Shown here piece by piece: positions 1-64,000 of a stretch of 64,000 nucleotides of DNA. Made by a program: the position numbers and the translations under genes. Source of the DNA: Syntrophorhabdaceae bacterium (GTDB lineage Bacteria > Desulfobacterota > Syntrophorhabdia > Syntrophorhabdales > Syntrophorhabdaceae); contig DASXUJ010000048.1 of assembly GCA_036504895.1 (NCBI GenBank), forward strand, positions 1 to 64,000. Reading direction: 5' to 3'. The notes beneath the pieces were generated by a model that did not search any database, was not told where the DNA came from, and was given only the letters and a program-made list of their open reading frames with translations. Position 1 is the first letter of the stretch. Every line of letters begins with the position of its first letter.

Positions 1-497
1 GGATCAGAATCCACGGCGATTATCATCTCGGCCAGGTCCTTTACACGGGAAAGGATTTTCTGATCATAGATTTTGAAGGCGAGCCCGCGCGGGGGCTAGC
101 GGAGAGGCGTCTCAAATACTCGCCTTTCAGAGATGTGGCGGGCATGGTGAGGTCTTTCCACTATGCCGTCTATACCGCGCTGAGAGAGGTATCCGTCAGG
201 GAGGAGGATGCGCGCCTGCTGCAGCCGTGGGCGGACCTCTGGTACCGGTATACGGCGGGTATCTTCGTCCGTTTCTATCTGGTTACCGCGGGCAACGCAT
301 CGTTCATCCCGGAAAATAAAGACGACGTTAAAACCCTGCTCAACGCATACCTCCTCGAGAAAGCGGTGTATGAGCTCGGTTATGCGCTGAATAGTCGTCC
401 CGAACGGGTCGATATCCCCCTGAGAGGCATTCAAGAGATGTTGGGGGAAGAAAAGTCATCCCCTGCTTTGCCGCCCAAGCCGGAGGCCGCAGGTTGA
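1..497 (+). CDS. Maltokinase domain, C-terminal part (partial; end of a trehalose synthase/maltokinase or free maltokinase)
   Basis: The reading frame is already open at the window edge and stops at 495-497. Its first residues read RIHGDYHLGQVLY and then DFEGEP, the catalytic-loop and metal-binding motifs of maltokinases (aminoglycoside-phosphotransferase fold), which phosphorylate maltose to maltose-1-phosphate. About 165 residues are present; the N-terminal part, and any fused TreS alpha-amylase domain, lies outside the window. It sits directly before treZ and treY on the same strand, so it belongs to a trehalose/alpha-glucan locus. Whether it is a TreS-Mak fusion cannot be seen. Confidence 0.85.
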   Translation, partial: IRIHGDYHLGQVLYTGKDFLIIDFEGEPARGLAERRLKYSPFRDVAGMVRSFHYAVYTALREVSVREEDARLLQPWADLWYRYTAGIFVRFYLVTAGNASFIPENKDDVKTLLNAYLLEKAVYELGYALNSRPERVDIPLRGIQEMLGEEKSSPALPPKPEAAG

Positions 498-652
498 CAA
501 CGCAATAGCAAGACATTACATGATGGGGAAGGGAGTTGACAGACGGGATACCTGTCTCGCCGCGGCATGAGCCCTTTGAAAATAAGAATGTGCCGGGACC
601 GATTGGGTTTTGGTAAAGGGACTCTTCTCCCTTCTCCGGTTCCATAAGGAAG

Positions 653-2518
653 GTGCTTTTGAAGGAATATGAGTGGCAGCTTGATATAGGGGCATCCGTC
701 GTGAACAAGGGCGTTCGCTTCAGGGTATGGGTCCCCGAGGCAAAGAAGGTGACCGTAAAGCTCTTCACCGAGGCCGGCCCAAGAGAGATTGACCTGTCCC
801 GGGAAGAATGGGGGTATCATGGGGGGCTGGCCGAAGGCGTTCGTGAGCAGGACCGCTATTTTTATGTGATCGACGGTATTTCGGAGCGGCCCGACCCGGC
901 ATCGAGATTTCAGCCTGAAGGCGTGCACGGACCTTCGCAGGTGATCGATCCCTCGGCGTACCAATGGCAGGACAGGGATTGGAAGGGGAGGCAGCTCAAA
1001 GACTTTATCATTTACGAGATCCATATCGGGACCTTCACACAGGAGGGCACCTTTGAAGCCGCGATCGGCTATCTCGATTACATGAAGGAGCTCGGCATAA
1101 CCGCGATTGAGATCATGCCGGTTACCCAGTTTCCCGGCGAAAGGAACTGGGGATATGACGGGGTATTCCCCTTTGCGCCGCAGAATAGCTACGGAGGGCC
1201 ATGGGCGCTCAAAAAGCTCGTGGACGCCTGTCACCGCAAAGGATTGGCGGTGATTTTCGACGTGGTGTATAATCATCTCGGCCCGGAAGGCAACTACCTA
1301 AGAACCTTCGCCGTCGATTATTTCACCGACCGGTATAACACACCGTGGGGAGATGCGGTTAATTATGATGGTCCTCTAAGCGATCAGGTACGACACTATT
1401 TCATCAGCAACGCCCTTTACTGGCTCAGCGAGTACCATGGCGATGCCCTGAGGCTTGATGCGATACAGGGCATCTATGATCTGAGCGCACACCATGTTCT
1501 CATGGAACTCGCGGAAGCAGTTGACTGCTTTAAAAAGGCTTCCGGGAACGAGGTCGCTCTGATCGCGGAGAGCGATCTCAATGACGTGAGGGTGATAAAC
1601 CCTTGGGAAAAGGGGGGATACGGGCTCGATGCGGTGTGGAATGACGATTTTCATCATTCCCTTCACACCTTGATTACCCATGATCAACGGACCTATTACA
1701 AGGATTTCGGGGCCCTCTCCCAAATGGCCAAGGCCCTGGAGGAAGGGTTCGTTTATTCCGGCCAGCACTCCCCACACCGGCGCCGCAGGCACGGAAATTC
1801 CTCAAAAGAAATGCCCGCCAATCAGTTTGTGGTCTGTTCCCAAAACCATGACCAGGTCGGCAACACCCAGGTGAGGCCCGGCGCCGTGGAATCGCTGGAA
1901 GAGCTGAAGCTGCGCGCGGCCATGGTCCTTCTCTCTCCCTATATCCCCCTTCTCTTCATGGGAGAAGAATATGGGGAGAAAGCGCCCTTTTATTATTTCA
2001 CGAGCTTTTTCGATCCCGCTCTCTCCGAGGCGGTGCGGAAATCGAAGGATGAGGAGGTCGCCACCCTCTGGGGGATGGAGGCGCCCGATCCCGAAGCGGA
2101 GAAGACGTTCCTCGATGCAAAGATACACCTCGACGGGCCGAGATCGCCTTCCGAGAACAGGCTTTACGACTTCTACAGGACCCTTATCAAGCTGAGGAAG
2201 GAGGTCCCCGTCCTTGCCCGCCCCGTGAAAGAACAGGCCGAGATAAGGGTATTCGAAAAAGAGAAGACCCTTATAATGAGGAGATGGATCCGCGACTCGA
2301 CTGCGTTCCTCGTCTTCAATTTCAACGAAGACAATGTTGCCGTCGAACTGACGCTCCCCCCGGGCAAGTGGGAAAAGATCCTCGACTCATCCGCGCCCGA
2401 GTGGGGCGGTGACGGATCCCGTGCCCCTAAAGTCCTCGATTTCGAAGACGGAAAGGCTTTGATTGAAGCGGGGCGGACCAGCGCCTCCCTTTACGTGCTT
2501 ACAGACGTCCGGGTGTAG
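653..2518 (+). CDS. treZ: Malto-oligosyltrehalose trehalohydrolase TreZ
   Basis: Cytoplasmic GH13 enzyme that releases trehalose from maltooligosyl-trehalose made by TreY. An N-terminal beta-sandwich (about residues 10-100) precedes a GH13 barrel. Visible are YEIHIGTFT near 121, DVVYNHLG near 203, the nucleophile region LRLDAI (D269) and the acid/base region LIAESDLND (E306). The length of about 620 residues is normal for TreZ. The listed start is a GTG; a TTG at 659 has a better-spaced GGAAGG upstream and may be the true start. treY follows after about 50 bases, so the two are probably one operon. Confidence 0.95.
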   Translation: MLLKEYEWQLDIGASVVNKGVRFRVWVPEAKKVTVKLFTEAGPREIDLSREEWGYHGGLAEGVREQDRYFYVIDGISERPDPASRFQPEGVHGPSQVIDPSAYQWQDRDWKGRQLKDFIIYEIHIGTFTQEGTFEAAIGYLDYMKELGITAIEIMPVTQFPGERNWGYDGVFPFAPQNSYGGPWALKKLVDACHRKGLAVIFDVVYNHLGPEGNYLRTFAVDYFTDRYNTPWGDAVNYDGPLSDQVRHYFISNALYWLSEYHGDALRLDAIQGIYDLSAHHVLMELAEAVDCFKKASGNEVALIAESDLNDVRVINPWEKGGYGLDAVWNDDFHHSLHTLITHDQRTYYKDFGALSQMAKALEEGFVYSGQHSPHRRRRHGNSSKEMPANQFVVCSQNHDQVGNTQVRPGAVESLEELKLRAAMVLLSPYIPLLFMGEEYGEKAPFYYFTSFFDPALSEAVRKSKDEEVATLWGMEAPDPEAEKTFLDAKIHLDGPRSPSENRLYDFYRTLIKLRKEVPVLARPVKEQAEIRVFEKEKTLIMRRWIRDSTAFLVFNFNEDNVAVELTLPPGKWEKILDSSAPEWGGDGSRAPKVLDFEDGKALIEAGRTSASLYVLTDVRV

Positions 2519-2570
2519 AAGCCCGGTTCTTTCCAGATTACCATGAAGTTTCACCCATAGCGGAGCCGAA

Positions 2571-5500
2571 ATGGAAGAGCATTCCAGCCTGAGAATTCCG
2601 GTTGCCACCTACAGACTGCAGATGAGCCATAGGTTCACCTTCACCGACGGCCAAAAGCTCGTCCCCTACCTTAATGATCTCGGCATTACCGACGTCTACT
2701 CGTCGCCGTGCTTCAAGACCGGAAAAGGCAGCATCAGCGGGTATGACATCGTGGACCCGAACATGCTGGGTCCGGAAATGGGCGGAGAGCCGGCCTTCGA
2801 CCGGTTTATCAAAGAGCTTAAGGCCCATGACATGGGATTCATCCTCGATATCGTTCCCAACCACATGAATGTGGAGAGCGACGAGAATATGTGGTGGATG
2901 GGCGTTCTCGAGAATGGGCCAAGCTCCCCTTACGCGGGTTTCTTCGATATAGACTGGCACCCCACGAAACGGGAGCTTGAAAACAGGGTCCTCATCCCCA
3001 TTCTGGGAGACCAGTACGGAGCGATCCTCGAGAACCAGGAGCTGAGGCTCGGCTTCGAAAAGGGGGCGTTCTTTCTCAGCTATTTCGACCACAGGCTCCC
3101 CATTCTGCCCGAGACCTATAAAGACATATTGAGTCACCGGATCGACGAGGCCCAGACCCTGCCCGGCCGGGACCACCCTGACCTCGCGGAGTTGATGAGC
3201 ATCATCACCGCCCTCACCTGTCTGCCGTCGTATACGGACAAAGACCCGGAAAAGGTCGTCGAGAGGCACCGGGAGAAGGAGATCATCAAGAGGCGGCTCC
3301 AAACCCTTTGCGATCGGAATCCCGCCATACGCGCCTACATAGAAGGGAACGTGGCCATATATAACGGAACGAAAGGAGATGCGAAAAGCTTCAATCTCCT
3401 CGACGACCTTCTCGGCAAACAGGTATGGAGGCTCTCCTTCTGGAGTGTGGCTACCGAAGAGATCAACTACCGGAGGTTTTTCGACATCAACGGCCTGGCC
3501 GCGACACGCATGGAGAATCCGGAAGTATTCACAAAATGCAATGACCTTCTCTCCCGCCTGATCCGTGAAGGTAAGGTCACGGGCCTGAGGATCGATCATC
3601 CTGACGGCCTTTACGACCCTGCGCGGTATTTCAGGGAGCTGCAGGGACTCTGCTTCGTTGAAACCCGTCGGGGCCGGGCCGGGGGCCAAAGCGGGTCCGC
3701 GGCACCCGGAGACGACCCGGAAACAAGGGTCCGGAAGGAGTATGAGGACGCTGTCTCATCCGATCCGCGATTCAAACCATTCTATATCGTGGGCGAGAAG
3801 ATCCTCGCCCGGGACGAAAAGGTGCCGGAGGACTGGGCGATCTTCAGCACCATCGGATATGTATTTCTGAACCCCTTGAACGGCATCTTCATCGAAACCG
3901 GCCACGGCAGGGCATTCGATCGGATCTACGAGCGGTTCATCGGCGAAAAGACCAAGTATGCGGACCTGGTATATGAAAAGAAGAAGCTGATCACCCTCAC
4001 CTCCCTGTCGGCAGAGATCAATGCCCTGGGCCAATTTCTCAACAGGCTTTCCGAAAAGAACCGGCACACGAGGGATTTTACCTTGAACAGCCTAAGGACC
4101 GTGATCATGGAGGTGATCTCCTGCTTCCCCGTGTACAGGACCTATGTGACGGCGGCAGGGGTCGAGGAAAGGGACCGGCGTTACATCGCCCAGGCCGTCC
4201 GGGAAGGGAAGCGGAAGAACCCTGCCCTTAATGCGAGTATCTTCGATTTCCTCCACAGGGTGCTCCTGCTTAAACACCCCGCGGATATGAGCGAGGCTGA
4301 TCGCGCCCAATTGATCGATTTTGTGATGAGATTTCAGCAGGTCACGGGTCCCGTCACGGCAAAAGGGATCGAGGATACGGTCTTTTATGTATACAATAAA
4401 TTCGTCTCCCTCAATGAAGTGGGGGGAAGCCCCGACAAATTCGGTACGACCCTCGATGCCTTTCACCGGCAAAATATGGAGACCTCCATCGAGAGGCCCT
4501 ACTCGCTCGTGACCACCTCAACCCACGATACGAAGCGCGGCGAGGATGCGAGGGCGCGCATAAACGTCCTCTCTGAGATCCCCGATGAATGGCGCACCCG
4601 TGTCACCAGATGGAGCAGGCTCAACAGGAAAAAGAAGCGTATGGCCGATGACCGGCCCGTCCCCGATTCCAATGAGGAGTACCTGCTCTATCAGACGCTC
4701 CTGGCCATATGGCCTCCGGGTGCCGAATTGCCCGGCAGCGAGGAGTATGCCCAATTCATACAGAGGATCAAGGAATACATGCTCAAGGCGATAAGAGAGG
4801 CGAAGATCAACAGCAGCTGGATCAGCCAGGAGCCTTCCTACGAGGAGGGGGTGCTTGGATTTGTGGAGGATATCCTCTCCCGTGCCTCTGCGAATCCTTT
4901 TGTGAAAGACCTGGTAGAATTTCAGGAGAAGATCTCCTATATGGGGATGTTCAATTCCCTCTCCCAGGCCCTCATCAAGATCACGTCACCCGGGGTACCC
5001 GATTTCTATCAGGGGTCCGAGCTGTGGGATCTGAACCTCGTGGACCCGGATAACCGGAAACCCGTAGATTTCAAAATAAGAAAAAACATGCTTTCACGGC
5101 TGAAAAGGCAGGCGGCACTCCATGGGGAGGACCGTTCACGCATGATAAAAAGCCTCCTCTCCACCTGGCCCACGGGCGCCATAAAACTGTACCTCACTTA
5201 CACGGCGTTGGGCTTCCGGAAGGAGAAAGCCTCCCTTTTCAGGGACGGGGCCTATGTCTCTCTCTCATCCGAGGGCACCAGAAGCGAGAATGTGTGCGCC
5301 TTTGCACGATTCAAAGAGAAGAATGCCGTCATTACCGTCGTGCCCAGGTTCCTTACCCACCTCATCGATTCGCCCAGGGACCTGCCTCTCGGAAGAGTCT
5401 GGGAAGGGTCATGGATCACCCTTTCGGACGAGGTGACCGCCAATCTGTTCCGGGACGTTTTTACGGGCAGAGAAATTTTCGCAGTCGAGGAAGGGGGCCG

Positions 5501-5585
5501 CCGCGTCCTGGCCCTCGATCAGGTATTCGCCGGTTTTCCCGTCGCCCTGCTTGAAGGCATGGAAGGTGCGACCCGGGCCGGATAG
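2571..5585 (+). CDS. treY: Malto-oligosyltrehalose synthase TreY
   Basis: GH13 enzyme of 1004 residues that rearranges the reducing-end alpha-1,4 bond of a maltooligosaccharide to the alpha,alpha-1,1 bond of trehalose. It opens with PVATYRLQMSHRFTF, typical of TreY. It carries DIVPNHM near 93, the nucleophile motif GLRIDHPDGL (D342), the acid/base FYIVGEKIL (E409) and TSTHDTKRGED further on. The long insertions between barrel motifs are usual for the family. The start is ATG 2571. With treZ it converts glycogen or maltodextrin into trehalose, an osmolyte or storage sugar. The gene ends 12 bases before the convergent CoA-transferase gene. Confidence 0.95.
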   Translation: MEEHSSLRIPVATYRLQMSHRFTFTDGQKLVPYLNDLGITDVYSSPCFKTGKGSISGYDIVDPNMLGPEMGGEPAFDRFIKELKAHDMGFILDIVPNHMNVESDENMWWMGVLENGPSSPYAGFFDIDWHPTKRELENRVLIPILGDQYGAILENQELRLGFEKGAFFLSYFDHRLPILPETYKDILSHRIDEAQTLPGRDHPDLAELMSIITALTCLPSYTDKDPEKVVERHREKEIIKRRLQTLCDRNPAIRAYIEGNVAIYNGTKGDAKSFNLLDDLLGKQVWRLSFWSVATEEINYRRFFDINGLAATRMENPEVFTKCNDLLSRLIREGKVTGLRIDHPDGLYDPARYFRELQGLCFVETRRGRAGGQSGSAAPGDDPETRVRKEYEDAVSSDPRFKPFYIVGEKILARDEKVPEDWAIFSTIGYVFLNPLNGIFIETGHGRAFDRIYERFIGEKTKYADLVYEKKKLITLTSLSAEINALGQFLNRLSEKNRHTRDFTLNSLRTVIMEVISCFPVYRTYVTAAGVEERDRRYIAQAVREGKRKNPALNASIFDFLHRVLLLKHPADMSEADRAQLIDFVMRFQQVTGPVTAKGIEDTVFYVYNKFVSLNEVGGSPDKFGTTLDAFHRQNMETSIERPYSLVTTSTHDTKRGEDARARINVLSEIPDEWRTRVTRWSRLNRKKKRMADDRPVPDSNEEYLLYQTLLAIWPPGAELPGSEEYAQFIQRIKEYMLKAIREAKINSSWISQEPSYEEGVLGFVEDILSRASANPFVKDLVEFQEKISYMGMFNSLSQALIKITSPGVPDFYQGSELWDLNLVDPDNRKPVDFKIRKNMLSRLKRQAALHGEDRSRMIKSLLSTWPTGAIKLYLTYTALGFRKEKASLFRDGAYVSLSSEGTRSENVCAFARFKEKNAVITVVPRFLTHLIDSPRDLPLGRVWEGSWITLSDEVTANLFRDVFTGREIFAVEEGGRRVLALDQVFAGFPVALLEGMEGATRAG

Positions 5586-5596
5586 AGGGGTTCAGA

Positions 5597-6355
5597 TTAA
5601 AGCATGAGCCGCTGGGGGTCCACCTCTTCCCTGAGAATCCGGAGTTCCTCAGGCGAAGGGGGCCGCGCTTCCACTGCCCGCGATACGTCGAGGGGGAACC
5701 CCGTATTTTCTATAATTTTCTCTATCGGGACTCCAGGGTAGTACTCGGCGAGATAGGCCTCCTTTGTCTCGTCGTCGAACCTGAGGACGCCGAGGTCGGT
5801 CACCACTGCGAGGGCCCCTCCGCGCTCGAGTCCGAGGCGTTTTCTCGAATCGCCCCCTTCGTGCCATCCCACGCTCGTCCGGTAGTCAAGCCGATCGACG
5901 AACCTCCTGCGTTCATGCCGGATAAAGGTGACGACGCCCGAGGCAAAGGACGATACGTCACAGGCGCCGCCGCTTCCCGGGAACCGGGCGGAGGGCCTGA
6001 GATAATCGCCAAGGCTTGTGGTATTCAGATTTCCGAACCTGTCGATCTGGGCGGCGCCCAGGAAGGCGATGGTGTGGAGCCGCCTGTGGCCGACGATTGA
6101 AAAGGCTTCGATAAGGCCGGAATTGAGCGCGGTCCCGCTCATGACCCTGAGATCGGAGACCGCCATCGGGATTTCGTCGAGCAAGGGATCGATGCCGCCG
6201 GTCTCGAAGAAGATCACTGCCCGGGGGGAATAGATCCTTTTCGCCGCGGTGGCGGCGAGCATGGAGACCCCCGTGCCCGCGAAGAGAATATCACCGTTTT
6301 TTGTGAGCCGCCCTGCGCTCAAGGCCATCATCTCGTTGTCCGTATAATCTTTCAT
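5597..6355 (-). CDS. CoA-transferase, beta subunit (glutaconate CoA-transferase GctB type)
   Basis: Family I CoA-transferase subunit of 252 residues, partner of the gene just upstream. Seen are LFAGTGVSMLAA near 25 and FFETGGIDP near 49; the Glu of that motif is a good candidate for the catalytic residue that forms the glutamyl-CoA intermediate in GctB, by analogy. The C-terminal GVPIEKIIENTGFPLDV is characteristic of the group. A GAGGGGAAAG ribosome site precedes the ATG, and only 9 bases separate it from the alpha gene. The two subunits should swap CoA between acyl groups; the substrate is not readable from sequence. Confidence 0.85.
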   Translation of the reverse strand: MKDYTDNEMMALSAGRLTKNGDILFAGTGVSMLAATAAKRIYSPRAVIFFETGGIDPLLDEIPMAVSDLRVMSGTALNSGLIEAFSIVGHRRLHTIAFLGAAQIDRFGNLNTTSLGDYLRPSARFPGSGGACDVSSFASGVVTFIRHERRRFVDRLDYRTSVGWHEGGDSRKRLGLERGGALAVVTDLGVLRFDDETKEAYLAEYYPGVPIEKIIENTGFPLDVSRAVEARPPSPEELRILREEVDPQRLML

Positions 6356-6364
6356 TCTTTCCCC

Positions 6365-7342
6365 TCATTTCCTGTCGAGGCCTACTGCGTAGCCCACAAT
6401 GGGATTCGCCCGTATCCTCATGAGCTCTTTAGCCCCGGCCTTTTCAAGGTACGCCTCGTGAGAGGAGACGCCGTAGACCCAGTCGTCGAGGTATCTCTTC
6501 CACCCTGCGTTCTCATGTGCCATGGCCTTATAGAGCTTGAGGTGGGTCGGGTCGTAATCGTAAAACCCGTAACAGGCAGTTGGATGGGCGCCGTATTGCA
6601 CCCGGACGATGGCGTCCACAAAGAAAGAAGGGAGTGAATTCTGGTCCGGGTCGAGGCGTATGAACGAGCGGGGGACGATCTCCTCGCAGGTGACGATCAC
6701 CCTGTCCGCCGATTTCGCCTGCTCCACGTCGGCGAAGGTGAGGCCCTTTATCCTCACCGTCCCGTCTTCCCCCACGTACTGGGCGTGCATGAGGGCCACA
6801 TCCGGGTTGGCGGCAGGCAGGAGCACCACGTTATCCTCCTTGTCGCTGAAAGGGTCCTCGGCGACAAGGCACTTCCTCCGGGCCACCTTCCTCTGCCTTC
6901 TCGTCTCGGGAGAGAAACCTTCCTTTGTGATGATATCGGAGCCGAGGCCCGACTTCGTAGGTATGAAGGGGAGGCCCAGGGCGCCCGCGAGAAAGCGCAG
7001 GCTCATCTGATAGTTTGAGTAATCCTCGAACTCGATGAGGCCCTCTTCGATGGCCTTCCGGAAACGGATGCACGTAGGAGCGTACCTGCCGTTGCCCCCG
7101 TAGGCGATCTCCAGGCGCTTCACGCACCCTGCGCCTATAAGGAGATCGAGGGCCTGGCCGTGGGAATGGCATATGAGGTGGAGGTCGGTCACGCCCTGGC
7201 GCGCGATCTCGTATGCGAGCGCCATGGGGTTCCGGTTGACGGTGAACCCCCCGAGGGTAATCTGGGAACCCTTCTCCACGAACCTCTTTACCGCCTCTTC
7301 GAGGCTCATCAGCTTGTCGGCTATTTCAGGATATTTGTTCAT
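6365..7342 (-). CDS. CoA-transferase, alpha subunit (GctA type)
   Basis: Alpha subunit of a glutaconate-type CoA transferase. It opens NKYPEIADKLMSLEEAV, followed by KGSQITLGGF, the usual start of GctA homologues. I chose ATG 7342 because GGGAGG lies about nine bases upstream and homologues begin here. The frame extends to an ATG at 7423, which also has a GGAGG but with 12-base spacing, so a 27-residue extension is possible. A TTGACA box lies near 7470 on this strand without a convincing -10. The beta gene follows after 9 bases. Confidence 0.85.
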   Translation of the reverse strand: MNKYPEIADKLMSLEEAVKRFVEKGSQITLGGFTVNRNPMALAYEIARQGVTDLHLICHSHGQALDLLIGAGCVKRLEIAYGGNGRYAPTCIRFRKAIEEGLIEFEDYSNYQMSLRFLAGALGLPFIPTKSGLGSDIITKEGFSPETRRQRKVARRKCLVAEDPFSDKEDNVVLLPAANPDVALMHAQYVGEDGTVRIKGLTFADVEQAKSADRVIVTCEEIVPRSFIRLDPDQNSLPSFFVDAIVRVQYGAHPTACYGFYDYDPTHLKLYKAMAHENAGWKRYLDDWVYGVSSHEAYLEKAGAKELMRIRANPIVGYAVGLDRK

Positions 7343-7595
7343 GTGAGTCGAATCCTCCCGCGGATGCCGTGACCCGGTCGGCAGGGCTATCCTGCTTGGT
7401 CCGGAAGACAGCGCTCCTTTCATTTTAGCGGTACACCTCCTTATTTCATATCAAAACCCTGATTGTCAAGAACAATGTAGTTTTACAGAAAGGGAGGCGC
7501 GGGGCAGTGAGGGGAGAAGGCTTCGGACAACAGTAACAGGCGCCCCTGCCGGATCGAACCGGAGAGCGCGCCCTGATTTCTTTGATGGGCGGCGC

Positions 7596-8519
7596 CTACT
7601 TTTCCTCGCCGAAGAAGGCGAGGATCTGGGCGGTAAGGGAAGCCGGCTGCTCGTCGGCTATCCAGTGGCCGCAGCGCTCGACCGATCCGCCCCGCACGTT
7701 GAGGGCCACTTCCTTCACTGTATCGACCATTACCGGGCCCAGGCTCTGCGCCCCTCCCAAGGCAAGGACCGGCATTGCCAGCTTCCGGGCAAAATAGATC
7801 TTATTGTCAGCCTTGTCCCTGGAAAAGGCACGAAAATATTCGAAACCGGCCCTCATTCCTCCGGGCGAGGAATAGGAGCGCACGTACTCGTCGATATCTG
7901 CTTCGGTAAAGGCCGCCGGATTATACGAAAGGGCGCGGAAGAAGCCCTCCGTCAGATAAGTCCGCTCCCGTCCCGCCACGAGCACCTCAGGCAGGTTCGG
8001 GACATTGTGGAAGGCAAAATGCCAGGCCCGCCCGCTTTTTTCGAATTCTTCGAAGATACTTGTCCCCGGAATGGGCGCGTCGAGGAGCACGAGACGACGG
8101 ACCTGGGCGGGATGGGCCGCGGCATAGGCATAGGCGACCATGAGGCCGATGTCGTGGCCCACGAGCGATATCTTTTCATGCCCGAGGGAGCGCACCAGCT
8201 GATAGATGTCCTCCGCGAGGGTCCGCTTGTCGTAGCCGGCGGAGGGTTTGTCGGAGTCCCCCGCGCCCCGTAGATCGGGAACTATGACGGTGTGGTGCTT
8301 TGCAAGCCCGGGCATCACATGGCGCCACATATACCAGGTCTCGGCGAACCCGTGGAGCAGGACCACCGGCTCGTCCTGCCCGCCGGTCACATAGTGGAGG
8401 CGCACGTTGTTCGCCGTTGCCGTGTGGTGGGTGAAGATGCGGTTAAATTCCGCCCCGGCGGGGGGTTGGGCCGTGGAGGGAAAGGCGGCGGCCGCGATCG
8501 ATTTTATGAACTTTATCAT
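7596..8519 (-). CDS. Alpha/beta hydrolase, epoxide hydrolase / haloacetate dehalogenase-like
   Basis: The 307-residue alpha/beta hydrolase has an oxyanion motif LLHGFAETWYMW (about 54-65), a nucleophile elbow VGHDIGLMVA with Asp at 123, and a C-terminal catalytic His in RCGHWIADE. An Asp nucleophile rather than Ser places it with epoxide hydrolases and dehalogenases rather than esterases. The first 22 residues are weakly hydrophobic and Ala-rich and might be a poor export signal. GGAGGATAA precedes the ATG. It follows a second alpha/beta hydrolase after 35 bases, so both are probably co-transcribed. The substrate is unknown. Confidence 0.8.
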   Translation of the reverse strand: MIKFIKSIAAAAFPSTAQPPAGAEFNRIFTHHTATANNVRLHYVTGGQDEPVVLLHGFAETWYMWRHVMPGLAKHHTVIVPDLRGAGDSDKPSAGYDKRTLAEDIYQLVRSLGHEKISLVGHDIGLMVAYAYAAAHPAQVRRLVLLDAPIPGTSIFEEFEKSGRAWHFAFHNVPNLPEVLVAGRERTYLTEGFFRALSYNPAAFTEADIDEYVRSYSSPGGMRAGFEYFRAFSRDKADNKIYFARKLAMPVLALGGAQSLGPVMVDTVKEVALNVRGGSVERCGHWIADEQPASLTAQILAFFGEEK

Positions 8520-8554
8520 TTATCCTCCTTCCTTGCCACAATGCCGGGCATGCC

Positions 8555-9388
8555 TCAGGCCCTGATGAACTCCAGCAGGTCCGCGTTGATCCGGTCTTTG
8601 TGGGTGGAGCAGACCCCGTGGGGCGCCCCGGGGTAGATCTGAAGCTTCGCGCCCTCGATGATTTTGGACGAAAGGACCGCCGAAGAGCCGATGGGCACGA
8701 TCTGATCGTCGTCACCATGGATAATCAGGGTCGGCAGGTGAAATTTCTTCAGGTCGGCGGTGAAATCCGTCTCGGAGAAGGCGCGGATGCAGTCGAGCAC
8801 CCCTTTGTAACCCGCCTGCATGCCCTGGAGCCAAAAGGAGTCCCTTAAGCCCTGGGAGACCTTGGCGCCCGGTCTGTTGGCCCCGTAAAAGGGGACGGCG
8901 AGGTCGTGAAAGTACTGGGAACGGTCGGCAATGACCCCCGCCCGTATCGAATCGAAGGTCTCCATGGGCACCCCGCCGGGGTTGGCGGAAGTTTTGAGCA
9001 TGAGGGGCGTCACCGCGCCGATCAGTACTGCTTTGGCCACGCGTTTCGTGCCGTGGCGGCCGATGTACCGGGCCACCTCACCGCCGCCCGTGGAATGGCC
9101 GACAAGGGTCACCCCTTTCAGGTCGAGGGCCTCCATAAGCGTGGCCAGGTCGTCGGCATAGGTATCCATGTCATTGCCGTTCCAGGGCTGGCTCGACCTG
9201 CCGTGGCTCCGGCGGTCGTGGGCGATCACGCGAAATCCATGGGCGCCCAGAAAGAGCATCTGGTCTTCCCATGCATCCGCCGAAAGGGGCCAGCCGTGGC
9301 TGAAGACCACGGGTTGTCCCTCTCCCCAGTCCTTGTAGTAGATTTTGATGGGGTTCGTCTTTTCTTTGCCTACGTCTATAAAGTTCAT
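8555..9388 (-). CDS. Alpha/beta hydrolase, non-heme chloroperoxidase/arylesterase-like
   Basis: The 277-residue protein has [12 protein letters not shown] near 29, the nucleophile elbow [11 protein letters not shown] (Ser 99), [11 protein letters not shown] (acid) and GAPHG (His). This set is typical of the perhydrolase/non-heme chloroperoxidase branch of alpha/beta hydrolases. The family has esterase activity; halogenation is a side reaction seen in vitro, so the common database name should not be taken literally. AAGGAGGATTT precedes the ATG. It lies 84 bases after the ergothioneine synthase-like gene on the same strand. Confidence 0.8.
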
Positions 9389-9471
9389 AAATCCTCCTTA
9401 TCTCACGTGCCTCCGGTCGAGTACGCGTGGGCACGGGTTATTGCATCAAATTCCGGGATTATCACGGTCCC

Positions 9472-12400
9472 TTACCTGCACGAGACGAAGCGCACGTTGG
9501 CGAGGGAAGTCTCTATTGTCTCTTCCAGCAGGCGGACCACCTCCGCCACCTCATCTTCCTTATTTTCGATGCCGAGGGAAAACCTGAGGGAGCAGTGGGC
9601 CTCTTCTTTGGAGAGCCCCATGGCGAGCAGCGCCTGGGAGGGCTCGGGCGAGCCCGACTTGCAGGCCGATCCCGAGGAAAAGTAGACGCCTTGCGAATCG
9701 AGGGCATAGACCACCGACTCTCCCCGCAGGCCGGGAAGGGTCACATTGAGCGTATTGGGGAGCCTTTTTTCCGGATGGCCGTTTACACGGGCGCTCGGTA
9801 TTATACGGCAGATCCCTTCACAGAGGAGGTCGCGCATAGTGCGCACCCGGCCCTCCATCTCCGGCAGGTCCTGGAGTGCGAGCCCTGCCGCCACTCCCAT
9901 GCCCGCGATACCTGCCGTATTCTCCGTCCCTCCCCTTAAGCCGCCCTCCTGCTTTCCCCCGTGGATGAGGGGCGGGATCTCCATTCCCTTGCGGATATAG
10001 ACGGCGCCCGTCCCCTTGGGTCCGCCGAATTTGTGGGCCGAAAGGGTGAGGAAGTCAACGCCCCATTCGTCAGCGTGTATTACCATCCTGCCTGCCGCCT
10101 GGACTGCGTCCGTGTGGAAAGGGACGCCCCGCTCCCGGGCAATGCGCGCAAGCTCGGAGATCGGCTGGAGAGAGCCTGTTTCGTTATTTGCGGTCATGAC
10201 GCTCACGAGACAGGTGCGCTCCGTGATCGCCTGGGACAGCTCTTCCGGGTTGATTACTCCGTAATGATCGACCGGAAGATAGGTCACGGAAAAGCCCCGG
10301 GTTTCAAGCCATTGGCAGATGCCGGTCACGGAGGGGTGCTCGATCGTGCTCGTGATGATATGGGTCTTCTCCGGGGCGGACACACGGGCTATGCCGTGGA
10401 TGACGAAATTGTTTCCCTCCGAGCCCCCGCTTGTAAAGACGAGGCGGCGCGGTGTGCAGCCCACGAGAAGGGAGAGGGCCTTCCTGGTTGCCTCGATCGC
10501 GTCATGGGCAACCCGGCCTGCCTTGTGGATGCTCGACGGATTTCCATAGGTCGTGAGGAATTCCGCCATGAACGTGCGCACCTGAGGGTGGAGGGGAGAC
10601 GTGGCGTTGTGGTCGAAATATATGGACTTTCGGACGGTTTCAGGGACCTTTTCTTCGAGCATGTATTCGCCGGAGCCCGCCATTTCCCGTTTCTTCCCAT
10701 CCCCGACCTTGAGCACATCGCACAGAAGTGCCTTATAGGTGGGGAACCCCGAGATAGGATCGTAGTTATTGAGGTCGGTGAGCTCATTGACCCATGCCTC
10801 CCGCCACTCGTGGGCATCGGGGGAGGCGCCCCCCGAGCCGCTTGCCTCCACCGCGCCCCGCACGATATCATCCGTTACGAGGGCGTACATGGAGACCTCT
10901 CCCCGGGTCGTACGTATGAGCACCTTTTCGCCGTGGACGATCCCCCGTTTTTCCGCATCGACCGTGTTTATCATTACCGTGGGCACGGGCTGCTCGCCGG
11001 CGAGAGACGGAATCGATTGATTGAGGGCGTGGAGGTCCACATTGTGGAAGGCGCCGGAATTGAAAACCAGGGGAAAGGTTTCCGCCAGCCGCGGGTCCGA
11101 CGCGGGACTTTCGCGGGGCTCGACGTAGCGCGGAAGAGGCTCGTACCCGTACTCTTCGAGCACGGATGAGGCGATCTCGAATTTTCCCGAGGGCGTGGCG
11201 AAGCCCGGCTTCCCGTCATTGCGCAGCAGCCCCTTTTCCCATTTCCTGTACTCCATCATCTGCCCCTTGACCCGCACGAGCCCGCCGGCATTGCGTACAT
11301 CTTCAGGGGTGAATCCCGAGCCGGAAAGCACGTAGGAGAGGAGCTCCTCTGCGGTTTGAGGGTAAAGCTCTCCGTAGCCGAGCCTGCGCGCCAGCTCGGC
11401 TTGAATGAAGAAGTCGTATCGGGCCTCCCCCACGGACTCGATCATCTTCTCCCTTATCCTGAAGGCCCCATCGTAGACCATGTACGATTCCGTCTCGTAA
11501 TAGGTGGCCGCGGGAAGGACGATGTCCGCGTAGGCCATATCTCCGGTCCATTGGCGGTCCACGGACACGAAGAAATCGAGGGCGCCTAACGTCTTCTTCC
11601 AGAGGCTCGTGTGGGGCCACGAAGTGGTGAGCGACGCCCCGAGGCTCAGCAGGAACCGGATGGGGTAAGGGTCGTGTTCCAGTATGGCCTTCGGCAGCGC
11701 AATGGCATGGAACTCGCCGCGGTACTTGGTATAGAGGGGGAAGTCGTTATGGCCCGCCGCCTTTTCCACGCGCGGGTTCGCGAGCAGGTTCGCCCGGTTG
11801 ATGGGAAACCTGGCGCCCTTCATCTTGAAACACTGGCCCCCCGGCATATCGAGCTGCCCTGCGAGGGCCCAGAGGGTGAGGACCGCACGTATGGTCTGAA
11901 CCCCGTTGCCGTTATATTCGAGGCCCCTGTACATGACCGGGGCCGCGCCGTTGGCTCCGGCGATCCTCCGTGCCAGAGAGATCATCGTCTCCCCGTCCAC
12001 CCCGGTAATCTGCTCCACGTAGTCAGGCCTGAAATGCTGGACGTAATCTCTGAATTCATCAAACCCATCGGTCCATTGCCGCGCGAAAGCCTCGTCATAA
12101 AGCTCCTCCTCTATGAGGACATTGCACATGCCGAGGGCAAGGGCGCCGTCCGTACCCGGCCTCAAGGGGACCCAGAGGGTATCCTGTTCGCGGGCAAGGG
12201 CGGTCCGCCGGGGATCGATCACCACGATCCCGGCCCCGCGGCCCCTGGCTGCCTGGATCCGAAGGAAATCGTCGGGCGGGCAGCTGGCGGCAGGGTTCTT
12301 CCCCCACACCACGATCAATTCCGCACGCTCGATGTCGGAGATCATATCTATGTATATGCTTCCGAAGGTCACATGGGGGGCGATCATGGCAAAGGCGACA

Positions 12401-12855
12401 TAGCAAAGAGCTCCCACTCCCAGGGTATTGGGCGAACCGAAGGGGAAAAGCACGCTCGAAGCGGAGGAAACTGCGACCCCGGCGGGCTGAAACACGTCGC
12501 ACAAAGCCCTGTCGAAACTCCCGCTTCCCGTGTAAATGGCGGCTGCCTCAGGGCCCGATTCCGCCCTTACCTGCATGAGTCTTGCGACGATCTCGTCGTA
12601 TGCCTCATCCCAAGAGATCCTCTTGAAATCGTACGTTCCTTTGGGACCGGTCCTTCGCAGGGGATGGGGGATCCTCTGAGGGCTGTATACGATCTCCGGG
12701 GAGTGCTCGCCGATCCTGCAGATCATTCCGAAGGGGGAGGTCTCGTCAGCCCTCACCGCCCTCATGCGGCCCTGCGGATCATAGGTGACGATAACCCCGC
12801 ATCCTGCCGAGCAGATCCCGCAGAGGCCCGCCTTTTCGTTCTGCCCCAATCCCAT
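9472..12855 (-). CDS. Metallopterin-dependent ergothioneine synthase-like fusion (molybdopterin oxidoreductase + cysteine desulfurase)
   Basis: One uninterrupted frame of 1127 residues. Residues 1-720 form a DMSO-reductase-family molybdopterin oxidoreductase: [4Fe-4S] ligands C12, C15, C19 and C46; a GSPNTLGVGALC region where C151 is a candidate metal ligand; and a dinucleotide-binding domain from about 595 to 715. After a short linker, residues 744-1127 form a complete PLP cysteine desulfurase of NifS/IscS type: YFDHNATSP, TSGGSEGNN, TIEHPSV (H840), SAHKFGG (K942, PLP lysine) and SSGSACKSG (C1065, persulfide Cys). This architecture is that of metallopterin-dependent ergothioneine synthase (described from Caldithrix abyssi), which inserts cysteine-derived sulfur into hercynine. 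The adjacent egtD, only 9 bases upstream, supports this role. Mo versus W, and the activity itself, are inference. Confidence 0.85.
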   Translation of the reverse strand: MGLGQNEKAGLCGICSAGCGVIVTYDPQGRMRAVRADETSPFGMICRIGEHSPEIVYSPQRIPHPLRRTGPKGTYDFKRISWDEAYDEIVARLMQVRAESGPEAAAIYTGSGSFDRALCDVFQPAGVAVSSASSVLFPFGSPNTLGVGALCYVAFAMIAPHVTFGSIYIDMISDIERAELIVVWGKNPAASCPPDDFLRIQAARGRGAGIVVIDPRRTALAREQDTLWVPLRPGTDGALALGMCNVLIEEELYDEAFARQWTDGFDEFRDYVQHFRPDYVEQITGVDGETMISLARRIAGANGAAPVMYRGLEYNGNGVQTIRAVLTLWALAGQLDMPGGQCFKMKGARFPINRANLLANPRVEKAAGHNDFPLYTKYRGEFHAIALPKAILEHDPYPIRFLLSLGASLTTSWPHTSLWKKTLGALDFFVSVDRQWTGDMAYADIVLPAATYYETESYMVYDGAFRIREKMIESVGEARYDFFIQAELARRLGYGELYPQTAEELLSYVLSGSGFTPEDVRNAGGLVRVKGQMMEYRKWEKGLLRNDGKPGFATPSGKFEIASSVLEEYGYEPLPRYVEPRESPASDPRLAETFPLVFNSGAFHNVDLHALNQSIPSLAGEQPVPTVMINTVDAEKRGIVHGEKVLIRTTRGEVSMYALVTDDIVRGAVEASGSGGASPDAHEWREAWVNELTDLNNYDPISGFPTYKALLCDVLKVGDGKKREMAGSGEYMLEEKVPETVRKSIYFDHNATSPLHPQVRTFMAEFLTTYGNPSSIHKAGRVAHDAIEATRKALSLLVGCTPRRLVFTSGGSEGNNFVIHGIARVSAPEKTHIITSTIEHPSVTGICQWLETRGFSVTYLPVDHYGVINPEELSQAITERTCLVSVMTANNETGSLQPISELARIARERGVPFHTDAVQAAGRMVIHADEWGVDFLTLSAHKFGGPKGTGAVYIRKGMEIPPLIHGGKQEGGLRGGTENTAGIAGMGVAAGLALQDLPEMEGRVRTMRDLLCEGICRIIPSARVNGHPEKRLPNTLNVTLPGLRGESVVYALDSQGVYFSSGSACKSGSPEPSQALLAMGLSKEEAHCSLRFSLGIENKEDEVAEVVRLLEETIETSLANVRFVSCR

Positions 12856-12864
12856 GCTATCTCT

Positions 12865-13902
12865 CTATGCCCCTTCCGGTCCGGACGCCATGGAAGAGTG
12901 CCGCCGGTACAGGGCGACGGCGAAAAACGCGTCTTCATCGGTCCACAGGCCGATTGGCTCGAGGCCCGCACTACGGGCCATCCCGTCAAAGCCGGGGATC
13001 GTATGTTTATAAGAGTTTTCAGTATGAATACGCTCCCGGGCCCGGAAACCGATTGTCTCTCCGGCAACCCTCACCTTTTGGGGTACAAGACTCTCCAGAT
13101 GCATCTCGATCCGTCCCCTCGAGTCGTTGTAGAAGGCGATGTGCCTGAAGGCGGTCACGTCGAAATCCGCCCCCAGCTCGCGGTTAAGGCGGGTAAGGAG
13201 GTTCAGGTTGAAAGCCGACGTAACCCCTGCCGCATCATTATAGGCGCGCTCCAAAAAATGAGGGTGTTTTTGAAGGTCGTACCCGATCAACAGCATGCCC
13301 TCCTCTTCCAGGAGATCCGCGAATTCGGCGAGCAGGCGGAATGTGGCCGCCGGCTCGAAGTTCCCTATACTGGAGCCGGGATAGAAGATTAGCCGCGTGC
13401 CGTTACCGGGCAGCGCCTTCCTGAGCTGCGCCAACTCCGCGAGGAAGTCCATTGCCACGGCGTTCACCGATACCTCCGGAAACGCGAGGGCCACCCCTGT
13501 GGCCGCGTCGATAAGATGGCGCGACGAGATGTCGACAGGGACGAAGGTGGAGACCGCCCCCGTCCCGAGCATGAGCCTTGCCTTACGGCACGCGCCCGCG
13601 CCGGGTTCTATGAGACAGAGGTCGCCGCCGGTCCGACTGAGTATCTCATCGACATGGCGAGTGAGGATCGCCATCTCCGTGCGGAAGAGGTAGTACTCGG
13701 GGGTTTCGCATATTTGCTCGAAAAGGGCTGACCCCTTTTCGTCATAGAGGTATTTGGGGCTGATGGTCTTGGGTGTTGACCGCAGCCCTTCCAGAACCTC
13801 CCTTGCCATGGACCCTGAAATCCCCGGCATGCGGGCTGCCGTGAAATTGTCGGATCCATTCCCGTGCCTGCCCATTTGCTTAACCATAAATACGCCTTCC
13901 AT
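12865..13902 (-). CDS. egtD: L-histidine N-alpha-methyltransferase EgtD
   Basis: SAM-dependent enzyme of 345 residues that trimethylates histidine to hercynine, the first step of ergothioneine synthesis. Family marks are TISPKYLYDEKGSALFEQIC near 46, TPEYYLFRTE, the SAM loop LIEPGAGACRKARLM, PVDISS and YPGSSIGNFEP. An AGGAG lies six bases before ATG 13902. It is the first gene of a pair: the molybdopterin/cysteine desulfurase fusion starts 9 bases after its stop. Aerobic partners EgtB, EgtA, EgtC and EgtE are absent, which fits an oxygen-independent route. Confidence 0.92.
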   Translation of the reverse strand: MEGVFMVKQMGRHGNGSDNFTAARMPGISGSMAREVLEGLRSTPKTISPKYLYDEKGSALFEQICETPEYYLFRTEMAILTRHVDEILSRTGGDLCLIEPGAGACRKARLMLGTGAVSTFVPVDISSRHLIDAATGVALAFPEVSVNAVAMDFLAELAQLRKALPGNGTRLIFYPGSSIGNFEPAATFRLLAEFADLLEEEGMLLIGYDLQKHPHFLERAYNDAAGVTSAFNLNLLTRLNRELGADFDVTAFRHIAFYNDSRGRIEMHLESLVPQKVRVAGETIGFRARERIHTENSYKHTIPGFDGMARSAGLEPIGLWTDEDAFFAVALYRRHSSMASGPEGA

Positions 13903-14251
13903 ACCTTCTCCTGTCCGTCATAAAGTCTAAGGGTCCGCCACAGGCAAGGACCATGGGGGAACCTAATCACCGGTGTCGGGCAAAACAAGTCGCACTTTGT
14001 CAAGACAAAAATAATTGGAATAGCCCTATTGCAGGTCCTTGACAAACACCGGCAGAGGAACTATAAGGAAGGCAAAAGCCTTAATAGCCGGCAGCCGGGA
14101 GTCGGTCGTGCCGGATGAGGTGGGGATTGCACGGTCACGAATGGGCATGCGGTACCCAGATAAGATGTCGTGAAGGATTCGCCCGTAGATTGAACATGGG
14201 TTCACTCCGCGATGGGGCACGGGTGAGAACCTGAAAGACAGGGAGGTCGCC
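13903..14251. other. Divergent intergenic region between egtD and the ATPase operon
   Basis: No gene is seen. It holds the plus-strand promoter listed at 14039-14067 and about 180 bases of leader before ATG 14252, including a small AAGGC-AAAA-GCCTT hairpin near 14070. On the minus strand a TTGACA at about 13994-13999 could be the -35 box for egtD, but I find no matching -10. No known riboswitch fold was recognised. Confidence 0.5.
14039..14067 (+). promoter_or_regulatory. Sigma-70-type promoter of the cytidylate-kinase-like / ATPase operon
   Basis: TTGACA (14039-14044), 17-base spacer, TATAAG (14062-14067). Predicted start near 14075 gives a leader of about 180 bases before the first gene of the operon. 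Confidence 0.7.
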
Positions 14252-15001
14252 ATGTGGACCAATATTGACCTCAGGAAATGTGTCTCCTTCATCGAATGTG
14301 GTTTCCAGGTAAAGAGCGAGGAGGGCACCTCCTCGCGAGTAAGACCGGCTATCACGATTTCGCGCATGACCGGCGCCGGCGGCCATGCAATCGCCTCCAA
14401 ACTGGCTGACTACCTGCACTCCCGTTTTCCCCGGCAGGAGGAATGGACCGTCTTCGACCGCAACCTGGTCGGGAAGATCCTGGAAGATCACCACCACAAC
14501 AAGCATATTGCAGAATTCATGCAAGAAGGCCATAAGACGATGCTCACCGACGTGGTGGAGGAATGGATGGGCTTGCACCCCGGCACGTGGACACTCGTGC
14601 AGCAAACGAATGCCACCTTGCTGAAGCTCGCTCAGATGGGCCGTGTGATACTGGTCGGTCGTGGTGCGAGCGTGGTTGCCGGAAAACTGGCCAACGCATT
14701 CCATGTGCGCCTGGTGGGGTCCCTGGAAAAGAGAATCAACCATCTGCAGCGGGTCCACAATCTCGATCAAAAATCGGCTCTGCGCCTCCTGAAAAAAGAG
14801 GACGAAGACCGCAGACGCTATCTCAAGGACAATTTCGACAAAGACATCGACGACCCCCTTCTCTACCACGTGATCATCAATACAGATCGTGTCGATCATG
14901 ACCAAGCCGCCGGGCTTATCGGCGACGAGGTGATCAAGCGATTTAAACTCGCAAGCCAGGAAAAGTCGGCGGGAATCGCACGCACCAGGATTCAACATTA
15001 G
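14252..15001 (+). CDS. Cytidylate kinase-like family protein
   Basis: The 249-residue P-loop protein belongs to the cytidylate-kinase-like family: ITISRMTGAGGHAIASKLA near 41 (modified P-loop), DRNLVGKILEDHH, then VILVGRGASVVAG and an LVGSLEKRINHL segment. Members resemble Cmk but lack a proven nucleotide-kinase role. AGGGAGGTCGCC precedes the ATG. It lies 28 bases upstream of the V/A-ATPase genes and shares their promoter, so it may be a regulatory or maintenance partner of that operon; this is inference from position only. Confidence 0.8.
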   Translation: MWTNIDLRKCVSFIECGFQVKSEEGTSSRVRPAITISRMTGAGGHAIASKLADYLHSRFPRQEEWTVFDRNLVGKILEDHHHNKHIAEFMQEGHKTMLTDVVEEWMGLHPGTWTLVQQTNATLLKLAQMGRVILVGRGASVVAGKLANAFHVRLVGSLEKRINHLQRVHNLDQKSALRLLKKEDEDRRRYLKDNFDKDIDDPLLYHVIINTDRVDHDQAAGLIGDEVIKRFKLASQEKSAGIARTRIQH

Positions 15002-15029
15002 GAGCTGATTTTCTGAGGGAGGCGCTGCC

Positions 15030-15344
15030 ATGCGCGATATCATCCAGAAGATCATGGCGACCGAAAATGAGGCGAGGCTCATTGTCGAAGAGGCGGGGGC
15101 CGAAGCCGAGCGTATCCTGTCAGACGCCCGCAAGCAAGGGCAGGCGCTCATAGAAGCGGCCCGCCGCGAAGGGCTTGCTCAGGCCGAAAGGACCGTGGGG
15201 ACAGCAATAGAAGAGGCGGAGAAAGAAAAGGAGCGCCGCCTTTCCCGGGCCGCGGAAGAGATCGACCGGGAGGTCCGGCTCGAGAAAGACAGGAAGGAGT
15301 CGGTCATCGAGGGGGTGGTGCGATGCGTATGCCGACTGCCATAG
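15030..15344 (+). CDS. V/A-type ATPase subunit H (peripheral stalk, G/H type)
   Basis: The 104-residue protein is almost entirely a charged Ala/Glu/Arg-rich helix (coiled coil from about residue 10 to 95), as in the H/G subunits that pair with subunit E in the peripheral stalk of V/A-ATPases. It opens the ATPase gene set and overlaps the next gene by 22 bases. Sequence alone would be ambiguous with other coiled coils; context makes the call. Confidence 0.75.
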   Translation: MRDIIQKIMATENEARLIVEEAGAEAERILSDARKQGQALIEAARREGLAQAERTVGTAIEEAEKEKERRLSRAAEEIDREVRLEKDRKESVIEGVVRCVCRLP

Positions 15345-16429
15345 CCGACTCAGGCTCCGCGTGGGAACGACACGCGCCCCTGAACCTCGATTTTCTTGCG
15401 GTAAGCCTCCACGCACGGCGCAGCCGTATGGCCGAGGGGAAACGACTTGACGACATTAGCCGTATACGCAGCATGCCCGACCTTGTCCATGCCTTATTTC
15501 CGAAGACGGAGCTGAGTCGCCCTTCCGAGTTTCAGCGTCTCCTGGTCGACGAGCTGGTCCGTGAGCTGTCCGGTTTCACTATCCATCTTTTCGGGCCGGG
15601 AGCTCACCTGTTCAACTGGCTCCTCCTCCGGTTTCAGATGGAGAACCTCAAGGTACTGTTGAGGGCCGTCCTTACGGAGAAGCCTTTGATCGACCCGGAG
15701 GAGTACCTTATCGGCCTTCCTAAGGGCCTGGCAATCGACACCCGCGGCCTGGCAACGGCCCGGTCGCTTCAGGATTTTGTGCGGCTCATACCGAGGGGGC
15801 CGATTCGGGCTTATCTCGAAAAAGTAATTGCTCTCTACGATGATCATCCGCGCCCCTTCTTCCCGGAAGCAGCCCTGGATCAATTTTATCTCAAGGGATT
15901 GATGGCTAGGGTAGAGGCGCTCGCATGGGAAGACCGGGCGATTATCATGCCCATGATGCGTCAGGAAGCAGATATCTTTCTTCTCATGCTCGTGGTCCGG
16001 GGGAAATTTCACTATGGCCTGACGCCGGATATCCTCCTGCCCCTCCATATCCCGGCTGCGAGAATTTCGCGAACCCTCTTCACCCAAATGACCGCTGATA
16101 GCGACTTGAACACCGCGGTCATGCGTGCGGCGGGGAAGGTCCTCGATGAGATGCCCCCGGAGTGCGCTGCAGACGGCGGTTCGGTGGCAGAGACAATAGA
16201 AAGCGCGATTGTGGAGCGTCTCGCCTGGAGGCGATTCCTCCGCCTGTCCAACCTTGCCTTCCGCCGGAGCCACATCGGGCTTGGGACCGTGATGGGATAT
16301 ACCGGCCTGCGTCGCATGGAAGTGGCCAATCTCACCACGATTTCAGAAGGAATCGGGGGCGGGCTCTCCCCGGAGGCGATCCGGGTGCGCCTCATATCCC
16401 CGGCCGGGACGGAGGCGGCTCATGTTTAG
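15323..16429 (+). CDS. atpC: V/A-type ATPase subunit C (d, rotor-socket subunit)
   Basis: The 368-residue, mostly helical protein is of the V-ATPase C/d (AC39) family, which couples the central stalk to the membrane ring. Recognisable are FNWLLLRFQMENLKVLLRA near 98, LIGLPKG, and the C-terminal LRRMEVANLTTISEGI with repeated ENLK-type helices. Both flanking genes overlap it (22 bases upstream, 8 bases downstream), so translation is coupled. The N-terminal 25 residues are variable, and the exact start (ATG 15323 or in-frame ATG 15329) is uncertain. Confidence 0.88.
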   Translation: MRMPTAIADSGSAWERHAPLNLDFLAVSLHARRSRMAEGKRLDDISRIRSMPDLVHALFPKTELSRPSEFQRLLVDELVRELSGFTIHLFGPGAHLFNWLLLRFQMENLKVLLRAVLTEKPLIDPEEYLIGLPKGLAIDTRGLATARSLQDFVRLIPRGPIRAYLEKVIALYDDHPRPFFPEAALDQFYLKGLMARVEALAWEDRAIIMPMMRQEADIFLLMLVVRGKFHYGLTPDILLPLHIPAARISRTLFTQMTADSDLNTAVMRAAGKVLDEMPPECAADGGSVAETIESAIVERLAWRRFLRLSNLAFRRSHIGLGTVMGYTGLRRMEVANLTTISEGIGGGLSPEAIRVRLISPAGTEAAHV

Positions 16430-18380
16430 ACCTGTCTCCATGGTGAGGCTCGACGCAATCGTCCTTGAGCGGGATCAGTCAAAAGTGTTGAGGGACCTGG
16501 GAAATCTCGGGGTAATTCAGCTTACACGCACAAGGCCGGAACCCGACTGCGCGTCCCTTGCCGCCCGCGACCTTGCCCAATGGGACCGCGTGAGGGCTCG
16601 CGCCGCGGATCTCCGCCAGTCTTTGGGCATTGCCCCGTTGCCTGAAGAGCCGGAGGTGAAAGAGATCAGCCTGGCCCGCGCCGAAGAGGGGCTTCAATCA
16701 ATCGAGGAAAAGGCTTCAGCCCTCCTGGAGCATCGCCGCCGCCTCGTCCAGCGACAAAAGGAGCTGACCGCACTCTGCGATCAGGTATCCTGCTATAGCG
16801 GTCTCGACCTTCCGCTCGGAGCGTCCGACCGGTTCCGGTTTCTCCATTTCGTCACAGGAAGCCTGCCGGAGGAGAAGCTCGCAGGGCTGGAAAAAGAAGC
16901 GGGAGAGAAGGTGGCGCTCCTTCCCGCCGCCCTTCGGAAAGGACGGCGCTCCCTCGTGGCGATCACCACCCTCGAGGACGCATCCGCCCTTCAACAGGTG
17001 CTTGAGCGGGCCGGTTTTCAGCACGAGGCCCTCCCCGCAGAGCCGGAGACCACGGTAGAGAGCTTCTCCGAGGAAAAAGCCGGCGAGCGGGAGGAGACGG
17101 CAGTCGAGCTGGAGCGCGTGGCAGGAAGCCTTCGGGAGCTCACGGAGGAGGCAGCGGGTGCGCTCCACGAGCTCGAACGGGGGGCTGACGTCGAATGCCG
17201 GCTCCTGGAGGAGGCACGAAAATGTTCGCGCACTGAAGCGGCGGTCATGCTCTCGGGCTGGCTCCCGGCAGATAACATGGCCCATCTCGAGGAGCGGATC
17301 AGGGAAAAGACGGGCGGCAGGTATGCGGTCCGGGCGACCCCTCCCGATGCCTCATCAGAGGAGGAGGTGCCGGTATTACTGCGCCATTCGCGGCTCCTGC
17401 GCCCCTTCGAGATGCTGGTCTCCAACTATGGCTTCCCCAGCTATGGTGAGCTGGAGCCGACGCTCTTCGTGGCCCTGAGCTATATCGTCATGTTCGGCAT
17501 GATGTTCGGCGATGCGGGTCACGGCGCGGTCCTCGCCGCATGCGGTCTTTTCGCGCTCCTGAAAAGCCCTTCTGCAAAAGTACGGGATTTCGGCCTCCTC
17601 CTTCTCTTCGGGGGCTCGTCGAGCATCATCTTCGGGGCCATATACGGGAGCGTCTTCGGCATCGCCTTCTTCAAGCATTACGCCCTCTGGCACGATCCCC
17701 TGGAGGGCGACCCCATGCAGCTCATGTACCTCGCCATCGGGTTCGGAATGGTAATGATAAGCCTCGGCCTCGTGCTCAATATGGTGAACAGATTTCAGCG
17801 GGGCGATGTGATCGGCGGCCTTCTCGGCAGGTTCGGTGTCATGGGCCTCATATTCTACTGGGGAGCCCTTTTTCTGGTCATCGCGGGACCTGCCGTCCGG
17901 TCGCGGGGTCTTATGCTCATCGCCGTCCTGCTCCTCCTGGGGGTTCCCATCCTGGCATGGGCGATAAAAGAACCCCTCGAGCATATCCTCCGCCGAAAGG
18001 CTTCCCATGAAGGCGCAGAAGGAGGGATGGCTGCCGCACTGATAGAATCCCTCGTGGGCGCATTTGAAGGGGTGCTTGGCTACCTTGCCAATACGATAAG
18101 CTTCGTCCGTCTTGCGGCATACGCCATGAGCCATGCGGCCTTACTGGTTGCGGCGTTCGTTCTTGCCAAAGAGCTGGAGGGCCTTCCCCTTGGCAGCGTG
18201 TGGGGCGTCGTCGTAATCATTCTGGGCAATATGATCGCCATAGTTCTTGAAGGCATCATTGCCTCGGTGCAGGCGCTGCGTCTCGAGTATTACGAGTTCT
18301 TCGGCAAATTCTTTTCCGGCAGCGGCCAACCTTTCAAGCCTTTCAGGCTGTTCTCGGAGGACCGGTCCCCGGCGCCGTAG
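16422..18380 (+). CDS. atpI: V/A-type ATPase subunit I (a subunit, ion channel stator)
   Basis: The 652-residue protein has a cytoplasmic N-terminal half (about 1-330) with coiled-coil segments that anchors the peripheral stalks, and a C-terminal half with seven to eight membrane helices from about 345. The conserved stretch NTISFVRLAAYAMSHA carries the essential Arg (R563) that faces the rotor Glu; FGMMFGDAGHG near 365 is also family-typical. It overlaps subunit C by 8 bases. Its size is normal for bacterial I subunits. Confidence 0.95.
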   Translation: MFRPVSMVRLDAIVLERDQSKVLRDLGNLGVIQLTRTRPEPDCASLAARDLAQWDRVRARAADLRQSLGIAPLPEEPEVKEISLARAEEGLQSIEEKASALLEHRRRLVQRQKELTALCDQVSCYSGLDLPLGASDRFRFLHFVTGSLPEEKLAGLEKEAGEKVALLPAALRKGRRSLVAITTLEDASALQQVLERAGFQHEALPAEPETTVESFSEEKAGEREETAVELERVAGSLRELTEEAAGALHELERGADVECRLLEEARKCSRTEAAVMLSGWLPADNMAHLEERIREKTGGRYAVRATPPDASSEEEVPVLLRHSRLLRPFEMLVSNYGFPSYGELEPTLFVALSYIVMFGMMFGDAGHGAVLAACGLFALLKSPSAKVRDFGLLLLFGGSSSIIFGAIYGSVFGIAFFKHYALWHDPLEGDPMQLMYLAIGFGMVMISLGLVLNMVNRFQRGDVIGGLLGRFGVMGLIFYWGALFLVIAGPAVRSRGLMLIAVLLLLGVPILAWAIKEPLEHILRRKASHEGAEGGMAAALIESLVGAFEGVLGYLANTISFVRLAAYAMSHAALLVAAFVLAKELEGLPLGSVWGVVVIILGNMIAIVLEGIIASVQALRLEYYEFFGKFFSGSGQPFKPFRLFSEDRSPAP

Positions 18381-18473
18381 CCGAAGGATCACGCCGTCCG
18401 GAGGCCGGGACCCGGGCGGGCGGAAAAGAGAGTATGGGCCGGGCGCTTTAGCCCGCAAGAGGGGAGGTGTCAT

Positions 18474-18818
18474 ATGAGAAAGACGTCATACTGGCGAATA
18501 GGACCATGGGGAGCAATTCTCACGGGGGTAATCCTGCTCGGTACTGCCATGGCGGAGGAGGCCGCGAAGACAGGCGGTGCGTCGGCCGACCAGAATGGGG
18601 CGATCAGGAGCATCGGCTTTGCCGTGGGCGCCGCCCTCGCCATAGGTTTCAGCGTCCTCGGCGCGGGATACGCGGTGGGCCGCATCGGTTCCGCGGCGTT
18701 GGGGTTGGGGGCGGAGAAACCGGAGCTCCTCACCCGGTCCATCCTCTTTGTGGCCCTGGCTGAAGGATTGGCCGTGCTCGGCTTTGCTATTGCCATGATG
18801 CTGGTGCAGAAGATTTAG
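18474..18818 (+). CDS. atpK: V/A-type ATPase subunit K (c-ring proteolipid)
   Basis: The 114-residue proteolipid has an extra N-terminal hydrophobic segment (about 11-27, possibly a cleaved signal), then the two-helix hairpin. The rotor carboxylate is E97 in FVALAEGLAVLGFAIA. Helix one (SIGFAVGAALAIGFSVLG) shows no Gln of the kind used for sodium binding, which favours proton coupling, by analogy and not proven. It has a single hairpin, unlike duplicated eukaryotic or Enterococcus K subunits. AGGGGAGGTGTCAT precedes the ATG. Confidence 0.93.
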   Translation: MRKTSYWRIGPWGAILTGVILLGTAMAEEAAKTGGASADQNGAIRSIGFAVGAALAIGFSVLGAGYAVGRIGSAALGLGAEKPELLTRSILFVALAEGLAVLGFAIAMMLVQKI

Positions 18819-18828
18819 GAGGCATTGC

Positions 18829-19137
18829 GTGCAGTTTGTATGTATCGGCGATGAGGAGACGGCGCAGGGGTTCAGGCTGGCAGGCATCACGGTAATGGTG
18901 GTTTCCACCGCCGAGGAGGCTTCTACCGCGATGGAGGATAGTCTGGCACGTCCTGATTGCGGGATGGTGATCATTACCCAGACCGCGGCCTCCTTGATCC
19001 GGCCGAAGGTGGAGGAGATCCGTCTCGAGCGGGACCATCCGCTCATTGTGGAGATACCCGGTCCTGACGGACCATTGCCCGGACGGAGGAGTCTCCGTGA
19101 ATTTGTGGCTGAGGCCGTGGGTGTGACGGTGGGATAG
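18829..19137 (+). CDS. atpF: V/A-type ATPase subunit F
   Basis: The 102-residue subunit belongs to the central stalk together with D. It opens FVCIGDEETAQGFRLAGI and has IITQTAASLI near 48, both diagnostic for F. The start is GTG 18829, placed by TAGGAGG about six bases upstream; it follows subunit K after 10 bases. The last residues are shorter than in many F subunits but the core is complete. Confidence 0.92.
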   Translation: MQFVCIGDEETAQGFRLAGITVMVVSTAEEASTAMEDSLARPDCGMVIITQTAASLIRPKVEEIRLERDHPLIVEIPGPDGPLPGRRSLREFVAEAVGVTVG

Positions 19138-19149
19138 GAGGTATTCGGA

Positions 19150-19803
19150 ATGGCGGTGAATCCGGATTCTGCGCATCTGTTATGCGAAGAGATCCTTGCC
19201 GTGGCGAGGACGCAGGCCGAAGAGATCCTTGCCGTGGCGAACAGGGAGGCGCGGGCCCTACTGGATCAGGCCGCTTTTCAGGCCAGCAAGGCCCGGGAGG
19301 AGGAGGATGACCGGGCGCGGACCGAGGCTGCCCGGCGAAGGGAGATCGTCGCGGCGACGATCGAGGTGGAGATCGGCAGGCTTCACTCGGAGAGGGTGGA
19401 AGTGATGCTTGAGTCCATCTATCACGAAGCGTACCGGCGGCTCGAGATGCGCGAAGGATTCGAATACAGGGAGACCCTCGTCGGACTTGCCTCTGCCGTG
19501 ATAGGCAGGACAACAGGGGATCAGTTCGTGATAAAGATCTCGGAGGCCGACCGCGCCATATTCGGAGACGGAGCGCTCCGGGAGATCCTGGGGAGGGCCG
19601 AAAGGCCGGCAATCGAGGTGAGTGTCGCCTATGAGTCCGATTTTACGGGAGGCGGCATCGTGGTGGAAGACCGGGAGGCGCGCAGGGTCTGGGATAACCG
19701 TCTTATAAAGAGACTCGAGCGGATGTGGCCGGAGCTGCGGCGACTCATCGCGGCGAAGGTGTCCGTTATCCCGAACGCAGAATCAGGAGGGGACGGCCCA
19801 TGA
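19150..19803 (+). CDS. atpE: V/A-type ATPase subunit E (peripheral stalk)
   Basis: The 217-residue protein has an N-terminal Ala/Glu/Arg-rich coiled coil (about 8-95) and a globular C-terminal domain with FTGGGIVVEDREARRVWDN near 158-176, the usual E-subunit signature that contacts subunit B. TAGGAGGTATTCGG precedes the ATG. Its stop overlaps the ATG of subunit A (ATGA), so the two are translationally coupled. Confidence 0.9.
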   Translation: MAVNPDSAHLLCEEILAVARTQAEEILAVANREARALLDQAAFQASKAREEEDDRARTEAARRREIVAATIEVEIGRLHSERVEVMLESIYHEAYRRLEMREGFEYRETLVGLASAVIGRTTGDQFVIKISEADRAIFGDGALREILGRAERPAIEVSVAYESDFTGGGIVVEDREARRVWDNRLIKRLERMWPELRRLIAAKVSVIPNAESGGDGP

Positions 19804-21587
19804 CGGCATCGACACCGTTCGTTGAACCGACGGCGATCCGCATCAGCGGCCCCATCGTAACTGCCGAAGGGATGGCCGACGCGGGGATGTATGAAGTGGT
19901 GCAGGTGGGGAGTCTCGGACTCATAGGCGAGGTGGTGCGTCTCGTGGGGGACCGGGCCACCATCCAGGTCTATGAGGATACCACCATGCTCAAGCCCGGC
20001 GCGCCCATCCGGCGTACCGGTGCTCCCCTTACCGTGTGGCTCGGCCCGGGGCTTCTCGGGAATATCTATGACGGCATCCAGCGTCCCTTGCCCGGTATCC
20101 AGGCGCGAAGCGGCGCATGGATCCGCCGCGGCGAGAAAGTAGACCCCCTCGATCTGGAGAAATATTGGACCTTTGAGCCGTCGGTTTCGGCGGGTGACCT
20201 GGTGGGGGCGGGCAGGACCATAGGAACGGTCGAGGAGACGCCTCTCGTCTCCCACCGGATCATGATCCCGCCGGACATTTCGGGCGTGGTGAAATCGATA
20301 AAGGAAAGGGGAGAATACAGCCTGAAAGAGACCCTCGCCGTCATCGAGACCTCGACCGGCCCCAGGGAAGTGACCATGCTGCAGCGGTGGCCCTCCCGGC
20401 TGCCTCGCCCCATTTTCGAGCGGCTAAGGATCACGGAGCCGCTGATCACGGGGCAGCGCATCATCGACACCTTCTTCCCTATCGGCAAGGGCGGAGCCGC
20501 GGCCATCCCCGGCGGGTTCGGTACGGGAAAGACGATTACCCAGCACCAGCTCGCGAAATGGTCGAATGCCGAGATCATCGTCTTCATCGGATGCGGGGAG
20601 CGGGGGAATGAGATGACCGAGGTGCTCCGCGAATTTCCGGAGCTCAAGGACCCCCGCTCGGGAAGGCCCCTCATGGAGCGGACCATCCTGATCGCCAACA
20701 CTTCGAACATGCCCGTGGCAGCGCGGGAGGTATCGATCTACACGGGCATCACCCTCGCCGAATACTACAGGGATATGGGGCTCAGCGTGGCGGTCTTCGC
20801 CGATTCGACCAGCCGCTGGGCGGAGGCCCTGAGAGAGCTGGCCGCGCGCCTCGAAGAGATGCCTGCGGAGGAGGGCTTCCCCGCTTCCCTGCCCACGCGG
20901 CTCGCCCAGTTCTACGAGCGGGGAGGAGCGGTTACCACCCTGGCGGGAGAGCGCGGCTCCGTGAGCATCGTGGGTGCGGTCAGCCCGCCCGGCGGGGACT
21001 TTTCGGAGCCCGTGACCCAGCATACGCGCCGGTTCATACGCTGCTTCTGGGCCCTCGACACCGAGCTGGCCAATGCGCGCCATTATCCCTCGATTCACTG
21101 GCTTCACTCCTACTCGGAGTACGTGGAGGACGTGGGCCCGTGGTGGAAGAAAGAAGATCCCGACTGGACAGAGCAGCGCACCGAGGCATTGACCCTCCTC
21201 CAGCGCGAGGAGCGCCTCCAGCAGATAGTGAAGCTTGTCGGACCCGATGTACTGCCCGATGCACAGCGCCTGATCCTTTTTGTGGCGGAGATCATGAAAG
21301 ACGGCTTTCTGGCCCAGAGTGCCTTTGATCAGAACGACATGTATTGCGCCCCCGAGAAGCAGGTCGGACTGCTGCGCATCATTCTCACCCTCTATCGGAG
21401 GGCCCGGGACCTCATCCAGGAGGGCGTCCCCTTAAGCCGGATCAGGGGCCTGGGCTGTGTCTCCCATGTGCTCCGGGCAAAGGCCGCCTTCGGGAATGAC
21501 GAGCCCGAAAGGATGAAAGGACTGGAGCAGGAAGTTCTCGCGGAAATCGAGACCCTTGCCAGGGAATACGGGAGGAAGGCCTCGTGA
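19800..21587 (+). CDS. atpA: V/A-type ATPase catalytic subunit A
   Basis: The 595-residue catalytic subunit has the P-loop GGFGTGKT at 238-245 with [13 protein letters not shown] just before it, [15 protein letters not shown], the non-homologous bulge region near 110-190, and [14 protein letters not shown]. The start is ATG 19800, overlapping the stop of subunit E and preceded by AGGAGG. The frame also extends upstream to 19725, but that part lies inside subunit E in another frame and is not used. It hydrolyses ATP to pump, or makes ATP from, an ion gradient across the membrane. Confidence 0.96.
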
Positions 21588-21588
21588 T

Positions 21589-23013
21589 ATGAAGACCCGG
21601 TTCGATGTAGATGACCTCGGATTGCAGTATGTGGGCGCCTCGCGCATCGAGGGACCGCTGGTCGTGGTGGAGCGGGTGCGGGACGTGGGCTACGACGAGA
21701 CCGTGGAGATCCTCGACGGAACGGGCCGTCCCCGGCTCGGACGGGTGCTCGACATCTCCGGGACCCAGGCGGTGGTGCAGGTCCTCGAAGGCACCATGGG
21801 CCTCTCGAACCGGAGGCTCCGCACCCGGTTCCTGGGCGAGAGCTTTCGCCTTCCCGTGTCGCGCCGGATGCTGGGGCGCATATTCGATGGGCTCGGCCGT
21901 CCGATTGACGGGGGGCCTGCCGCCCTCTCTGCGGATAGGCGGGACGTGAACGGCATGCCCATCAACCCCTTCGCCAGGCTCTACCCCAGGGAATTCATAC
22001 AGACAGGCCTTTCCGCCATCGACGGGATGAATGCCCTGGTGCGGGGCCAGAAGCTCCCGGTCTTTTCCGGCAACGGCCTGCCCCATGACCGCGTCTCCGC
22101 CCAGATCGTAAGGCAGGCGCGCCTCCTGGAGGAGGAGGTGGAGTTTTCCATGGTCTTTGCCGCCATGGGCGTGAAGCACGACGTGGCCGAGTTCTTCATC
22201 CGCAACTTCCGGGACTCGGGGGCCCTGGCCCGGGCCGTCATGTTCCTGTCGCTGGCCGACGCGCCGAGCGTGGAGCGTCTTATCACGCCCCGGGTGGCCC
22301 TCACCCTCGCGGAACACCTCGCCTTCGACTGCGGCCGCCACGTGCTCGTGCTCCTTACGGATATGACGAATTACTGCGAAAGCCTGCGCGAAGTGGGCAC
22401 CGCCCGCGGCGAGATCCCCGGCCGCAAGGGCTACCCCGGGTACCTCTATTCGGACCTCGCCGGCATTTACGAGCGGGCGGGCAGGATCGAAGGCTCCCCG
22501 GGCTCCATCACCCAGATGGCCATTCTCACCATGCCCGCCGACGATATCAGCCACCCCGTGCCCGACCTCACGGGCTATATTACGGAAGGGCAGATCGTGC
22601 TCGACCGAGACCTCTTTCAGCGAGGGGTATATCCCCCCATCGCCGGTCTGCCGAGCCTGTCGCGCCTCATGAAGGACGGCGTGGGCAAAGGCTATACCCG
22701 CGAGGACCACCCGTCCCTCGCAAGCCAGCTTTTTGCATGTTACGCGTATGTGAAGCGGGTGCGCGGGCTCGCGGACGTGATCGGAGAGGAGGAGCTGAGC
22801 CCCGTCGACAAGCAGTACCTGAAATTCGGAGACGCCTTCGAGACGAGGTTTTTGAACCAGGGGGAATATGAGAACCGCTCCATAGAAACCACCCTGGAGC
22901 TGGGCTGGGACGTACTCTCCGCTCTCCCTCGGGACGAGCTGCATCGCGTGAGCGACGCCTTGCTCGAGAAGCACTACCGTCACGAGAAGGGAGAATCCGC
23001 CGGGATGGCGTGA
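21589..23013 (+). CDS. atpB: V/A-type ATPase regulatory subunit B
   Basis: The 474-residue non-catalytic nucleotide-binding subunit has [15 protein letters not shown] near 90, [15 protein letters not shown] near 146 (no true P-loop, as expected for B), [14 protein letters not shown] and [17 protein letters not shown]. The ATG lies one base after the stop of subunit A, with GGAGG about 16 bases upstream. It alternates with A in the hexamer. Confidence 0.96.
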
Positions 23014-23038
23014 AGGACGGACCCGGGCAGGAGGGGAT

Positions 23039-23686
23039 ATGGCAAAACTGAACATTGCCCCCACCAAATCGAACCTCCTCATGCTGAAACGGCAGCTCGA
23101 GTTCGCGGAGGAGGGCTATGACCTCCTCGAACAAAAGCGGCAGATCCTGATCACCGAGCTTATGAGCCGCGTGAGCCGTGCCTCCGAGACTGAGCAAAGC
23201 GCTGCTCACGCGCTTCACGAGGCCTTTGCTGCGCTGCGTGACGCCCGACTCGACCGGGGCGCCGGGGCAATCGATCGTGCCGCCCTCGGCGTGCGGATGG
23301 ACCACCAGGTGGAGTTGTCGGAGCAGCACCTCATGGGCATGAGGGTCCCCCGCGTGACGGTGCGCACGGAGCCGGTGAGCGTCCAGTTCGGCCTCGAAGG
23401 GACCTCGCCCAATGCCGACACGGCCATGAGCCGTTTCATAGAAGTCCTTCCCCTCCTTGCCCGCCTGGCGGAGCTCGAAAACGCAGTGATGCGCATTGCC
23501 CGCGAGCTCAAGAAGACCCAGCGTCGCTGCAACGCCCTCTCCAAGATCTTCATGCCCGTCTATCGCGAGACCATCGCCTATATCACGGGCTCCCTCGAAG
23601 AAAGAGAGCGGGAATCGTTCATTATCCTCAAGATGATCCGGGACCGCCTGGAGCACGCCTCCTCTGAAAGCGACGGCAGGAGCTGA
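23039..23686 (+). CDS. atpD: V/A-type ATPase subunit D (central shaft)
   Basis: The 215-residue protein opens LNIAPTKSNLLMLKRQLEFA and has long N- and C-terminal helices forming the rotating coiled-coil shaft; RRCNALSKIFMPVY near 161 is the conserved C-terminal motif. GGAGGGGAT precedes the ATG. It is the last gene of the ATPase operon and ends 45 bases before a convergent methyltransferase; no clear terminator is seen in that gap. Confidence 0.94.
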   Translation: MAKLNIAPTKSNLLMLKRQLEFAEEGYDLLEQKRQILITELMSRVSRASETEQSAAHALHEAFAALRDARLDRGAGAIDRAALGVRMDHQVELSEQHLMGMRVPRVTVRTEPVSVQFGLEGTSPNADTAMSRFIEVLPLLARLAELENAVMRIARELKKTQRRCNALSKIFMPVYRETIAYITGSLEERERESFIILKMIRDRLEHASSESDGRS

Positions 23687-23731
23687 CCGGAAGGAAGGCA
23701 CATCCTTTCGGCGAGCACATATTGTGGCATC

Positions 23732-24580
23732 TCAAATCTCTTGAATCTTTCTCCCCACGATCCACGCCTCGATAATTTTCAGATCTTCTCGTTCATATCC
23801 GGCGAATTCAGGGTGGAGCCTCACCGTATCGAACACCGCGTCGCTCTCCGATCTGGGATTAGCTTCGACTATCTCGAAGCCTGCCTCTTCAAAAATCTTC
23901 AGATAGTCACTATGTCTCAACCTGTTTTGATACTGAAAGGAGGGGGAATATTTTCCCCATTCTTTTTCGGAATATTGGAGAAAATTATAGGGTGTGATGC
24001 TTCCGTCGAAGTAGTGCCAGTGGTCGGCGTAGCCGATGAAGCAGGAGACGATGCCGCGGGGGCGCAAGATCCTCCTGCACTCTGCAAGGAGAGGGAGAAG
24101 ATCCTTCCTGGGCACATGCTCGAGGACCGTATGGGAATATATGAGGTCGAAAAAGTCCGAAGGGTAGGGTGTTTGCGTGAAATAGAGGGGCGCCGCATAA
24201 TGGATTTTGGCCATATCGGGGTATTCGTGCCACAGGCGTTCATATTGACGACGGGCATGATTTACAAGGTCCTCTCTCCGTAAGGGGAGCACATCGGCGC
24301 AATGGATCTCACGGAAACCGTGGAGGCTCATCTTCATAGCCATGGAGAGCTCGCGCCCGCACCCGACTTCGTAGCAGAAGTCGCCTTCCGAACGATATCG
24401 GTGATAGTAGCCGAGGTGGGTTAAGGCAGCGCTTCGTTTTTCCCGGAATTGAGCATCCGACATAGGAAGGCTGTGGACGATGCGGCGCTGGAAAAAATAA
24501 TTGAGGGCCCCGCCGCAGGGGAGGCGGCTGAAAGCTGCCTGAAGGAGCCACTTCAACTTCCACTTCATAGCGCAAAGCAT
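23732..24580 (-). CDS. Class I SAM-dependent methyltransferase, unknown substrate
   Basis: The 282-residue protein has a type-11 methyltransferase core: DFCYEVGCGRELSMAMKM near 64 (SAM loop), IHCADVLPL, then FFDLIYSHTVLEHVPRKDLL and ECRRILRPRGIVSCFIGYADH. The 60-residue N-terminal region is helical and not recognised. The C-terminal part (SDYLKIFEEAGFEIVEANP) is usual for methyltransferases acting on small molecules or glycans. It stands alone, convergent to the ATPase operon; the structured element at 24.7 kb lies upstream of it. Confidence 0.85.
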   Translation of the reverse strand: MLCAMKWKLKWLLQAAFSRLPCGGALNYFFQRRIVHSLPMSDAQFREKRSAALTHLGYYHRYRSEGDFCYEVGCGRELSMAMKMSLHGFREIHCADVLPLRREDLVNHARRQYERLWHEYPDMAKIHYAAPLYFTQTPYPSDFFDLIYSHTVLEHVPRKDLLPLLAECRRILRPRGIVSCFIGYADHWHYFDGSITPYNFLQYSEKEWGKYSPSFQYQNRLRHSDYLKIFEEAGFEIVEANPRSESDAVFDTVRLHPEFAGYEREDLKIIEAWIVGRKIQEI

Positions 24581-24706
24581 ACATTATCTTATTCGGTCAC
24601 GCAAAAGTTTTCTTAACGAGGACGCCGCGAAGGCCCACATAGCCAACGAGCCCCCGTTGACACCCAACCGGCCCTCCCGCGGCCGATCGCAAAGGGTCCA
24701 TTCAGC

Positions 24707-24830
24707 GTTACGTAGCTCGCACAGCGAGCGAGAGGGTGAGGCTCAGACGGCTTTGCCGTCTGAGCCTCAGTAGGCGCCTGAAGCGGGGGGCGACGTGAGC
24801 CCCTTGAACGCTCCGGAAGCTTGACGTAAC
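24707..24830. repeat. Multi-hairpin intergenic element (cruciform or structured RNA)
   Basis: The ends pair: GTTACGT-AGCT (24707-24717) with AGCT-TG-ACGTAAC (24818-24830), leaving a two-base bulge. Inside are hairpins GCTCGC/GCGAGC (24715-24729) and a perfect 14-bp stem at 24737-24769 (TGAGGCTCAGACGG, loop CTTTG). There is also a weaker GC-rich stem near 24783-24812. The whole resembles a small cloverleaf. It sits in a 450-base gap with no gene. It could be a REP/MITE-like dispersed repeat, or a non-coding RNA; copy number in the genome would decide. Confidence 0.55.
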
Positions 24831-24863
24831 TGTCATAATGATGAATAACTATAACCGCAGCTT

Positions 24864-24896
24864 CCATGGGTCCCCTTAACTGGGGGGCACCCATGG
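24864..24896. other. Imperfect hairpin in the same intergenic gap
   Basis: CCATGGGT (24864-24871) pairs with ACCCATGG (24889-24896), with inner CCCC/GGGG pairing around a TTAACT loop. There is no T-run after it, so it is not a usual terminator. The rest of the 24581-25031 gap holds no gene that I can support. Confidence 0.4.
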
Positions 24897-25031
24897 CGGG
24901 CACGGCGGAGAATACCCCCGGGAGATCCTGCGGCAGCTCGGACGCGAGACCCTTCCCTTCCCTGCCCGTCCCGGAACAATACAGGAATTGCGGGCCCTTG
25001 GGGCATCATGGGCCGTGAAAGGCGGAAGATC

Positions 25032-26006
25032 ATGAAAATAGATATGCACAGCCACATCGAGATACGGGAGGCCCTCGACTTTCTCTCCGAAAGGCCGGTA
25101 AATCCCATGGCCCCCAAGCCCGGCCATATGGCCTATGACTATACGATGGAGCAGATAAGGAAAATGGGCCCCCAGCTCCAGGACCCGGCAAGAAGGATCG
25201 CCGACCTCGATCAAATGGGCCTCGACATGGCAGTCCTCTCCATCGCGCCTACCGACTTCTTCTATGCCCTTCCGGCAGAGCAGACCTTCAGGATCTGCCG
25301 TTTCGAAAACGACCGGCTCGCGGCACTCGTGCACGAATATCCGGAGAGGCTCGCGGCCATGGCGACCGTGCCTTTGCAGGATGTGGGATTAGCCGGGAAA
25401 GAGCTCGAGAGGTCGGTCCAAAAGCTCGGCCTCAAGGGGGTGGAGATAGGTACCAATGTGAACGGGGCATTCCTGGGGGAGGAGCAGTTCCTCCCCTTCT
25501 TCGAGACGGCAGCGGCCCTCGGGGTACCTGTCTATATCCATCCCCACAACCCCGCGGGAGCGGACAGGATGAAGGATTACTACTTCTTCAACGTCCTGGG
25601 ATTTCCCATGGATACGACCCTGGCGGCGGGGTCGCTGATCTACAGCGGGATCTTCGACAAGCTCCCGGGACTTAAGCTGATCCTCTCCCATGCGGGAGGC
25701 GCGCTTCCTTATGTGGTAGGAAGGATGAACCACGCAAGAAAGATCAGGCCGGAGTGCACGGCGCCGAAAAAGCCGCCGGAAGAGTACGTAAAAATGTTCC
25801 ACTACGACACCATCTCCCACGGAGCGGATCAGCTCCGGTTCCTTATCTCCGCGGTTGGCGCGGACCATGTGCTGCTGGGCACGGATTACCCCTACGACAT
25901 GGGCGACGCGGACCCTCTGGCATCCATCGAGGCGATAGTAGGTCTGTCGGCGGAAGAGAGGGCGAAGATCGAGGGTGAAAACGCGACAAAGCTTTTCAAG
26001 CTATAG
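25032..26006 (+). CDS. Amidohydrolase family protein (ACMSD/decarboxylase-like TIM barrel)
   Basis: The 324-residue metal-dependent hydrolase starts KIDMHSHIEI, giving the first HxH metal motif (H6, H8). Later come YIHPHNPAG, LSHAGGALPYVVGRM and LLGTDYPYDMGD, the remaining metal and catalytic positions of the amidohydrolase-2 family (ACMSD, gamma-resorcylate decarboxylase and relatives). Members often decarboxylate aromatic acids or hydrolyse C-C bonds. I place the start at ATG 25032, right before the conserved motif; an upstream in-frame ATG at 25008 lacks a ribosome site. It is a lone gene, so the substrate is unknown. Confidence 0.85.
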   Translation: MKIDMHSHIEIREALDFLSERPVNPMAPKPGHMAYDYTMEQIRKMGPQLQDPARRIADLDQMGLDMAVLSIAPTDFFYALPAEQTFRICRFENDRLAALVHEYPERLAAMATVPLQDVGLAGKELERSVQKLGLKGVEIGTNVNGAFLGEEQFLPFFETAAALGVPVYIHPHNPAGADRMKDYYFFNVLGFPMDTTLAAGSLIYSGIFDKLPGLKLILSHAGGALPYVVGRMNHARKIRPECTAPKKPPEEYVKMFHYDTISHGADQLRFLISAVGADHVLLGTDYPYDMGDADPLASIEAIVGLSAEERAKIEGENATKLFKL

Positions 26007-26126
26007 AAAAGAAGCGAAGGAAGCAGGGGCCGGGAGGGCCGGATGAAGCCATTCACCAAAAATGAGCCGGCAACGTCGGTCAAGCGGATTTTGGACGTGA
26101 AGGAAGATCGGAAAGGACGGGAGAGG

Positions 26127-28691
26127 CTAGTTGGGGTGAAGACTCCCCTTCTCTCTTTTAGATAACCGTTTTTCATCGAGGGCATGTCTCACCGCATAGG
26201 CCAGCTCCTGAGTGGACAGGGGCTTCATCAGGAATCCCCGGATTCCCGCTTCCTTTGCCTTTTTTGCCGAAACCGAATCGCTGTGGCCGGTAATGAGGAT
26301 AATCGGGAGGTCTCTTCGTATTTCCAGAAGCTGCCGCGCCAGCTCATACCCGGTAATCCCGGGCATCGTCTGGTCGGTAAGGACCAGGTCGTAATCAGTG
26401 GGATTTTGTGAGAATATCTTCAACGCCTTTTGGCCGTCCGTCGCGGCAGTAACGGTGTAGCCGAGTTTTTCAAGCACGCCTTTCCCTAGTTCGGATAAAA
26501 GCTCTTCATCATCCACGAAAAGAACGCGTTCCATGCCTCCGGGAGTCTCTCCGGTAGCCTGTTGACAGGCGGCATCTTCAATTCTCGGCAGGAATACCCT
26601 GAAGGTCGATCCCTTCCCGGCCGCACTTTGCACAGTGATCTCGCCGCCCAAGCCCTTAACAATACCATAGACCACCGCGAGCCCCATGCCGGTGCCTTTG
26701 CCTATGCCTTTAGTGGTGAAGAAAGGCTCGAATATCCTTTTCATCACCTTTTCTTCCATACCCGTCCCCGCGTCTTTGATTACAATCTCCACATACGGCC
26801 CCGGCGCAAGCTGAACGCCGGAGCCGGGACCGATCTCCTTATTTGCGAGCGTAACCTCCAGGTTTCCCCCTTTTTCACGCATCGAATGAGCGGCGTTTGT
26901 CACGAGGTTCATTATGATCTGCTGCAGCTCCGAAGGGTTTGCAAAGACCCTATCCGATCCGGCGTCCATATTGACTTTGATTTGAATGGTAGTGGGCAGG
27001 GAGGCCCTAAGGAGCTTCAGAGTCTCCGCGACCACGGGAGACAGGGGGACAGGTTCTCTTTCATGATCCGTCTTGCGGCTGAAGGCGAGGATCTGCCTGA
27101 CGAGATCCCGTCCCCTGATCCCGCTCTTCAGTACAAGCTCCAAATGCCGATGTATGGGAGTATCAGGCGGGACATCGTCGAGGACCATTTCGGTAAAGCC
27201 GATGATACCCGCCAGAATATTATTGAAATCATGGGCTATCCCGCCGGAGAGGGTGCCGATCGCCTCCATCTTTTGCGCCTGGAGGAGTTCTGATTCGGCC
27301 TTCTCCCTTTGAACTATCTCCTCCTGAAGCCTTAGATTCGCCTTCTTAAGCTCCCGGGTCCGCTCACGGACACGTTGCTCCAGTTCGTCGCGCGCCCTCT
27401 GCAGGCTTTCCTCCATCTCCTTTCGATCGGTGATATCCCTGAAATAGACCGTAAGACCCTCAGGTTCCGGATAACAATGGGATTCAAACCAGCAGTTGAG
27501 GGGAGGGCCATAATACTCTTCGAAATGGACCGGCTTGCCCTCTTCAAGTATGCGCATGAAACGTCTATAAAATGCTTGACTGGGGAATTCCGGGAAGACT
27601 TCATCCGGCCTGCGCCCTAACAGCTCGTCCCGCGTGCGGCCCACAAACCTCGTAGCCGCTTCGTTTACATAAGTATAGCGGAATTCCCTGTCGAGAGAGA
27701 CGAAGCCGTCGGTAATACTCTCGAGGGTCATCCTGAACCTCTCGTTCACCCGTTTCAGGGATTCTTCGGCCCACTTCTGCTCGGTCACGTCATTGCCGAT
27801 CACAAGCATTTCGACCACATTGCCGCCATCATCGAAAATAGCCTTGTTTGTCCACCTCACCCACGCGCGCTTGCCGTTGCGGCGAATGTTCTCATTTACC
27901 GAAACCGCATAATGCTCGGGTTTTTGAATTATATCCCTGGTTAACGCGGATAGATCGCGGCCGAAAGAATCCTTTTCAGGGACGAGGATCATGACGTTCT
28001 TCCCGATAATCTCCTCTTCGGAATATCCGAAAAAAGATTGGGCGAACTTATTGAAGAAGGTAATCTCTCCGTTCGGTTTCCATTTCAGAATGATACTATT
28101 GGAATGTTCGACAAGGTCACGATAATTCTTTTGAAGCTCTTCCTCGTAGCGTTTATGCTCCGTAATATTGGTAATGACCGTGCGGACCAGGGGCGTCCCC
28201 TTTACGGGCGCCCGCATGCTCTGTAATTGCGCGGTAAAGGCGGCACCATCCTTCCTCTTCACGACGATTTCGCAACTCTCTTCTTTACGGGATTTGAACG
28301 CCTCCTGGATATGTCCGGAAAAGACCTGCCTCGAAGGGGGTGCGATAAAAGGGGAGAAAGGTTTGTTAATCAAGGATTTTTTCACAGCCCCCAGGAGCCG
28401 GGAGGCAATGATATTCACTTCCTTGACGACCCCATGCTCGTCAAATGTCAGATAGCCGACAGGAGCCGATTCGTAAAGATCGGCGTACCGGGACCGTGAC
28501 TCTTCGCAAATTGTCCAGGCATCGACGAGCTCCCTATTTTTCATCTCGAGGGACGCCTGGTGCTCCTGAAGCTCATGAAGCACCTCATCGATATTGTGAG
28601 GCCTGATCTTTCCGGGTGTTACCGGTGTAAGCCCTTCCGTACTTTTCCGGGAATCATTGCCGTCCTTTATATGGGATATCTCTTTAGACAC
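26127..28691 (-). CDS. Hybrid sensor histidine kinase with three PAS domains and C-terminal receiver
   Basis: About 854 residues, no membrane helix or signal, so probably a cytoplasmic sensor. After a short coiled coil come three PAS domains (about 65-180, 190-310, 320-430) and a linker coiled coil (430-475). Next are the HisKA motif LSGGIAHDFNNILAG (H487), a HATPase with NLVTNAAHSMR and KGTGMGLAVVYGIV, and a receiver with VLTDQTMPG (D773). GTG 28691 is preferred as start because a GGAGGT lies five bases upstream; an in-frame ATG at 28706 would place that site inside the gene. No response-regulator gene with an output domain is adjacent, so the phosphate acceptor lies elsewhere. Confidence 0.92.
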   Translation of the reverse strand: MSKEISHIKDGNDSRKSTEGLTPVTPGKIRPHNIDEVLHELQEHQASLEMKNRELVDAWTICEESRSRYADLYESAPVGYLTFDEHGVVKEVNIIASRLLGAVKKSLINKPFSPFIAPPSRQVFSGHIQEAFKSRKEESCEIVVKRKDGAAFTAQLQSMRAPVKGTPLVRTVITNITEHKRYEEELQKNYRDLVEHSNSIILKWKPNGEITFFNKFAQSFFGYSEEEIIGKNVMILVPEKDSFGRDLSALTRDIIQKPEHYAVSVNENIRRNGKRAWVRWTNKAIFDDGGNVVEMLVIGNDVTEQKWAEESLKRVNERFRMTLESITDGFVSLDREFRYTYVNEAATRFVGRTRDELLGRRPDEVFPEFPSQAFYRRFMRILEEGKPVHFEEYYGPPLNCWFESHCYPEPEGLTVYFRDITDRKEMEESLQRARDELEQRVRERTRELKKANLRLQEEIVQREKAESELLQAQKMEAIGTLSGGIAHDFNNILAGIIGFTEMVLDDVPPDTPIHRHLELVLKSGIRGRDLVRQILAFSRKTDHEREPVPLSPVVAETLKLLRASLPTTIQIKVNMDAGSDRVFANPSELQQIIMNLVTNAAHSMREKGGNLEVTLANKEIGPGSGVQLAPGPYVEIVIKDAGTGMEEKVMKRIFEPFFTTKGIGKGTGMGLAVVYGIVKGLGGEITVQSAAGKGSTFRVFLPRIEDAACQQATGETPGGMERVLFVDDEELLSELGKGVLEKLGYTVTAATDGQKALKIFSQNPTDYDLVLTDQTMPGITGYELARQLLEIRRDLPIILITGHSDSVSAKKAKEAGIRGFLMKPLSTQELAYAVRHALDEKRLSKREKGSLHPN

Positions 28692-28851
28692 AATACCTCC
28701 TTCCATTATTCACTCCCCATGGAAGTAGTATTCACAATATGGGTTGAACATGCCTGGCCGTCAAGAACGATCGGCAGTCTTCTTTTCTCCGGATGTACAG
28801 AATATGGACGGGAAAGGGGGGCACGCGCCACCGTGTCCCCCTTTGAAAATT

Positions 28852-29562
28852 CTAATTTGTGTGCCCGGCTGCGCTCACGGGCCGTTCGCATTTGAGGCTC
28901 CGGGAGATAGAGGCCGATACTTTGAGGGATTCGCTGATCAGGGGCAGATAAACTTCTACCTTTGTGCCCTTTCCGGGCTCGCTCTCTATATTCACGCTGC
29001 CGACGTGGCTTCTGATGATCGCGGAAGCCAGGGTAAGGCCGAGTCCGGTATTCCTGCCCGGTTCGGTGGTAAAGAAAGGCTTAAAGGCGAGGCGTTTTGT
29101 TTCCCCATCCATGCCTTTGCCTGTATCGGAAACGGAAAAGAGGGCACAAGAGCTGTAAAGGTGTTCATATGCCCCATCGACAGGGTATGTGCCGTTGCTG
29201 AAATGAACCTGGCCGGTGCAGAGCGTAAGAATTCCGCCTGAAGTCATGGCGTCCCCGGCATTTCTTATGAGACCCAAAAAGGCCTCTTCCAGCCTGGAAG
29301 CGTCGGCCATAACCATAATTTCATATTCCGCCGGCTTGAATTCAACTTTTATATCGCGACCCTTGAGGAAGGTGAGCCGATCCCTTAATTTCAGCATCGT
29401 TTCGTTAAGGTCGTGAGGCTGTAATCTGATTCCGCCACTAAGATTCAGAATGGGGTCAGGGCGGTGAAAAAGGGTTTCACCTTTCTCCGTCCCGACCCGG
29501 ATGCCTTCGGGCCTGCAGCTTTTTTCTTTCACAATATTTTTGATGGAGACTTCTTTGCCCAT
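28852..29562 (-). CDS. Histidine-kinase-like ATPase domain protein without dimerisation/phosphoacceptor domain
   Basis: The 236-residue protein holds essentially one HATPase domain (about 75-210): EEAFLGLIRNAGDAM (N box), FSVSDTGKGMDGETK (G1), FKPFFTTEPGRNTGLGL (F/G2) and PGKGTKVEVYLP. The first 70 residues contain no recognisable HisKA or PAS domain and no phospho-His motif (HE.R or HDFNN). It resembles the catalytic half of a NtrB-type kinase and may act with the hybrid kinase encoded 160 bases downstream on the same strand, or be a truncated kinase. GGAGGAGCGGC precedes the ATG. Confidence 0.8.
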   Translation of the reverse strand: MGKEVSIKNIVKEKSCRPEGIRVGTEKGETLFHRPDPILNLSGGIRLQPHDLNETMLKLRDRLTFLKGRDIKVEFKPAEYEIMVMADASRLEEAFLGLIRNAGDAMTSGGILTLCTGQVHFSNGTYPVDGAYEHLYSSCALFSVSDTGKGMDGETKRLAFKPFFTTEPGRNTGLGLTLASAIIRSHVGSVNIESEPGKGTKVEVYLPLISESLKVSASISRSLKCERPVSAAGHTN

Positions 29563-29828
29563 GCCGCTCCTCCTGATTGAAACAAAAATTTATTGTTCTG
29601 CTCTTTTGACGCGGATCCGGTCAGCTCAACAGGAGATAATCCTTGATCGTATTACCCGTCTGTATTCAAATTTGTACAAGGTCATCTTTATATAATACAA
29701 ACTGCATGCCATGACCCGGCTGGAAGAGTGAAACCTCATAACCCTAATTACCGTGCTGTGTTACATATTATCAGCGGAAGAAGGACAATTCCTTTTTCCG
29801 TCTTGCACGGCAAGACTGTTTCTTTTAA

Positions 29829-29846
29829 TGCAATAATTATATTGCA
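29829..29846. promoter_or_regulatory. Short palindrome, possible operator
   Basis: TGCAATA, four-base centre, TATTGCA. It lies in the AT-rich gap between the HATPase gene (29562) and the small broken gene at 29911. A second small hairpin (GTCTTGC/GCAAGAC, 29800-29816) is just before it. The rest of 29563-29910 shows no gene. Confidence 0.25.
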
Positions 29847-29910
29847 GGCCAAGACCTTCTTTCTTCCTTAAAAGGCACGAGACGGTCATCGAGGCATGAA
29901 GGAGGGAATC

Positions 29911-30159
29911 ATGACAGTGGTGATCGAGGACGGCAGCAGGGTATGTCGGGTGCGGGTGAACGCCTTGGCTTCCGACAGGCTTTCCAGCTCTTTTTAAGGC
30001 GCCTGAAAGAGGCTTGCGAGAACTGTTATTTTACTATGGTTTATATTTACTTGGGTGGGCCACGATGAACCTGCTGATGCGGAGTTTCCCGCCGATCTCA
30101 TCATTGGTGAGGCCAAGGTGGAGGTCCGCAAATGGATTATGCGAGCAAATACAATATAG
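29911..30159 (+). pseudogene. Small decayed gene of unknown family
   Basis: GAAGGAGGGAATC gives a strong ribosome site for ATG 29911, which starts TVVIEDGSRVCRVRVNALASD but stops after 28 codons (TAA 29995). In the same frame, after a second stop at 30004, the text again looks coding (GHDEPADAEFPADLIIGEAK, then VEVRKWIMRANTI) and ends at TAG 30157. The middle reads best in another frame (QLFLRRLKEACENCYF). Two compensating frameshifts would restore one protein of about 80 residues. I do not recognise the family. It may be a pseudogene or simply a 28-residue peptide gene. Confidence 0.3.
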
Positions 30160-30186
30160 GAAAAGCCGCCCATGCCTCGATGCCCT

Positions 30187-30416
30187 TTAACCTACGGGCG
30201 CCCAGCCTTTCTTTTTGAGACAACGACTTGTCACTTCACCTATCTTCTTCGGTCACGTATCCGGAACGCCTTTCGCGGTCAGGTTCGCCCTGGAGATGCG
30301 CTCACATTCCTGCCTGTCCTGCTCGAGCGCACTTCCGCTTTTTACGGGATGGCGGTATACCGTGGCGCAGCCGCTCAAAAAGAGGGAGAAAGAGCAAGCA
30401 ATAATATTATTTTCAT
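30187..30416 (-). pseudogene. Broken small lipoprotein gene
   Basis: From ATG 30416 the frame reads MKIILLLALS, a signal-peptide start, then hits a stop. With one frameshift the text continues LFLSGCATVYRHPVKSGS, with a good lipobox (LSGC), then LEQDRQECERISRANLTAKG. An in-frame TGA at 30253-30255 interrupts it, and beyond it CLKKKGWAPVG runs to TAA 30187-30189. This is the pattern of a short outer-membrane lipoprotein (about 75 residues). A frameshift and a nonsense codon suggest decay; assembly error is the alternative. Confidence 0.45.
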
Positions 30417-30582
30417 TATTCACCGACAGCGTTTATTTTAGTAAGGGCGAGCCTATGGAACAAGGCGGAGGAAAAAATGTGTCCCCAAGACCGGGATTTG
30501 TACCGGAACAACCTGGGCAGAATTGCCGGATATGACTTCTGCGGTGAATCCTGCGTATGCCTTAATTCGCTCAGGCCGGAAT

Positions 30583-31131
30583 TTACTGGGGCAAAAGGGC
30601 ACGCCCTTGAATGCCTTTCGATAACAATCTGTATTGCCAGTAGGTCCCCCTTCGCAGATTCGATGAGGCACGTGAATAGAGGAGGTTTGCCATGATCCTC
30701 TTTTCCAGTGTTTTAGCCCTGGCTGCCCGGATCATCCGGCACAGGGGAAAAAAGATGGTCCATACAAAAGCCGCCAAAAGCATCAGACTTCCGATACCCA
30801 ATCTCCATGATGGTTCCACATTTCCCTCCCCGGCATAGGTAATAGCTCCCGCGCTCGTGACAATACTCGTAATGGTGAGGACTACTCCGGTAAGCGCTGA
30901 GGCAATGAAATAAGCAGGTGAAAATTCCCTGCTCCTTCTCTGCAAATTCAGGAAACCCAGTAAAGATATTAAAATAGCGGGGACCCATAGCAAATAGAGG
31001 GTCGACAGGTTGAGGTATATATCGGGAAAAAGGTTCCTCATATCGAGGAGAGGCGTCATGGTGCCGAGAAAGGCCAGCGTGCCGGCAATGATGTAGGAAA
31101 TCCCGCAATATACGTTCTCCCTGTGAGTCAT
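30583..31131 (-). CDS. Hypothetical membrane protein, four predicted helices
   Basis: The 182-residue protein is not recognised. Hydrophobic segments lie at about 8-27 (CGISYIIAGTLAFLGTM), 44-60 (LYLLWVPAILISLLGF), 72-95 (FIASALTGVVLTITSIVTS) and 112-130 (LGIGSLMLLAAFVWTIFFPL). A basic C-terminal tail (RAARAKTLEKRIM) suggests the tail is cytoplasmic. The last 40 residues read poorly as protein and the true end may be disputed. The ribosome site is weak (GGCAGG). It stands alone. Confidence 0.6.
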   Translation of the reverse strand: MTHRENVYCGISYIIAGTLAFLGTMTPLLDMRNLFPDIYLNLSTLYLLWVPAILISLLGFLNLQRRSREFSPAYFIASALTGVVLTITSIVTSAGAITYAGEGNVEPSWRLGIGSLMLLAAFVWTIFFPLCRMIRAARAKTLEKRIMANLLYSRASSNLRRGTYWQYRLLSKGIQGRALLPQ

Positions 31132-31290
31132 AAAGCCTGCCCGAAGTTATTTGATTTTTAATGAAACTAATTACCCCTATCCGTTTTTGCAACGGGGCCC
31201 GCTCATTTTTTCAGGGTAGCATGAATGTCGCCGTCTTACTGCCGTCCCGCGCCGGGCGGTTTTGCAGGGAAAGAAGGGCTTTAATTTGTA

Positions 31291-31319
31291 TTGACAAGAC
31301 CGATACGGTTTACTACCCT
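31291..31319 (+). promoter_or_regulatory. Possible promoter of the DUF4870-like gene
   Basis: TTGACA (31291-31296), then a 17-base spacer and TACCCT (31314-31319), a poor -10. A TTGACA this exact about 55 bases before the gene is suggestive only. Confidence 0.4.
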
Positions 31320-31351
31320 CTCAACTATAGATTCACGAAAAAGGAGAACCG

Positions 31352-31723
31352 ATGGAGGACGAGAGGGAGCAGGAGACGTCGCTTGGAATGGATGAGAGCT
31401 TCGAGGCACTGCTTTGCTACACACTCGGCTGGGTAACGGGCATCGTATTTATCGTCATGGAGAAGCGCAGCGCCTTCGTGCGGTTTCACGCCATGCAATC
31501 ACTGGCGACGTTTCTCCTGTTGTCTGTTGCGATGGCTTTTGTGCTTTCCATACCGCGTTTCGGATTTCTCCTCGCATCTTTTCTGTGGCTGGCCGGTGTC
31601 GCCCTCTGGGTCATCCTGATTTGGAAGGCATACCGGGGGCTATGGTTCCGGCTGCCCGTGATCGGTAATTTCGCAGATAATTTCGCGAATAAAGGACCGA
31701 GGCGCGGTTCGCCACAGGAATAA
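31352..31723 (+). CDS. DUF4870-like (Tic20-like) small membrane protein
   Basis: The 123-residue protein shows the family hallmark: a Leu-Cys-Tyr helix LLCYTLGWVTGIVFIVMEK, then FVRFHAMQSLATFLLL, then two more helices (FGFLLASFLWLAGVALWVIL) and a short WKAYRG tail. Such proteins are widespread three- to four-helix inner-membrane proteins of unknown role. GGAGAACCG precedes the ATG. It has no operon partner. Confidence 0.85.
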   Translation: MEDEREQETSLGMDESFEALLCYTLGWVTGIVFIVMEKRSAFVRFHAMQSLATFLLLSVAMAFVLSIPRFGFLLASFLWLAGVALWVILIWKAYRGLWFRLPVIGNFADNFANKGPRRGSPQE

Positions 31724-32042
31724 GTGGTTAATTCCCGCTTAAGGCAACGCTCCCCGAGACCGCCTTTTTATCAACCGTTTAATTTTTGATCCCCACTGTG
31801 CTGCCGTCCATGCTAAAAAGAGCGGGGTCTTCCGGCGCAACATTCCTGGTAAAGCTGCCCTTTTCAATATTAATAACCCATTTCCTATGTTCCGCCCAGG
31901 ATCGTATACCTTCCTGTAATCGCGCTGTTCGCAGGAGGTCTCCGTGCCTGAAATCCCGCCTTAGAGGGCGACATTCTCCCAGCTCGAAGGATGGGTACGG
32001 TCGTACCGGGTAGAAATAGGAACTCTCCTTTGGATTCCTCTC
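31724..32042 (-). other. Intergenic stretch with a possible gene remnant
   Basis: No complete gene. On the minus strand one frame, the same as the downstream end of the MFS gene, stays open after the MFS stop to a TAA at 31779-31781. Its last 45 codons read like protein (SWAEHRKWVINIEKGS, then FSMDGSTVGIKN). I see no start codon or ribosome site, so it is either a 5'-truncated remnant or chance. Confidence 0.25.
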
Positions 32043-33236
32043 TTACGCGACTGCCTTCTTCCCGTGCAAGAAATGATAAAGAACCATAGTTGCGAGTATC
32101 ATGAGGGCCACCAACATGTAGAGCCCCCGATATCCCGTAAAGGGGACCAGCGCTCCGAGGAGGTATGGTCCCACGCCGAACCCCAGATCAAGGCAGATGA
32201 AATAGGTGGAAGTTGCCAGTCCCAACCGGTGAGGCGGGACTGTTTTTATAGAAATTGCCTGGGCGCATGATAAAAAGTTCCCATAGCCCAGGCCGATTAT
32301 CACTGCCGCGAGCAATAGGAAGAGTCCATGACCGGCCCGGCTGAAGAAAAGCATGCCGATTGCAAAGAGGGAAAGACAAGGATAGACCACAAAATTTGCC
32401 CCTTTCGTATCGAGTAGGCGACCGGAGAAAGGCCTTGAGATCAGGACCGTAGCAGCATATACGAGGAAAAAGAGGCTCGCCGCTTCTTCAAGGTGGATGT
32501 GCCTGGCATACAATGACAAAAAAACGAGCAAAACCGAATAACCGGCACCGATGACCAGTATGATGATCGATATGGGTAAGGCCTCGAATTCAAGAAAGGT
32601 CGAAATATGAAATCTTGTCACCCCTTTTCCATGATCCCGGCGCAATGGATGATCGGGCTCACCTACCACAAAAGACGTACCCAGACCGATGACGGGTATC
32701 AGGGAGGTAATAATAAAGATCATCCTGAAATCGGTGTGTTGCATCAGGAGCATTCCCGCGAAGGGACCTATCGCCGCTGCCAGAATGGTGCTCATGCTGT
32801 AATAGCCGATACCCTCGCCGCGCCTGTCAGGGGGGATTACATGGGCGACTATCGTTCCCGTGGCCGTGCTCGCGATCCCGAAAGTCAGACCGTGGAGCAG
32901 CCGGATAATGATCAACAGGGGGAGGCTGACCGCGGCAAAATATAGCGCGGAAGTGATGATAAGCGATATGGTGCCCAGAATTAAGACCCTCTTCCTGCCA
33001 ATATCTTCAATAACGTGCCCGGTCCCCAACCGGCCGACCAGGATGCCGATAATGAAGATGCTCGATACGAGCCCGGCGATGCTGGTGGAAGCATGGAATT
33101 TATCTACCGCATAAGGAGCGGTAACGACCATCAATAAATAGAAGATGAGACAAAATAAAAAATTGATGACCCCTACCGTGATAAAATCCTTTGTCCACAG
33201 CCTTTCCTTGTTCACCCTCAAACCTTCCCGAATCAT
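32043..33236 (-). CDS. MFS transporter
   Basis: About 397 residues with twelve hydrophobic helices. Between helices 2 and 3 is the major-facilitator loop GRLGTGHVIEDIGRKRVL, close to the G-x3-D-R-x-G-R motif A, and GRLLDTKGANFV appears at the corresponding site of the second half. The family cannot be narrowed; drug or organic-anion efflux is likely. The start is ATG 33236, but GTG 33215 (VNKERLW) has a GGAAGG upstream and is an alternative. Monocistronic by position. Confidence 0.85.
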   Translation of the reverse strand: MIREGLRVNKERLWTKDFITVGVINFLFCLIFYLLMVVTAPYAVDKFHASTSIAGLVSSIFIIGILVGRLGTGHVIEDIGRKRVLILGTISLIITSALYFAAVSLPLLIIIRLLHGLTFGIASTATGTIVAHVIPPDRRGEGIGYYSMSTILAAAIGPFAGMLLMQHTDFRMIFIITSLIPVIGLGTSFVVGEPDHPLRRDHGKGVTRFHISTFLEFEALPISIIILVIGAGYSVLLVFLSLYARHIHLEEAASLFFLVYAATVLISRPFSGRLLDTKGANFVVYPCLSLFAIGMLFFSRAGHGLFLLLAAVIIGLGYGNFLSCAQAISIKTVPPHRLGLATSTYFICLDLGFGVGPYLLGALVPFTGYRGLYMLVALMILATMVLYHFLHGKKAVA

Positions 33237-33492
33237 AGATTAATCGTGCGATAGAGTACGCCGCCTTGACCTCTTGCTCAGTACGAGAATCGCCATCCCG
33301 GTCGTGTGCGTTTTTTGGAGTATGGGCCCTTAAATAATACACGAAACTGCCGGCATACTAATATCATACTGCAGCCGGGATTCTCAATCCAAAACAGGAT
33401 GAGCCACTTTCGGAGAGGGTGCATACCTGGAGAAAAGATGAGGGGATTTCAGGCAGTAGCGGGTCAAGGTGCGGCAATTACCGGGGCCGGTT

Positions 33493-34476
33493 TCAGGACC
33501 GTCTCAGCCCCCGCTCTTTCACGATTGCTTCTCCGCGCTCCACGGCGATACTGACGGCAGGTTGACCCAGCCCGAGCCTCTGAGCGACCGCGGTTGCAGT
33601 CATACCGAGCTCCCGTACGAGAAAATAGCAGAGGACGCTTCGGGCCGCCACGCGGGTGGGGTATTTCCCCGGAAGAAGGATCTCTTCCGAGTTGAGGTGA
33701 AAGATCCTGGCCACGTGCTTCTGCATGGAAACGAAATCGGTACCGCTAATCTTGCGTGCATAGGTACGCTCCCATTGCTCCTTGGCGGCCTCCATCACCT
33801 CTGCGACAAACCTGCTGCTTCCCAATATGCGTTCGTCACTTCTCAGATGGCCCGAGTCCCGTGAAGGCATCCATCCCCTGTTGCTCCGGATGAAACCGCC
33901 TCCCGTGAGATCGCCCCTGCGTCCCTCCGCGATACCCTCTTCGAGGAATTTGCGATAAATGCTGCGGGCAGGCTCTGAGTCCTGATCGAACTGCATGAGG
34001 ATATAGGTGCTGTCCAGCCATGGCCTGATACATCGCTCCATTATGACCGAGTGGCCCGAGTAGGGATAGGAATCGAGGGAGTCCAGGTCCGGCACTACCT
34101 CAGCCCTTAAAGGATTGAGATGGATATACCGTACCAATTGAAGCAGATAGGGCTCTTCTTCGCAAAGGATAGATTTATACCGGTTCAGAAAAAGAGGGCC
34201 CAATCTCTTATGCCGCTTGTTGAACGAGACGGAGTAGCCCGTGAGGAGCCGTCTCATGATAGTCGATATGGGGGTCATCCCGGCACGAAGGAGGAGATGG
34301 ACGTGGTTCGGGAGCAGGGAAAAGGCGTAGCAACTGGTTTTCCCTGCGGTGAATACCTTACCGGCGCGATTGACAAAGCTCTCACGGTCGATATCGTCGT
34401 AAAACATGGTGCCCCACCCCCTGAGAATCAGGTGATGAAGTGCACCCGGAGCGTCGATGCGGCTCTGTCGTGTCAT
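33493..34476 (-). CDS. REP-associated tyrosine transposase (RAYT, Y1/IS200-like)
   Basis: The 327-residue HUH single-strand transposase opens TRQSRIDAPGALHHLILRG, has the metal motif LLPNHVHLLLR and the catalytic Tyr region LVRYIHLNPLRA. The C-terminal 90 residues (LGMTATAVAQRLGLGQPAVS) are a helix-turn-helix resembling the DnaA C-terminal domain, common in RAYTs. RAYTs are domesticated, single-copy enzymes that mobilise REP hairpins. I use ATG 34476; the frame extends to a TTG at 34512. Two direct repeats lie just upstream, listed separately. Confidence 0.9.
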   Translation of the reverse strand: MTRQSRIDAPGALHHLILRGWGTMFYDDIDRESFVNRAGKVFTAGKTSCYAFSLLPNHVHLLLRAGMTPISTIMRRLLTGYSVSFNKRHKRLGPLFLNRYKSILCEEEPYLLQLVRYIHLNPLRAEVVPDLDSLDSYPYSGHSVIMERCIRPWLDSTYILMQFDQDSEPARSIYRKFLEEGIAEGRRGDLTGGGFIRSNRGWMPSRDSGHLRSDERILGSSRFVAEVMEAAKEQWERTYARKISGTDFVSMQKHVARIFHLNSEEILLPGKYPTRVAARSVLCYFLVRELGMTATAVAQRLGLGQPAVSIAVERGEAIVKERGLRRS

Positions 34477-34530
34477 GAAGAGAAGGGTAACAACAGAAAA
34501 TGACCATGTCAACAGAAAAATTAAAATTTG

Positions 34531-34618
34531 ATAATTTAATGAGTGTCCCTAGTGGATACAATTAAAAACAACATATTTACCTCCTATCTTGATTTTCATA
34601 ATTTAATGGATGTCCCTA
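34531..34618. repeat. Pair of 21-base direct repeats upstream of the REP-type transposase
   Basis: ATAATTTAATG is followed by AGTGTCCCTA at 34531-34551 and by GATGTCCCTA at 34598-34618: 19 of 21 positions match. They lie in the AT-rich, gene-free stretch between the transposase and the next operon and may be recognition or end sequences of that transposase. Confidence 0.55.
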
Positions 34619-34646
34619 AAAAGGCACTTTAAGTTTGAGAAATAGC

Positions 34647-34675
34647 TTGACATATATAGGTATTGTTTCTAGTAT
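34647..34675 (+). promoter_or_regulatory. Sigma-70-type promoter of the NuoF-like operon
   Basis: TTGACA (34647-34652), 17-base spacer, TAGTAT (34670-34675). Predicted leader of about 235 bases before ATG 34919, containing a perfect inverted repeat and a small open frame. Confidence 0.6.
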
Positions 34676-34743
34676 TGTATACAAAAGACAATGTTCAAGG
34701 ATGCTGCTATGTAGGTTTGTGAAAGGTCTTTAAGCAGGGAATT

Positions 34744-34881
34744 ATGAGTTATGCAACGGGAAGCTACTGTATTGAATTTAGTACAGTAGCAGAGCTTGAA
34801 AAATGCTTTTCGAGGCCAAAAAGTTTTTTTCAGGTAATTATGAAATCGATGGAAGCATCAACGCACGATGCTGCCGGTTAA
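34744..34881 (+). CDS. Possible 45-residue leader ORF
   Basis: Starts SYATGSYCIEFSTVAELEKC and ends at TAA 34879-34881, inside the leader of the diaphorase operon. GCAGGG lies a few bases before the ATG. The inverted repeat 34763-34790 is inside it. Not recognised; chance is quite possible. Confidence 0.25.
   Translation: MSYATGSYCIEFSTVAELEKCFSRPKSFFQVIMKSMEASTHDAAG
34763..34790. promoter_or_regulatory. Perfect inverted repeat in the leader of the NuoF-like operon
   Basis: GCTACTGTA (34763-34771) and TACAGTAGC (34782-34790) with a 10-base AT-rich centre. Symmetric spacing of about two helical turns suits a dimeric regulator; as RNA it would form a 9-bp hairpin. No T-run follows, so it is not a terminator. 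Confidence 0.5.
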
Positions 34882-34918
34882 CGGGAGCTTAAGACATAAA
34901 CCTTTCTGGGGGTGAATC

Positions 34919-36856
34919 ATGGAAAAGATGTGCTCACATCAGGATCTGGAAACAGTAAGACAAGAAATTCTGTCCAAAAGGGACTCGAAGAAGCCCTGCA
35001 TTTCAATCTGCACCGGTACCGGTTGCCTTGCCTCAGGGGCCGGAGAAGTTATGGCTGCCTTTACTGCGGAGATCGAAAGCCAGGGGCTTAAAGCGGATGT
35101 AGATGCCAAGGGCACCGGGTGTCCCGGGTTTTGCGAGAAAGGACCGATCGTCGTCATTTACCCCGAAGAGATCTGTTACCTTGAGGTAAAGCCCGAAGAC
35201 GTTGCCGAGATCGTAAGTCAAACCGTAAAGGAGAATAAGGTCATCGAGCGTCTCCTTTATGTCGACTCCGCCACGGGTGAAAAAGCGATCCATGAATCGG
35301 ATATACCCTTTTACAAGAACCAGGAGCGAACCATTATCGGGAATAACATCAAGATCGACTCCAAGAGCATCGACGACTATATCGCGTTCGGTGGTTACAC
35401 CGGTTTGGCGAAGGCCCTTCTGAAGATGACGCCCGAGGAGGTGCTGGACGAGGTCAAGAAATCGAACCTGAGAGGACGGGGAGGTGGTGGTTTTCCCACG
35501 GGCAGGAAGTGGGAAGAGGCCCGTCATGCTGCCGGCGATATAAAATATGTAATCGTCAACGCCGACGAAGGCGATCCGGGCGCATTCATGGACAGGGCTG
35601 TTCTCGAGGGAAACCCTCACTCGGTCCTCGAAGGGTTGACAATCGGGGCCTATGCGGTCGGCTCCCATGAGGGCTTCCTCTACGTGCGTAATGAATATCC
35701 CCTGGCAATAGAAAATGTGCTTATCGCCATCGAGAAGGCCGAGGAATACGGTCTCCTCGGCAAGAACATTCTGGGATCGGGTTTTGACTTTTCCGTGAAG
35801 GTCCACAGGGGTGCGGGCGCCTTCGTCTGTGGTGAATCGAGCGCCCTCATGACGGCACTCGAAGGCAAGGCAGGGGAGCCCAGGCCGAAATACGTCCATA
35901 CCGTCGTAAAGGGCGTGTGGGACAGGCCCAGTGTTCTCAATAACGTCGAAACCTGGGCAAATGTGCCGCCCATCATCGAGAAAGGCTCCGACTGGTTTAC
36001 CCGGTACGGAACGGAAAAAAGCAAAGGTACGAAAATCTTCTCCCTCGTGGGAAAGATCACCAACACAGGTCTTGTGGAAGTGCCCATGGGCATTACGCTG
36101 AATGACATTATCTATAAGATCGGCGGCGGAATCCCCGACGGCAAGAAGTTCAAGGCGGTCCAGACCGGAGGGCCCTCCGGTGGATGTATCCCCGAGCGGC
36201 TCCTCGACCTCCAGGTCGGCTTCGATGAATTGACCAAGGCCGGCTCCATGATGGGATCGGGTGGAATGATTGTGCTCGATGAAGATACGTGCATGGTCGA
36301 CGTGGCCAGGTACTTCCTGGAATTCCTTACCGATGAATCGTGCGGTAAATGCGTTCCGTGCCGTGAGGGGATCAGGCAGATGCTCAAGATCCTCACGAAG
36401 ATCACCAAAGGAAAAGGGAAACCGGGCGACATCGAGCTTTTGCAGGAATTAGCCGAAGTGGCAAGCGAGGCTGCCCTTTGCGCTCTGGGAAGAAGCGCTG
36501 CCAACCCGTTTCTCAGCACCCTCCAGTATTTCAGGGATGAGTACGAGGCCCATATCAACGAAAAACGGTGCCCGGCCCTTGCCTGTAAAGAACTGATCAA
36601 TTATTACATCGAGCCCGAGAAATGCAAGGCATGCACCACCTGCGCGAGGAAGTGTCCTGCCGATGCCATCATAGGGGGAAAGAACCTTATACACATGGTG
36701 GACCAGGACAAATGCACCAAGTGCGGGACCTGCTTCGAAGTCTGCCCCGACCGTTTCGCCGCGGTGACGAAGCTGTCCGGCGTGCCCGTCCCGGCGAACC
36801 TTTCCGAAGACCAAAGGGTGATAGTGAGAGAAGTGAGAGAGGCCAAGGCATCGTGA
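34919..36856 (+). CDS. NADH-binding diaphorase subunit, NuoF/HndC type, with N- and C-terminal Fe-S domains
   Basis: The 645-residue protein begins with a thioredoxin-like [2Fe-2S] domain (C31, C36, C68, C72). The NuoF core follows: FMN/NADH loop RGRGGGGFPTGRKW near 185, VNADEGDPGAF, GAGAFVCGESSAL, an SLBB domain, and the [4Fe-4S] motif ESCGKCVPCREG with C475, C478, C481 and C521. The C-terminus is a 2[4Fe-4S] ferredoxin (C569-C579 and C599-C609). This is the architecture of HndC/HydB/FdhB subunits that link NAD(P)H to ferredoxin, hydrogenase or formate dehydrogenase. GGGGGTGAATC precedes the ATG. Its partner overlaps its stop; no hydrogenase or formate dehydrogenase catalytic gene follows, so the redox partner is encoded elsewhere. 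Confidence 0.9.
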   Translation: MEKMCSHQDLETVRQEILSKRDSKKPCISICTGTGCLASGAGEVMAAFTAEIESQGLKADVDAKGTGCPGFCEKGPIVVIYPEEICYLEVKPEDVAEIVSQTVKENKVIERLLYVDSATGEKAIHESDIPFYKNQERTIIGNNIKIDSKSIDDYIAFGGYTGLAKALLKMTPEEVLDEVKKSNLRGRGGGGFPTGRKWEEARHAAGDIKYVIVNADEGDPGAFMDRAVLEGNPHSVLEGLTIGAYAVGSHEGFLYVRNEYPLAIENVLIAIEKAEEYGLLGKNILGSGFDFSVKVHRGAGAFVCGESSALMTALEGKAGEPRPKYVHTVVKGVWDRPSVLNNVETWANVPPIIEKGSDWFTRYGTEKSKGTKIFSLVGKITNTGLVEVPMGITLNDIIYKIGGGIPDGKKFKAVQTGGPSGGCIPERLLDLQVGFDELTKAGSMMGSGGMIVLDEDTCMVDVARYFLEFLTDESCGKCVPCREGIRQMLKILTKITKGKGKPGDIELLQELAEVASEAALCALGRSAANPFLSTLQYFRDEYEAHINEKRCPALACKELINYYIEPEKCKACTTCARKCPADAIIGGKNLIHMVDQDKCTKCGTCFEVCPDRFAAVTKLSGVPVPANLSEDQRVIVREVREAKAS

Positions 36857-37452
36857 AAGGGATAACCCTCAAGATCGATGGGGAAGAAGTAAAGGCGAGA
36901 GAGGGGATGACGGTCCTGAAAGCCGCTCAGAACGCGCACATCCGCATCCCCACCCTCTGCTACCATAAAAAGCTGGAGCCCTACGGGGGGTGCCGGCTCT
37001 GCATGGTGGAGGTAGAAAGCCGCGGCTCGGCCCCCCGTCTTGTCGTCTCCTGTCTTTATCCTGCACAGAATAATATCATCGTCCGGACCAGGTCGCCCAA
37101 GGTGGACCGGGTCCGCAAGACCGTCCTGGAGCTCCTCCTCGCCCATGCCCCCAATTCCTTCGAGCTTAAGGAGCTCGGGAAAGAGTACGGCGCAGACGAG
37201 AGCCGCACCGGACAGGAACCCTCCTTCTGTATCCACTGCGGGCTCTGCGTGAGGTACTGCGCCGAAGTAAAGAAGAAAGACGCGATAGGGTTCGTGGACA
37301 GGGGCATCCACAAAGAGATCGGCTTCGTTCCGGAAATCGCGTCAAAAGAGTGCGGGAAATGCAAAGAATGTTTCCCCCTCTGTCCCACCGAGGCGCTCCA
37401 GGCGGCCTATATCTTTGTCGAGGCCCTGGCGTTCCCCGGCCAGGGGCATTGA
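36853..37452 (+). CDS. NuoG/HndD-like Fe-S subunit, N-terminal module only
   Basis: The 199-residue protein starts at GTG 36853, overlapping the NuoF-like stop (GTGA). Its N-terminal plant-type [2Fe-2S] domain has C36, C47, C50 and C67 (PYGGCRLCMVEV). A region follows where NuoG normally has a His-Cys cluster, but here LELLLAHAPNSFELKEL lacks those cysteines. A 2[4Fe-4S] domain completes it: CIHCGLCVRYC (126-136) and CGKCKECFPLCP (167-177). The catalytic domain of HndD, HydA or FdhA is missing, so this looks like an electron-transfer adaptor for the NuoF-like subunit. Confidence 0.85.
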   Translation: MKGITLKIDGEEVKAREGMTVLKAAQNAHIRIPTLCYHKKLEPYGGCRLCMVEVESRGSAPRLVVSCLYPAQNNIIVRTRSPKVDRVRKTVLELLLAHAPNSFELKELGKEYGADESRTGQEPSFCIHCGLCVRYCAEVKKKDAIGFVDRGIHKEIGFVPEIASKECGKCKECFPLCPTEALQAAYIFVEALAFPGQGH

Positions 37453-37479
37453 GAGAATAGTTTCCCGACAATCTACCCG

Positions 37480-37508
37480 ACCGGCTTCGAGCATGGAGCC
37501 GGTTTTTT
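37480..37508 (+). terminator. Rho-independent terminator of the NuoF/NuoG-like operon
   Basis: Stem ACCGGCT/AGCCGGT with a ten-base loop followed by six T. It lies 28 bases after the stop of the second gene. Confidence 0.85.
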
Positions 37509-37652
37509 ATAAAGAAGGGTGCGAGAGTGCCCAAGGGGGATGGAGAGGGGCGGACGGAGGGGAGTATGAGCTTCTCTACCCAATCCCTGGCACATCAGGT
37601 AATAACCGGCGGGAAAATCATAATAATTATCTCGGGAAGAATCGCGTATTCG

Positions 37653-38057
37653 TTACGGGGAGTTGGGATTGGCATCCGTTATTTCCGAAAGCCAGTCGAT
37701 GGCATCTTCAAACCTCGTAAAAATCTCATAACGAAATCCTTTGATGTCCAGGCATGCTTTAAACTGATTTGCCAAAGAAAGTTGCTTTTCATCATCCGGT
37801 ACGACATTTGCTATTTTTCCTTTGAAGAGTAATTTGTACTTGGCCATTTCAACGGCCAGTTGCAACATCGTTCCGATGCTGTCCTCATTGTCGATTGTTG
37901 TTTCCCTCATATCGATAAGAATATTATGATTTTCATGAAAAGAGGCCGCAGCCGCAAGCTCGTGAATGATTTTCAACGACCGGTCGAAATCGATGTTTCC
38001 TGCTTCGGTCTTTCGAATGAAATCCTTCACTTTATATATTTTTACTGTATCAGACAT
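37653..38057 (-). CDS. STAS-like protein, paralogue 1
   Basis: The 134-residue protein reads KIYKVKDFIRKTEAGNID, then HELAAAASFHENHNILIDMR and FKGKIANVVPDDEKQ. The alternating strand/helix layout with a central ILIDMRET strand resembles STAS/SpoIIAA-like folds, but the assignment is tentative and no phospho-Ser motif is clear. It is about three-quarters identical by eye to the protein at 39686-40090, and its promoter is duplicated too. AGGAGGGGGCTCAT fixes the ATG at 38057. Role unknown; a regulatory or partner-binding role is possible. Confidence 0.7.
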   Translation of the reverse strand: MSDTVKIYKVKDFIRKTEAGNIDFDRSLKIIHELAAAASFHENHNILIDMRETTIDNEDSIGTMLQLAVEMAKYKLLFKGKIANVVPDDEKQLSLANQFKACLDIKGFRYEIFTRFEDAIDWLSEITDANPNSP

Positions 38058-38211
38058 ATGAGCCCCCTCCTTTCGTATCAACCGGTTACCTCCTCTCTTT
38101 CACGCCCCCGGGCGGCATCACTTTCCTTCTGTCCCGAGGGAAGAATCCGGGGCTTCCCGATAAATATGAGCAGTTCTCTATTACCGCGGAGGGCATTCAC
38201 TTTAATAATCG

Positions 38212-38240
38212 TTTATAAAGCTCATAACACTGAAAGTCAA
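38212..38240 (-). promoter_or_regulatory. Sigma-70-type promoter of STAS-like paralogue 1
   Basis: On the minus strand TTGACT (38235-38240), 17-base spacer, TATAAA (38212-38217). The flanks (TTTCAG...GAGCTT) match the promoter of paralogue 2. The leader of about 150 bases is also partly shared. Confidence 0.7.
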
Positions 38241-38277
38241 GTATCGAGCCCGGCCCAAGTTTATGGCCTATTTCCCC

Positions 38278-39216
38278 TCATTCTTTCAGAGGAATATCCT
38301 TTTTCAACAGGCTGATTACGTTCGATCCCGCGGCCGGAACGCCCTGGGGAGGTTCCGAGCAGTATTCGTTATACAGGGAGTTAAAATCTTTGTATAGCCG
38401 TGTGGCGACTTTTTTCGTCCCGTCGGGACTTATCCTTATTTCGTTCTTTTTGCACAATTGGGCAGCCCTGTAGTACCGGTAGTCCGCCTCTTTGAAAATT
38501 GTCAGGAAGGTCTCGGGCGATATCTTCAACGCGTCGAATGTGGTATGGAGCCATTTCAGGTTTTTTCTGCGGATTACCTCTTCAGTGGCGAAGATATCTG
38601 CCTGCCGGACCTCGGCCCTTCTCCGTATCCCATCTTTCTCTACCCAATCCTCCTCGTCTTCATAGGTCAGGCAAAGGCTGCTTTCCAGGTGCACATTGAC
38701 GAAATGGCCTATTTCTTCGACAACCGAATCAAGATGGCGGGAAAGGACCTGGAGAAACAGCCGGCCCGGTTCTGTAAGGGGTTTTCTCAGGGGACCTATC
38801 ATGGTCCACATGTCCCGTACGGTAACGATTCGGTTCATGGGCGGCTTTGGTGAGGTGCGGGACCAGGATTTGAAATCCGTCTCGGTCATGGGGTATTCGT
38901 CCGCGGGCGGCCAATCGGGATACCACTCAAGGATGAGATTTCCTTTATCGGTGAGACCGACCGAGAGGTGGGCCTTTGGTTTCCGGATGCCGTCGATCGT
39001 CAACACCCGGTCGATGTTCCAGTTTTGTACACCCGCCAGATCATGGACGCGAACGGGCCACCCTGCAATCGAGGCGATGAGGTCCTTTATCTTCGTGGCA
39101 TGGGGATAGGGAAGGCCTGCCGGAAAGCTGTCCTTTCCTCCCCTCGCGTTTATTCTTTTCCTCTTTTCGAGGACCTCGAAAATGCCGTATACCGGGTTGT
39201 GCATCATGGAACCCAT
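38278..39216 (-). CDS. Hypothetical protein of 312 residues
   Basis: Not recognised. The protein is soluble, with no signal peptide or membrane helix. It is rich in Trp and charged residues (WYPDWPPADEYPMTETDF, MIGPLRKPLTEPGRLFLQ, DEEDWVEKDGIRRRAEVR). A likely helical region at 155-180 and a basic C-terminal part are the only clear features. A strong GGAGGAGCTTC before ATG 39216 and good codon use support a real gene. It sits between the two STAS-like paralogues and may belong with them. Confidence 0.7.
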   Translation of the reverse strand: MGSMMHNPVYGIFEVLEKRKRINARGGKDSFPAGLPYPHATKIKDLIASIAGWPVRVHDLAGVQNWNIDRVLTIDGIRKPKAHLSVGLTDKGNLILEWYPDWPPADEYPMTETDFKSWSRTSPKPPMNRIVTVRDMWTMIGPLRKPLTEPGRLFLQVLSRHLDSVVEEIGHFVNVHLESSLCLTYEDEEDWVEKDGIRRRAEVRQADIFATEEVIRRKNLKWLHTTFDALKISPETFLTIFKEADYRYYRAAQLCKKNEIRISPDGTKKVATRLYKDFNSLYNEYCSEPPQGVPAAGSNVISLLKKDIPLKE

Positions 39217-39444
39217 GAAGCTCCTCCTTTTTTTCTCGCAGATTCAGGAGTGACGCAGGTTTGGGCTTTGGCACAACCCCGATGGCCGCGTTACTCCTTC
39301 CGCTAGTTATAGTTCTTTTATCTATATAATACAAATAAGAAATCCGCACCCTGCTTCATGGAAAGATTATAATTACCCTATGGGTGTCAGCACCCATTTT
39401 CGCCGCACCGCGATAGACGATAAATCAAGGGGATAGGAGCCATC

Positions 39445-39660
39445 ATGACACATAAATTCAAAGTGGGCGACCATGTAGCCTGGAACTCGGAGGCAGGGCA
39501 CGCCAGCGGCAGGATCATCAAGGTGCATACGCAAAATGTCGATTACAAAGGTTATACGCATCACGCCGGCGAGAATGATCCCCAGTATGAGATCAAGAGC
39601 GACAAAACCGACCATATTGCGATGCATAAAGGAGCGGCCTTGAGAAAGATAGACGACTGA
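39445..39660 (+). CDS. DUF2945 / hypervirulence-associated Tudor-domain small protein
   Basis: The 71-residue protein reads FKVGDHVAWNSEAGHASGRI, then YTHHAGENDPQYEIKSDKT and HKGAALRKI. This is the small SH3/Tudor-like barrel of DUF2945 (HVA1) proteins. They are widespread and short, and of unknown function; a binding role is assumed. GGGGATAGGAGCC precedes the ATG. A TATAAT at about 39330 may be its -10 but lacks a good -35. Confidence 0.85.
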   Translation: MTHKFKVGDHVAWNSEAGHASGRIIKVHTQNVDYKGYTHHAGENDPQYEIKSDKTDHIAMHKGAALRKIDD

Positions 39661-39685
39661 CGGCCGGGATGCCGCATATACCCCG

Positions 39686-40090
39686 CTAGAGAGGGGTAGG
39701 ACTCATCTCCTTGATTTCCGAAGGCCAGTTGATCGCATCTTCAAAACTTGTGAAAACCTCATACTGAAATCCCTTCAAGTCGAGACAGGCTTTAAACTGC
39801 ATTGCCACCGCCAGCCGCTTTTCTTCATGCGGCACGACGGTCGCGATTTTTCCTTTGAAGAGCGATTTATAACGGGCCATCTCAACGGCCAACTGTAACA
39901 TCATTCCAATGCTGTCGTCATCGGCAATCGTTGTTTCCCGCATATCGACAAGAATATTGTGACCTGTATGAAAAGTGGCTGCAGCGGCAAGCTCGTGAAT
40001 GATCTCCATCGACCGGTCCAAATCGATATTTCCCGCTTCAGTCTTCCGAATGAAATCCTTCACTTTATATATCTTTACCATGGCAGGCAT
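39686..40090 (-). CDS. STAS-like protein, paralogue 2
   Basis: The 134-residue copy of the protein at 37653-38057: KIYKVKDFIRKTEAGNID is identical, and changes are conservative elsewhere (ILVDMRETTIADDDSIG, FKGKIATVVPHEEKR). The C-terminus differs (NWPSEIKEMS against DWLSEITDAN). GGGAGG seven bases before ATG 40090 fixes the start. Keeping both copies with both promoters suggests both are expressed. Confidence 0.7.
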   Translation of the reverse strand: MPAMVKIYKVKDFIRKTEAGNIDLDRSMEIIHELAAAATFHTGHNILVDMRETTIADDDSIGMMLQLAVEMARYKSLFKGKIATVVPHEEKRLAVAMQFKACLDLKGFQYEVFTSFEDAINWPSEIKEMSPTPL

Positions 40091-40264
40091 ACCAACTCCC
40101 TCCCCTTCGCTTTAACCCCTTCCTCTTCGCTGCTGCCGGTCCCGAGAGGCATAAGAATCCGCCTTGTGAAAGGGCGGAAGTCAGGCCCTTTCCCCTGTAG
40201 CCCCGATGATGGCTCGGAATTGGCGGGCTCCTCAATCCTGCGGGGCACTCGTCTCGATAAATGG

Positions 40265-40292
40265 TTTATAAAGCTCAACCGCTGAAAGTCAA
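40265..40292 (-). promoter_or_regulatory. Sigma-70-type promoter of STAS-like paralogue 2
   Basis: On the minus strand TTGACT (40287-40292), 16-base spacer, TATAAA (40265-40270). It shares TTTCAG and GAGCTTTATAAAC with the promoter at 38212-38240, so gene and promoter were duplicated together. Confidence 0.65.
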
Positions 40293-40578
40293 GGGTGGGG
40301 CAATTGCTTTCCTATCATCCCAATTCCCTGCTCCGGCTTCGCGGATACGTCTTAAAGGGGGTGACAGTACCCCGGCCCTGACGGCCGGACCAAACCCCAT
40401 CCCGGGAAGGGCACGGCTCAAGGGGCCATCATTAGATCACAGATGGAGGCCCGTATAGTATATAATAGGGCATCCCGCAAAGGGGGTCCGGAATGAATAG
40501 CCGGCCCCACGGCATGGACGGGACGGATAATTATCGGCTGCGGCGGATTGCAGCCCTTTGAAGACAGGAGGAAAATGG

Positions 40579-41760
40579 ATGAAAAACCCGAGCGCCCGTG
40601 ACCCCAATCCGACATACCAAAGGCTCCCGGATCGCGGGCGGCCCATAGAGCTTTTCGTGTCTCCTTCTCAATACATTCAGGGGCAGGGAGTCATCGGCCT
40701 CCTCGGAGAGTATCTGTCCCTGTGCGTCTCGGGCTGCGCGGGCGTGCTCATTACCCCGGGGCGGGACCGTGCCCTTGGGGACAGGGTGGAAAATAGCCTC
40801 AGGGCCGCCGGCTTTACCGTAAGAAAGGCTATCTTTCAGGGCGAATCATCCCTGGCGGAGGCGGGAAGGGTCGCCGAATTCTTCGAAGGTCCCGGTCCCC
40901 GAATAGATGTCCTTATCGGCATCGGCGGGGGCAAGTGCCTCGATGCTGCGAGAATGGCGGCCTCGAGGCTCGGCGTGCGGGCCGTTACAATCCCCACCAC
41001 GGCTTCGACCGATGCACCGACATCGGCCCATTCCGTTGTCTACGACGGGAACGGGGTTTTTGCCGATGTCGAATTCAGCTCAACCAATCCCTTATTGGTG
41101 CTGGTCGATCTCGATGTGGTTGCCGCTGCCCCGACCCGCTTTCTCGTGGCCGGTATGGGGGATGCCTTTTCCACATTCTATGAAGCGCGCTGCTGCATGG
41201 AAAACCAGGAAGCCCGGACCGCACGGGGCGCCAGGCCGACCATGGCGGCCCTGGCTATTGCGCGTCAGTGCCGTGACCTGCTCCTCGAATACGGCACCGC
41301 GGCCCTGGAAGAGATCGGGAACCGGGAAACGGGCGAGGCCCTCGAACGTATCGTAGAGGCCAATATTCTTCTTAGCGGGCTCGGGTTCGAGAGCGGCGGC
41401 CTTGCGGGGGCGCACGGCGTGGCCCAGGGATTGACCGCCTGCAGGGATTTGCATACAAACTGCCTTCATGGAGAGCTGGTAGCCATCGGCACGATGACAC
41501 AATTGATCATGGAAAAACGAATGGACGAGGCGGAGCAGGCCGCCCGCTTCTTTAAGGACGTGGGCCTGCCGTTGCACCTCGCTCAAATCGGTTTCGACCC
41601 GCTCGAGAGGGGGCCGGAGCTGGACGAGATCGTGAAGCAGAGCCTCAACGTATTCTTCATCCACTACGAGCCGTTTGAAATAAGCCATGATTTCCTGAAG
41701 GCATCGATTCTCGAGGCGAGCGAGTTCGGAAAGACCATGGGGAAAACCCTGACAAAATAA
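40579..41760 (+). CDS. Iron-containing alcohol dehydrogenase family, glycerol dehydrogenase (GldA)-like
   Basis: The 393-residue protein has the N-terminal NAD-binding motif DVLIGIGGGKCLDAARM, then IPTTASTDAPTSAHSVVYD and LLVLVDLDVV. Metal ligands appear as an Asp in AGMGDAFSTF and His residues in GLAGAHGVAQG and NCLHGELVAIG, the glycerol dehydrogenase layout. The reaction would be glycerol to dihydroxyacetone with NAD, though related enzymes use other 2-hydroxy compounds. AGGAGG precedes ATG 40579; a TATAAT about 110 bases upstream has no -35. It heads the accessory block that continues to 52 kb. Confidence 0.85.
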   Translation: MKNPSARDPNPTYQRLPDRGRPIELFVSPSQYIQGQGVIGLLGEYLSLCVSGCAGVLITPGRDRALGDRVENSLRAAGFTVRKAIFQGESSLAEAGRVAEFFEGPGPRIDVLIGIGGGKCLDAARMAASRLGVRAVTIPTTASTDAPTSAHSVVYDGNGVFADVEFSSTNPLLVLVDLDVVAAAPTRFLVAGMGDAFSTFYEARCCMENQEARTARGARPTMAALAIARQCRDLLLEYGTAALEEIGNRETGEALERIVEANILLSGLGFESGGLAGAHGVAQGLTACRDLHTNCLHGELVAIGTMTQLIMEKRMDEAEQAARFFKDVGLPLHLAQIGFDPLERGPELDEIVKQSLNVFFIHYEPFEISHDFLKASILEASEFGKTMGKTLTK

Positions 41761-41944
41761 GGGCAGGGGATGCTCCATGGCCGGAGCCTCACCACGCACG
41801 TGAGAAGCTAACCGTTCAAAGCTAAGTTCGACGGCATGGTTATCAAAGATAGGGCGAAGGTCAATCCGATTATTGCACAAGACCCGCAGCGGAGAAGGTG
41901 GATAAAAATAAAAGCCCCGGTGCGGGCAATGAAAGGAGTCCTTT

Positions 41945-42934
41945 ATGAGCGGCGATGGATTGACCGTCGGTTTTTTTGGACCTGAAGATGCGGAAGGGGT
42001 GGCGAGGCTTTTTACGGAAGTCTATGGAGACGAATATCCGGCGAAGATAGTCTATCACCCCGACCAGCTTGTCGCCGCATTCGAAACACGGGAGCAGATA
42101 CCGATCGTGGTCCGTACTTCCCGAAAGGTGGTCGTGGGGTATAGCTCTCTGTTCCGCGCTGCCCCGGACAAAGGGGTATACGAGAAGGGGAATGGGGCGG
42201 TCTCGCCGGCCTTCCGGAACGCGGGCATTATGAGGATGATCTTCCGCCACGTGAGAGAGACATTGCCCGGCATTCGCGATATCACGGTGCTTTTCGGGGA
42301 GCCGGTCTGCAATCACATCTATATCCAGAAAGCTGCCCTTGCCGAAATACCCTTCATAGAGACGGCCCTCGAGGTCGGCCTCATGCCTGCCGAGGCATAT
42401 GAAAAGGAACAGAGCGCACCGGGGCGGGTATCGACGCTCCTCATGTTCATTACCGCGCGCCCGAAGCCGCACGTGGTCCATGTCCCTGAGATATATGAGG
42501 AGTACTTCCAATATATTTACCGCGGCCTCGATGACGGACGGTCATTCTCCCGGTCGGGAGAGGGGCTTCCCGCCTCGGAAACGACCCGGATCGAGACGGA
42601 GATATTTGCCTCCGCCCGGGTTGCCCGCCTGACTGTCCATGCCGCAGGATCGGAATTTGAACGGGCTTTTTCTGCCGAGGAGGAGCGTATTCCGGGCGGG
42701 CATGGGGAGGTAATCCAGGTGTGGCTGAAATTGTCATGGCCATGGATCGGAAGGGCGGTCGCTCTGTTGAAGGATACGGGCTACTCCTTTGGCGGCATAT
42801 TGCCTCAATGGTTCGGTGAGGACGGGCTTCTCATGCAGAAAACCCTCACCCAGCCGGACTGGGAGGCGATTCACCTCTTTTCCGACCGGGCGAAGCAGAT
42901 CCTGGAGTTTATCAGGACCGATTGGCAACAATAA
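41945..42934 (+). CDS. GNAT-type protein, paralogue 1 (two-lobed)
   Basis: The 329-residue protein opens VGFFGPEDAEGVARLFTEVY with GDEYPAKIVYHP. Then YGEKG-type acetyl-CoA loops appear: GNGAVSPAFRNAGIMRMIF (GNAT motif A, R/Q-x-x-G-x-A-like) and EPVCNHIYIQKAA. The C-terminal lobe ends in LKLSWPWIGRAVALLKDTGY with FGGILPQWFGEDGLLMQK, a half-GNAT fold. It is clearly homologous along its length to the protein at 50335-51354. AAGGAGTCCTTT precedes the ATG. Likely an acyl-CoA-dependent N-acyltransferase; substrate unknown. Confidence 0.7.
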   Translation: MSGDGLTVGFFGPEDAEGVARLFTEVYGDEYPAKIVYHPDQLVAAFETREQIPIVVRTSRKVVVGYSSLFRAAPDKGVYEKGNGAVSPAFRNAGIMRMIFRHVRETLPGIRDITVLFGEPVCNHIYIQKAALAEIPFIETALEVGLMPAEAYEKEQSAPGRVSTLLMFITARPKPHVVHVPEIYEEYFQYIYRGLDDGRSFSRSGEGLPASETTRIETEIFASARVARLTVHAAGSEFERAFSAEEERIPGGHGEVIQVWLKLSWPWIGRAVALLKDTGYSFGGILPQWFGEDGLLMQKTLTQPDWEAIHLFSDRAKQILEFIRTDWQQ

Positions 42935-43015
42935 TTTTGCGATACGCCTTTTGGCGGAACGATCCGATCTCCCGGTCCTGCATCCGCGGGAAAAGGGTCA
43001 ATAGATTCGGTTTTG

Positions 43016-43044
43016 TTGACGGGTTTCATGCTTCCTGATATAAG
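43016..43044 (+). promoter_or_regulatory. Sigma-70-type promoter of the Mo-hydroxylase/GNAT operon
   Basis: TTGACG (43016-43021), 17-base spacer, TATAAG (43039-43044). Predicted start near 43051, about 20-30 bases before the first gene. Probably drives the whole run to 51354. Confidence 0.75.
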
Positions 43045-43069
43045 TTAGAACCGACCCGTAATCATTACT

Positions 43070-44377
43070 ATGGAGACATCCTTGGAACGAGCGCACAGAG
43101 AGACTCGCCTTGCCACGCACCTCGACATGACCTACTTCTCTCTCACCATGTCTTTTATCGAGGAATCGGCCGCCGCATTCGGAATGGAGGCTCAGGATGC
43201 GGGGAGGCTGCGGCTCGCGAGCGAGGAGATATTTACGTACCTCGCAGAATATCGGAAAGGCGAGGCCCTTTCAGTGGAGACGGAGGACGGCTGTTACTAT
43301 GTGGGAGTGAAATTCCTCCTCCATGCCGACCCGGACTCTCCGCCTCCTCATCTCCCGGAAAGGGGACCCGGGCCCCTCGAGCCCGGAGACGATCTTGCGT
43401 CCATGGGCCTCATTATCGCGTCCAGGTTCGTGGACCGTCTTCACATGCTCGAAGACGGCGGAGTGGGTCTCGTGAAAGAAAAAACCTATCCCGAGGCAGG
43501 TACGTTGGTCAGGACGCCGGTTCCCGCCCTGGCCCGGTTCCATGTGGCCGCGCCCGAAAACGAAGCCCTCAAGCATTTTGTCCGGCAGGTTGCCGCCTAT
43601 TATGGGCCTCAATTTTTCCCCGTCGACTTTTGCTTTCCCGGTAAGGTAGTCGATATGGTTGCCCAGGGTCAGTACCGCGTCCTGGTGGCAACGGGCGGCG
43701 GGGCCGAGGTGGCGGGAGGGATAATGTGGCGCACGGAAGGCGCGCGCCTGATTGAGGCCTTCGGTCCCTATCTTTTCGATCAGCCCCCTCAATACGGCAT
43801 GTCCGAGGCCCTGGTGGATGGGCTTCTCATGGAGATCGCAAAGACAGAGGCCTTTTGCGTGACCGACATATACCCGACTCCCGAGCTCCCTCACGGCTAT
43901 TTCGAATTATTGGGGTCTATCGACCGCATAAAACCTGACGGACTGAGAGAGGCCCGCCTTTTTTATTACCGCCAGCTGAAGGAAGACCCCGGGCTTAGCG
44001 TCTGGGCCCATCCTGACCTCGTATCGTTCCTGGAACAGGAATATGAGCGCCTCTTTCTTGCCCGCCATATCCGCGTCACCACCGGCGGAGGTGAGGCACG
44101 GCCCGCCCATGCCTTTTTTTCTCTCCGCTTCGATCGTGTCCTGAGCTCGGCAATTCTCCGCCTCCTCTGGGACGGCGCCGACGCCCGGGAGGTCCTCGAA
44201 AATCATGTGAAATCATTGAGAGCCGAAGGGTTTTCGGACATTTTTTTTGAAATGGACCTCGCCCATACCCGGGAGGTCGATCTGACCCCTCTTCTGTTCC
44301 GGCAAGGGTTTGCGCCCCGTCTCGTCTTTCCTCACGGGGGTGGTGCGGATATGGTTGCCTTCCAGTACCAGGGGTAA
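43070..44377 (+). CDS. ATPase-like (RsbW-type) domain fused to a GNAT-like lobe
   Basis: The 435-residue protein. Residues about 10-145 resemble an anti-sigma-factor/RsbW-type HATPase: LRLASEEIFTYLAEYRKG, DDLASMGLIIASRFVDRL and GVGLVKEKTYPE. The usual N-box Asn and the DxGxG motif are not seen, so ATP binding may be lost. Residues 155-435 form GNAT-like lobes, ending in GFAPRLVFPHGGGADMVAF, the same position as the FGG...QWFG end of the two other GNAT proteins. ATG 43070 has no ribosome site; TTG 43082 has GGAG six bases upstream and may be the true start. First gene of the operon. Confidence 0.65.
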   Translation: METSLERAHRETRLATHLDMTYFSLTMSFIEESAAAFGMEAQDAGRLRLASEEIFTYLAEYRKGEALSVETEDGCYYVGVKFLLHADPDSPPPHLPERGPGPLEPGDDLASMGLIIASRFVDRLHMLEDGGVGLVKEKTYPEAGTLVRTPVPALARFHVAAPENEALKHFVRQVAAYYGPQFFPVDFCFPGKVVDMVAQGQYRVLVATGGGAEVAGGIMWRTEGARLIEAFGPYLFDQPPQYGMSEALVDGLLMEIAKTEAFCVTDIYPTPELPHGYFELLGSIDRIKPDGLREARLFYYRQLKEDPGLSVWAHPDLVSFLEQEYERLFLARHIRVTTGGGEARPAHAFFSLRFDRVLSSAILRLLWDGADAREVLENHVKSLRAEGFSDIFFEMDLAHTREVDLTPLLFRQGFAPRLVFPHGGGADMVAFQYQG

Positions 44378-44388
44378 TAATAAAGGCC

Positions 44389-45519
44389 ATGCCCCTTCCT
44401 GACCTCGCCTCTCTCGTCCCGGCCCACATAAGGAAATTCGAGCCCTACATCCCCAGCAATCCCGACCGCGTGCTCATGAACCTCTACGGGTGCGACCACC
44501 TGTGGCGGCTTAACAACAATGAGAACCCCTTCGGGCCTCCCCCTTCCGCCCGTGAGGTGATACGGCGGTTCGAGCCGGCGGAGGCGGGCCTTTACCCGAG
44601 CGGCGACTCATACTACCTGCGTCAAAAGCTCGCGGAAAAATACTCGCTCCACCCGGACCAGTTTCTGGTGGGCAACGGCGCAAACGAGGTAATCGCTTTT
44701 GTGATAAAAGCCTTTTGCCGGGAAGGGGACAATATCATTACCGCTGATAAGACCTTTGCCGTCTATGAATGGGTGGCCGCCTTTTCCGGGTTCCGGGCGC
44801 GGCTCACCCCGCTTAAGGACTTCGGCTTCGATGGGGAGGCCATGCTCGGCCAGGTGGACGAACGGACCAAGATACTCTTCGTCTGCAATCCCAATAATCC
44901 CACGGGAACTTATTGGAGCGAGGAGAAACTGCGCCGGTTTCTCACCCGCACGGAAGGGCGCCGGATTGTAGTGGTGGATGAGGCTTATTGCGAATTTGTA
45001 GAGGGCCCCGATTTTCCCGACTCCATGAGCCTCCTCAAAGAGTTCCCGAACCTGGTCGTCTTCAGGACTTTTTCGAAAATGTACGGCCTCGCGGGACTGC
45101 GCATAGGGTATCTGGCGGGAAGTCGGGAAGTGGTGGATATTATCAGGCGCACGCGCGTCGTCTATTCGGTGAACAGGCTGGCCCAGGATGCTGCCCTGGC
45201 CGCCATGGGCGATCACGGGCATATCGAGCGCACTCGCGAGCTGGTGCGGGTGGAAAAAGGGTATCTCACCGCGGAGCTGGCATCCATGGGTCTCACTACC
45301 CAGTCCGGGGAAGGGTGCTTCATCATGGTGAAGCTGCCCATGAGCGATACCCTTGCATACCGCAGGCTCATGAGTCGGGGTGTCATGATCCGCAGCATGA
45401 CGGGGTTCAGGTTCCCCAACTGGATACGGGTAAGCATAGCCCAACATGAGGCCATGGAGGCATTTATCGGGGCCCTGCGCTACATCCTCGGGGAAAGACC
45501 GGGCCATGAAGGTCGATAG
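44389..45519 (+). CDS. Histidinol-phosphate aminotransferase-like class I/II aminotransferase
   Basis: The 376-residue PLP enzyme shows LNNNENPFGPPPSAR near 41, VGNGANEVI, FVCNPNNPTGTYW (165-176), VVDEAYCEFV and the PLP lysine in FRTFSKMYGLAGLRIGYL (K230). This is the HisC family, which also holds aminotransferases for other amino acids and natural products. Placed between the GNAT fusion and a Mo-hydroxylase rather than with his genes, it may serve the local pathway instead of histidine synthesis. It overlaps the next gene by 14 bases. Confidence 0.85.
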   Translation: MPLPDLASLVPAHIRKFEPYIPSNPDRVLMNLYGCDHLWRLNNNENPFGPPPSAREVIRRFEPAEAGLYPSGDSYYLRQKLAEKYSLHPDQFLVGNGANEVIAFVIKAFCREGDNIITADKTFAVYEWVAAFSGFRARLTPLKDFGFDGEAMLGQVDERTKILFVCNPNNPTGTYWSEEKLRRFLTRTEGRRIVVVDEAYCEFVEGPDFPDSMSLLKEFPNLVVFRTFSKMYGLAGLRIGYLAGSREVVDIIRRTRVVYSVNRLAQDAALAAMGDHGHIERTRELVRVEKGYLTAELASMGLTTQSGEGCFIMVKLPMSDTLAYRRLMSRGVMIRSMTGFRFPNWIRVSIAQHEAMEAFIGALRYILGERPGHEGR

Positions 45520-47809
45520 AATTCCTTTTGAGATCGGGAAAGCAACGCCCCGCGCGGACGGCAGCGCCAAGGTTTCGGGGAAAGAGAAATATGCCGCCGA
45601 CTATTACGAGGGCGACTTCCTCTGGGCAGGCGTAAAACGGGCAGGCGTGCCCCACGCGACGATCAAGGGCATTCACACGGAGGCTGCGGAGGCCCTGCCC
45701 GGGGTCATTGCGGTGCTTACCTGGAAGGATATCCCCGGGGAGAACAGGTTAGGGATAATCCGAAGGAACCAGCCGGTTCTTGCCGAGACCGTGGTCCGCC
45801 ACTCAGGCGAGGCAGTGGCCCTTATCCTCGCAGAGAGCCGGGGCGCCCTCAAAGGGGCAATCGATTCTATTCTCCTCGAGTATGCGCCCCTGCCCGGGGT
45901 CTTTTCCGCGCAGGAGGCCTTGAAAGAATCCTCTCCCCTCGTGCACGAGGACAACCCCGAAGGGAACGTGATAAAAGCCGTGTCAGTGGAGACCGGCGCA
46001 TGCGCTTCTGCCATGGGCGAGTGCGACGTGGTGGTGGGGGGCGTGTACGAGACGCCCGTCCAGGAACATGCCTTTCTCGAGACCGAGGCAGGGTGGGCCT
46101 ATCGCGCGGAGAACGGGGCCTGCGTGATCGTCGCCTCTACCCAGACGCCTTTCCGTGACTGTTTCGAGATAGCCCCGGTTCTGGGAATGGACCCGGGGAG
46201 CATCCGGGTCATCGCGCCCTATCTCGGCGGCGCCTTCGGCGGCAAGGACGGCATCACGGTCCAGTGCCTCCTCGCCCTTGCCCTGCTCCATGCAGGGGGC
46301 AGGCCTGTAAAGATTTGGTGGGACAGGGAGGAGAGTTTCCTTGCCGGGGTGAAGCGCATGAACGCAACGATGCATTACCGGCTGGGCGCGAAGCAGGACG
46401 GAACGTTCCACGCCCTCGAATGCAGGCTTTATTACGACGGAGGCGCCTATTCGCCCCTCGGCGGGGAGATCATGACCTTGGGGGCCGAGCATGCCGGCTC
46501 GGCATACCGTATCCCGAACGTGAGCGTAAAAGGGTGGGCCCTCTATACGAACAACCCCGTGGGCGGACCCTTCCGCGGGTTCGGCGTGCCCCAGGTGACG
46601 GCTGCCATGGAGCAGATGGTCGATATGGCAGCCCGAAAGCTCGGCATGGACCCCCTCTCGATCCGCCTTCAAAACGTGGTGCGGAAAGGGGACAGGAATT
46701 GTGTGGGAGTGATCCTCACCCACTCCACCGGGGCTGCGGAGTGTCTTGAAACAATCTTAGGCCACCCTCTCTGGAAGACCCGGGATGAGTGGAAAAAGGG
46801 GGCGGGCCTATTTAAAGTCCGGGGCGTAGGGCTCGCGTGTATGGCCCATGCCATGGGTTACCCGCCTATGGTGCCCGACGAGGCCCGGGCAAAGATCGAG
46901 CTTACCGCGGAGGGGAAGATCCGGGTCTATGCGGGTGTGGTTGACATGGGACAGGGGAATGCAAGCACCTATCAGCAGATTGCAGGCCATATTCTCGTCC
47001 AGGACGGCCCCGCAATGGAGCTGGTCCTGCCCGATACGGCGCGCACCCTGCCGTCCGGCTCCTCGTCGGCAAGCCGGACCACCTATACCTATGGCAATGC
47101 CCTCATCGAGGCAGCCACTGATCTCAAAAAAGCTATCCTGAAGGCCGCCTCCGCCCAAACCGGCGGAACCCGGCCGGAGGAGTTCGTCCTTGTGCCGGAC
47201 CGGGTTCGCCATATCCCCACAGGGAACGAGATCTCTCTCGGGGAATTGGCCGGCTCCATGGACGGGCCGGCAAGGACGGCCACGGGATATTTCAGGATGC
47301 CCGTGACCCGGGAAAGGCTCGACGCCATTTACATGGGACCTCACCTCATCTTTTCCTACGGCGCCCACCTCGTCTATGCGGAGATCGACGAGCTCACCGG
47401 GCAGGTGGAGATCGCGCGCTACCTCGCAATCACGGACGCGGGCAAGGTGATGAGCCCCCGGGTGTACGAACAGCAGATCGAGGGCGCAACCGCCATGGGC
47501 ATCGGGTACGCCCTGACCGAAGATTTCAAGGTCGCGAACGGTTCTATCGTCACACAAGACCTTGCCACCTATATCATCCCTACATCCATGGATATCCCCC
47601 GGATAGAGTCCATACCCGTTGAAATAGCCGAGGAGACGGGGCCCTTCGGAATGAAGGGGGCGGGAGAAATAGGCATGAGCGGACCCATGCCCGCCATAGG
47701 AAACGCCATCTGCGATGCGTGCGGGATCAGGATCCTTCGTGCGCCCTTCATTGGCGAAGCCGTGCATGAGGCCCTCTTGTCCGGGAACGCAGAGGAGGCC
47801 GACCTGTGA
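45506..47809 (+). CDS. Molybdenum hydroxylase large subunit (xanthine dehydrogenase/aldehyde oxidase family)
   Basis: The 767-residue catalytic subunit binds the molybdopterin-cytosine-type cofactor. Marks are RADGSAKVSGKEKYAADYY at the N-terminus, YLGGAFGGKDG near 240, PVGGPFRGFGVPQ, DMGQGNASTYQQI and the catalytic Glu region FGMKGAGEIG near 715. It hydroxylates a carbon next to nitrogen, or an aldehyde, using water; the substrate cannot be read. ATG 45506 overlaps the aminotransferase. The Fe-S and FAD subunits follow with overlaps, completing the enzyme. Confidence 0.92.
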   Translation: MKVDRIPFEIGKATPRADGSAKVSGKEKYAADYYEGDFLWAGVKRAGVPHATIKGIHTEAAEALPGVIAVLTWKDIPGENRLGIIRRNQPVLAETVVRHSGEAVALILAESRGALKGAIDSILLEYAPLPGVFSAQEALKESSPLVHEDNPEGNVIKAVSVETGACASAMGECDVVVGGVYETPVQEHAFLETEAGWAYRAENGACVIVASTQTPFRDCFEIAPVLGMDPGSIRVIAPYLGGAFGGKDGITVQCLLALALLHAGGRPVKIWWDREESFLAGVKRMNATMHYRLGAKQDGTFHALECRLYYDGGAYSPLGGEIMTLGAEHAGSAYRIPNVSVKGWALYTNNPVGGPFRGFGVPQVTAAMEQMVDMAARKLGMDPLSIRLQNVVRKGDRNCVGVILTHSTGAAECLETILGHPLWKTRDEWKKGAGLFKVRGVGLACMAHAMGYPPMVPDEARAKIELTAEGKIRVYAGVVDMGQGNASTYQQIAGHILVQDGPAMELVLPDTARTLPSGSSSASRTTYTYGNALIEAATDLKKAILKAASAQTGGTRPEEFVLVPDRVRHIPTGNEISLGELAGSMDGPARTATGYFRMPVTRERLDAIYMGPHLIFSYGAHLVYAEIDELTGQVEIARYLAITDAGKVMSPRVYEQQIEGATAMGIGYALTEDFKVANGSIVTQDLATYIIPTSMDIPRIESIPVEIAEETGPFGMKGAGEIGMSGPMPAIGNAICDACGIRILRAPFIGEAVHEALLSGNAEEADL

Positions 47810-48282
47810 AGATACGCTTCACTCTCAATGGAGAGGCCAGGGAAATGGAGACGGATGAGAGACGAAGGGTGATCGATCTACTCCGGGAGGACCTCACGAT
47901 GACGGGCACGAAAGAGGGGTGCGGCACAGGGGAATGCGGGGCCTGCACGATCCTCGTCAACTCGGAGAGCAGGCTCGCCTGCCTCATGGTCGCGCCTCAG
48001 CTCGACGGGGCCGAGGTCATGACCATCGAGGGGCTGGCACGGAATGGAGAGCTCCACCCCCTTCAGAAGGCCTTCATAGAATATGGCGCAATCCAGTGCG
48101 GCTTTTGCACCCCCGGCATGGTGATGGCATCCCTCGACCTTCTCACGCGAAACCCGAGCCCGACGGAGGCTGAAATCAGGGAAGGCATAAGCGGGAACCT
48201 GTGCCGGTGCACGGGCTATCAGAAGATCGTGGAGGCGGTGTCGGCCGCGGCGTCTGCACGCAAGTTGGGTGGGCGCCCGTAA
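47806..48282 (+). CDS. Molybdenum hydroxylase small subunit (2x[2Fe-2S])
   Basis: The 158-residue CoxS/XdhC-type iron-sulfur subunit. The plant-type cluster is C39, C44, C47, C59 (EGCGTGECGACTI); the second cluster is C98, C101, C133, C135 (QCGFCTPGM and NLCRCTGYQKI). GTG 47806 overlaps the stop of the large subunit (GTGA), and its own stop overlaps the next ATG (TAATG). Complete and of normal length. Confidence 0.95.
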   Translation: MKIRFTLNGEAREMETDERRRVIDLLREDLTMTGTKEGCGTGECGACTILVNSESRLACLMVAPQLDGAEVMTIEGLARNGELHPLQKAFIEYGAIQCGFCTPGMVMASLDLLTRNPSPTEAEIREGISGNLCRCTGYQKIVEAVSAAASARKLGGRP

Positions 48283-49160
48283 TGAACGTCTATCTGCCCG
48301 GGTCCTTAAGCGAGCTGTGGAGCAGGCAGGAGGAGTGCGGCATGGCCCAATTCTTTGCCGGCGGCACCGACCTTTTCGTAAAGCTGCGCGCCTCGGCTCA
48401 ATACCCCCGGGCCCTCATAGGGCTTGAAGCCGTAAGGGAGCTTCGATCGATCGAGGAAAGGGAGGGCGCCATATTTGTCGGGGCCGGCGCGAGCCACACG
48501 CGCCTCTTGTCCCACCCGCTCATTCAGGCCCATTTCCCGTTGCTTGCGAAGGCCCTGCGCGTGCTCGGCTCGCCGCCCGTAAGGAACATGGGCACCATAG
48601 GGGGCAACATCTGCACTGCTTCACCTGCGGGCGACGCGCTGCCGCCCCTTTACGCCCTGGGCGCGGAAGTGGAGCTGAGGAGGAGGGACCGGTCCCGCCG
48701 GCTCCCGATTCACGAATTTATCCTGGGACCGGGGAAGACCGCCCTTGCGGAGAATGAGCTGCTCTACGGGGTGTGGCTTAAGAAGGATGACTCCCCTGCG
48801 CTTTTTCACTTTGAGAAGGTGGGACCGCGGAAAGCCCTGGCCATCGCGATCGCCAGTTTTGCGGCCCTCATAAATTCCACGGACGCGGGGATCGTGAAAA
48901 AGGCCCGGTTTGCCTGGGGGAGTGTGGGCCCTGTGGTGGTGACCTCACGCGAGGCCGAGGAGTCCCTTGTCGGCTTTCCCCTCACACGGGAGAGCCTTCA
49001 AAGGATCGTGCCCATCGTCGATAAGATCGTCTCCCCCATCGATGACGTAAGGGCGAGTGCATCCTACAGGAGGGCCTTGGCCGGAAACCTCGTGCTGCGC
49101 CTTGCGGAGTACGGACCCCGGGAAATGGGCGGGAAGGGGGAGGGGCTTACCCGAACATGA
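48282..49160 (+). CDS. Molybdenum hydroxylase medium subunit (FAD-binding)
   Basis: The 292-residue CoxM-type flavoprotein starts NVYLPGSLSELW, then FFAGGTDLFVKLRAS (FAD), then GSPPVRNMGTIGGNICTASP (FAD/Fe-S contact) and PLYALGAEVEL. It passes electrons from the Fe-S clusters to NAD or another acceptor. ATG 48282 shares a base with the stop before it; the transporter gene overlaps its end by four bases. Confidence 0.93.
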   Translation: MNVYLPGSLSELWSRQEECGMAQFFAGGTDLFVKLRASAQYPRALIGLEAVRELRSIEEREGAIFVGAGASHTRLLSHPLIQAHFPLLAKALRVLGSPPVRNMGTIGGNICTASPAGDALPPLYALGAEVELRRRDRSRRLPIHEFILGPGKTALAENELLYGVWLKKDDSPALFHFEKVGPRKALAIAIASFAALINSTDAGIVKKARFAWGSVGPVVVTSREAEESLVGFPLTRESLQRIVPIVDKIVSPIDDVRASASYRRALAGNLVLRLAEYGPREMGGKGEGLTRT

Positions 49161-50338
49161 CCACATTGCAACCGGACAGGCTTTTTACCAGGGAATTCAC
49201 GGCCCTCAATCTCATCTTCTTCTTTGCCGCGGCCGTGATGGCCCTCTTCTTTCAGTTCCAGCACTATCTTCAGGCCCTGTCCATCCCCTCCGGGTGGTTC
49301 GGGTTCCTTATAGGGGCCGACTCTCTTGCATGCTTCGTTCTCCAGCCCATGCTCGCGGTGCGCCTCAATAGCGGGAACGGCCGGAAATGGATCGTGGTCT
49401 CCCTCTTCGGAATGGCGCTCGCTCTATTCGCCTACAGCTTCGCCTTGGATCTCGTGACCCTCGCAATAGTCCGCGTAATCCACGGCGCTGCCTTTGTCTG
49501 CCTCGTCTCCGCCATAATGGCAATGATCACGGTGTGGATACCCCGTGAGAAAAGCGGCAGGGCCTTCGGCCTCATATCCGTGGTCAGGCTCCTCCCTTAC
49601 TCCATGATTCCCCCTCTCGTCGGTCTGATCGGGGAAAGACCGGCGGATTTCCGCCATATCCTGATCCTCGGGGGCCTGGTCATGCTCCTCTCTTCCCTTG
49701 CGGTTTTAGCCGTGAAGCCCGCGCCGCCGGCAGGGATTACAGGCCCCGCAGATATCCGTCCCACCCAGACCCGGGACCTGTGGACGGATATTAAGGACCG
49801 GAAGGTGGCAACCCTCCTCGTGGTACAGCTCCTGCTCTATAGCTCCTACACCATCGTTTTTTTCTTTCTCAAGGAGTATGCCCACGGGCAGGGGATAGAA
49901 AACCCCGGCTTTTTCTTCACCATCGCCACCGCGGCCATGATAGGCGTGAGGGTCGCGGGATCTGCCTTCTTCGACCGTTTCAACAAGGCCCCCGTCGCCG
50001 GCCTCTCCCTGGCCGGGCTTGCCGCCTCTTACTATGCCCTCGGCGCGCTCTGCCGCCCTGAGACGTTTTATATTCTGGCCCTTATCATGGGCCTCGGGTG
50101 GGGGATCGCAATGCCCGTGGTTCTCGCCCTCATATTCGATGTTTCCGAGCCCCCTTTCAGGAGCATGAACCTCAACCTCTCCCTCCTTATGATGCAGGGG
50201 GGCTTCTTTTTGGGCCCCTTTGGAGGAGGGGTTATCATATCCCGCGGGGGCTATGGTCCGCTCTTCATCTTCACCGCCTTCATAGGTCTCGCTGCCGCAG
50301 GCCTTATATGGACAATTTCCCCAAGGAGGAACGCGTGA
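49157..50338 (+). CDS. MFS transporter of the Mo-hydroxylase operon
   Basis: The 393-residue protein has twelve hydrophobic helices and a typical split at about 195-215 (a short loop with Asp/Lys). Motifs are LIGADSLACFVLQPMLAVRL, MITVWIPREKSGRAFGLISV and LLMMQGGFFLGPFGGGVII. The family cannot be placed more exactly. ATG 49157 overlaps the FAD subunit stop (ATGA), and the GNAT gene starts inside its stop (GTGA), so it is translated with both. It probably moves the pathway substrate or product. Confidence 0.85.
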   Translation: MTTLQPDRLFTREFTALNLIFFFAAAVMALFFQFQHYLQALSIPSGWFGFLIGADSLACFVLQPMLAVRLNSGNGRKWIVVSLFGMALALFAYSFALDLVTLAIVRVIHGAAFVCLVSAIMAMITVWIPREKSGRAFGLISVVRLLPYSMIPPLVGLIGERPADFRHILILGGLVMLLSSLAVLAVKPAPPAGITGPADIRPTQTRDLWTDIKDRKVATLLVVQLLLYSSYTIVFFFLKEYAHGQGIENPGFFFTIATAAMIGVRVAGSAFFDRFNKAPVAGLSLAGLAASYYALGALCRPETFYILALIMGLGWGIAMPVVLALIFDVSEPPFRSMNLNLSLLMMQGGFFLGPFGGGVIISRGGYGPLFIFTAFIGLAAAGLIWTISPRRNA

Positions 50339-51354
50339 GAGAGCAGGGACCGGGGATCGAGGCAGGGCAGAAATTCGAGGTGGACGCCTTTCGCCCTGAA
50401 GACGCGGCCGGAGTGGCGCGCCTCTTCAGAGAGGTATACGGCGACGCCTATCCCATGAAACTGGTCTACGATCCCCTTCGGTTGAGGGATGCCTGCGAAA
50501 GAGGGGACAACATATCTCTCGTGGCCAGGACCGAAAGAGGCGATGTGGTCGGCCATGAGGCGTTTTACCGCTCCGCCCCCAGCCCTAGGGCCTATGAGCT
50601 TGGCCAGGGCCTCGTCTTGTCTTCCTACAGGGGTCTCGCAATACTGGGAAACCTGCAGGAATATGCCTTCGAAGTAATGGCCCCTTCCATGGACCTCGAC
50701 GTAGTCTTCGGAGAAGGCGTCTGCAACCATATTTTTATGCAGAAAGCATTGACCGCATCCCGGACCGTGCCGATGGCCCTCGAAATAGACCTCATGCCCG
50801 TCGAGGCCTACGAGAAGGAAGGGAGCGCCGGGGGCCGGGTCGCTGCCCTCCTCATTTTCCGGACCTACCACCCGAGACCGCAGACGATATATATGCCCGG
50901 ACGGTATCAGGACGCCCTTACGTTTGTATATGAAGCCCTGGACGATGAGCGGACCCTCCTGCAATCTCCAAACGAGGCAAACCCGCCGGGACTGCCCACC
51001 ACCATTACGACCCGGGTCTTCGATTTTGCCCGGGTAGCCCGCATGGCGGTCCACGAGGGGGGAGAGGATTTCCCGGGGGCTTTCGAGGTCGAGGAACGTA
51101 AGGCCCTCGCCAGGGGAACGATGGTCGTGCAGGTATGGCTCAAGCTCTCGTGGCCATGGATCGGGGCCATAGTGGAACACCTGAAGACGAAGGGGTATTT
51201 CTTCGGCGGAGCCCTTGCCCAATGGTTCGGCGGCGACGGCCTCCTCATGCAGAAAGTCTTCGCCACCCCCTCATGGGAGGGGATTCTACTCCATTCGGAC
51301 CGGGCAAAAAAGATCATGGAATATGCCAGGGAAGACTGGGCGAACGGCGTATGA
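50335..51354 (+). CDS. GNAT-type protein, paralogue 2 (two-lobed)
   Basis: About 339 residues, starting at GTG 50335 inside the transporter stop. Homologous to the protein at 41945-42934: AFRPEDAAGVARLFREVYGD, VFGEGVCNHIFMQKALT, LMPVEAYEKEGSAGGRVAAL, and a C-terminal LKLSWPWIGAIVEHLKTKGY followed by FFGGALAQWFGGDGLLMQK. The GNAT acetyl-CoA loop is less clear than in paralogue 1. Last gene of the overlapping run. Its role may be acylation of the pathway compound. Confidence 0.7.
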   Translation: MREQGPGIEAGQKFEVDAFRPEDAAGVARLFREVYGDAYPMKLVYDPLRLRDACERGDNISLVARTERGDVVGHEAFYRSAPSPRAYELGQGLVLSSYRGLAILGNLQEYAFEVMAPSMDLDVVFGEGVCNHIFMQKALTASRTVPMALEIDLMPVEAYEKEGSAGGRVAALLIFRTYHPRPQTIYMPGRYQDALTFVYEALDDERTLLQSPNEANPPGLPTTITTRVFDFARVARMAVHEGGEDFPGAFEVEERKALARGTMVVQVWLKLSWPWIGAIVEHLKTKGYFFGGALAQWFGGDGLLMQKVFATPSWEGILLHSDRAKKIMEYAREDWANGV

Positions 51355-51451
51355 CGCCTCACGCCATGAAAGGCACGGGTCCGCAATTGGCCCCCTGTTC
51401 CTGATAAAGGAGAAAAATGGAAATTAAATATATCCGAAAGGGGCTGCTTGC

Positions 51452-52093
51452 ATGAAAGGACTCACCCTTACCGCCATTTTGTCAGCCCTGCTCCTCGCCC
51501 TGTCCCTTGCCCCGGTCATGGCCGGCAATGGGGCAGTTGGCCCCAATCAGGCCGAGACCGCTGCAAAAGATCACGAACGATTCATCCGGCAGGCCTATGA
51601 CCTGGCGATCAGTGCCGGAAAAAAAGGCAACCACACCTTCGGGGCCCTCCTGGTCCATGAGGGCAAAGTTATGCTGACGACGGAGAATACGGTCTATACC
51701 GACAAAGACAGTACCCGTCACGCGGAGATAAACCTCATAGTCAGGGCGAGACGAGAGATTTCGCCCAAAGTGCTGGGGGAGAGCACTTTGTACACCAGCG
51801 CCGCACCCTGCATGCTCTGCTGCGCGGCAATGTGGTACTCAGGCTTCAAGAGAGTCGTCTATGGCGTCTCCTACGACGCCCTGGCGGAATTGACGGGATT
51901 TAAGGATAAGAGCATTCCCTGTGACAAACTCCATGAACAGACCGATAAACCCCTTGAATGGATCGGGCCTGTCCTCGAAAAGGAAGGCCTGAAGGTCTTC
52001 TGCTGTTGGCCCCGGGATTCGTTTCAATCTTCCATTCTGAAGAAACTGGACTGTGCGGACATGGGGAGCCGCTGCAATGGCGAGCCTCGATAA
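51452..52093 (+). CDS. Exported nucleoside/cytidine deaminase-like protein
   Basis: The 213-residue protein begins with a clear signal peptide (KGLTLTAILSALLLALSLAP, cut likely after A24 in VMA-GN). The rest is a zinc deaminase of the CDA/guanine-deaminase group: DSTRHAEINLIV (H90, E92) and SAAPCMLCCAAMWYSGFKRVV (C120, C123). Family members are normally cytoplasmic, so export is odd. The C-terminal third (CADMGSRC) has extra cysteines that could form disulfides outside. GGGG lies nine bases before the ATG. It follows the Mo-hydroxylase operon after 98 bases. Confidence 0.85.
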   Translation: MKGLTLTAILSALLLALSLAPVMAGNGAVGPNQAETAAKDHERFIRQAYDLAISAGKKGNHTFGALLVHEGKVMLTTENTVYTDKDSTRHAEINLIVRARREISPKVLGESTLYTSAAPCMLCCAAMWYSGFKRVVYGVSYDALAELTGFKDKSIPCDKLHEQTDKPLEWIGPVLEKEGLKVFCCWPRDSFQSSILKKLDCADMGSRCNGEPR

Positions 52094-52122
52094 GGGTTAG
52101 GGGCCGATGGGGGCTATGCCTC

Positions 52123-52386
52123 TTATCCTCCGCGGCCGCCCGACACGGGACGGAGCTTCTTCCCCTCCATGACGACATATTGTTCGTTCCACATGGTGTC
52201 ATATATCGTATCTCCATGAAACCACCCTTTCATGGCGCCGTCCCTGTCGATGATGGCGCCGTTCTCCGCGATGCGATATGCCTCGTAGCCGGATAGATCG
52301 CGCTCGGTAATCTCGGGGGCCTGCAAATCAGGCACCGCGACCAGGAAAGCCAGGATATAGAGTGCCGGAATAAGGGTCTTATTCAT
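52123..52386 (-). CDS. Small exported protein, hypothetical
   Basis: The 87-residue protein starts NKTLIPALYILAFLVAVPDL, a signal peptide or N-terminal membrane anchor, then APEITERDLSGYEAYRIAEN and DTMWNEQYVVMEGKKLRPV. Not recognised. Start ATG 52386 is preferred over a longer upstream frame because the signal begins here and AAAAGGG precedes it. It overlaps the end of the next gene upstream by eight bases, so they are a pair. Confidence 0.6.
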   Translation of the reverse strand: MNKTLIPALYILAFLVAVPDLQAPEITERDLSGYEAYRIAENGAIIDRDGAMKGWFHGDTIYDTMWNEQYVVMEGKKLRPVSGGRGG

Positions 52387-52645
52387 CCCTTTTACCCCGT
52401 AACGCAGCCCGCTCCGTGCGTCGTCCCTCCTTATGCAGGCAGAGCGCCATGAGGAGAATGCCCTCGCGGGCCAATTGCCCATCGCCTGATAGAGCCGATT
52501 GAAGGCACCTCGCTTCAAAACCTTCCGCCTCCATGAGCTCGTAGCCATCTCGGTCTCCCATGACGGCCTCCTCCATGGCATCCGCCGGATTAAAGGTATC
52601 AACGGTTCCGTATGTGTGGTTTATCCTGAACGTGTGTAGCGCCAT
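52379..52645 (-). CDS. Small soluble hypothetical protein
   Basis: The 88-residue acidic protein reads TFRINHTYGTVDTFNPADAM, then EEAVMGDRDGYELMEAEGF and ILLMALCLHKEGRR. Not recognised; no signal or motif. AGGAGGGCGAAG precedes the ATG. Probably expressed with the exported protein downstream. Confidence 0.6.
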   Translation of the reverse strand: MALHTFRINHTYGTVDTFNPADAMEEAVMGDRDGYELMEAEGFEARCLQSALSGDGQLAREGILLMALCLHKEGRRTERAALRGKRDE

Positions 52646-52724
52646 CTTCGCCCTCCTGTATTGACTGTAGAATTGTATCAGGGGGGAGTGACAACAGTAT
52701 GTCAGCGGATTTTAGGAGAATTTT

Positions 52725-53705
52725 TTAAGAATGTTTTCGGGCGGACCGGGAGAGTTCTTCCTCGATCTGTTTCCTTAGCCATTTCGGCTTCGTAACTTCC
52801 ACATTGGGGAGCCAGGAGTAGATCCATCGCCTGATTTCATCCACGCCCGAAACGGTAAAGGAGAGCTCCGCATCACCATTGGGGAGGATCGTCCTTTTTT
52901 CAGAGGGATGCCACTTATCTTTTCTCAGGATGTAATCCGAGACCACCTTTTCGAACCTGACGGTGACTTTCGCCATCTTGCCGTCAATGATGCCCCAGGG
53001 GCCGGACAGGTAGGCCTTCAGGTCGAAATCGGGTCGATGAGTGAAATAGAGGTTGCGCTCCTCTATATCGATTATCCTGTCGAGGGCAAAACTGCGGATG
53101 CCCTTTCTCAGGTGACAGAAGCCGACGAGGATCCATATACCCTCATAGAGGACCACCACATAAGGGTCTACAGTGCGCCCCGTCTTCTCTTTGGAGAGGC
53201 GGGCCTTGTAGGTGATATCGACCGACCGCTTCTCCTGGACGGAGATGAGGAGTATCCTCAAGATGGCCTCCATCTTTTCGTTGAAGATCGTATCGGGGGT
53301 CTTGATGACGATGGGGGAACCCTCTCCCGGCGAAATCTTTGCGCCGGGCGTGAACATCCTCGTCACGAGGCTCTGGAAATTCAGGGTGAAGGGCTTGCCG
53401 AGATGAGAGATTGACTCCCCTGCTGCGAGCAGGGTCTGGAACTCCTCATCCGAGAGCATGGGCTTCTTGATGCGGTCGCCATTGGTGAATTTGTAGCCGC
53501 CCCGGTCCCGGTCATACTCGATGGGATCGATGATGTTAATGAGCTCGAGATAACGGAACACGGTCCTTCTGGCGACCTGGAAACGTTCCATCATGGAGTC
53601 TATGGAAGGGAACTTACTCTGGGCAATGAGGGTGTAGACCTCGAGGAGACGGATGACTTTTTCCGAGATGCCCGCGGGACTCGCCCCTTTTTTCATTGGT
53701 TTCAT
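52725..53705 (-). CDS. WYL-domain transcriptional regulator (DeoR-type HTH)
   Basis: The 326-residue protein has an N-terminal winged helix (VIRLLEVYTLIAQSKFPSID, RFQVARRTVFRYLELINII), then a WYL domain (YVVVLYEGIWILVGFCHLRK, FALDRIIDIEE) and a WCX-like C-terminal domain (ELSFTVSGVDEIRRWIYSW). Such proteins bind DNA and sense nucleic acids or ligands through WYL. ATG 53705 is chosen: an extended -10 (TGGTATAAT) ends ten bases before it, so transcription should start within a few bases of the ATG (leaderless mRNA). No ribosome site is seen. Confidence 0.85.
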   Translation of the reverse strand: MKPMKKGASPAGISEKVIRLLEVYTLIAQSKFPSIDSMMERFQVARRTVFRYLELINIIDPIEYDRDRGGYKFTNGDRIKKPMLSDEEFQTLLAAGESISHLGKPFTLNFQSLVTRMFTPGAKISPGEGSPIVIKTPDTIFNEKMEAILRILLISVQEKRSVDITYKARLSKEKTGRTVDPYVVVLYEGIWILVGFCHLRKGIRSFALDRIIDIEERNLYFTHRPDFDLKAYLSGPWGIIDGKMAKVTVRFEKVVSDYILRKDKWHPSEKRTILPNGDAELSFTVSGVDEIRRWIYSWLPNVEVTKPKWLRKQIEEELSRSARKHS

Positions 53706-53714
53706 AGGTTCGAG

Positions 53715-53723
53715 ATTATACCA
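53715..53723 (-). promoter_or_regulatory. Extended -10 promoter of the WYL regulator (leaderless transcript)
   Basis: TGG-TATAAT on the minus strand. The -10 ends ten bases before the ATG, predicting a 5' leader of 0-4 bases. There is no clear -35, as usual for extended -10 promoters. Confidence 0.55.
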
Positions 53724-53786
53724 TAAGTGGACCCGCAACCCCGCGGGAAAGGCAGATAATTCCAGCCGGCTGAAAAGAAGTCCGCC

Positions 53787-54797
53787 TCAGCCTTGCCTTT
53801 TTCGTGCCGCCCTTACCTTGACCAGTTCGGCCGCAATGCTCACGGCGATCTCCTGCGGTGTTTCCCCATCGATATCGAGACCGATGGGGGCATGAACATT
53901 TTCGAACAACCGCGGGTCCACGCCGCGACCCGCCAGGTGGTCGTAGATTATCTTCGTCTTACGCCTGCTGCCTATCATGCCCACGTATGCCGAAGGCTGG
54001 GCGAGGACCGATTCGAGCACTTCCGCATCGTTCTTGTGGCCTCTCGTGACGATGACATGGTAATCCTCCGGCGTCCGCTCGAGGTTTCTCAAGACCTCGT
54101 CAAAAAATCCGGCGATCACGCGTTCGGCTTCGGGAAAACGATCCCTGTTGGCAAAGGACATACGGTCGTCGATCACCGTGATGTCGAAATCGACCATTGC
54201 GGCAATCCTGGAGATGAATTGGGATATATGACCGGCGCCGTACAGATAGAGGCGGGGCTTGGGATTGATCGGCTCCACAAGGAAGCCGGCCTTCACCAGG
54301 GTTTTCCGCTCTCCAAAGGAGCCGCCGGTCACCTCATGGGGAAGGGCCTTCGGGTCGCCGCCCCACACTTCACCGTCTTCAGCTTGGACCATTTTGAAGA
54401 ACCGTCCGTCGCCGACAGCCGTGATGATCCGGGCCCTTCGTCCTGATGTCACGCATGACCGGATCGCCGTATAGAGGTCCCTATGGACGGGAAGGACGGG
54501 CTCCAGGAAAATATCCACATTGCCCCCGCAGATCATCCCCTCTTCGGCCACTTCCGTTCCCGTCATGGTATAGTGAATTACTTTGGTGTCCCTGCCTCCC
54601 ATGAGCCACCTGGCTTCCTTCGTCGCCTCGGCCTCCACGCAGCCTCCCCCGATAGTACCGTGAAGCCGGAAGTCTTCTCCCAAAAAAACCTTGGCCCCCG
54701 ATCCTTGCGGAGTCGCCCCCAGTTTTCTTATGATCGTTGCGAGAACGCCGCCACGACCTTCTCCCAGGTACTGCTCGATTACGTCATATAGGTTCAA
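53787..54797 (-). CDS. xdhC: XdhC/CoxI family molybdenum-cofactor maturation protein
   Basis: The 336-residue protein has an N-terminal XdhC/CoxI domain (VLATIIRKLGATPQGSGAKV, GTIGGGCVEAEA, EGMICGGNVDIFLEP) and a C-terminal Rossmann domain (RLYLYGAGHISQF, VGMIGSRRKTKIIYDHL, APIGLDIDGETPQEIAVSI). XdhC binds the cofactor and presents it in sulfurated form to molybdenum hydroxylases. The start is TTG 54797, set by AAGGAG seven bases upstream. It has its own promoter and probably serves the hydroxylase at 45.5-49.2 kb. Confidence 0.92.
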   Translation of the reverse strand: MNLYDVIEQYLGEGRGGVLATIIRKLGATPQGSGAKVFLGEDFRLHGTIGGGCVEAEATKEARWLMGGRDTKVIHYTMTGTEVAEEGMICGGNVDIFLEPVLPVHRDLYTAIRSCVTSGRRARIITAVGDGRFFKMVQAEDGEVWGGDPKALPHEVTGGSFGERKTLVKAGFLVEPINPKPRLYLYGAGHISQFISRIAAMVDFDITVIDDRMSFANRDRFPEAERVIAGFFDEVLRNLERTPEDYHVIVTRGHKNDAEVLESVLAQPSAYVGMIGSRRKTKIIYDHLAGRGVDPRLFENVHAPIGLDIDGETPQEIAVSIAAELVKVRAARKRQG

Positions 54798-54862
54798 AGC
54801 GGTTCTCCTTTTCCCGTCTCACGCAAGTCCGGAATGGAAGGCTTTCCATTTCACCGGGTTTT

Positions 54863-54891
54863 AATATATCAATTCAAATATATATTGTCAA
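54863..54891 (-). promoter_or_regulatory. Sigma-70-type promoter of xdhC
   Basis: On the minus strand TTGACA (54886-54891), 17-base spacer, TATATT (54863-54868). Predicted leader of about 55-60 bases. Confidence 0.75.
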
Positions 54892-54995
54892 CTTAGTCTA
54901 TGATGGTACTAGAGTATATACTCCCCCCCACAAAGATTGCCCAGCTGTTTCACTTTTGCACCGGGATCATCATGTTTTACCGGAGAGAGGAGATT

Positions 54996-55241
54996 ATGAC
55001 CGTCCTGACGGTAAACGGAAAGACAGCAGTAATAAAAGCAAGTCCGGACACCCCCTTGCTCTACGTCCTTCGAAATGACCTCGGGCCGAAGGGGCCAAAA
55101 TTAGGCTGCGGCCTTGGCCAATGCGGGGCGTGCATGGTTCTTATGGGTGGCTCCGCGATCGCCTCGTGCGTTTGCGGGAGGCGCCTCTCGTGCTATGGGA
55201 GCGGAAGGGACTACCCCCGCAGCGCGCCCGTCCCCCCACTT
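54996..55241 (+). pseudogene. Truncated Fe-S subunit of an isoquinoline 1-oxidoreductase-like enzyme
   Basis: GAGAGGAG precedes ATG 54996. Residues 1-59 (TVLTVNGKTAVIKASPDTP, LLYVLRNDLGPKGPKLGC, GLGQCGACMVL) are the first [2Fe-2S] domain of an IorA/CoxS-type subunit, with all four ligands C38, C43, C46 and C58. After SCV the frame no longer matches the family (CGRRLSCYGSG). A neighbouring frame reads AMGAEGTTP, which fits the expected next segment, so there is a frameshift there. The second [2Fe-2S] domain is gone; the sequence runs into the end of the convergent HPP gene. A large-subunit partner is absent nearby. Confidence 0.7.
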
Positions 55242-55793
55242 CTACTCTTCCCACCCTCCCCAGAACATCGCAGGCGGTGATTTCTCCAGCCACTTTACCG
55301 GATAGCGATTCATGCCGGGCAGGATGCGGCTCCAAAAGGTCGCTACTGAGAAGATGATGAGGATGCCCAGGCCCACGGGCTGCCAGAGGGCCAAGAAGCC
55401 GGCGTGGTTGTGGACCATTATGAGGGCGTTGGCTCCTGCGGGAGGGTGCAATGTTTTCGTCGCCAGCATGAAGATGAGGGAGAGGGCCACGGCGAGCATG
55501 GATACCCATAGGGCATCTCCGCAGATTTGATAGCAGAGAATGCCGATGAGGGCGCTGCTCAGGTGGCCGCCGAAGAAGGCCCTGGGCTGGACTGCGGGGG
55601 CGCGGGTGAGGCCGAAGAGGAATATGGTTGAGCCGCCGAGGGACGCTAAAAGAAAGGGCGAGGCGGGCAGGCCGGTGAATTTGAGCGCCAGGCCGATGGC
55701 GATGGCGGCCCCTGCCACGCACCAGGCGAGCCTTCCCGCATTTTGCCAGATATGATGCAGCTTTTTTTGGTGTTTATCCTTCTCTTTCATCAT
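55242..55793 (-). CDS. HPP family membrane protein
   Basis: The 183-residue protein has four to five membrane helices. Family motifs are FLLASLGGSTIFLFGL, QPRAFFGGHLSSALIG and TKTLHPPAGANALIM, the last containing the HPP signature. HPP proteins are thought to take part in anion (nitrite) transport in organelles; bacterial roles are unclear. ATG 55793 has AGGAG twelve bases upstream; ATG 55832 has no ribosome site. The stop lies against the truncated Fe-S gene. Confidence 0.85.
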   Translation of the reverse strand: MMKEKDKHQKKLHHIWQNAGRLAWCVAGAAIAIGLALKFTGLPASPFLLASLGGSTIFLFGLTRAPAVQPRAFFGGHLSSALIGILCYQICGDALWVSMLAVALSLIFMLATKTLHPPAGANALIMVHNHAGFLALWQPVGLGILIIFSVATFWSRILPGMNRYPVKWLEKSPPAMFWGGWEE

Positions 55794-55891
55794 CGTGAGG
55801 CTAATCTCCTGCCCATTACATATTGAGTTCATTTTGTGGGGCGCGACGTACGACTTTCTTTTCTATGACCCGTCCGACGACAGGAGACAAA

Positions 55892-55926
55892 GGGGGCGGC
55901 CCATGTCGCCCTGATGGGCCGCCCCC
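55892..55926 (-). terminator. Strong hairpin terminator after the TRAP binding protein
   Basis: A 13-bp perfect stem (GGGGGCGGCCCAT and its complement) with a nine-base loop. On the minus strand it is followed by TTTGTC, a modest T-run. It lies 50 bases after the stop of dctP. Confidence 0.7.
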
Positions 55927-55977
55927 GTTTGCTCTCCCCCCGGCTTCAGGGCGCATCTATCGGTTGTCCTTTTTCCC

Positions 55978-57003
55978 TCACTTCTGATGCGTCCTAAGAT
56001 AGTCTTTACAGTATCCCAGGGCTTCCTCGCCGGGAAGGTTCTTTGCCTTCATCGATTTCACGTAGTCATCGATCATGGGGGCAACCTTCGAGGCCCACTT
56101 GGCATCTTCTTCTTTCGTAAGGGCGATGAATTTAATGCCCTTGCCCTGGGCGTAAACCCTGCCGTCCTTATCCATCTGGTCCCAGAGCTGGCCGGTCTTC
56201 TCTGCCCATTCCGCATTGATCTGGGTAATGATGTTCTGGATGTCCGGGGGAAGGCTCGCCCACTTGCTCTTGTTCATGATGCAGAAGCCCGCGGTGGTGT
56301 AGGCGGAGCCGTAATTCTCGGTGGTGAACTTGGTCCAATCGGCGAGCTTCCATTGCTGCAGCCCTTCCACGGGGATGAGGATGCCCTCGACCACTCCTGT
56401 CCTCATGGCGTCATAGGCCTCCGCGATCGGCATTCCGACCGGGGCGCCTCCCAATACCTGGACGATCTTCGCGCTCAATCCCGTGGAACGGATTTTCATG
56501 CCTTTCATGTCTTCGAGCTTATTGACCGGCTTCTTGGTCATGAGGATGCCGGGCCCGTGGGCGTGGAGGTACATGACCTTCGTATCGTCCATCTCTTTCG
56601 GTTTGAACTTCTTATAGAAATCATTGACGAGCTTTGTCGCCACGTAGCCGCTCTTATATCCCAGAGGGAGGTCGATCACTTCGAGGAGGGGGAACCTTCC
56701 TCTCGTGTAGCTCAGGAACGACCAGCCGACATCCGCAATCCCCTTGTTGACCGCGTCATAGATAAGGGGCGCGGGCGCCAGGGTGCCGCTCGAATAGAAG
56801 GAGACCTTTACCCTGTTGTTGGTCCTCTTCTCCACTTCTTTGCACCACTGTTCCGCAAGTTGGGCCTGGCGGGTCGAGATCGGCATGAAATGGGCGTAGT
56901 TGAGGGTGATCACCTTCTCCTGGGCCGGCGCCGGCGTGGGCAAAAAAGAAATTCCGAAGAGTATCATCAGAGCGAAACCGTAGATTAATCCGTAACGTCT
57001 CAT
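55978..57003 (-). CDS. TRAP transporter substrate-binding protein, DctP family
   Basis: The 341-residue periplasmic protein has a signal peptide (RRYGLIYGFALMILFGISFL, cut near APA-QE) and the DctP fold: ITLNYAHFMPISTRQAQLAE, MKIRSTGLSAKIVQVLGGAP (the Arg that binds the substrate carboxylate), VEGILIPVEGLQQWKLAD and FCIMNKSKWASLPPDIQ. ATG 57003 is preferred (GGGGG six bases upstream) over ATG 57009. No DctQ or DctM membrane genes are adjacent, so it is an orphan. It follows the FadR regulator gene on the same strand. Confidence 0.93.
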   Translation of the reverse strand: MRRYGLIYGFALMILFGISFLPTPAPAQEKVITLNYAHFMPISTRQAQLAEQWCKEVEKRTNNRVKVSFYSSGTLAPAPLIYDAVNKGIADVGWSFLSYTRGRFPLLEVIDLPLGYKSGYVATKLVNDFYKKFKPKEMDDTKVMYLHAHGPGILMTKKPVNKLEDMKGMKIRSTGLSAKIVQVLGGAPVGMPIAEAYDAMRTGVVEGILIPVEGLQQWKLADWTKFTTENYGSAYTTAGFCIMNKSKWASLPPDIQNIITQINAEWAEKTGQLWDQMDKDGRVYAQGKGIKFIALTKEEDAKWASKVAPMIDDYVKSMKAKNLPGEEALGYCKDYLRTHQK

Positions 57004-57049
57004 ACACATCCCCCTTTGTTCGATTTAAAAGAAGATGGCTCACATGGAG

Positions 57050-57202
57050 TCATCGGTCTCTTCCTGAATGGATTCGCCTGGGTCCGTGGGCCCCGGGACG
57101 GGAGATAGAATCACTCGGGATCTCGACCGAGCCGTCCCTGCCGAGAAATACGGGCGCTGCCTGGATCGCCGCTGCTTTGGACTTCGGAAGAAGATCACCC
57201 AT
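57050..57202 (-). pseudogene. Truncated nitrilase (carbon-nitrogen hydrolase) gene
   Basis: ATG 57202, preceded by AGAGGAG, opens 50 codons. The first 28 residues (GDLLPKSKAAAIQAAPVF, LGRDGSVEI) match the first strand of nitrilases, where KxAAVQAAPVF is conserved. After about residue 28 the text (PSDSISRPGAHG) no longer fits and stops at 57050. The catalytic Glu, Lys and Cys are all missing. It lies between the FadR gene and dctP, so the operon probably once encoded a nitrilase removed by deletion. Confidence 0.6.
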
Positions 57203-57232
57203 CGAATGCTCCTCTATCTATGTTTTCCTGTG

Positions 57233-57973
57233 TCAGAGTTTTTCGGCTTCCCTCTCCATCGTCTTCCTCAGGGTCTCTTTGAGATAAAGCATATCCTTTT
57301 TGAACAGGTTCTTTACCGCGGCGGTCTTGCCCCGGGCCATCAGCTCTATGGTCTCTCGATGGATGCGGGAGAGCTCCTGCTCGAATTCGAGATCGAGGAA
57401 GTTGAAAGCCGTCTCCGCGAGGATCTCGAGGAGGGACTTGGTGAAGGTCGAGAGGATGGGATTGCGGGTAATACCGGCAACGATCACATGGAATTCGAAA
57501 TTTCTGTTTTTTAGGTATACGGGGTCCTGAAAGTGGTCCTCCACGTCTATATAGAGGTCGCGAAGCCTTTGGATATCGTCCCCGGTGGCGTTTCTGGTGG
57601 CCTCGGCCATCACGAAGGGCTCGAACTGCATGCGGACGTCGAAGATATGGTCGATCGTGATGTCGCCGTTCTCGGCGAGGTTCTTCCAGAGAACGCTGAT
57701 GGGCTTGTGGAAGACGTTGCTTACGAAAATGCCGCCCTTCGGCCCCTTCTTTACGTCGACATAACCCGTTGCCTCGAGGAGTCTCAGGGCCTCCCTCAGC
57801 ACCGAGCGGCTCACCTTGAGGTCGTCGGCGAGCTGTCTTTCACCCGGGAGCCTCGAGCCTATCTTGATCTCGTCCTTGATGATCTTCCGCTGGATCATTT
57901 GGGCGACCTGCTCCGAAAACCTCTTTGTCTCGAATTGCTGGAAGGGCGTCTCCGGCATGGTATCCCGGCCCAT
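57233..57973 (-). CDS. FadR/GntR-family transcriptional regulator with FCD domain
   Basis: The 246-residue protein has an N-terminal winged helix (GSRLPGERQLADDLKVSRSV, LREALRLLEATGYVDV, KGPKGGIFV) and a C-terminal FCD all-helical ligand domain (FDVRMQFEPFVMAEATRNAT, FEFHVIVAGITRNPILSTF, HRETIELMARG). ATG 57973 lies one base after the stop of the rdhA-like gene, so the two are translationally coupled; the frame extends upstream inside that gene but without a start signal. It most likely binds the palindrome at 59148-59170 in front of its own operon. Confidence 0.9.
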   Translation of the reverse strand: MGRDTMPETPFQQFETKRFSEQVAQMIQRKIIKDEIKIGSRLPGERQLADDLKVSRSVLREALRLLEATGYVDVKKGPKGGIFVSNVFHKPISVLWKNLAENGDITIDHIFDVRMQFEPFVMAEATRNATGDDIQRLRDLYIDVEDHFQDPVYLKNRNFEFHVIVAGITRNPILSTFTKSLLEILAETAFNFLDLEFEQELSRIHRETIELMARGKTAAVKNLFKKDMLYLKETLRKTMEREAEKL

Positions 57974-57974
57974 C

Positions 57975-59129
57975 CTATCTGTCCTCGGGGACCTGCAGCT
58001 TTCCGTCCACGTCTTCGAGGTCCAGCCACCACTTTGTGCGGTAGTCCGGTTTTCCATATCCTAAGAGGTCGTCTCCCATAATGGCGACACTCCTCGCGAG
58101 GGCCGAGTTTCTCATGGCCCACCCGACTGCCCTGTGAAGGGGCGTATAGGGTTTATTCCAGGGGCAGACGGTGAGGCAGGTGCCGCAGCAGGAGCCTTTC
58201 TGGTTTCCCACCCGCATGGAGGTGCACTTCTTCACGTCCGTAGGCCACTTCTCGTAGCCGTTATGCATCTCCTTGCCCCCGTCGCTCAAGGCCCCGGACG
58301 GGCACTCGCGGGCGCATTTCTTGCACTTGGAGCAGAAGTCCTGGAGTCCGAAATCGATGGGTTTGTCAGGCACGAGGGGCAGGTCCGTGGTCACCACCGC
58401 CGCCTTGAAGCGCGGCCCCAGAAAGGGGTTTACCACGCAGTCTCCGATCCTGCTCATCTCTCCCAAGCCCGCCCAGAGGAGGATTGGGGGGACCACGACC
58501 CGGTAATTGGGCGCGTGGTGGGCTTCGGCAGGATAACCGAGGCGTCTGATATAGTCGGCGAGGATATTAGCGATAAAGCCGGAAGTAGCATAGGCGAGCA
58601 TGCTCATGGAGCCGCTGATCCAGTCGTGTCCCGAGGTCGCCTCCGCGGTCCTCCAGTCCTGGTCCACGAGGATGGCGATTGCATATTTATGGGGGAGGTC
58701 GACCGGCTTCTCACCTGCATCCAGGTTGAACATCTCTATTGTTTTCGAATAGACCGCGTAGGGCGGGAGCGCACAGACACCCACCTGGTCGGCCCTCAGG
58801 AAATAGGCGGTCTCCTTGATATGGCGGGTGAGCGCCTCCGGGTCGCGGGGAAGGGGCGCCTTGTCAGAGGCGATCGGTCCGTTCTGAAAAGGTATCATAT
58901 TGGTCCTGATGGTCGATAAGGCGTTGCCCAGGGGCTGCTTGCGTATGAACCGCCTGAACTCCCTTTCGAGGACGGGGCCATAATCTCCCGTTGCCGCCTT
59001 GATAAAACCCGCATCCCTTTCCCGGACCCTCTCCACCTTGTCATCGTTGATGAGAGTAGTGGGCCGTTCGACTCTCTTCAATGTATGGACCGGGAAGGGT
59101 TCCGCATCTATATGGGTATATCCTTTCAT
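57975..59129 (-). CDS. Reductive dehalogenase-like corrinoid/Fe-S protein, cytoplasmic and short
   Basis: The 384-residue protein has an RdhA-type core: AYATSGFIANILADYIRRLG near 179, LLWAGLGEMSRIGDCVVNP, VVTTDLPLVPDKPIDFGL, then C266, C269, C272, C276 (CSKCKKCARECP) and C302 plus C315, C318, C322 (spacing 12-2-3), the two [4Fe-4S] clusters of RdhA. There is no Tat signal, and no membrane-anchor gene rdhB nearby. It is shorter than respiratory RdhA (about 450-500) and lacks the reductase fusion of catabolic ones. Function may be dehalogenation, or another corrinoid reduction (QueG-like enzymes are related). AAGGAGATTTGCC precedes the ATG. Confidence 0.8.
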   Translation of the reverse strand: MKGYTHIDAEPFPVHTLKRVERPTTLINDDKVERVRERDAGFIKAATGDYGPVLEREFRRFIRKQPLGNALSTIRTNMIPFQNGPIASDKAPLPRDPEALTRHIKETAYFLRADQVGVCALPPYAVYSKTIEMFNLDAGEKPVDLPHKYAIAILVDQDWRTAEATSGHDWISGSMSMLAYATSGFIANILADYIRRLGYPAEAHHAPNYRVVVPPILLWAGLGEMSRIGDCVVNPFLGPRFKAAVVTTDLPLVPDKPIDFGLQDFCSKCKKCARECPSGALSDGGKEMHNGYEKWPTDVKKCTSMRVGNQKGSCCGTCLTVCPWNKPYTPLHRAVGWAMRNSALARSVAIMGDDLLGYGKPDYRTKWWLDLEDVDGKLQVPEDR

Positions 59130-59147
59130 GGCAAATCTCCTTAAAAA

Positions 59148-59170
59148 ATATATAGGTCAGACCTATATAT
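59148..59170. promoter_or_regulatory. Palindromic operator of the rdhA-like/fadR operon
   Basis: An 11-base arm (ending TATATAGGTC), central A, and its exact complement (GACCTATATA): a perfect 23-base palindrome. The core GGTCAGACC matches the GGTC-n-GACC core bound by FadR/LldR-type regulators. It lies just upstream of the ribosome site of the first gene and just downstream of the promoter, so binding should block transcription. Confidence 0.8.
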
Positions 59171-59172
59171 AC

Positions 59173-59201
59173 TATTTAGAAGAATGGGATTAATTTGTCA
59201 A
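59173..59201 (-). promoter_or_regulatory. Promoter of the rdhA-like/fadR operon
   Basis: On the minus strand TTGACA (59196-59201), 17-base spacer, TAAATA (59173-59178), directly followed by the palindromic operator. Confidence 0.6.
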
Positions 59202-59229
59202 GAGAAAAATTAAAGATGCGAAAAGGGGG

Positions 59230-59922
59230 CTATTTCGCCTTGCCGCCGTCGGGTTTATAGAATACGTGACGGCCGATGGCGGCGGTCCTGATATATTTCT
59301 GCGACCAGGGAGGTTTAGATCCTTTGCCATGAAAATAGAGGGCACCCCCGGTCTCGTCCTTCAACTCCCGGTTGAGGGTCTTGCGGGCCACCTCTTTCGC
59401 AACCGCGTAGGATTCCTGGTCCTGGGCCGTGTCCGGCTGACCGTCGCACCACCAGGAGAACTGGCAGGCGCCCTTTTCGCGCCCCTCCTTGACGACCCCG
59501 CAGACCGTGTCCGGAAAGCCCTCGTGTCCCACCCGGTTCATGACCACATAGGCGATGGCCCTCATATCGGCCTCGGTCGAGCTCCTCGCCTCCCAGTAGA
59601 TCGTGCGGGCAAGACAGGTGATGGCGTCTTCCAGGGGCTCTTTACCCTTGGGATCGACCGCCTGGGCTTCCGCCTCCTTGATGGCAAGGCCGGGAGGCGG
59701 CGGCGCTTTCACTCCTTCGGAGGAGGTCTCCTCGATACGGGCAGCCTTGGTTTTGGCTGCCTTCTCTTTTTGCACCTCTTCGCCGCCGCCCCCGTTGGCA
59801 GGGCATGAGAATAAGGCGAGACAGATCGCGACGAGAACCAGGGAGACGGGAATGGAGCGCGCTTCGCCGCCCGCCCCCGGCCCCTTTCCTCTCGTGAATA
59901 TGAGCCGACCTATCGTCGCCAT
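59230..59922 (-). CDS. Cell-wall hydrolase, SleB/CwlJ type
   Basis: About 230 residues. A hydrophobic segment (SIPVSLVLVAICLALFSCPA, near 23-42) ends in LFSC, a possible lipobox, so it is exported, perhaps as a lipoprotein. A low-complexity Lys/Ala/Glu/Pro linker runs to about 95. The Hydrolase_2 domain follows: ARTIYWEARSSTEADMRAIA (catalytic Glu), VVMNRVGHEGFPDTVCGVV, FSWWCDGQPD and GALYFHGKGSKPPW. Such enzymes cut peptidoglycan glycan strands. ATG 59922 has GAGGAG seven bases upstream; the frame extends to a GTG at 59955. Confidence 0.85.
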   Translation of the reverse strand: MATIGRLIFTRGKGPGAGGEARSIPVSLVLVAICLALFSCPANGGGGEEVQKEKAAKTKAARIEETSSEGVKAPPPPGLAIKEAEAQAVDPKGKEPLEDAITCLARTIYWEARSSTEADMRAIAYVVMNRVGHEGFPDTVCGVVKEGREKGACQFSWWCDGQPDTAQDQESYAVAKEVARKTLNRELKDETGGALYFHGKGSKPPWSQKYIRTAAIGRHVFYKPDGGKAK

Positions 59923-60170
59923 GGCCAGGCTCCTCAATCGGACCCTCCTTTTCACGCTCGCCCACTCCTTCGCCTGTTGTTCCCGGTCGCCTTTATCCGG
60001 CTATCGAATATATTCACCCCCGATGCCGAAGGCAAGCCCTACGCCCGGTTGACAAGGGATGGACCACGCCTTATTACAATAAAATGAAGCACGTGCCGGC
60101 GGATGGCGAGACGATACAAATCGTGGAGCAGGCGCCTATGAGCCTGTCATAATCCATACAGGCGGATTCC

Positions 60171-60989
60171 ATGAATGAGGACAAGACCCATACCCGCACC
60201 GGGACCGGAGACAGAAAGCTCGGGGACGAGTGGCTCGACTGGGACGGAGGGACCGACCACGGAGAGAAGGGAGTCGACGAGAGGATAAACACGTTCCTCA
60301 TCCTCGCCGCATCCGCTCTTTTCGTCTTCATCGTCTTTCTCGCCCTCGGGTGGTACCTCGCAAAACCCCGGTTCGACCAGGCGAGCCCCCTTCTCGCGTA
60401 CCTCGTGGGATCGTTCCTTCTTACGCTTATTGCCGCCTTTCTCCTTATTGCCATTATCGAGGCCGCACTCCTCCTCCAGTTCAAACGGTCCTTTATCCCT
60501 TACGGAATAGAGGAAAAGCTCCTCCTCACCCTTCTGCCCAAGAGCATATGGCTCGGTACGAAGCTCGGCGTCCACAGGGACAGAATAGGCAGTTCCTTTA
60601 TCAAGGCCCATAACCTGCTCCTGAAAAGCCATGCCCGAGAAGTGAAGACCGACGCCCTGCTCATCCTCCTGCCCCGGTGCCTGAAAAAAGAGGCGCGGCA
60701 GCAGGTGGCGGCGAGGGTAAACGGAAGGGCAGCTCAAATCGTGACCGTTGCAGGAGGTGAAGAGGCGAGAAAGGCGATCAGGCAGTACAGGCCCTCCCTG
60801 ATCCTTGCCGTTGCCTGCGAGAGGGACCTTCTGAGCGGGATTAAAGACGTGGCGGAGAAGATACACGTCCTCGCCATTCCGAACGAGAGGCCTGAAGGGC
60901 CCTGCAAGAATACCCATCTGCGGCTCGATACCCTCGACGAGGCCTTCAGCTTTATCGCGGCGAGGGAAAAAGGACCAGGAAGGGTGTAA
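60171..60989 (+). CDS. DUF116 family membrane protein
   Basis: The 272-residue protein has an acidic N-terminus, then two membrane helices (FLILAASALFVFIVFLALGW and LAYLVGSFLLTLIAAFLLI), then the soluble DUF116 part: DALLILLPRCLKKEARQQ, AQIVTVAGGEEARKAI, PSLILAVACERDLLSGIKDV and IHVLAIPNERPEGPC. The family carries conserved cysteines (here in PRCL, ACERD and GPCKN) and probably binds metal or a cofactor; function unknown. Confidence 0.85.
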   Translation: MNEDKTHTRTGTGDRKLGDEWLDWDGGTDHGEKGVDERINTFLILAASALFVFIVFLALGWYLAKPRFDQASPLLAYLVGSFLLTLIAAFLLIAIIEAALLLQFKRSFIPYGIEEKLLLTLLPKSIWLGTKLGVHRDRIGSSFIKAHNLLLKSHAREVKTDALLILLPRCLKKEARQQVAARVNGRAAQIVTVAGGEEARKAIRQYRPSLILAVACERDLLSGIKDVAEKIHVLAIPNERPEGPCKNTHLRLDTLDEAFSFIAAREKGPGRV

Positions 60990-61040
60990 TCCGACGATAC
61001 GCAGTGTAGCGCCTAAGAAATCCGACTAAGGAGGATACAC

Positions 61041-61187
61041 ATGCCACACATGGCATTCACGGCCATCCATTCATCCGTTATTGCACTGATCGCAGGAATT
61101 CTCATCCTTATCATGCCAAGGCTGCTCAATTACATTGTGGCGATTTACCTGATCATCGTCGGTCTCCTGGGGATTTTCGGCAGGTAA
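61041..61187 (+). CDS. DUF3096-type tiny membrane protein
   Basis: The 48-residue protein, two hydrophobic helices: AIHSSVIALIAGILILIMP and LLNYIVAIYLIIVGLLGIF. This is the usual DUF3096 form (a P-R-L-L-N-Y turn between helices). AAGGAGGATACAC precedes the ATG. Function unknown. Confidence 0.85.
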   Translation: MPHMAFTAIHSSVIALIAGILILIMPRLLNYIVAIYLIIVGLLGIFGR

Positions 61188-61234
61188 GCCGGTCTTCCTT
61201 CGTCTTTTCCCGAATCAGTGCCTATATTTCATGT

Positions 61235-62944
61235 ATGAGGTATTTTGCCCTCGCCGTCGATTACGACGGCACCCTTGCGACGCAAGGCATCGTCCATGAG
61301 GCCACCGTTGCAGCCCTCGAAAGGCTGCGCCACTCCGGGCGGAAGCTCCTCCTTGTCACCGGCCGCGAATTAGAGGACCTTCAGGGCGTTTTTTCGGGGC
61401 TCGCCATATTCGATTTAATCGTGGCGGAGAACGGCGCCCTCCTCTACGATCCCGCCAGTCGCCAGGAAGAGCCGCTTGCAAAGTCCCCTCCCGGTGAATT
61501 CGCGGACACCCTGCGGCTGCGGGGAGTCCTTCCCCTTTCCACGGGCAGGGTTATCGTTGCCACGACGGAGCCGAATCAGACCGCGGTGCTCGACACGATC
61601 CGCACCATGGGCCTCGAGCTGCAGGTGATCTTTAATAAGGGTTCGGTGATGGTGCTGCCGAGCGGGATAAATAAAGCATCGGGATTGGGGGCGGCCCTTG
61701 AAAAGCTGAAGCTCTCTTCCCATAACGTGGTGGCCGCGGGGGATGCGGAGAACGACCATGCCTTTCTCGACAGCTGCGAATGCGCCGTTGCCGTTGCAAA
61801 TGCACTGCCCTCCCTTAAGGAATCGGCCGACCTGGTGACATCGGCCGCCCAGGGTGCGGGGGTCGTCGAGCTGATAGATTGGATCCTCAGGTCCGATCTC
61901 ACGGAGGTCGAAGCGAAGCTCGCTCGTCACCACCTCGTTCTTGGAGAGACACTGACCGGCGAGCCCGCCTTTCTCAAGCCTTACGGTGAGAACGTTCTTC
62001 TCGCAGGCACTTCCGGCGGTGGAAAGTCGACCCTCGCCACCCGTTTTGTCGAGGATCTGGTCTCCCATCGATACCAGGCGGTGATCATCGACCCCGAGGG
62101 GGATTATGCCAACCTTCAGCCGGCGGCCATATTAGGAACAACACGTGCCGCACCGGACCCTGCCGAAGTCCTGAAGCTTCTTGAAAATCCGCTTCAGCAC
62201 GTGGTAGTCAGCCTCACCGGGGTAAGCCGGGACCAGCGTCCCTCATATTTCGAGGAGATCCTGCCCCGCCTTCTCGAGATACGGGGCCGTCTGGGCCATC
62301 CCCATTGGATCATCATCGATGAGACGCACCATGTCATGCCCGCGTCCAGGACCCCCGCTGTGGGCCTTTTCCCCGAGGGGATCAGCGGCCTCATGTTCGT
62401 GACCGTCGATCCCGGCCACGTGACTCCGAGCCTGCTGCCCATGATCGACGTGCTGCTTACCATCGGAGACGCACCGGAGCAGACCATCCGGGATTTCAGC
62501 GCTCTCACCGGAAGAGAGCCACCCCTGTTCGACACGTCGGGCCTGAAACCGGGCGATGCGTTTATCTGGCCCGTGCACAAATCCGCACCGGTGCGGTTCA
62601 AAGGGAGCCCTCCGGAGATGGAGCGGCAGCGGCACAAGCGTAAATATGCCGAGGGAGAGCTGTCGCCGGAGACGAGCTTTTACTTCAGGGGCCCTGAAAG
62701 CAGGCTCAACCTGCGCGCCCAGAACCTCATGCTCTTCATCCAGGTCGCCGAAGGCATAGACGACGAGACCTGGCTCTACCACCTGAAAAGGGGTGATTAC
62801 TCCCAATGGTTTCGGGGGTCGATAAAGGACGACGATCTCGCCGACACGGCGAAGGAGGTTGAATCCCTGGAAGGGATTGGGGCCTCCGTAAGCCGCGAGC
62901 GGATCAAATCGCTGATCGAGGAGCGTTACACGGTCGCGGCGTGA
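61235..62944 (+). CDS. HAD-IIB phosphatase fused to a HerA/DUF87-like ATPase
   Basis: The 569-residue two-domain protein. Residues 1-220 are a Cof-type HAD phosphatase: VDYDGTLA (D9, D11), LVTGRE, GINKASGL and AAGDAENDHAF (D170, D174). Residues 235-500 are a HerA/DUF87-like P-loop ATPase: LLAGTSGGGKSTLATRF (Walker A 258-266), VIIDPEGDYANL, HWIIIDETHHVMP (Walker B) and FVTVDPGHVTPSLLPMID. The C-terminal 70 residues are helical. HerA-like ATPases usually form hexameric motors on DNA or membranes; coupling one to a phosphatase is unusual. The ribosome site is weak. Function unknown. Confidence 0.8.
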   Translation: MRYFALAVDYDGTLATQGIVHEATVAALERLRHSGRKLLLVTGRELEDLQGVFSGLAIFDLIVAENGALLYDPASRQEEPLAKSPPGEFADTLRLRGVLPLSTGRVIVATTEPNQTAVLDTIRTMGLELQVIFNKGSVMVLPSGINKASGLGAALEKLKLSSHNVVAAGDAENDHAFLDSCECAVAVANALPSLKESADLVTSAAQGAGVVELIDWILRSDLTEVEAKLARHHLVLGETLTGEPAFLKPYGENVLLAGTSGGGKSTLATRFVEDLVSHRYQAVIIDPEGDYANLQPAAILGTTRAAPDPAEVLKLLENPLQHVVVSLTGVSRDQRPSYFEEILPRLLEIRGRLGHPHWIIIDETHHVMPASRTPAVGLFPEGISGLMFVTVDPGHVTPSLLPMIDVLLTIGDAPEQTIRDFSALTGREPPLFDTSGLKPGDAFIWPVHKSAPVRFKGSPPEMERQRHKRKYAEGELSPETSFYFRGPESRLNLRAQNLMLFIQVAEGIDDETWLYHLKRGDYSQWFRGSIKDDDLADTAKEVESLEGIGASVSRERIKSLIEERYTVAA

Positions 62945-62990
62945 AGAACGAAAAAGGGCACGCACCGGTGGAAAGGGCGCGCGCCTGTGT

Positions 62991-64000
62991 TTAAAGCTTT
63001 ATGTGGAGGCTTTCGCCGAGCTTCCTGAACGCCGCCTCCCGCCGCAGGGCGTCTTCATTTCCCGTCTTCGCCGCTACGTCAATAAACTCGCCCTTCTCTT
63101 TTCTCAAGGTGAAATATACGTTCTGGGCCCTCCACAGGTCGAGGTGCAGGGGCAGACCCTCCAGAACCTGCAGCGCCTCGCTCACCTTCTCCATGAGGGG
63201 AATCATGTCCGGCCCCTCCGGGTCCCGGGCCACCTCGTGGAGTCGCGCATGGATCCAGGTGCCGGCAGCCAGGGAGATCCCTTCCGCGTTGATCTGAACT
63301 TCCCATTTTTTCGTATCCTCCACCAATTGGGAGAGCTTTTCAACAGAGACATCGCCCCTAAAGATCGTCTCCAGGTCGTCGTTCAAAGTCTGCTCCGCCG
63401 CGAGACGCATTTGAGGAGGGACAGGGTTCCGCAAAGATTGGAGAAAAGCCATAAGGCTGTAGTTATCTTCATAGATCGTCCGGTAAAGGGCCATAATTCC
63501 GTCGTAGCGGTCTTTCAGTATCTCATTGATGACGAATCTCTGCTGATCCCTGAAGAGATGCCAGAGGTTGAAATTCGAAGAGGAAGGAAAGTGCCTGTCC
63601 ATGGTCCTGACCATTTCCGCCACATCTCCTTTTTTGAATGCAGACATGACTTCATCGTGCATGGTATTGAACTTTTCTTCGGTCTCGAACTCTTTTACCC
63701 CGCTCGACACATTATGGTCGCCCATGTAGACGGCGGCGAGGTTGAGACAGGCCTCATCCCACGTCCAATCGGAGCGTACGCGCCCCCTCCCGATCGCGAG
63801 CTTCATCTTACCCGCCGCTTCCGTATCGAATACCTCATCATCTATCGTAAAGGAGTAAATACGCTTTCCTTGTTCGGGATATTCCATGAAGAGAGAGGAT
63901 ATAATGTAATGGGCAGCCACACGCAGGATGTCGACTTTCGCCGGTTTCACGTAGAGCTCGTACACCTTGGCACCGTCCCCGACCACGTTGCCCGGGGCCT
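62991..64000 (-). CDS. GH57-family protein with C-terminal DUF3536 (partial, 5' end outside window)
   Basis: The frame stays open at the window edge (APGNVVGDGAKVYELYV). It ends at 62991 with LGESLHIKL. Typical DUF3536 stretches are KVDILRVAAHYIISSLFMEY, then IGRGRVRSDWTWDEACLNLA, RDQQRFVINEILKDRYDGIM and LHLDLWRAQNVYFTL. DUF3536 follows an N-terminal GH57 alpha-amylase-like catalytic domain, which must lie beyond 64 kb. It may act on alpha-glucans, like treY/treZ at the other end of the window. Confidence 0.85.
   Translation of the reverse strand, partial: APGNVVGDGAKVYELYVKPAKVDILRVAAHYIISSLFMEYPEQGKRIYSFTIDDEVFDTEAAGKMKLAIGRGRVRSDWTWDEACLNLAAVYMGDHNVSSGVKEFETEEKFNTMHDEVMSAFKKGDVAEMVRTMDRHFPSSSNFNLWHLFRDQQRFVINEILKDRYDGIMALYRTIYEDNYSLMAFLQSLRNPVPPQMRLAAEQTLNDDLETIFRGDVSVEKLSQLVEDTKKWEVQINAEGISLAAGTWIHARLHEVARDPEGPDMIPLMEKVSEALQVLEGLPLHLDLWRAQNVYFTLRKEKGEFIDVAAKTGNEDALRREAAFRKLGESLHIKL

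Follow-up and report, generated by a model that had tools for sequence, protein, structure and literature searches.

A predicted oxygen-independent ergothioneine operon in a Syntrophorhabdaceae genome, and a desulfurase-less sister lineage of its metallopterin enzyme

Two adjacent genes of a Syntrophorhabdaceae bacterium, egtD and a metallopterin oxidoreductase-cysteine desulfurase fusion (mes, metallopterin-dependent ergothioneine synthase), very probably form an operon for the O2-independent synthesis of ergothioneine, judging from sequence and from analogy with the fusion enzyme of Caldithrix abyssi (CaMES), which yields ergothioneine in E. coli (Beliaeva & Seebeck 2022, PMC9516567). The locus is a well-supported further case of the MES and EgtD pathway already shown in Caldithrix abyssi. 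What makes it of interest is the host it is found in, the fact that the gene pair was put together repeatedly and, above all, a testable prediction for a sister lineage of enzymes.

Locus layout and functional residues

The window, meaning the whole 64,000-nucleotide stretch analysed, lies on a contig of 102 kb whose G+C is even and gives no compositional sign of recent transfer. An Rfam search of the window returned no Moco or other riboswitch, and a scan for promoters and terminators gave nothing exceeding chance. An earlier note on this DNA had described a single 1127-residue frame, nine bases past egtD, that holds both a Mo/W-pterin oxidoreductase and a PLP cysteine desulfurase; the open reading frame and its Pfam matches confirm this, and the positions it gave for C12, C15, C19, C46, K942 and C1065 are exact. 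The features are as follows.

12865..13902, minus strand: egtD, 345 aa, encoding the histidine N-alpha-trimethyltransferase; it opens the predicted operon (TIGR03438, PF10017)
12856..12864, minus strand: egtD-mes spacer of nine bases, AGAGATAGC, flanked by the TAG stop of egtD and the ATG start of mes
9472..12855, minus strand: mes, metallopterin-dependent ergothioneine synthase, 1127 aa, ATG start (ORF, Pfam, alignment, AlphaFold model)
10681..12855, minus strand: N-terminal metallopterin module of MES, residues 1-725, with Fe4S4 ligands C12, C15, C19 and C46 and predicted metal ligand C151
9475..10635, minus strand: C-terminal NifS/IscS-like cysteine desulfurase of MES, residues 741-1127, with PLP lysine K942, persulfide cysteine C1065, C1088 and C1126
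9475..9504, minus strand: flexible C-terminal tail of MES, residues 1118-1127 (pLDDT < 50), with penultimate C1126, predicted second persulfide carrier

The EgtD protein scores 367.2 bits against TIGR03438 (cut-off 290.9) and 343.8 bits against PF10017, and its closest solved structures are those of M. smegmatis EgtD. The substrate residues of the latter, which we take to be Y56, N166, Y206, E282 and S284, have the counterparts Y71, N181, Y221, E295 and S297 in the window protein.

Within mes, Pfam places Molybdopterin (PF00384, residues 61-490), Molydop_binding (PF01568, 604-709) and Aminotran_5 (PF00266, 745-1105). The AlphaFold model (mean pLDDT 87.5) finds as its top PDB folds acetylene hydratase 2E7Z for the N-terminal module (E = 1.1e-51, 25% identity) and NFS1/IscS desulfurases for the C-terminal module. 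Acetylene hydratase and the DMSO reductase family, the closest solved fold to the N-terminal module, differ from MES in lacking both a desulfurase and any link to EgtD, and their chemistry is hydration or oxygen transfer. Formate dehydrogenase, an identity that the earlier note had named as telling against its own reading, is rejected on the basis of this fold together with a TIGR01591 (Fdh-alpha) score of 252 bits, below the equivalog cut-off of 666.

The same note had raised misassembly as a source of the fusion. This is ruled out, because contigs of Thermodesulfobacteriota, Calditrichota, Latescibacterota, Planctomycetota and KSB1 supplied 15 more full-length fusions built the same way for alignment, with 54-73% identity to that of the window; the fusion is therefore not an assembly artefact. 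One MES, assigned to a 'Microthrixaceae' MAG (L006), was probably binned wrongly: its contig is 6.6 kb long at a coverage of 1.9, the genome has no EgtD match, and the protein groups with Latescibacterota/KSB1 in the MES tree.

Nine residues of CaMES (C14, C17, C21, C48, C153, K952, C1074, C1097 and C1135) are all matched in the window protein, in order by C12, C15, C19, C46, C151, K942, C1065, C1088 and C1126 at near-constant offsets, with the matching made through the published CaMES numbering (PMC9516567) and the alignment itself composed of the window protein and its relatives rather than the C. abyssi protein. CaMES needs K952, C1074, C1135 and C153, its C153 serine mutant making almost no ergothioneine; C1097 is of little weight, the effect of C1097S being a mild, two-fold one (PMC9516567). 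Accordingly, the glycine found at the C1088 position in one relative (L104) is expected. K942 and C1065 are invariant in the window protein and its 15 relatives, and C151, within GALCYVAF, is unchanged in 16 aligned MES. C1126, in VSCR-stop, is kept in every intact MES aligned and is absent only in L109, whose frame ends early. The earlier note had mentioned neither C151, the predicted metal ligand, nor C1126, the penultimate cysteine of the tail. The low pLDDT of the last ten residues would fit a mobile carrier arm. Given the full CaMES residue set, the domain order and the adjacent EgtD, the identification of this domain pair as that of metallopterin-dependent ergothioneine synthase stands.

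What the sequences themselves establish is the genes, their order, the complete residue set, the co-occurrence and the phylogeny; the cofactor, sulfur relay, chemistry and product that we propose for the window enzyme are extrapolated from the C. abyssi enzyme that has been characterised. EgtD would trimethylate histidine with SAM to give hercynine (TMH). The desulfurase module, through K942-PLP, would then move cysteine sulfur to a persulfide on C1065, from which the sulfane sulfur would pass to tail C1126 and on to a Mo/W bis-MGD centre bound by C151, and the resulting metal sulfide would hand it to the imidazole C2 of TMH. The predicted net reaction, L-cysteine plus hercynine to L-alanine plus ergothioneine, uses no external oxidant. 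The pterin centre had earlier been cast as replacing O2 as oxidant, and here we differ: the overall reaction is redox-balanced, so that, following the mechanism in PMC9516567, no substitute for O2 as final oxidant should be needed. On our reading of that mechanism, the oxidising equivalent would be the sulfane sulfur delivered by the desulfurase.

Co-occurrence of EgtD with MES and competing explanations

A survey of 297 genomes from the phylum gave 11 with MES (10 full, 1 fragment) and 15 with EgtD. All 11 MES genomes carry EgtD and only four others do (Fisher p = 4e-17; 297 genomes). Two of these four have EgtB beside EgtD (G056, G018) and a third encodes an EgtD-EgtB fusion (G092); no EgtD partner was seen in the fourth (G198). 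The egtD and mes genes are neighbours in the window, in L001 and L002 and in ten further genomes, and MES was found without an EgtD match in the Calditrichota MAG CLD2 (L003) and in the dubious Microthrixaceae MAG. Within the host's own family, the window genome is the only one of 39 with MES, and two more lie in a sister family of the order. This distribution is patchy, and gain by transfer is therefore likely.

Gene order is egtD-mes in the window, L001 and L002 and mes-egtD in G047 (L104) and others. The window, L001 and L002 cluster with L104 in the MES tree (support 100/100) but not in the EgtD tree, where forcing them together is rejected (p-AU 1.4e-5). From this conflict and the flipped gene order, it follows that the egtD-mes pair formed more than once. 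EgtD was thus swapped or re-recruited beside MES, which provides independent evidence that both work together. Relative to Caldithrix abyssi MES, which shares the domain order, Fe4S4 cysteines, metal-ligand cysteine, PLP lysine, persulfide cysteine, tail cysteine and a co-encoded EgtD, the window differs from it and its relatives in having egtD upstream rather than downstream and from a different EgtD branch, in a host that encodes respiratory oxidases and belongs to a Thermodesulfobacteriota family otherwise rarely with MES. The route put forward in the earlier note, histidine to hercynine followed by sulfur from cysteine, thus finds strong support, as does the core reading of EgtD plus MES, in domain order, functional residues, adjacency and genome-wide co-occurrence.

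It is very unlikely that the fusion is an ordinary enzyme of the DMSO reductase family, akin to formate dehydrogenase, whose desulfurase merely installs a sulfido ligand and beside which egtD is incidental. The metallopterin module does match many models of that family, TIGR01591 at 252 bits among them, but this score is far under the formate dehydrogenase cut-off of 666 bits, and among solved structures its closest relative is acetylene hydratase rather than formate dehydrogenase. The strict co-occurrence with EgtD and the pair having formed more than once also speak against it, as does the finding that the CaMES desulfurase is required for turnover, beyond mere activation (PMC9516567). An enzyme that runs mainly in reverse or in exchange, treating ergothioneine that was imported or stored as a reserve of sulfur instead of making it, is extremely improbable: CaMES K952A swaps sulfur between ergothioneine and TMH, which makes the last step reversible (PMC9516567), yet a purely degradative role would leave the desulfurase and EgtD needless, and both are intact and co-encoded.

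Ergothioneine synthesis by EgtD with an EanB-like multi-rhodanese, the fusion then having another role, is likewise very unlikely. The O2-independent EanA/EanB system of Chlorobium limicola also works with an EgtD-type methyltransferase; its EanB is a multi-rhodanese that uses polysulfide and, unlike MES, has no metallopterin or PLP domain. EanB had been reported absent, which holds within the window, whereas elsewhere the genome (contig C114) encodes a distant EanB/YnjE-like four-rhodanese protein of 621 aa that looks exported. EanB entries are its best PDB matches (31% identity to EanB), it retains the equivalents of C412, Y353, T414 and R417, and among 39 family genomes it occurs only in the very one that carries MES. 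However, its N-terminus holds a signal-peptide-like segment, so that it is probably exported and away from cytosolic TMH. It is also about equally distant from EanB and from E. coli YnjE (30%), which are closer to each other (38%), and the four residues do not discriminate because YnjE has all of them too. For these reasons the protein is not a convincing EanB, and its case as a true synthase is weak; it is unlinked to egtD, and none of the other MES genomes that were tested has it. EgtD with MES remains the reading that we retain.

Oxygen and the host

The aerobic sulfoxide synthase route has no counterpart here: EgtB, noted as absent from the locus, is absent genome-wide (PF03781, 0 matches in the whole host genome). 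The description of the host as a strict anaerobe, on the other hand, is unsupported. Its genome encodes cytochrome bd oxidase (CydA at 531.9 bits against PF01654, CydB above cut-off), a cbb3-like oxidase, which scores under the ccoN equivalog cut-off and is accompanied by a FixO/cytochrome c subunit, and an NO reductase of the NorB type, and with these the host is not callable a strict anaerobe from sequence. MES has been described as exclusive to anaerobes (PMC9516567); the window host has, at the least, enzymes that reduce O2 and NO.

A desulfurase-less sister lineage and its methyltransferase

Searching with the N-terminal module of MES also drew in metallopterin enzymes of ~700-740 aa that lack a desulfurase. 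Five (L008 from Desulfatibacillum alkenivorans DSM 16219, L113, L114, L116 and L117), which share 49-51% identity with the window enzyme, form a clade adjoining MES; an older set, six in number, branches farther away, and support for MES monophyly is only 75/76. No fused desulfurase domain was found in the Mo enzymes of the sister lineage, and none of the 10 genomes carrying desulfurase-less relatives has EgtD. We propose that the five sister genomes lost, or never had, the desulfurase. After an aspartate, all five sister enzymes end in (P/A)(S/T)LGCVG, with LGCVG invariant, a tail absent from the outer six. Sulfur carriers with a cysteine arm at the C-terminus are an established design, since DsrC is persulfurated on the penultimate cysteine of a flexible tail (PMC3397948) and E. 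coli TusE ends in PVKCI. By analogy with DsrC, the LGCVG tail could serve as a persulfide carrier, and sulfate reducers rich in sulfide or persulfide may do without a built-in desulfurase.

Directly upstream of all five sister enzymes lies a SAM methyltransferase of 313-318 aa (gaps of 9, 19, 21, 23 and 26 bp; in D. alkenivorans it lies at L008:5024-5962), copies of which at 54% identity or more occur in only those five of the 297 genomes. In every Desulfobacterota member tested its best NCBIfam match is TIGR04345, the OvoA C-terminal domain, at 88-114 bits, below the cut-off of 170, and the second-best is a Trm112 ribbon (32-51 bits). A profile of 29 methyltransferase sequences run against PDB returned OvsM, OvoA and OvoM at 2e-31 to 3e-29 and nothing more until 4e-12. 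For the structural model (mean pLDDT 91.9), the top 11 Foldseek hits are OvoA, OvoM and OvsM (1e-18 to 1e-21; next family 1e-10), with a target-normalised TM of ~0.84 to OvsM/OvoM, and the OvoA segment SPYTW...WLGG aligns with SDPFSW...WLGG. This gap in profile and fold argues against a generic class I methyltransferase. The 5-thiohistidine and 5-selenohistidine N-methyltransferases OvoA, OvoM and OvsM are thus its nearest solved relatives by profile and fold, from which it differs in scoring below the TIGR04345 cut-off, in adding an N-terminal Trm112-like zinc ribbon and in lacking a sulfoxide-synthase domain. The window locus itself has no OvoM-like methyltransferase.

In OvoA, the methyltransferase domain (OvoC in PMC12631010) converts 5-thiohistidine to ovothiol A. 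We tentatively suggest, as a possibility still short of even odds, that MES belongs, as one branch, to a larger group of O2-independent histidine-thiol synthases and that the sister operon yields, in the absence of O2, ovothiol A or a closely related compound. The sister metallopterin enzyme would sulfurise the histidine imidazole, and the OvoM-like methyltransferase would N-methylate the product. Two observations run against the ovothiol reading, namely the score under the OvoA cut-off and the relatives associated with type VI secretion on plasmids (L223, L225), because of which the broader methyltransferase family is not confined to ovothiol. Relatives at 36-43% identity occur in 28 other genomes, 12 of which have an adjacent second acetylene-hydratase-like enzyme and 7 an adjacent B12-binding radical SAM enzyme, at times with an M19 dipeptidase. 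The varied partners of the methyltransferase mirror the three unrelated sulfurases of EgtD: EgtB, EanB and MES.

In the open-licence literature we found no report of an anaerobic ovothiol pathway. If the ovothiol proposal is true, it would be, to our knowledge, the first O2-independent route to 5-thiohistidines; it would account for the role of the desulfurase-less relatives and would make metallopterin C-S bond formation a general chemistry rather than a lone curiosity. For the ergothioneine pathway itself, the repeated assembly of egtD and mes is genetic evidence that reaches beyond the single characterised enzyme. A MES host with cytochrome bd and cbb3-like oxidases means that O2-independent synthesis need not imply O2-free life, and defence against oxygen or NO is a reasonable candidate role for ergothioneine in this bacterium.

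Surroundings of the locus and the host genome

The V/A-type ATPase gene run begins just upstream of egtD and diverges from it; the window also holds a CoA-transferase-like pair and a treZ/treY pair that indicates trehalose synthesis from glycogen.

653-5585, + strand: treZ and treY, side by side (malto-oligosyltrehalose trehalohydrolase and synthase)
5597-7423, - strand: pair of genes resembling the two subunits of a CoA-transferase (A and B of 3-oxoacid CoA-transferase, each matched weakly)
15323-21587, + strand: genes of a V/A-type ATPase, among which those for subunits C, I and A were recognised, with small-subunit genes lying between them

Elsewhere, the host genome (G000) codes for CydAB, for a cbb3-like oxidase that has a fused FixO/cytochrome c subunit, and for a nitric oxide reductase of the NorB type, on contigs C111, C11 and C64 (loci L190, L188 and L189). 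It also encodes a protein of 621 aa (contig C114; L147:1717-3582) that looks exported and carries four rhodanese domains; this protein matches the sulfurase EanB at 31% and E. coli YnjE at 30% and was found in this genome only among 39 of the family.

MES without EgtD and an EgtD pocket variant

Calditrichota MAG CLD2 (L003) carries a full-length MES, and no EgtD match was found in its 5.9-Mb genome; either the genome is incomplete or imported hercynine is used. The genome of Microthrixaceae MAG nzgw87 (L006) likewise yielded no EgtD; its MES sits on a short, low-coverage contig, which was probably mis-binned. In L108 and L110 (family f17), where EgtD adjoins MES, Ala replaces the equivalent of M. 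smegmatis Ser284 in the EgtD substrate pocket (segment VEIARKF).

MES relatives and the OvoM-like methyltransferase family

Stand-alone metallopterin enzymes that resemble MES also form another, older set (L118-L123, L201, L202; identity 42-47%). No conserved neighbour gene was found for the set, and in those members checked both EgtD and the tail cysteine are absent.

In 12 genomes, methyltransferases of the OvoM-like family (36-43% identical) adjoin a second acetylene-hydratase-type metallopterin enzyme, which is about 31% MES-like and has the N-terminus CRLCSxCCP. In seven genomes their neighbour is instead a radical SAM enzyme that binds B12 and is about 680 aa long; several of these seven loci have an M19 dipeptidase close by.

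With second metallopterin enzyme: L179, L194, L196, L204, L205, L207-L210, L214, L215, L218
With B12-binding radical SAM enzyme: L191, L193, L206, L216, L217, L219, L220

Separately, plasmid-borne methyltransferases related to this family and carrying a Trm112-like ribbon adjoin PAAR/VgrG type VI secretion genes (L223:5965-7098; L225:3881-4960).

In Desulfatibacillum alkenivorans DSM 16219, an OvoM-like SAM methyltransferase and a desulfurase-less MES sister enzyme form a two-gene unit (L008:5024-8199), which recurs in L113, L114, L116 and L117; the C-terminal tail LGCVG is invariant across all five sister enzymes. We regard this unit as a candidate O2-independent ovothiol pathway.
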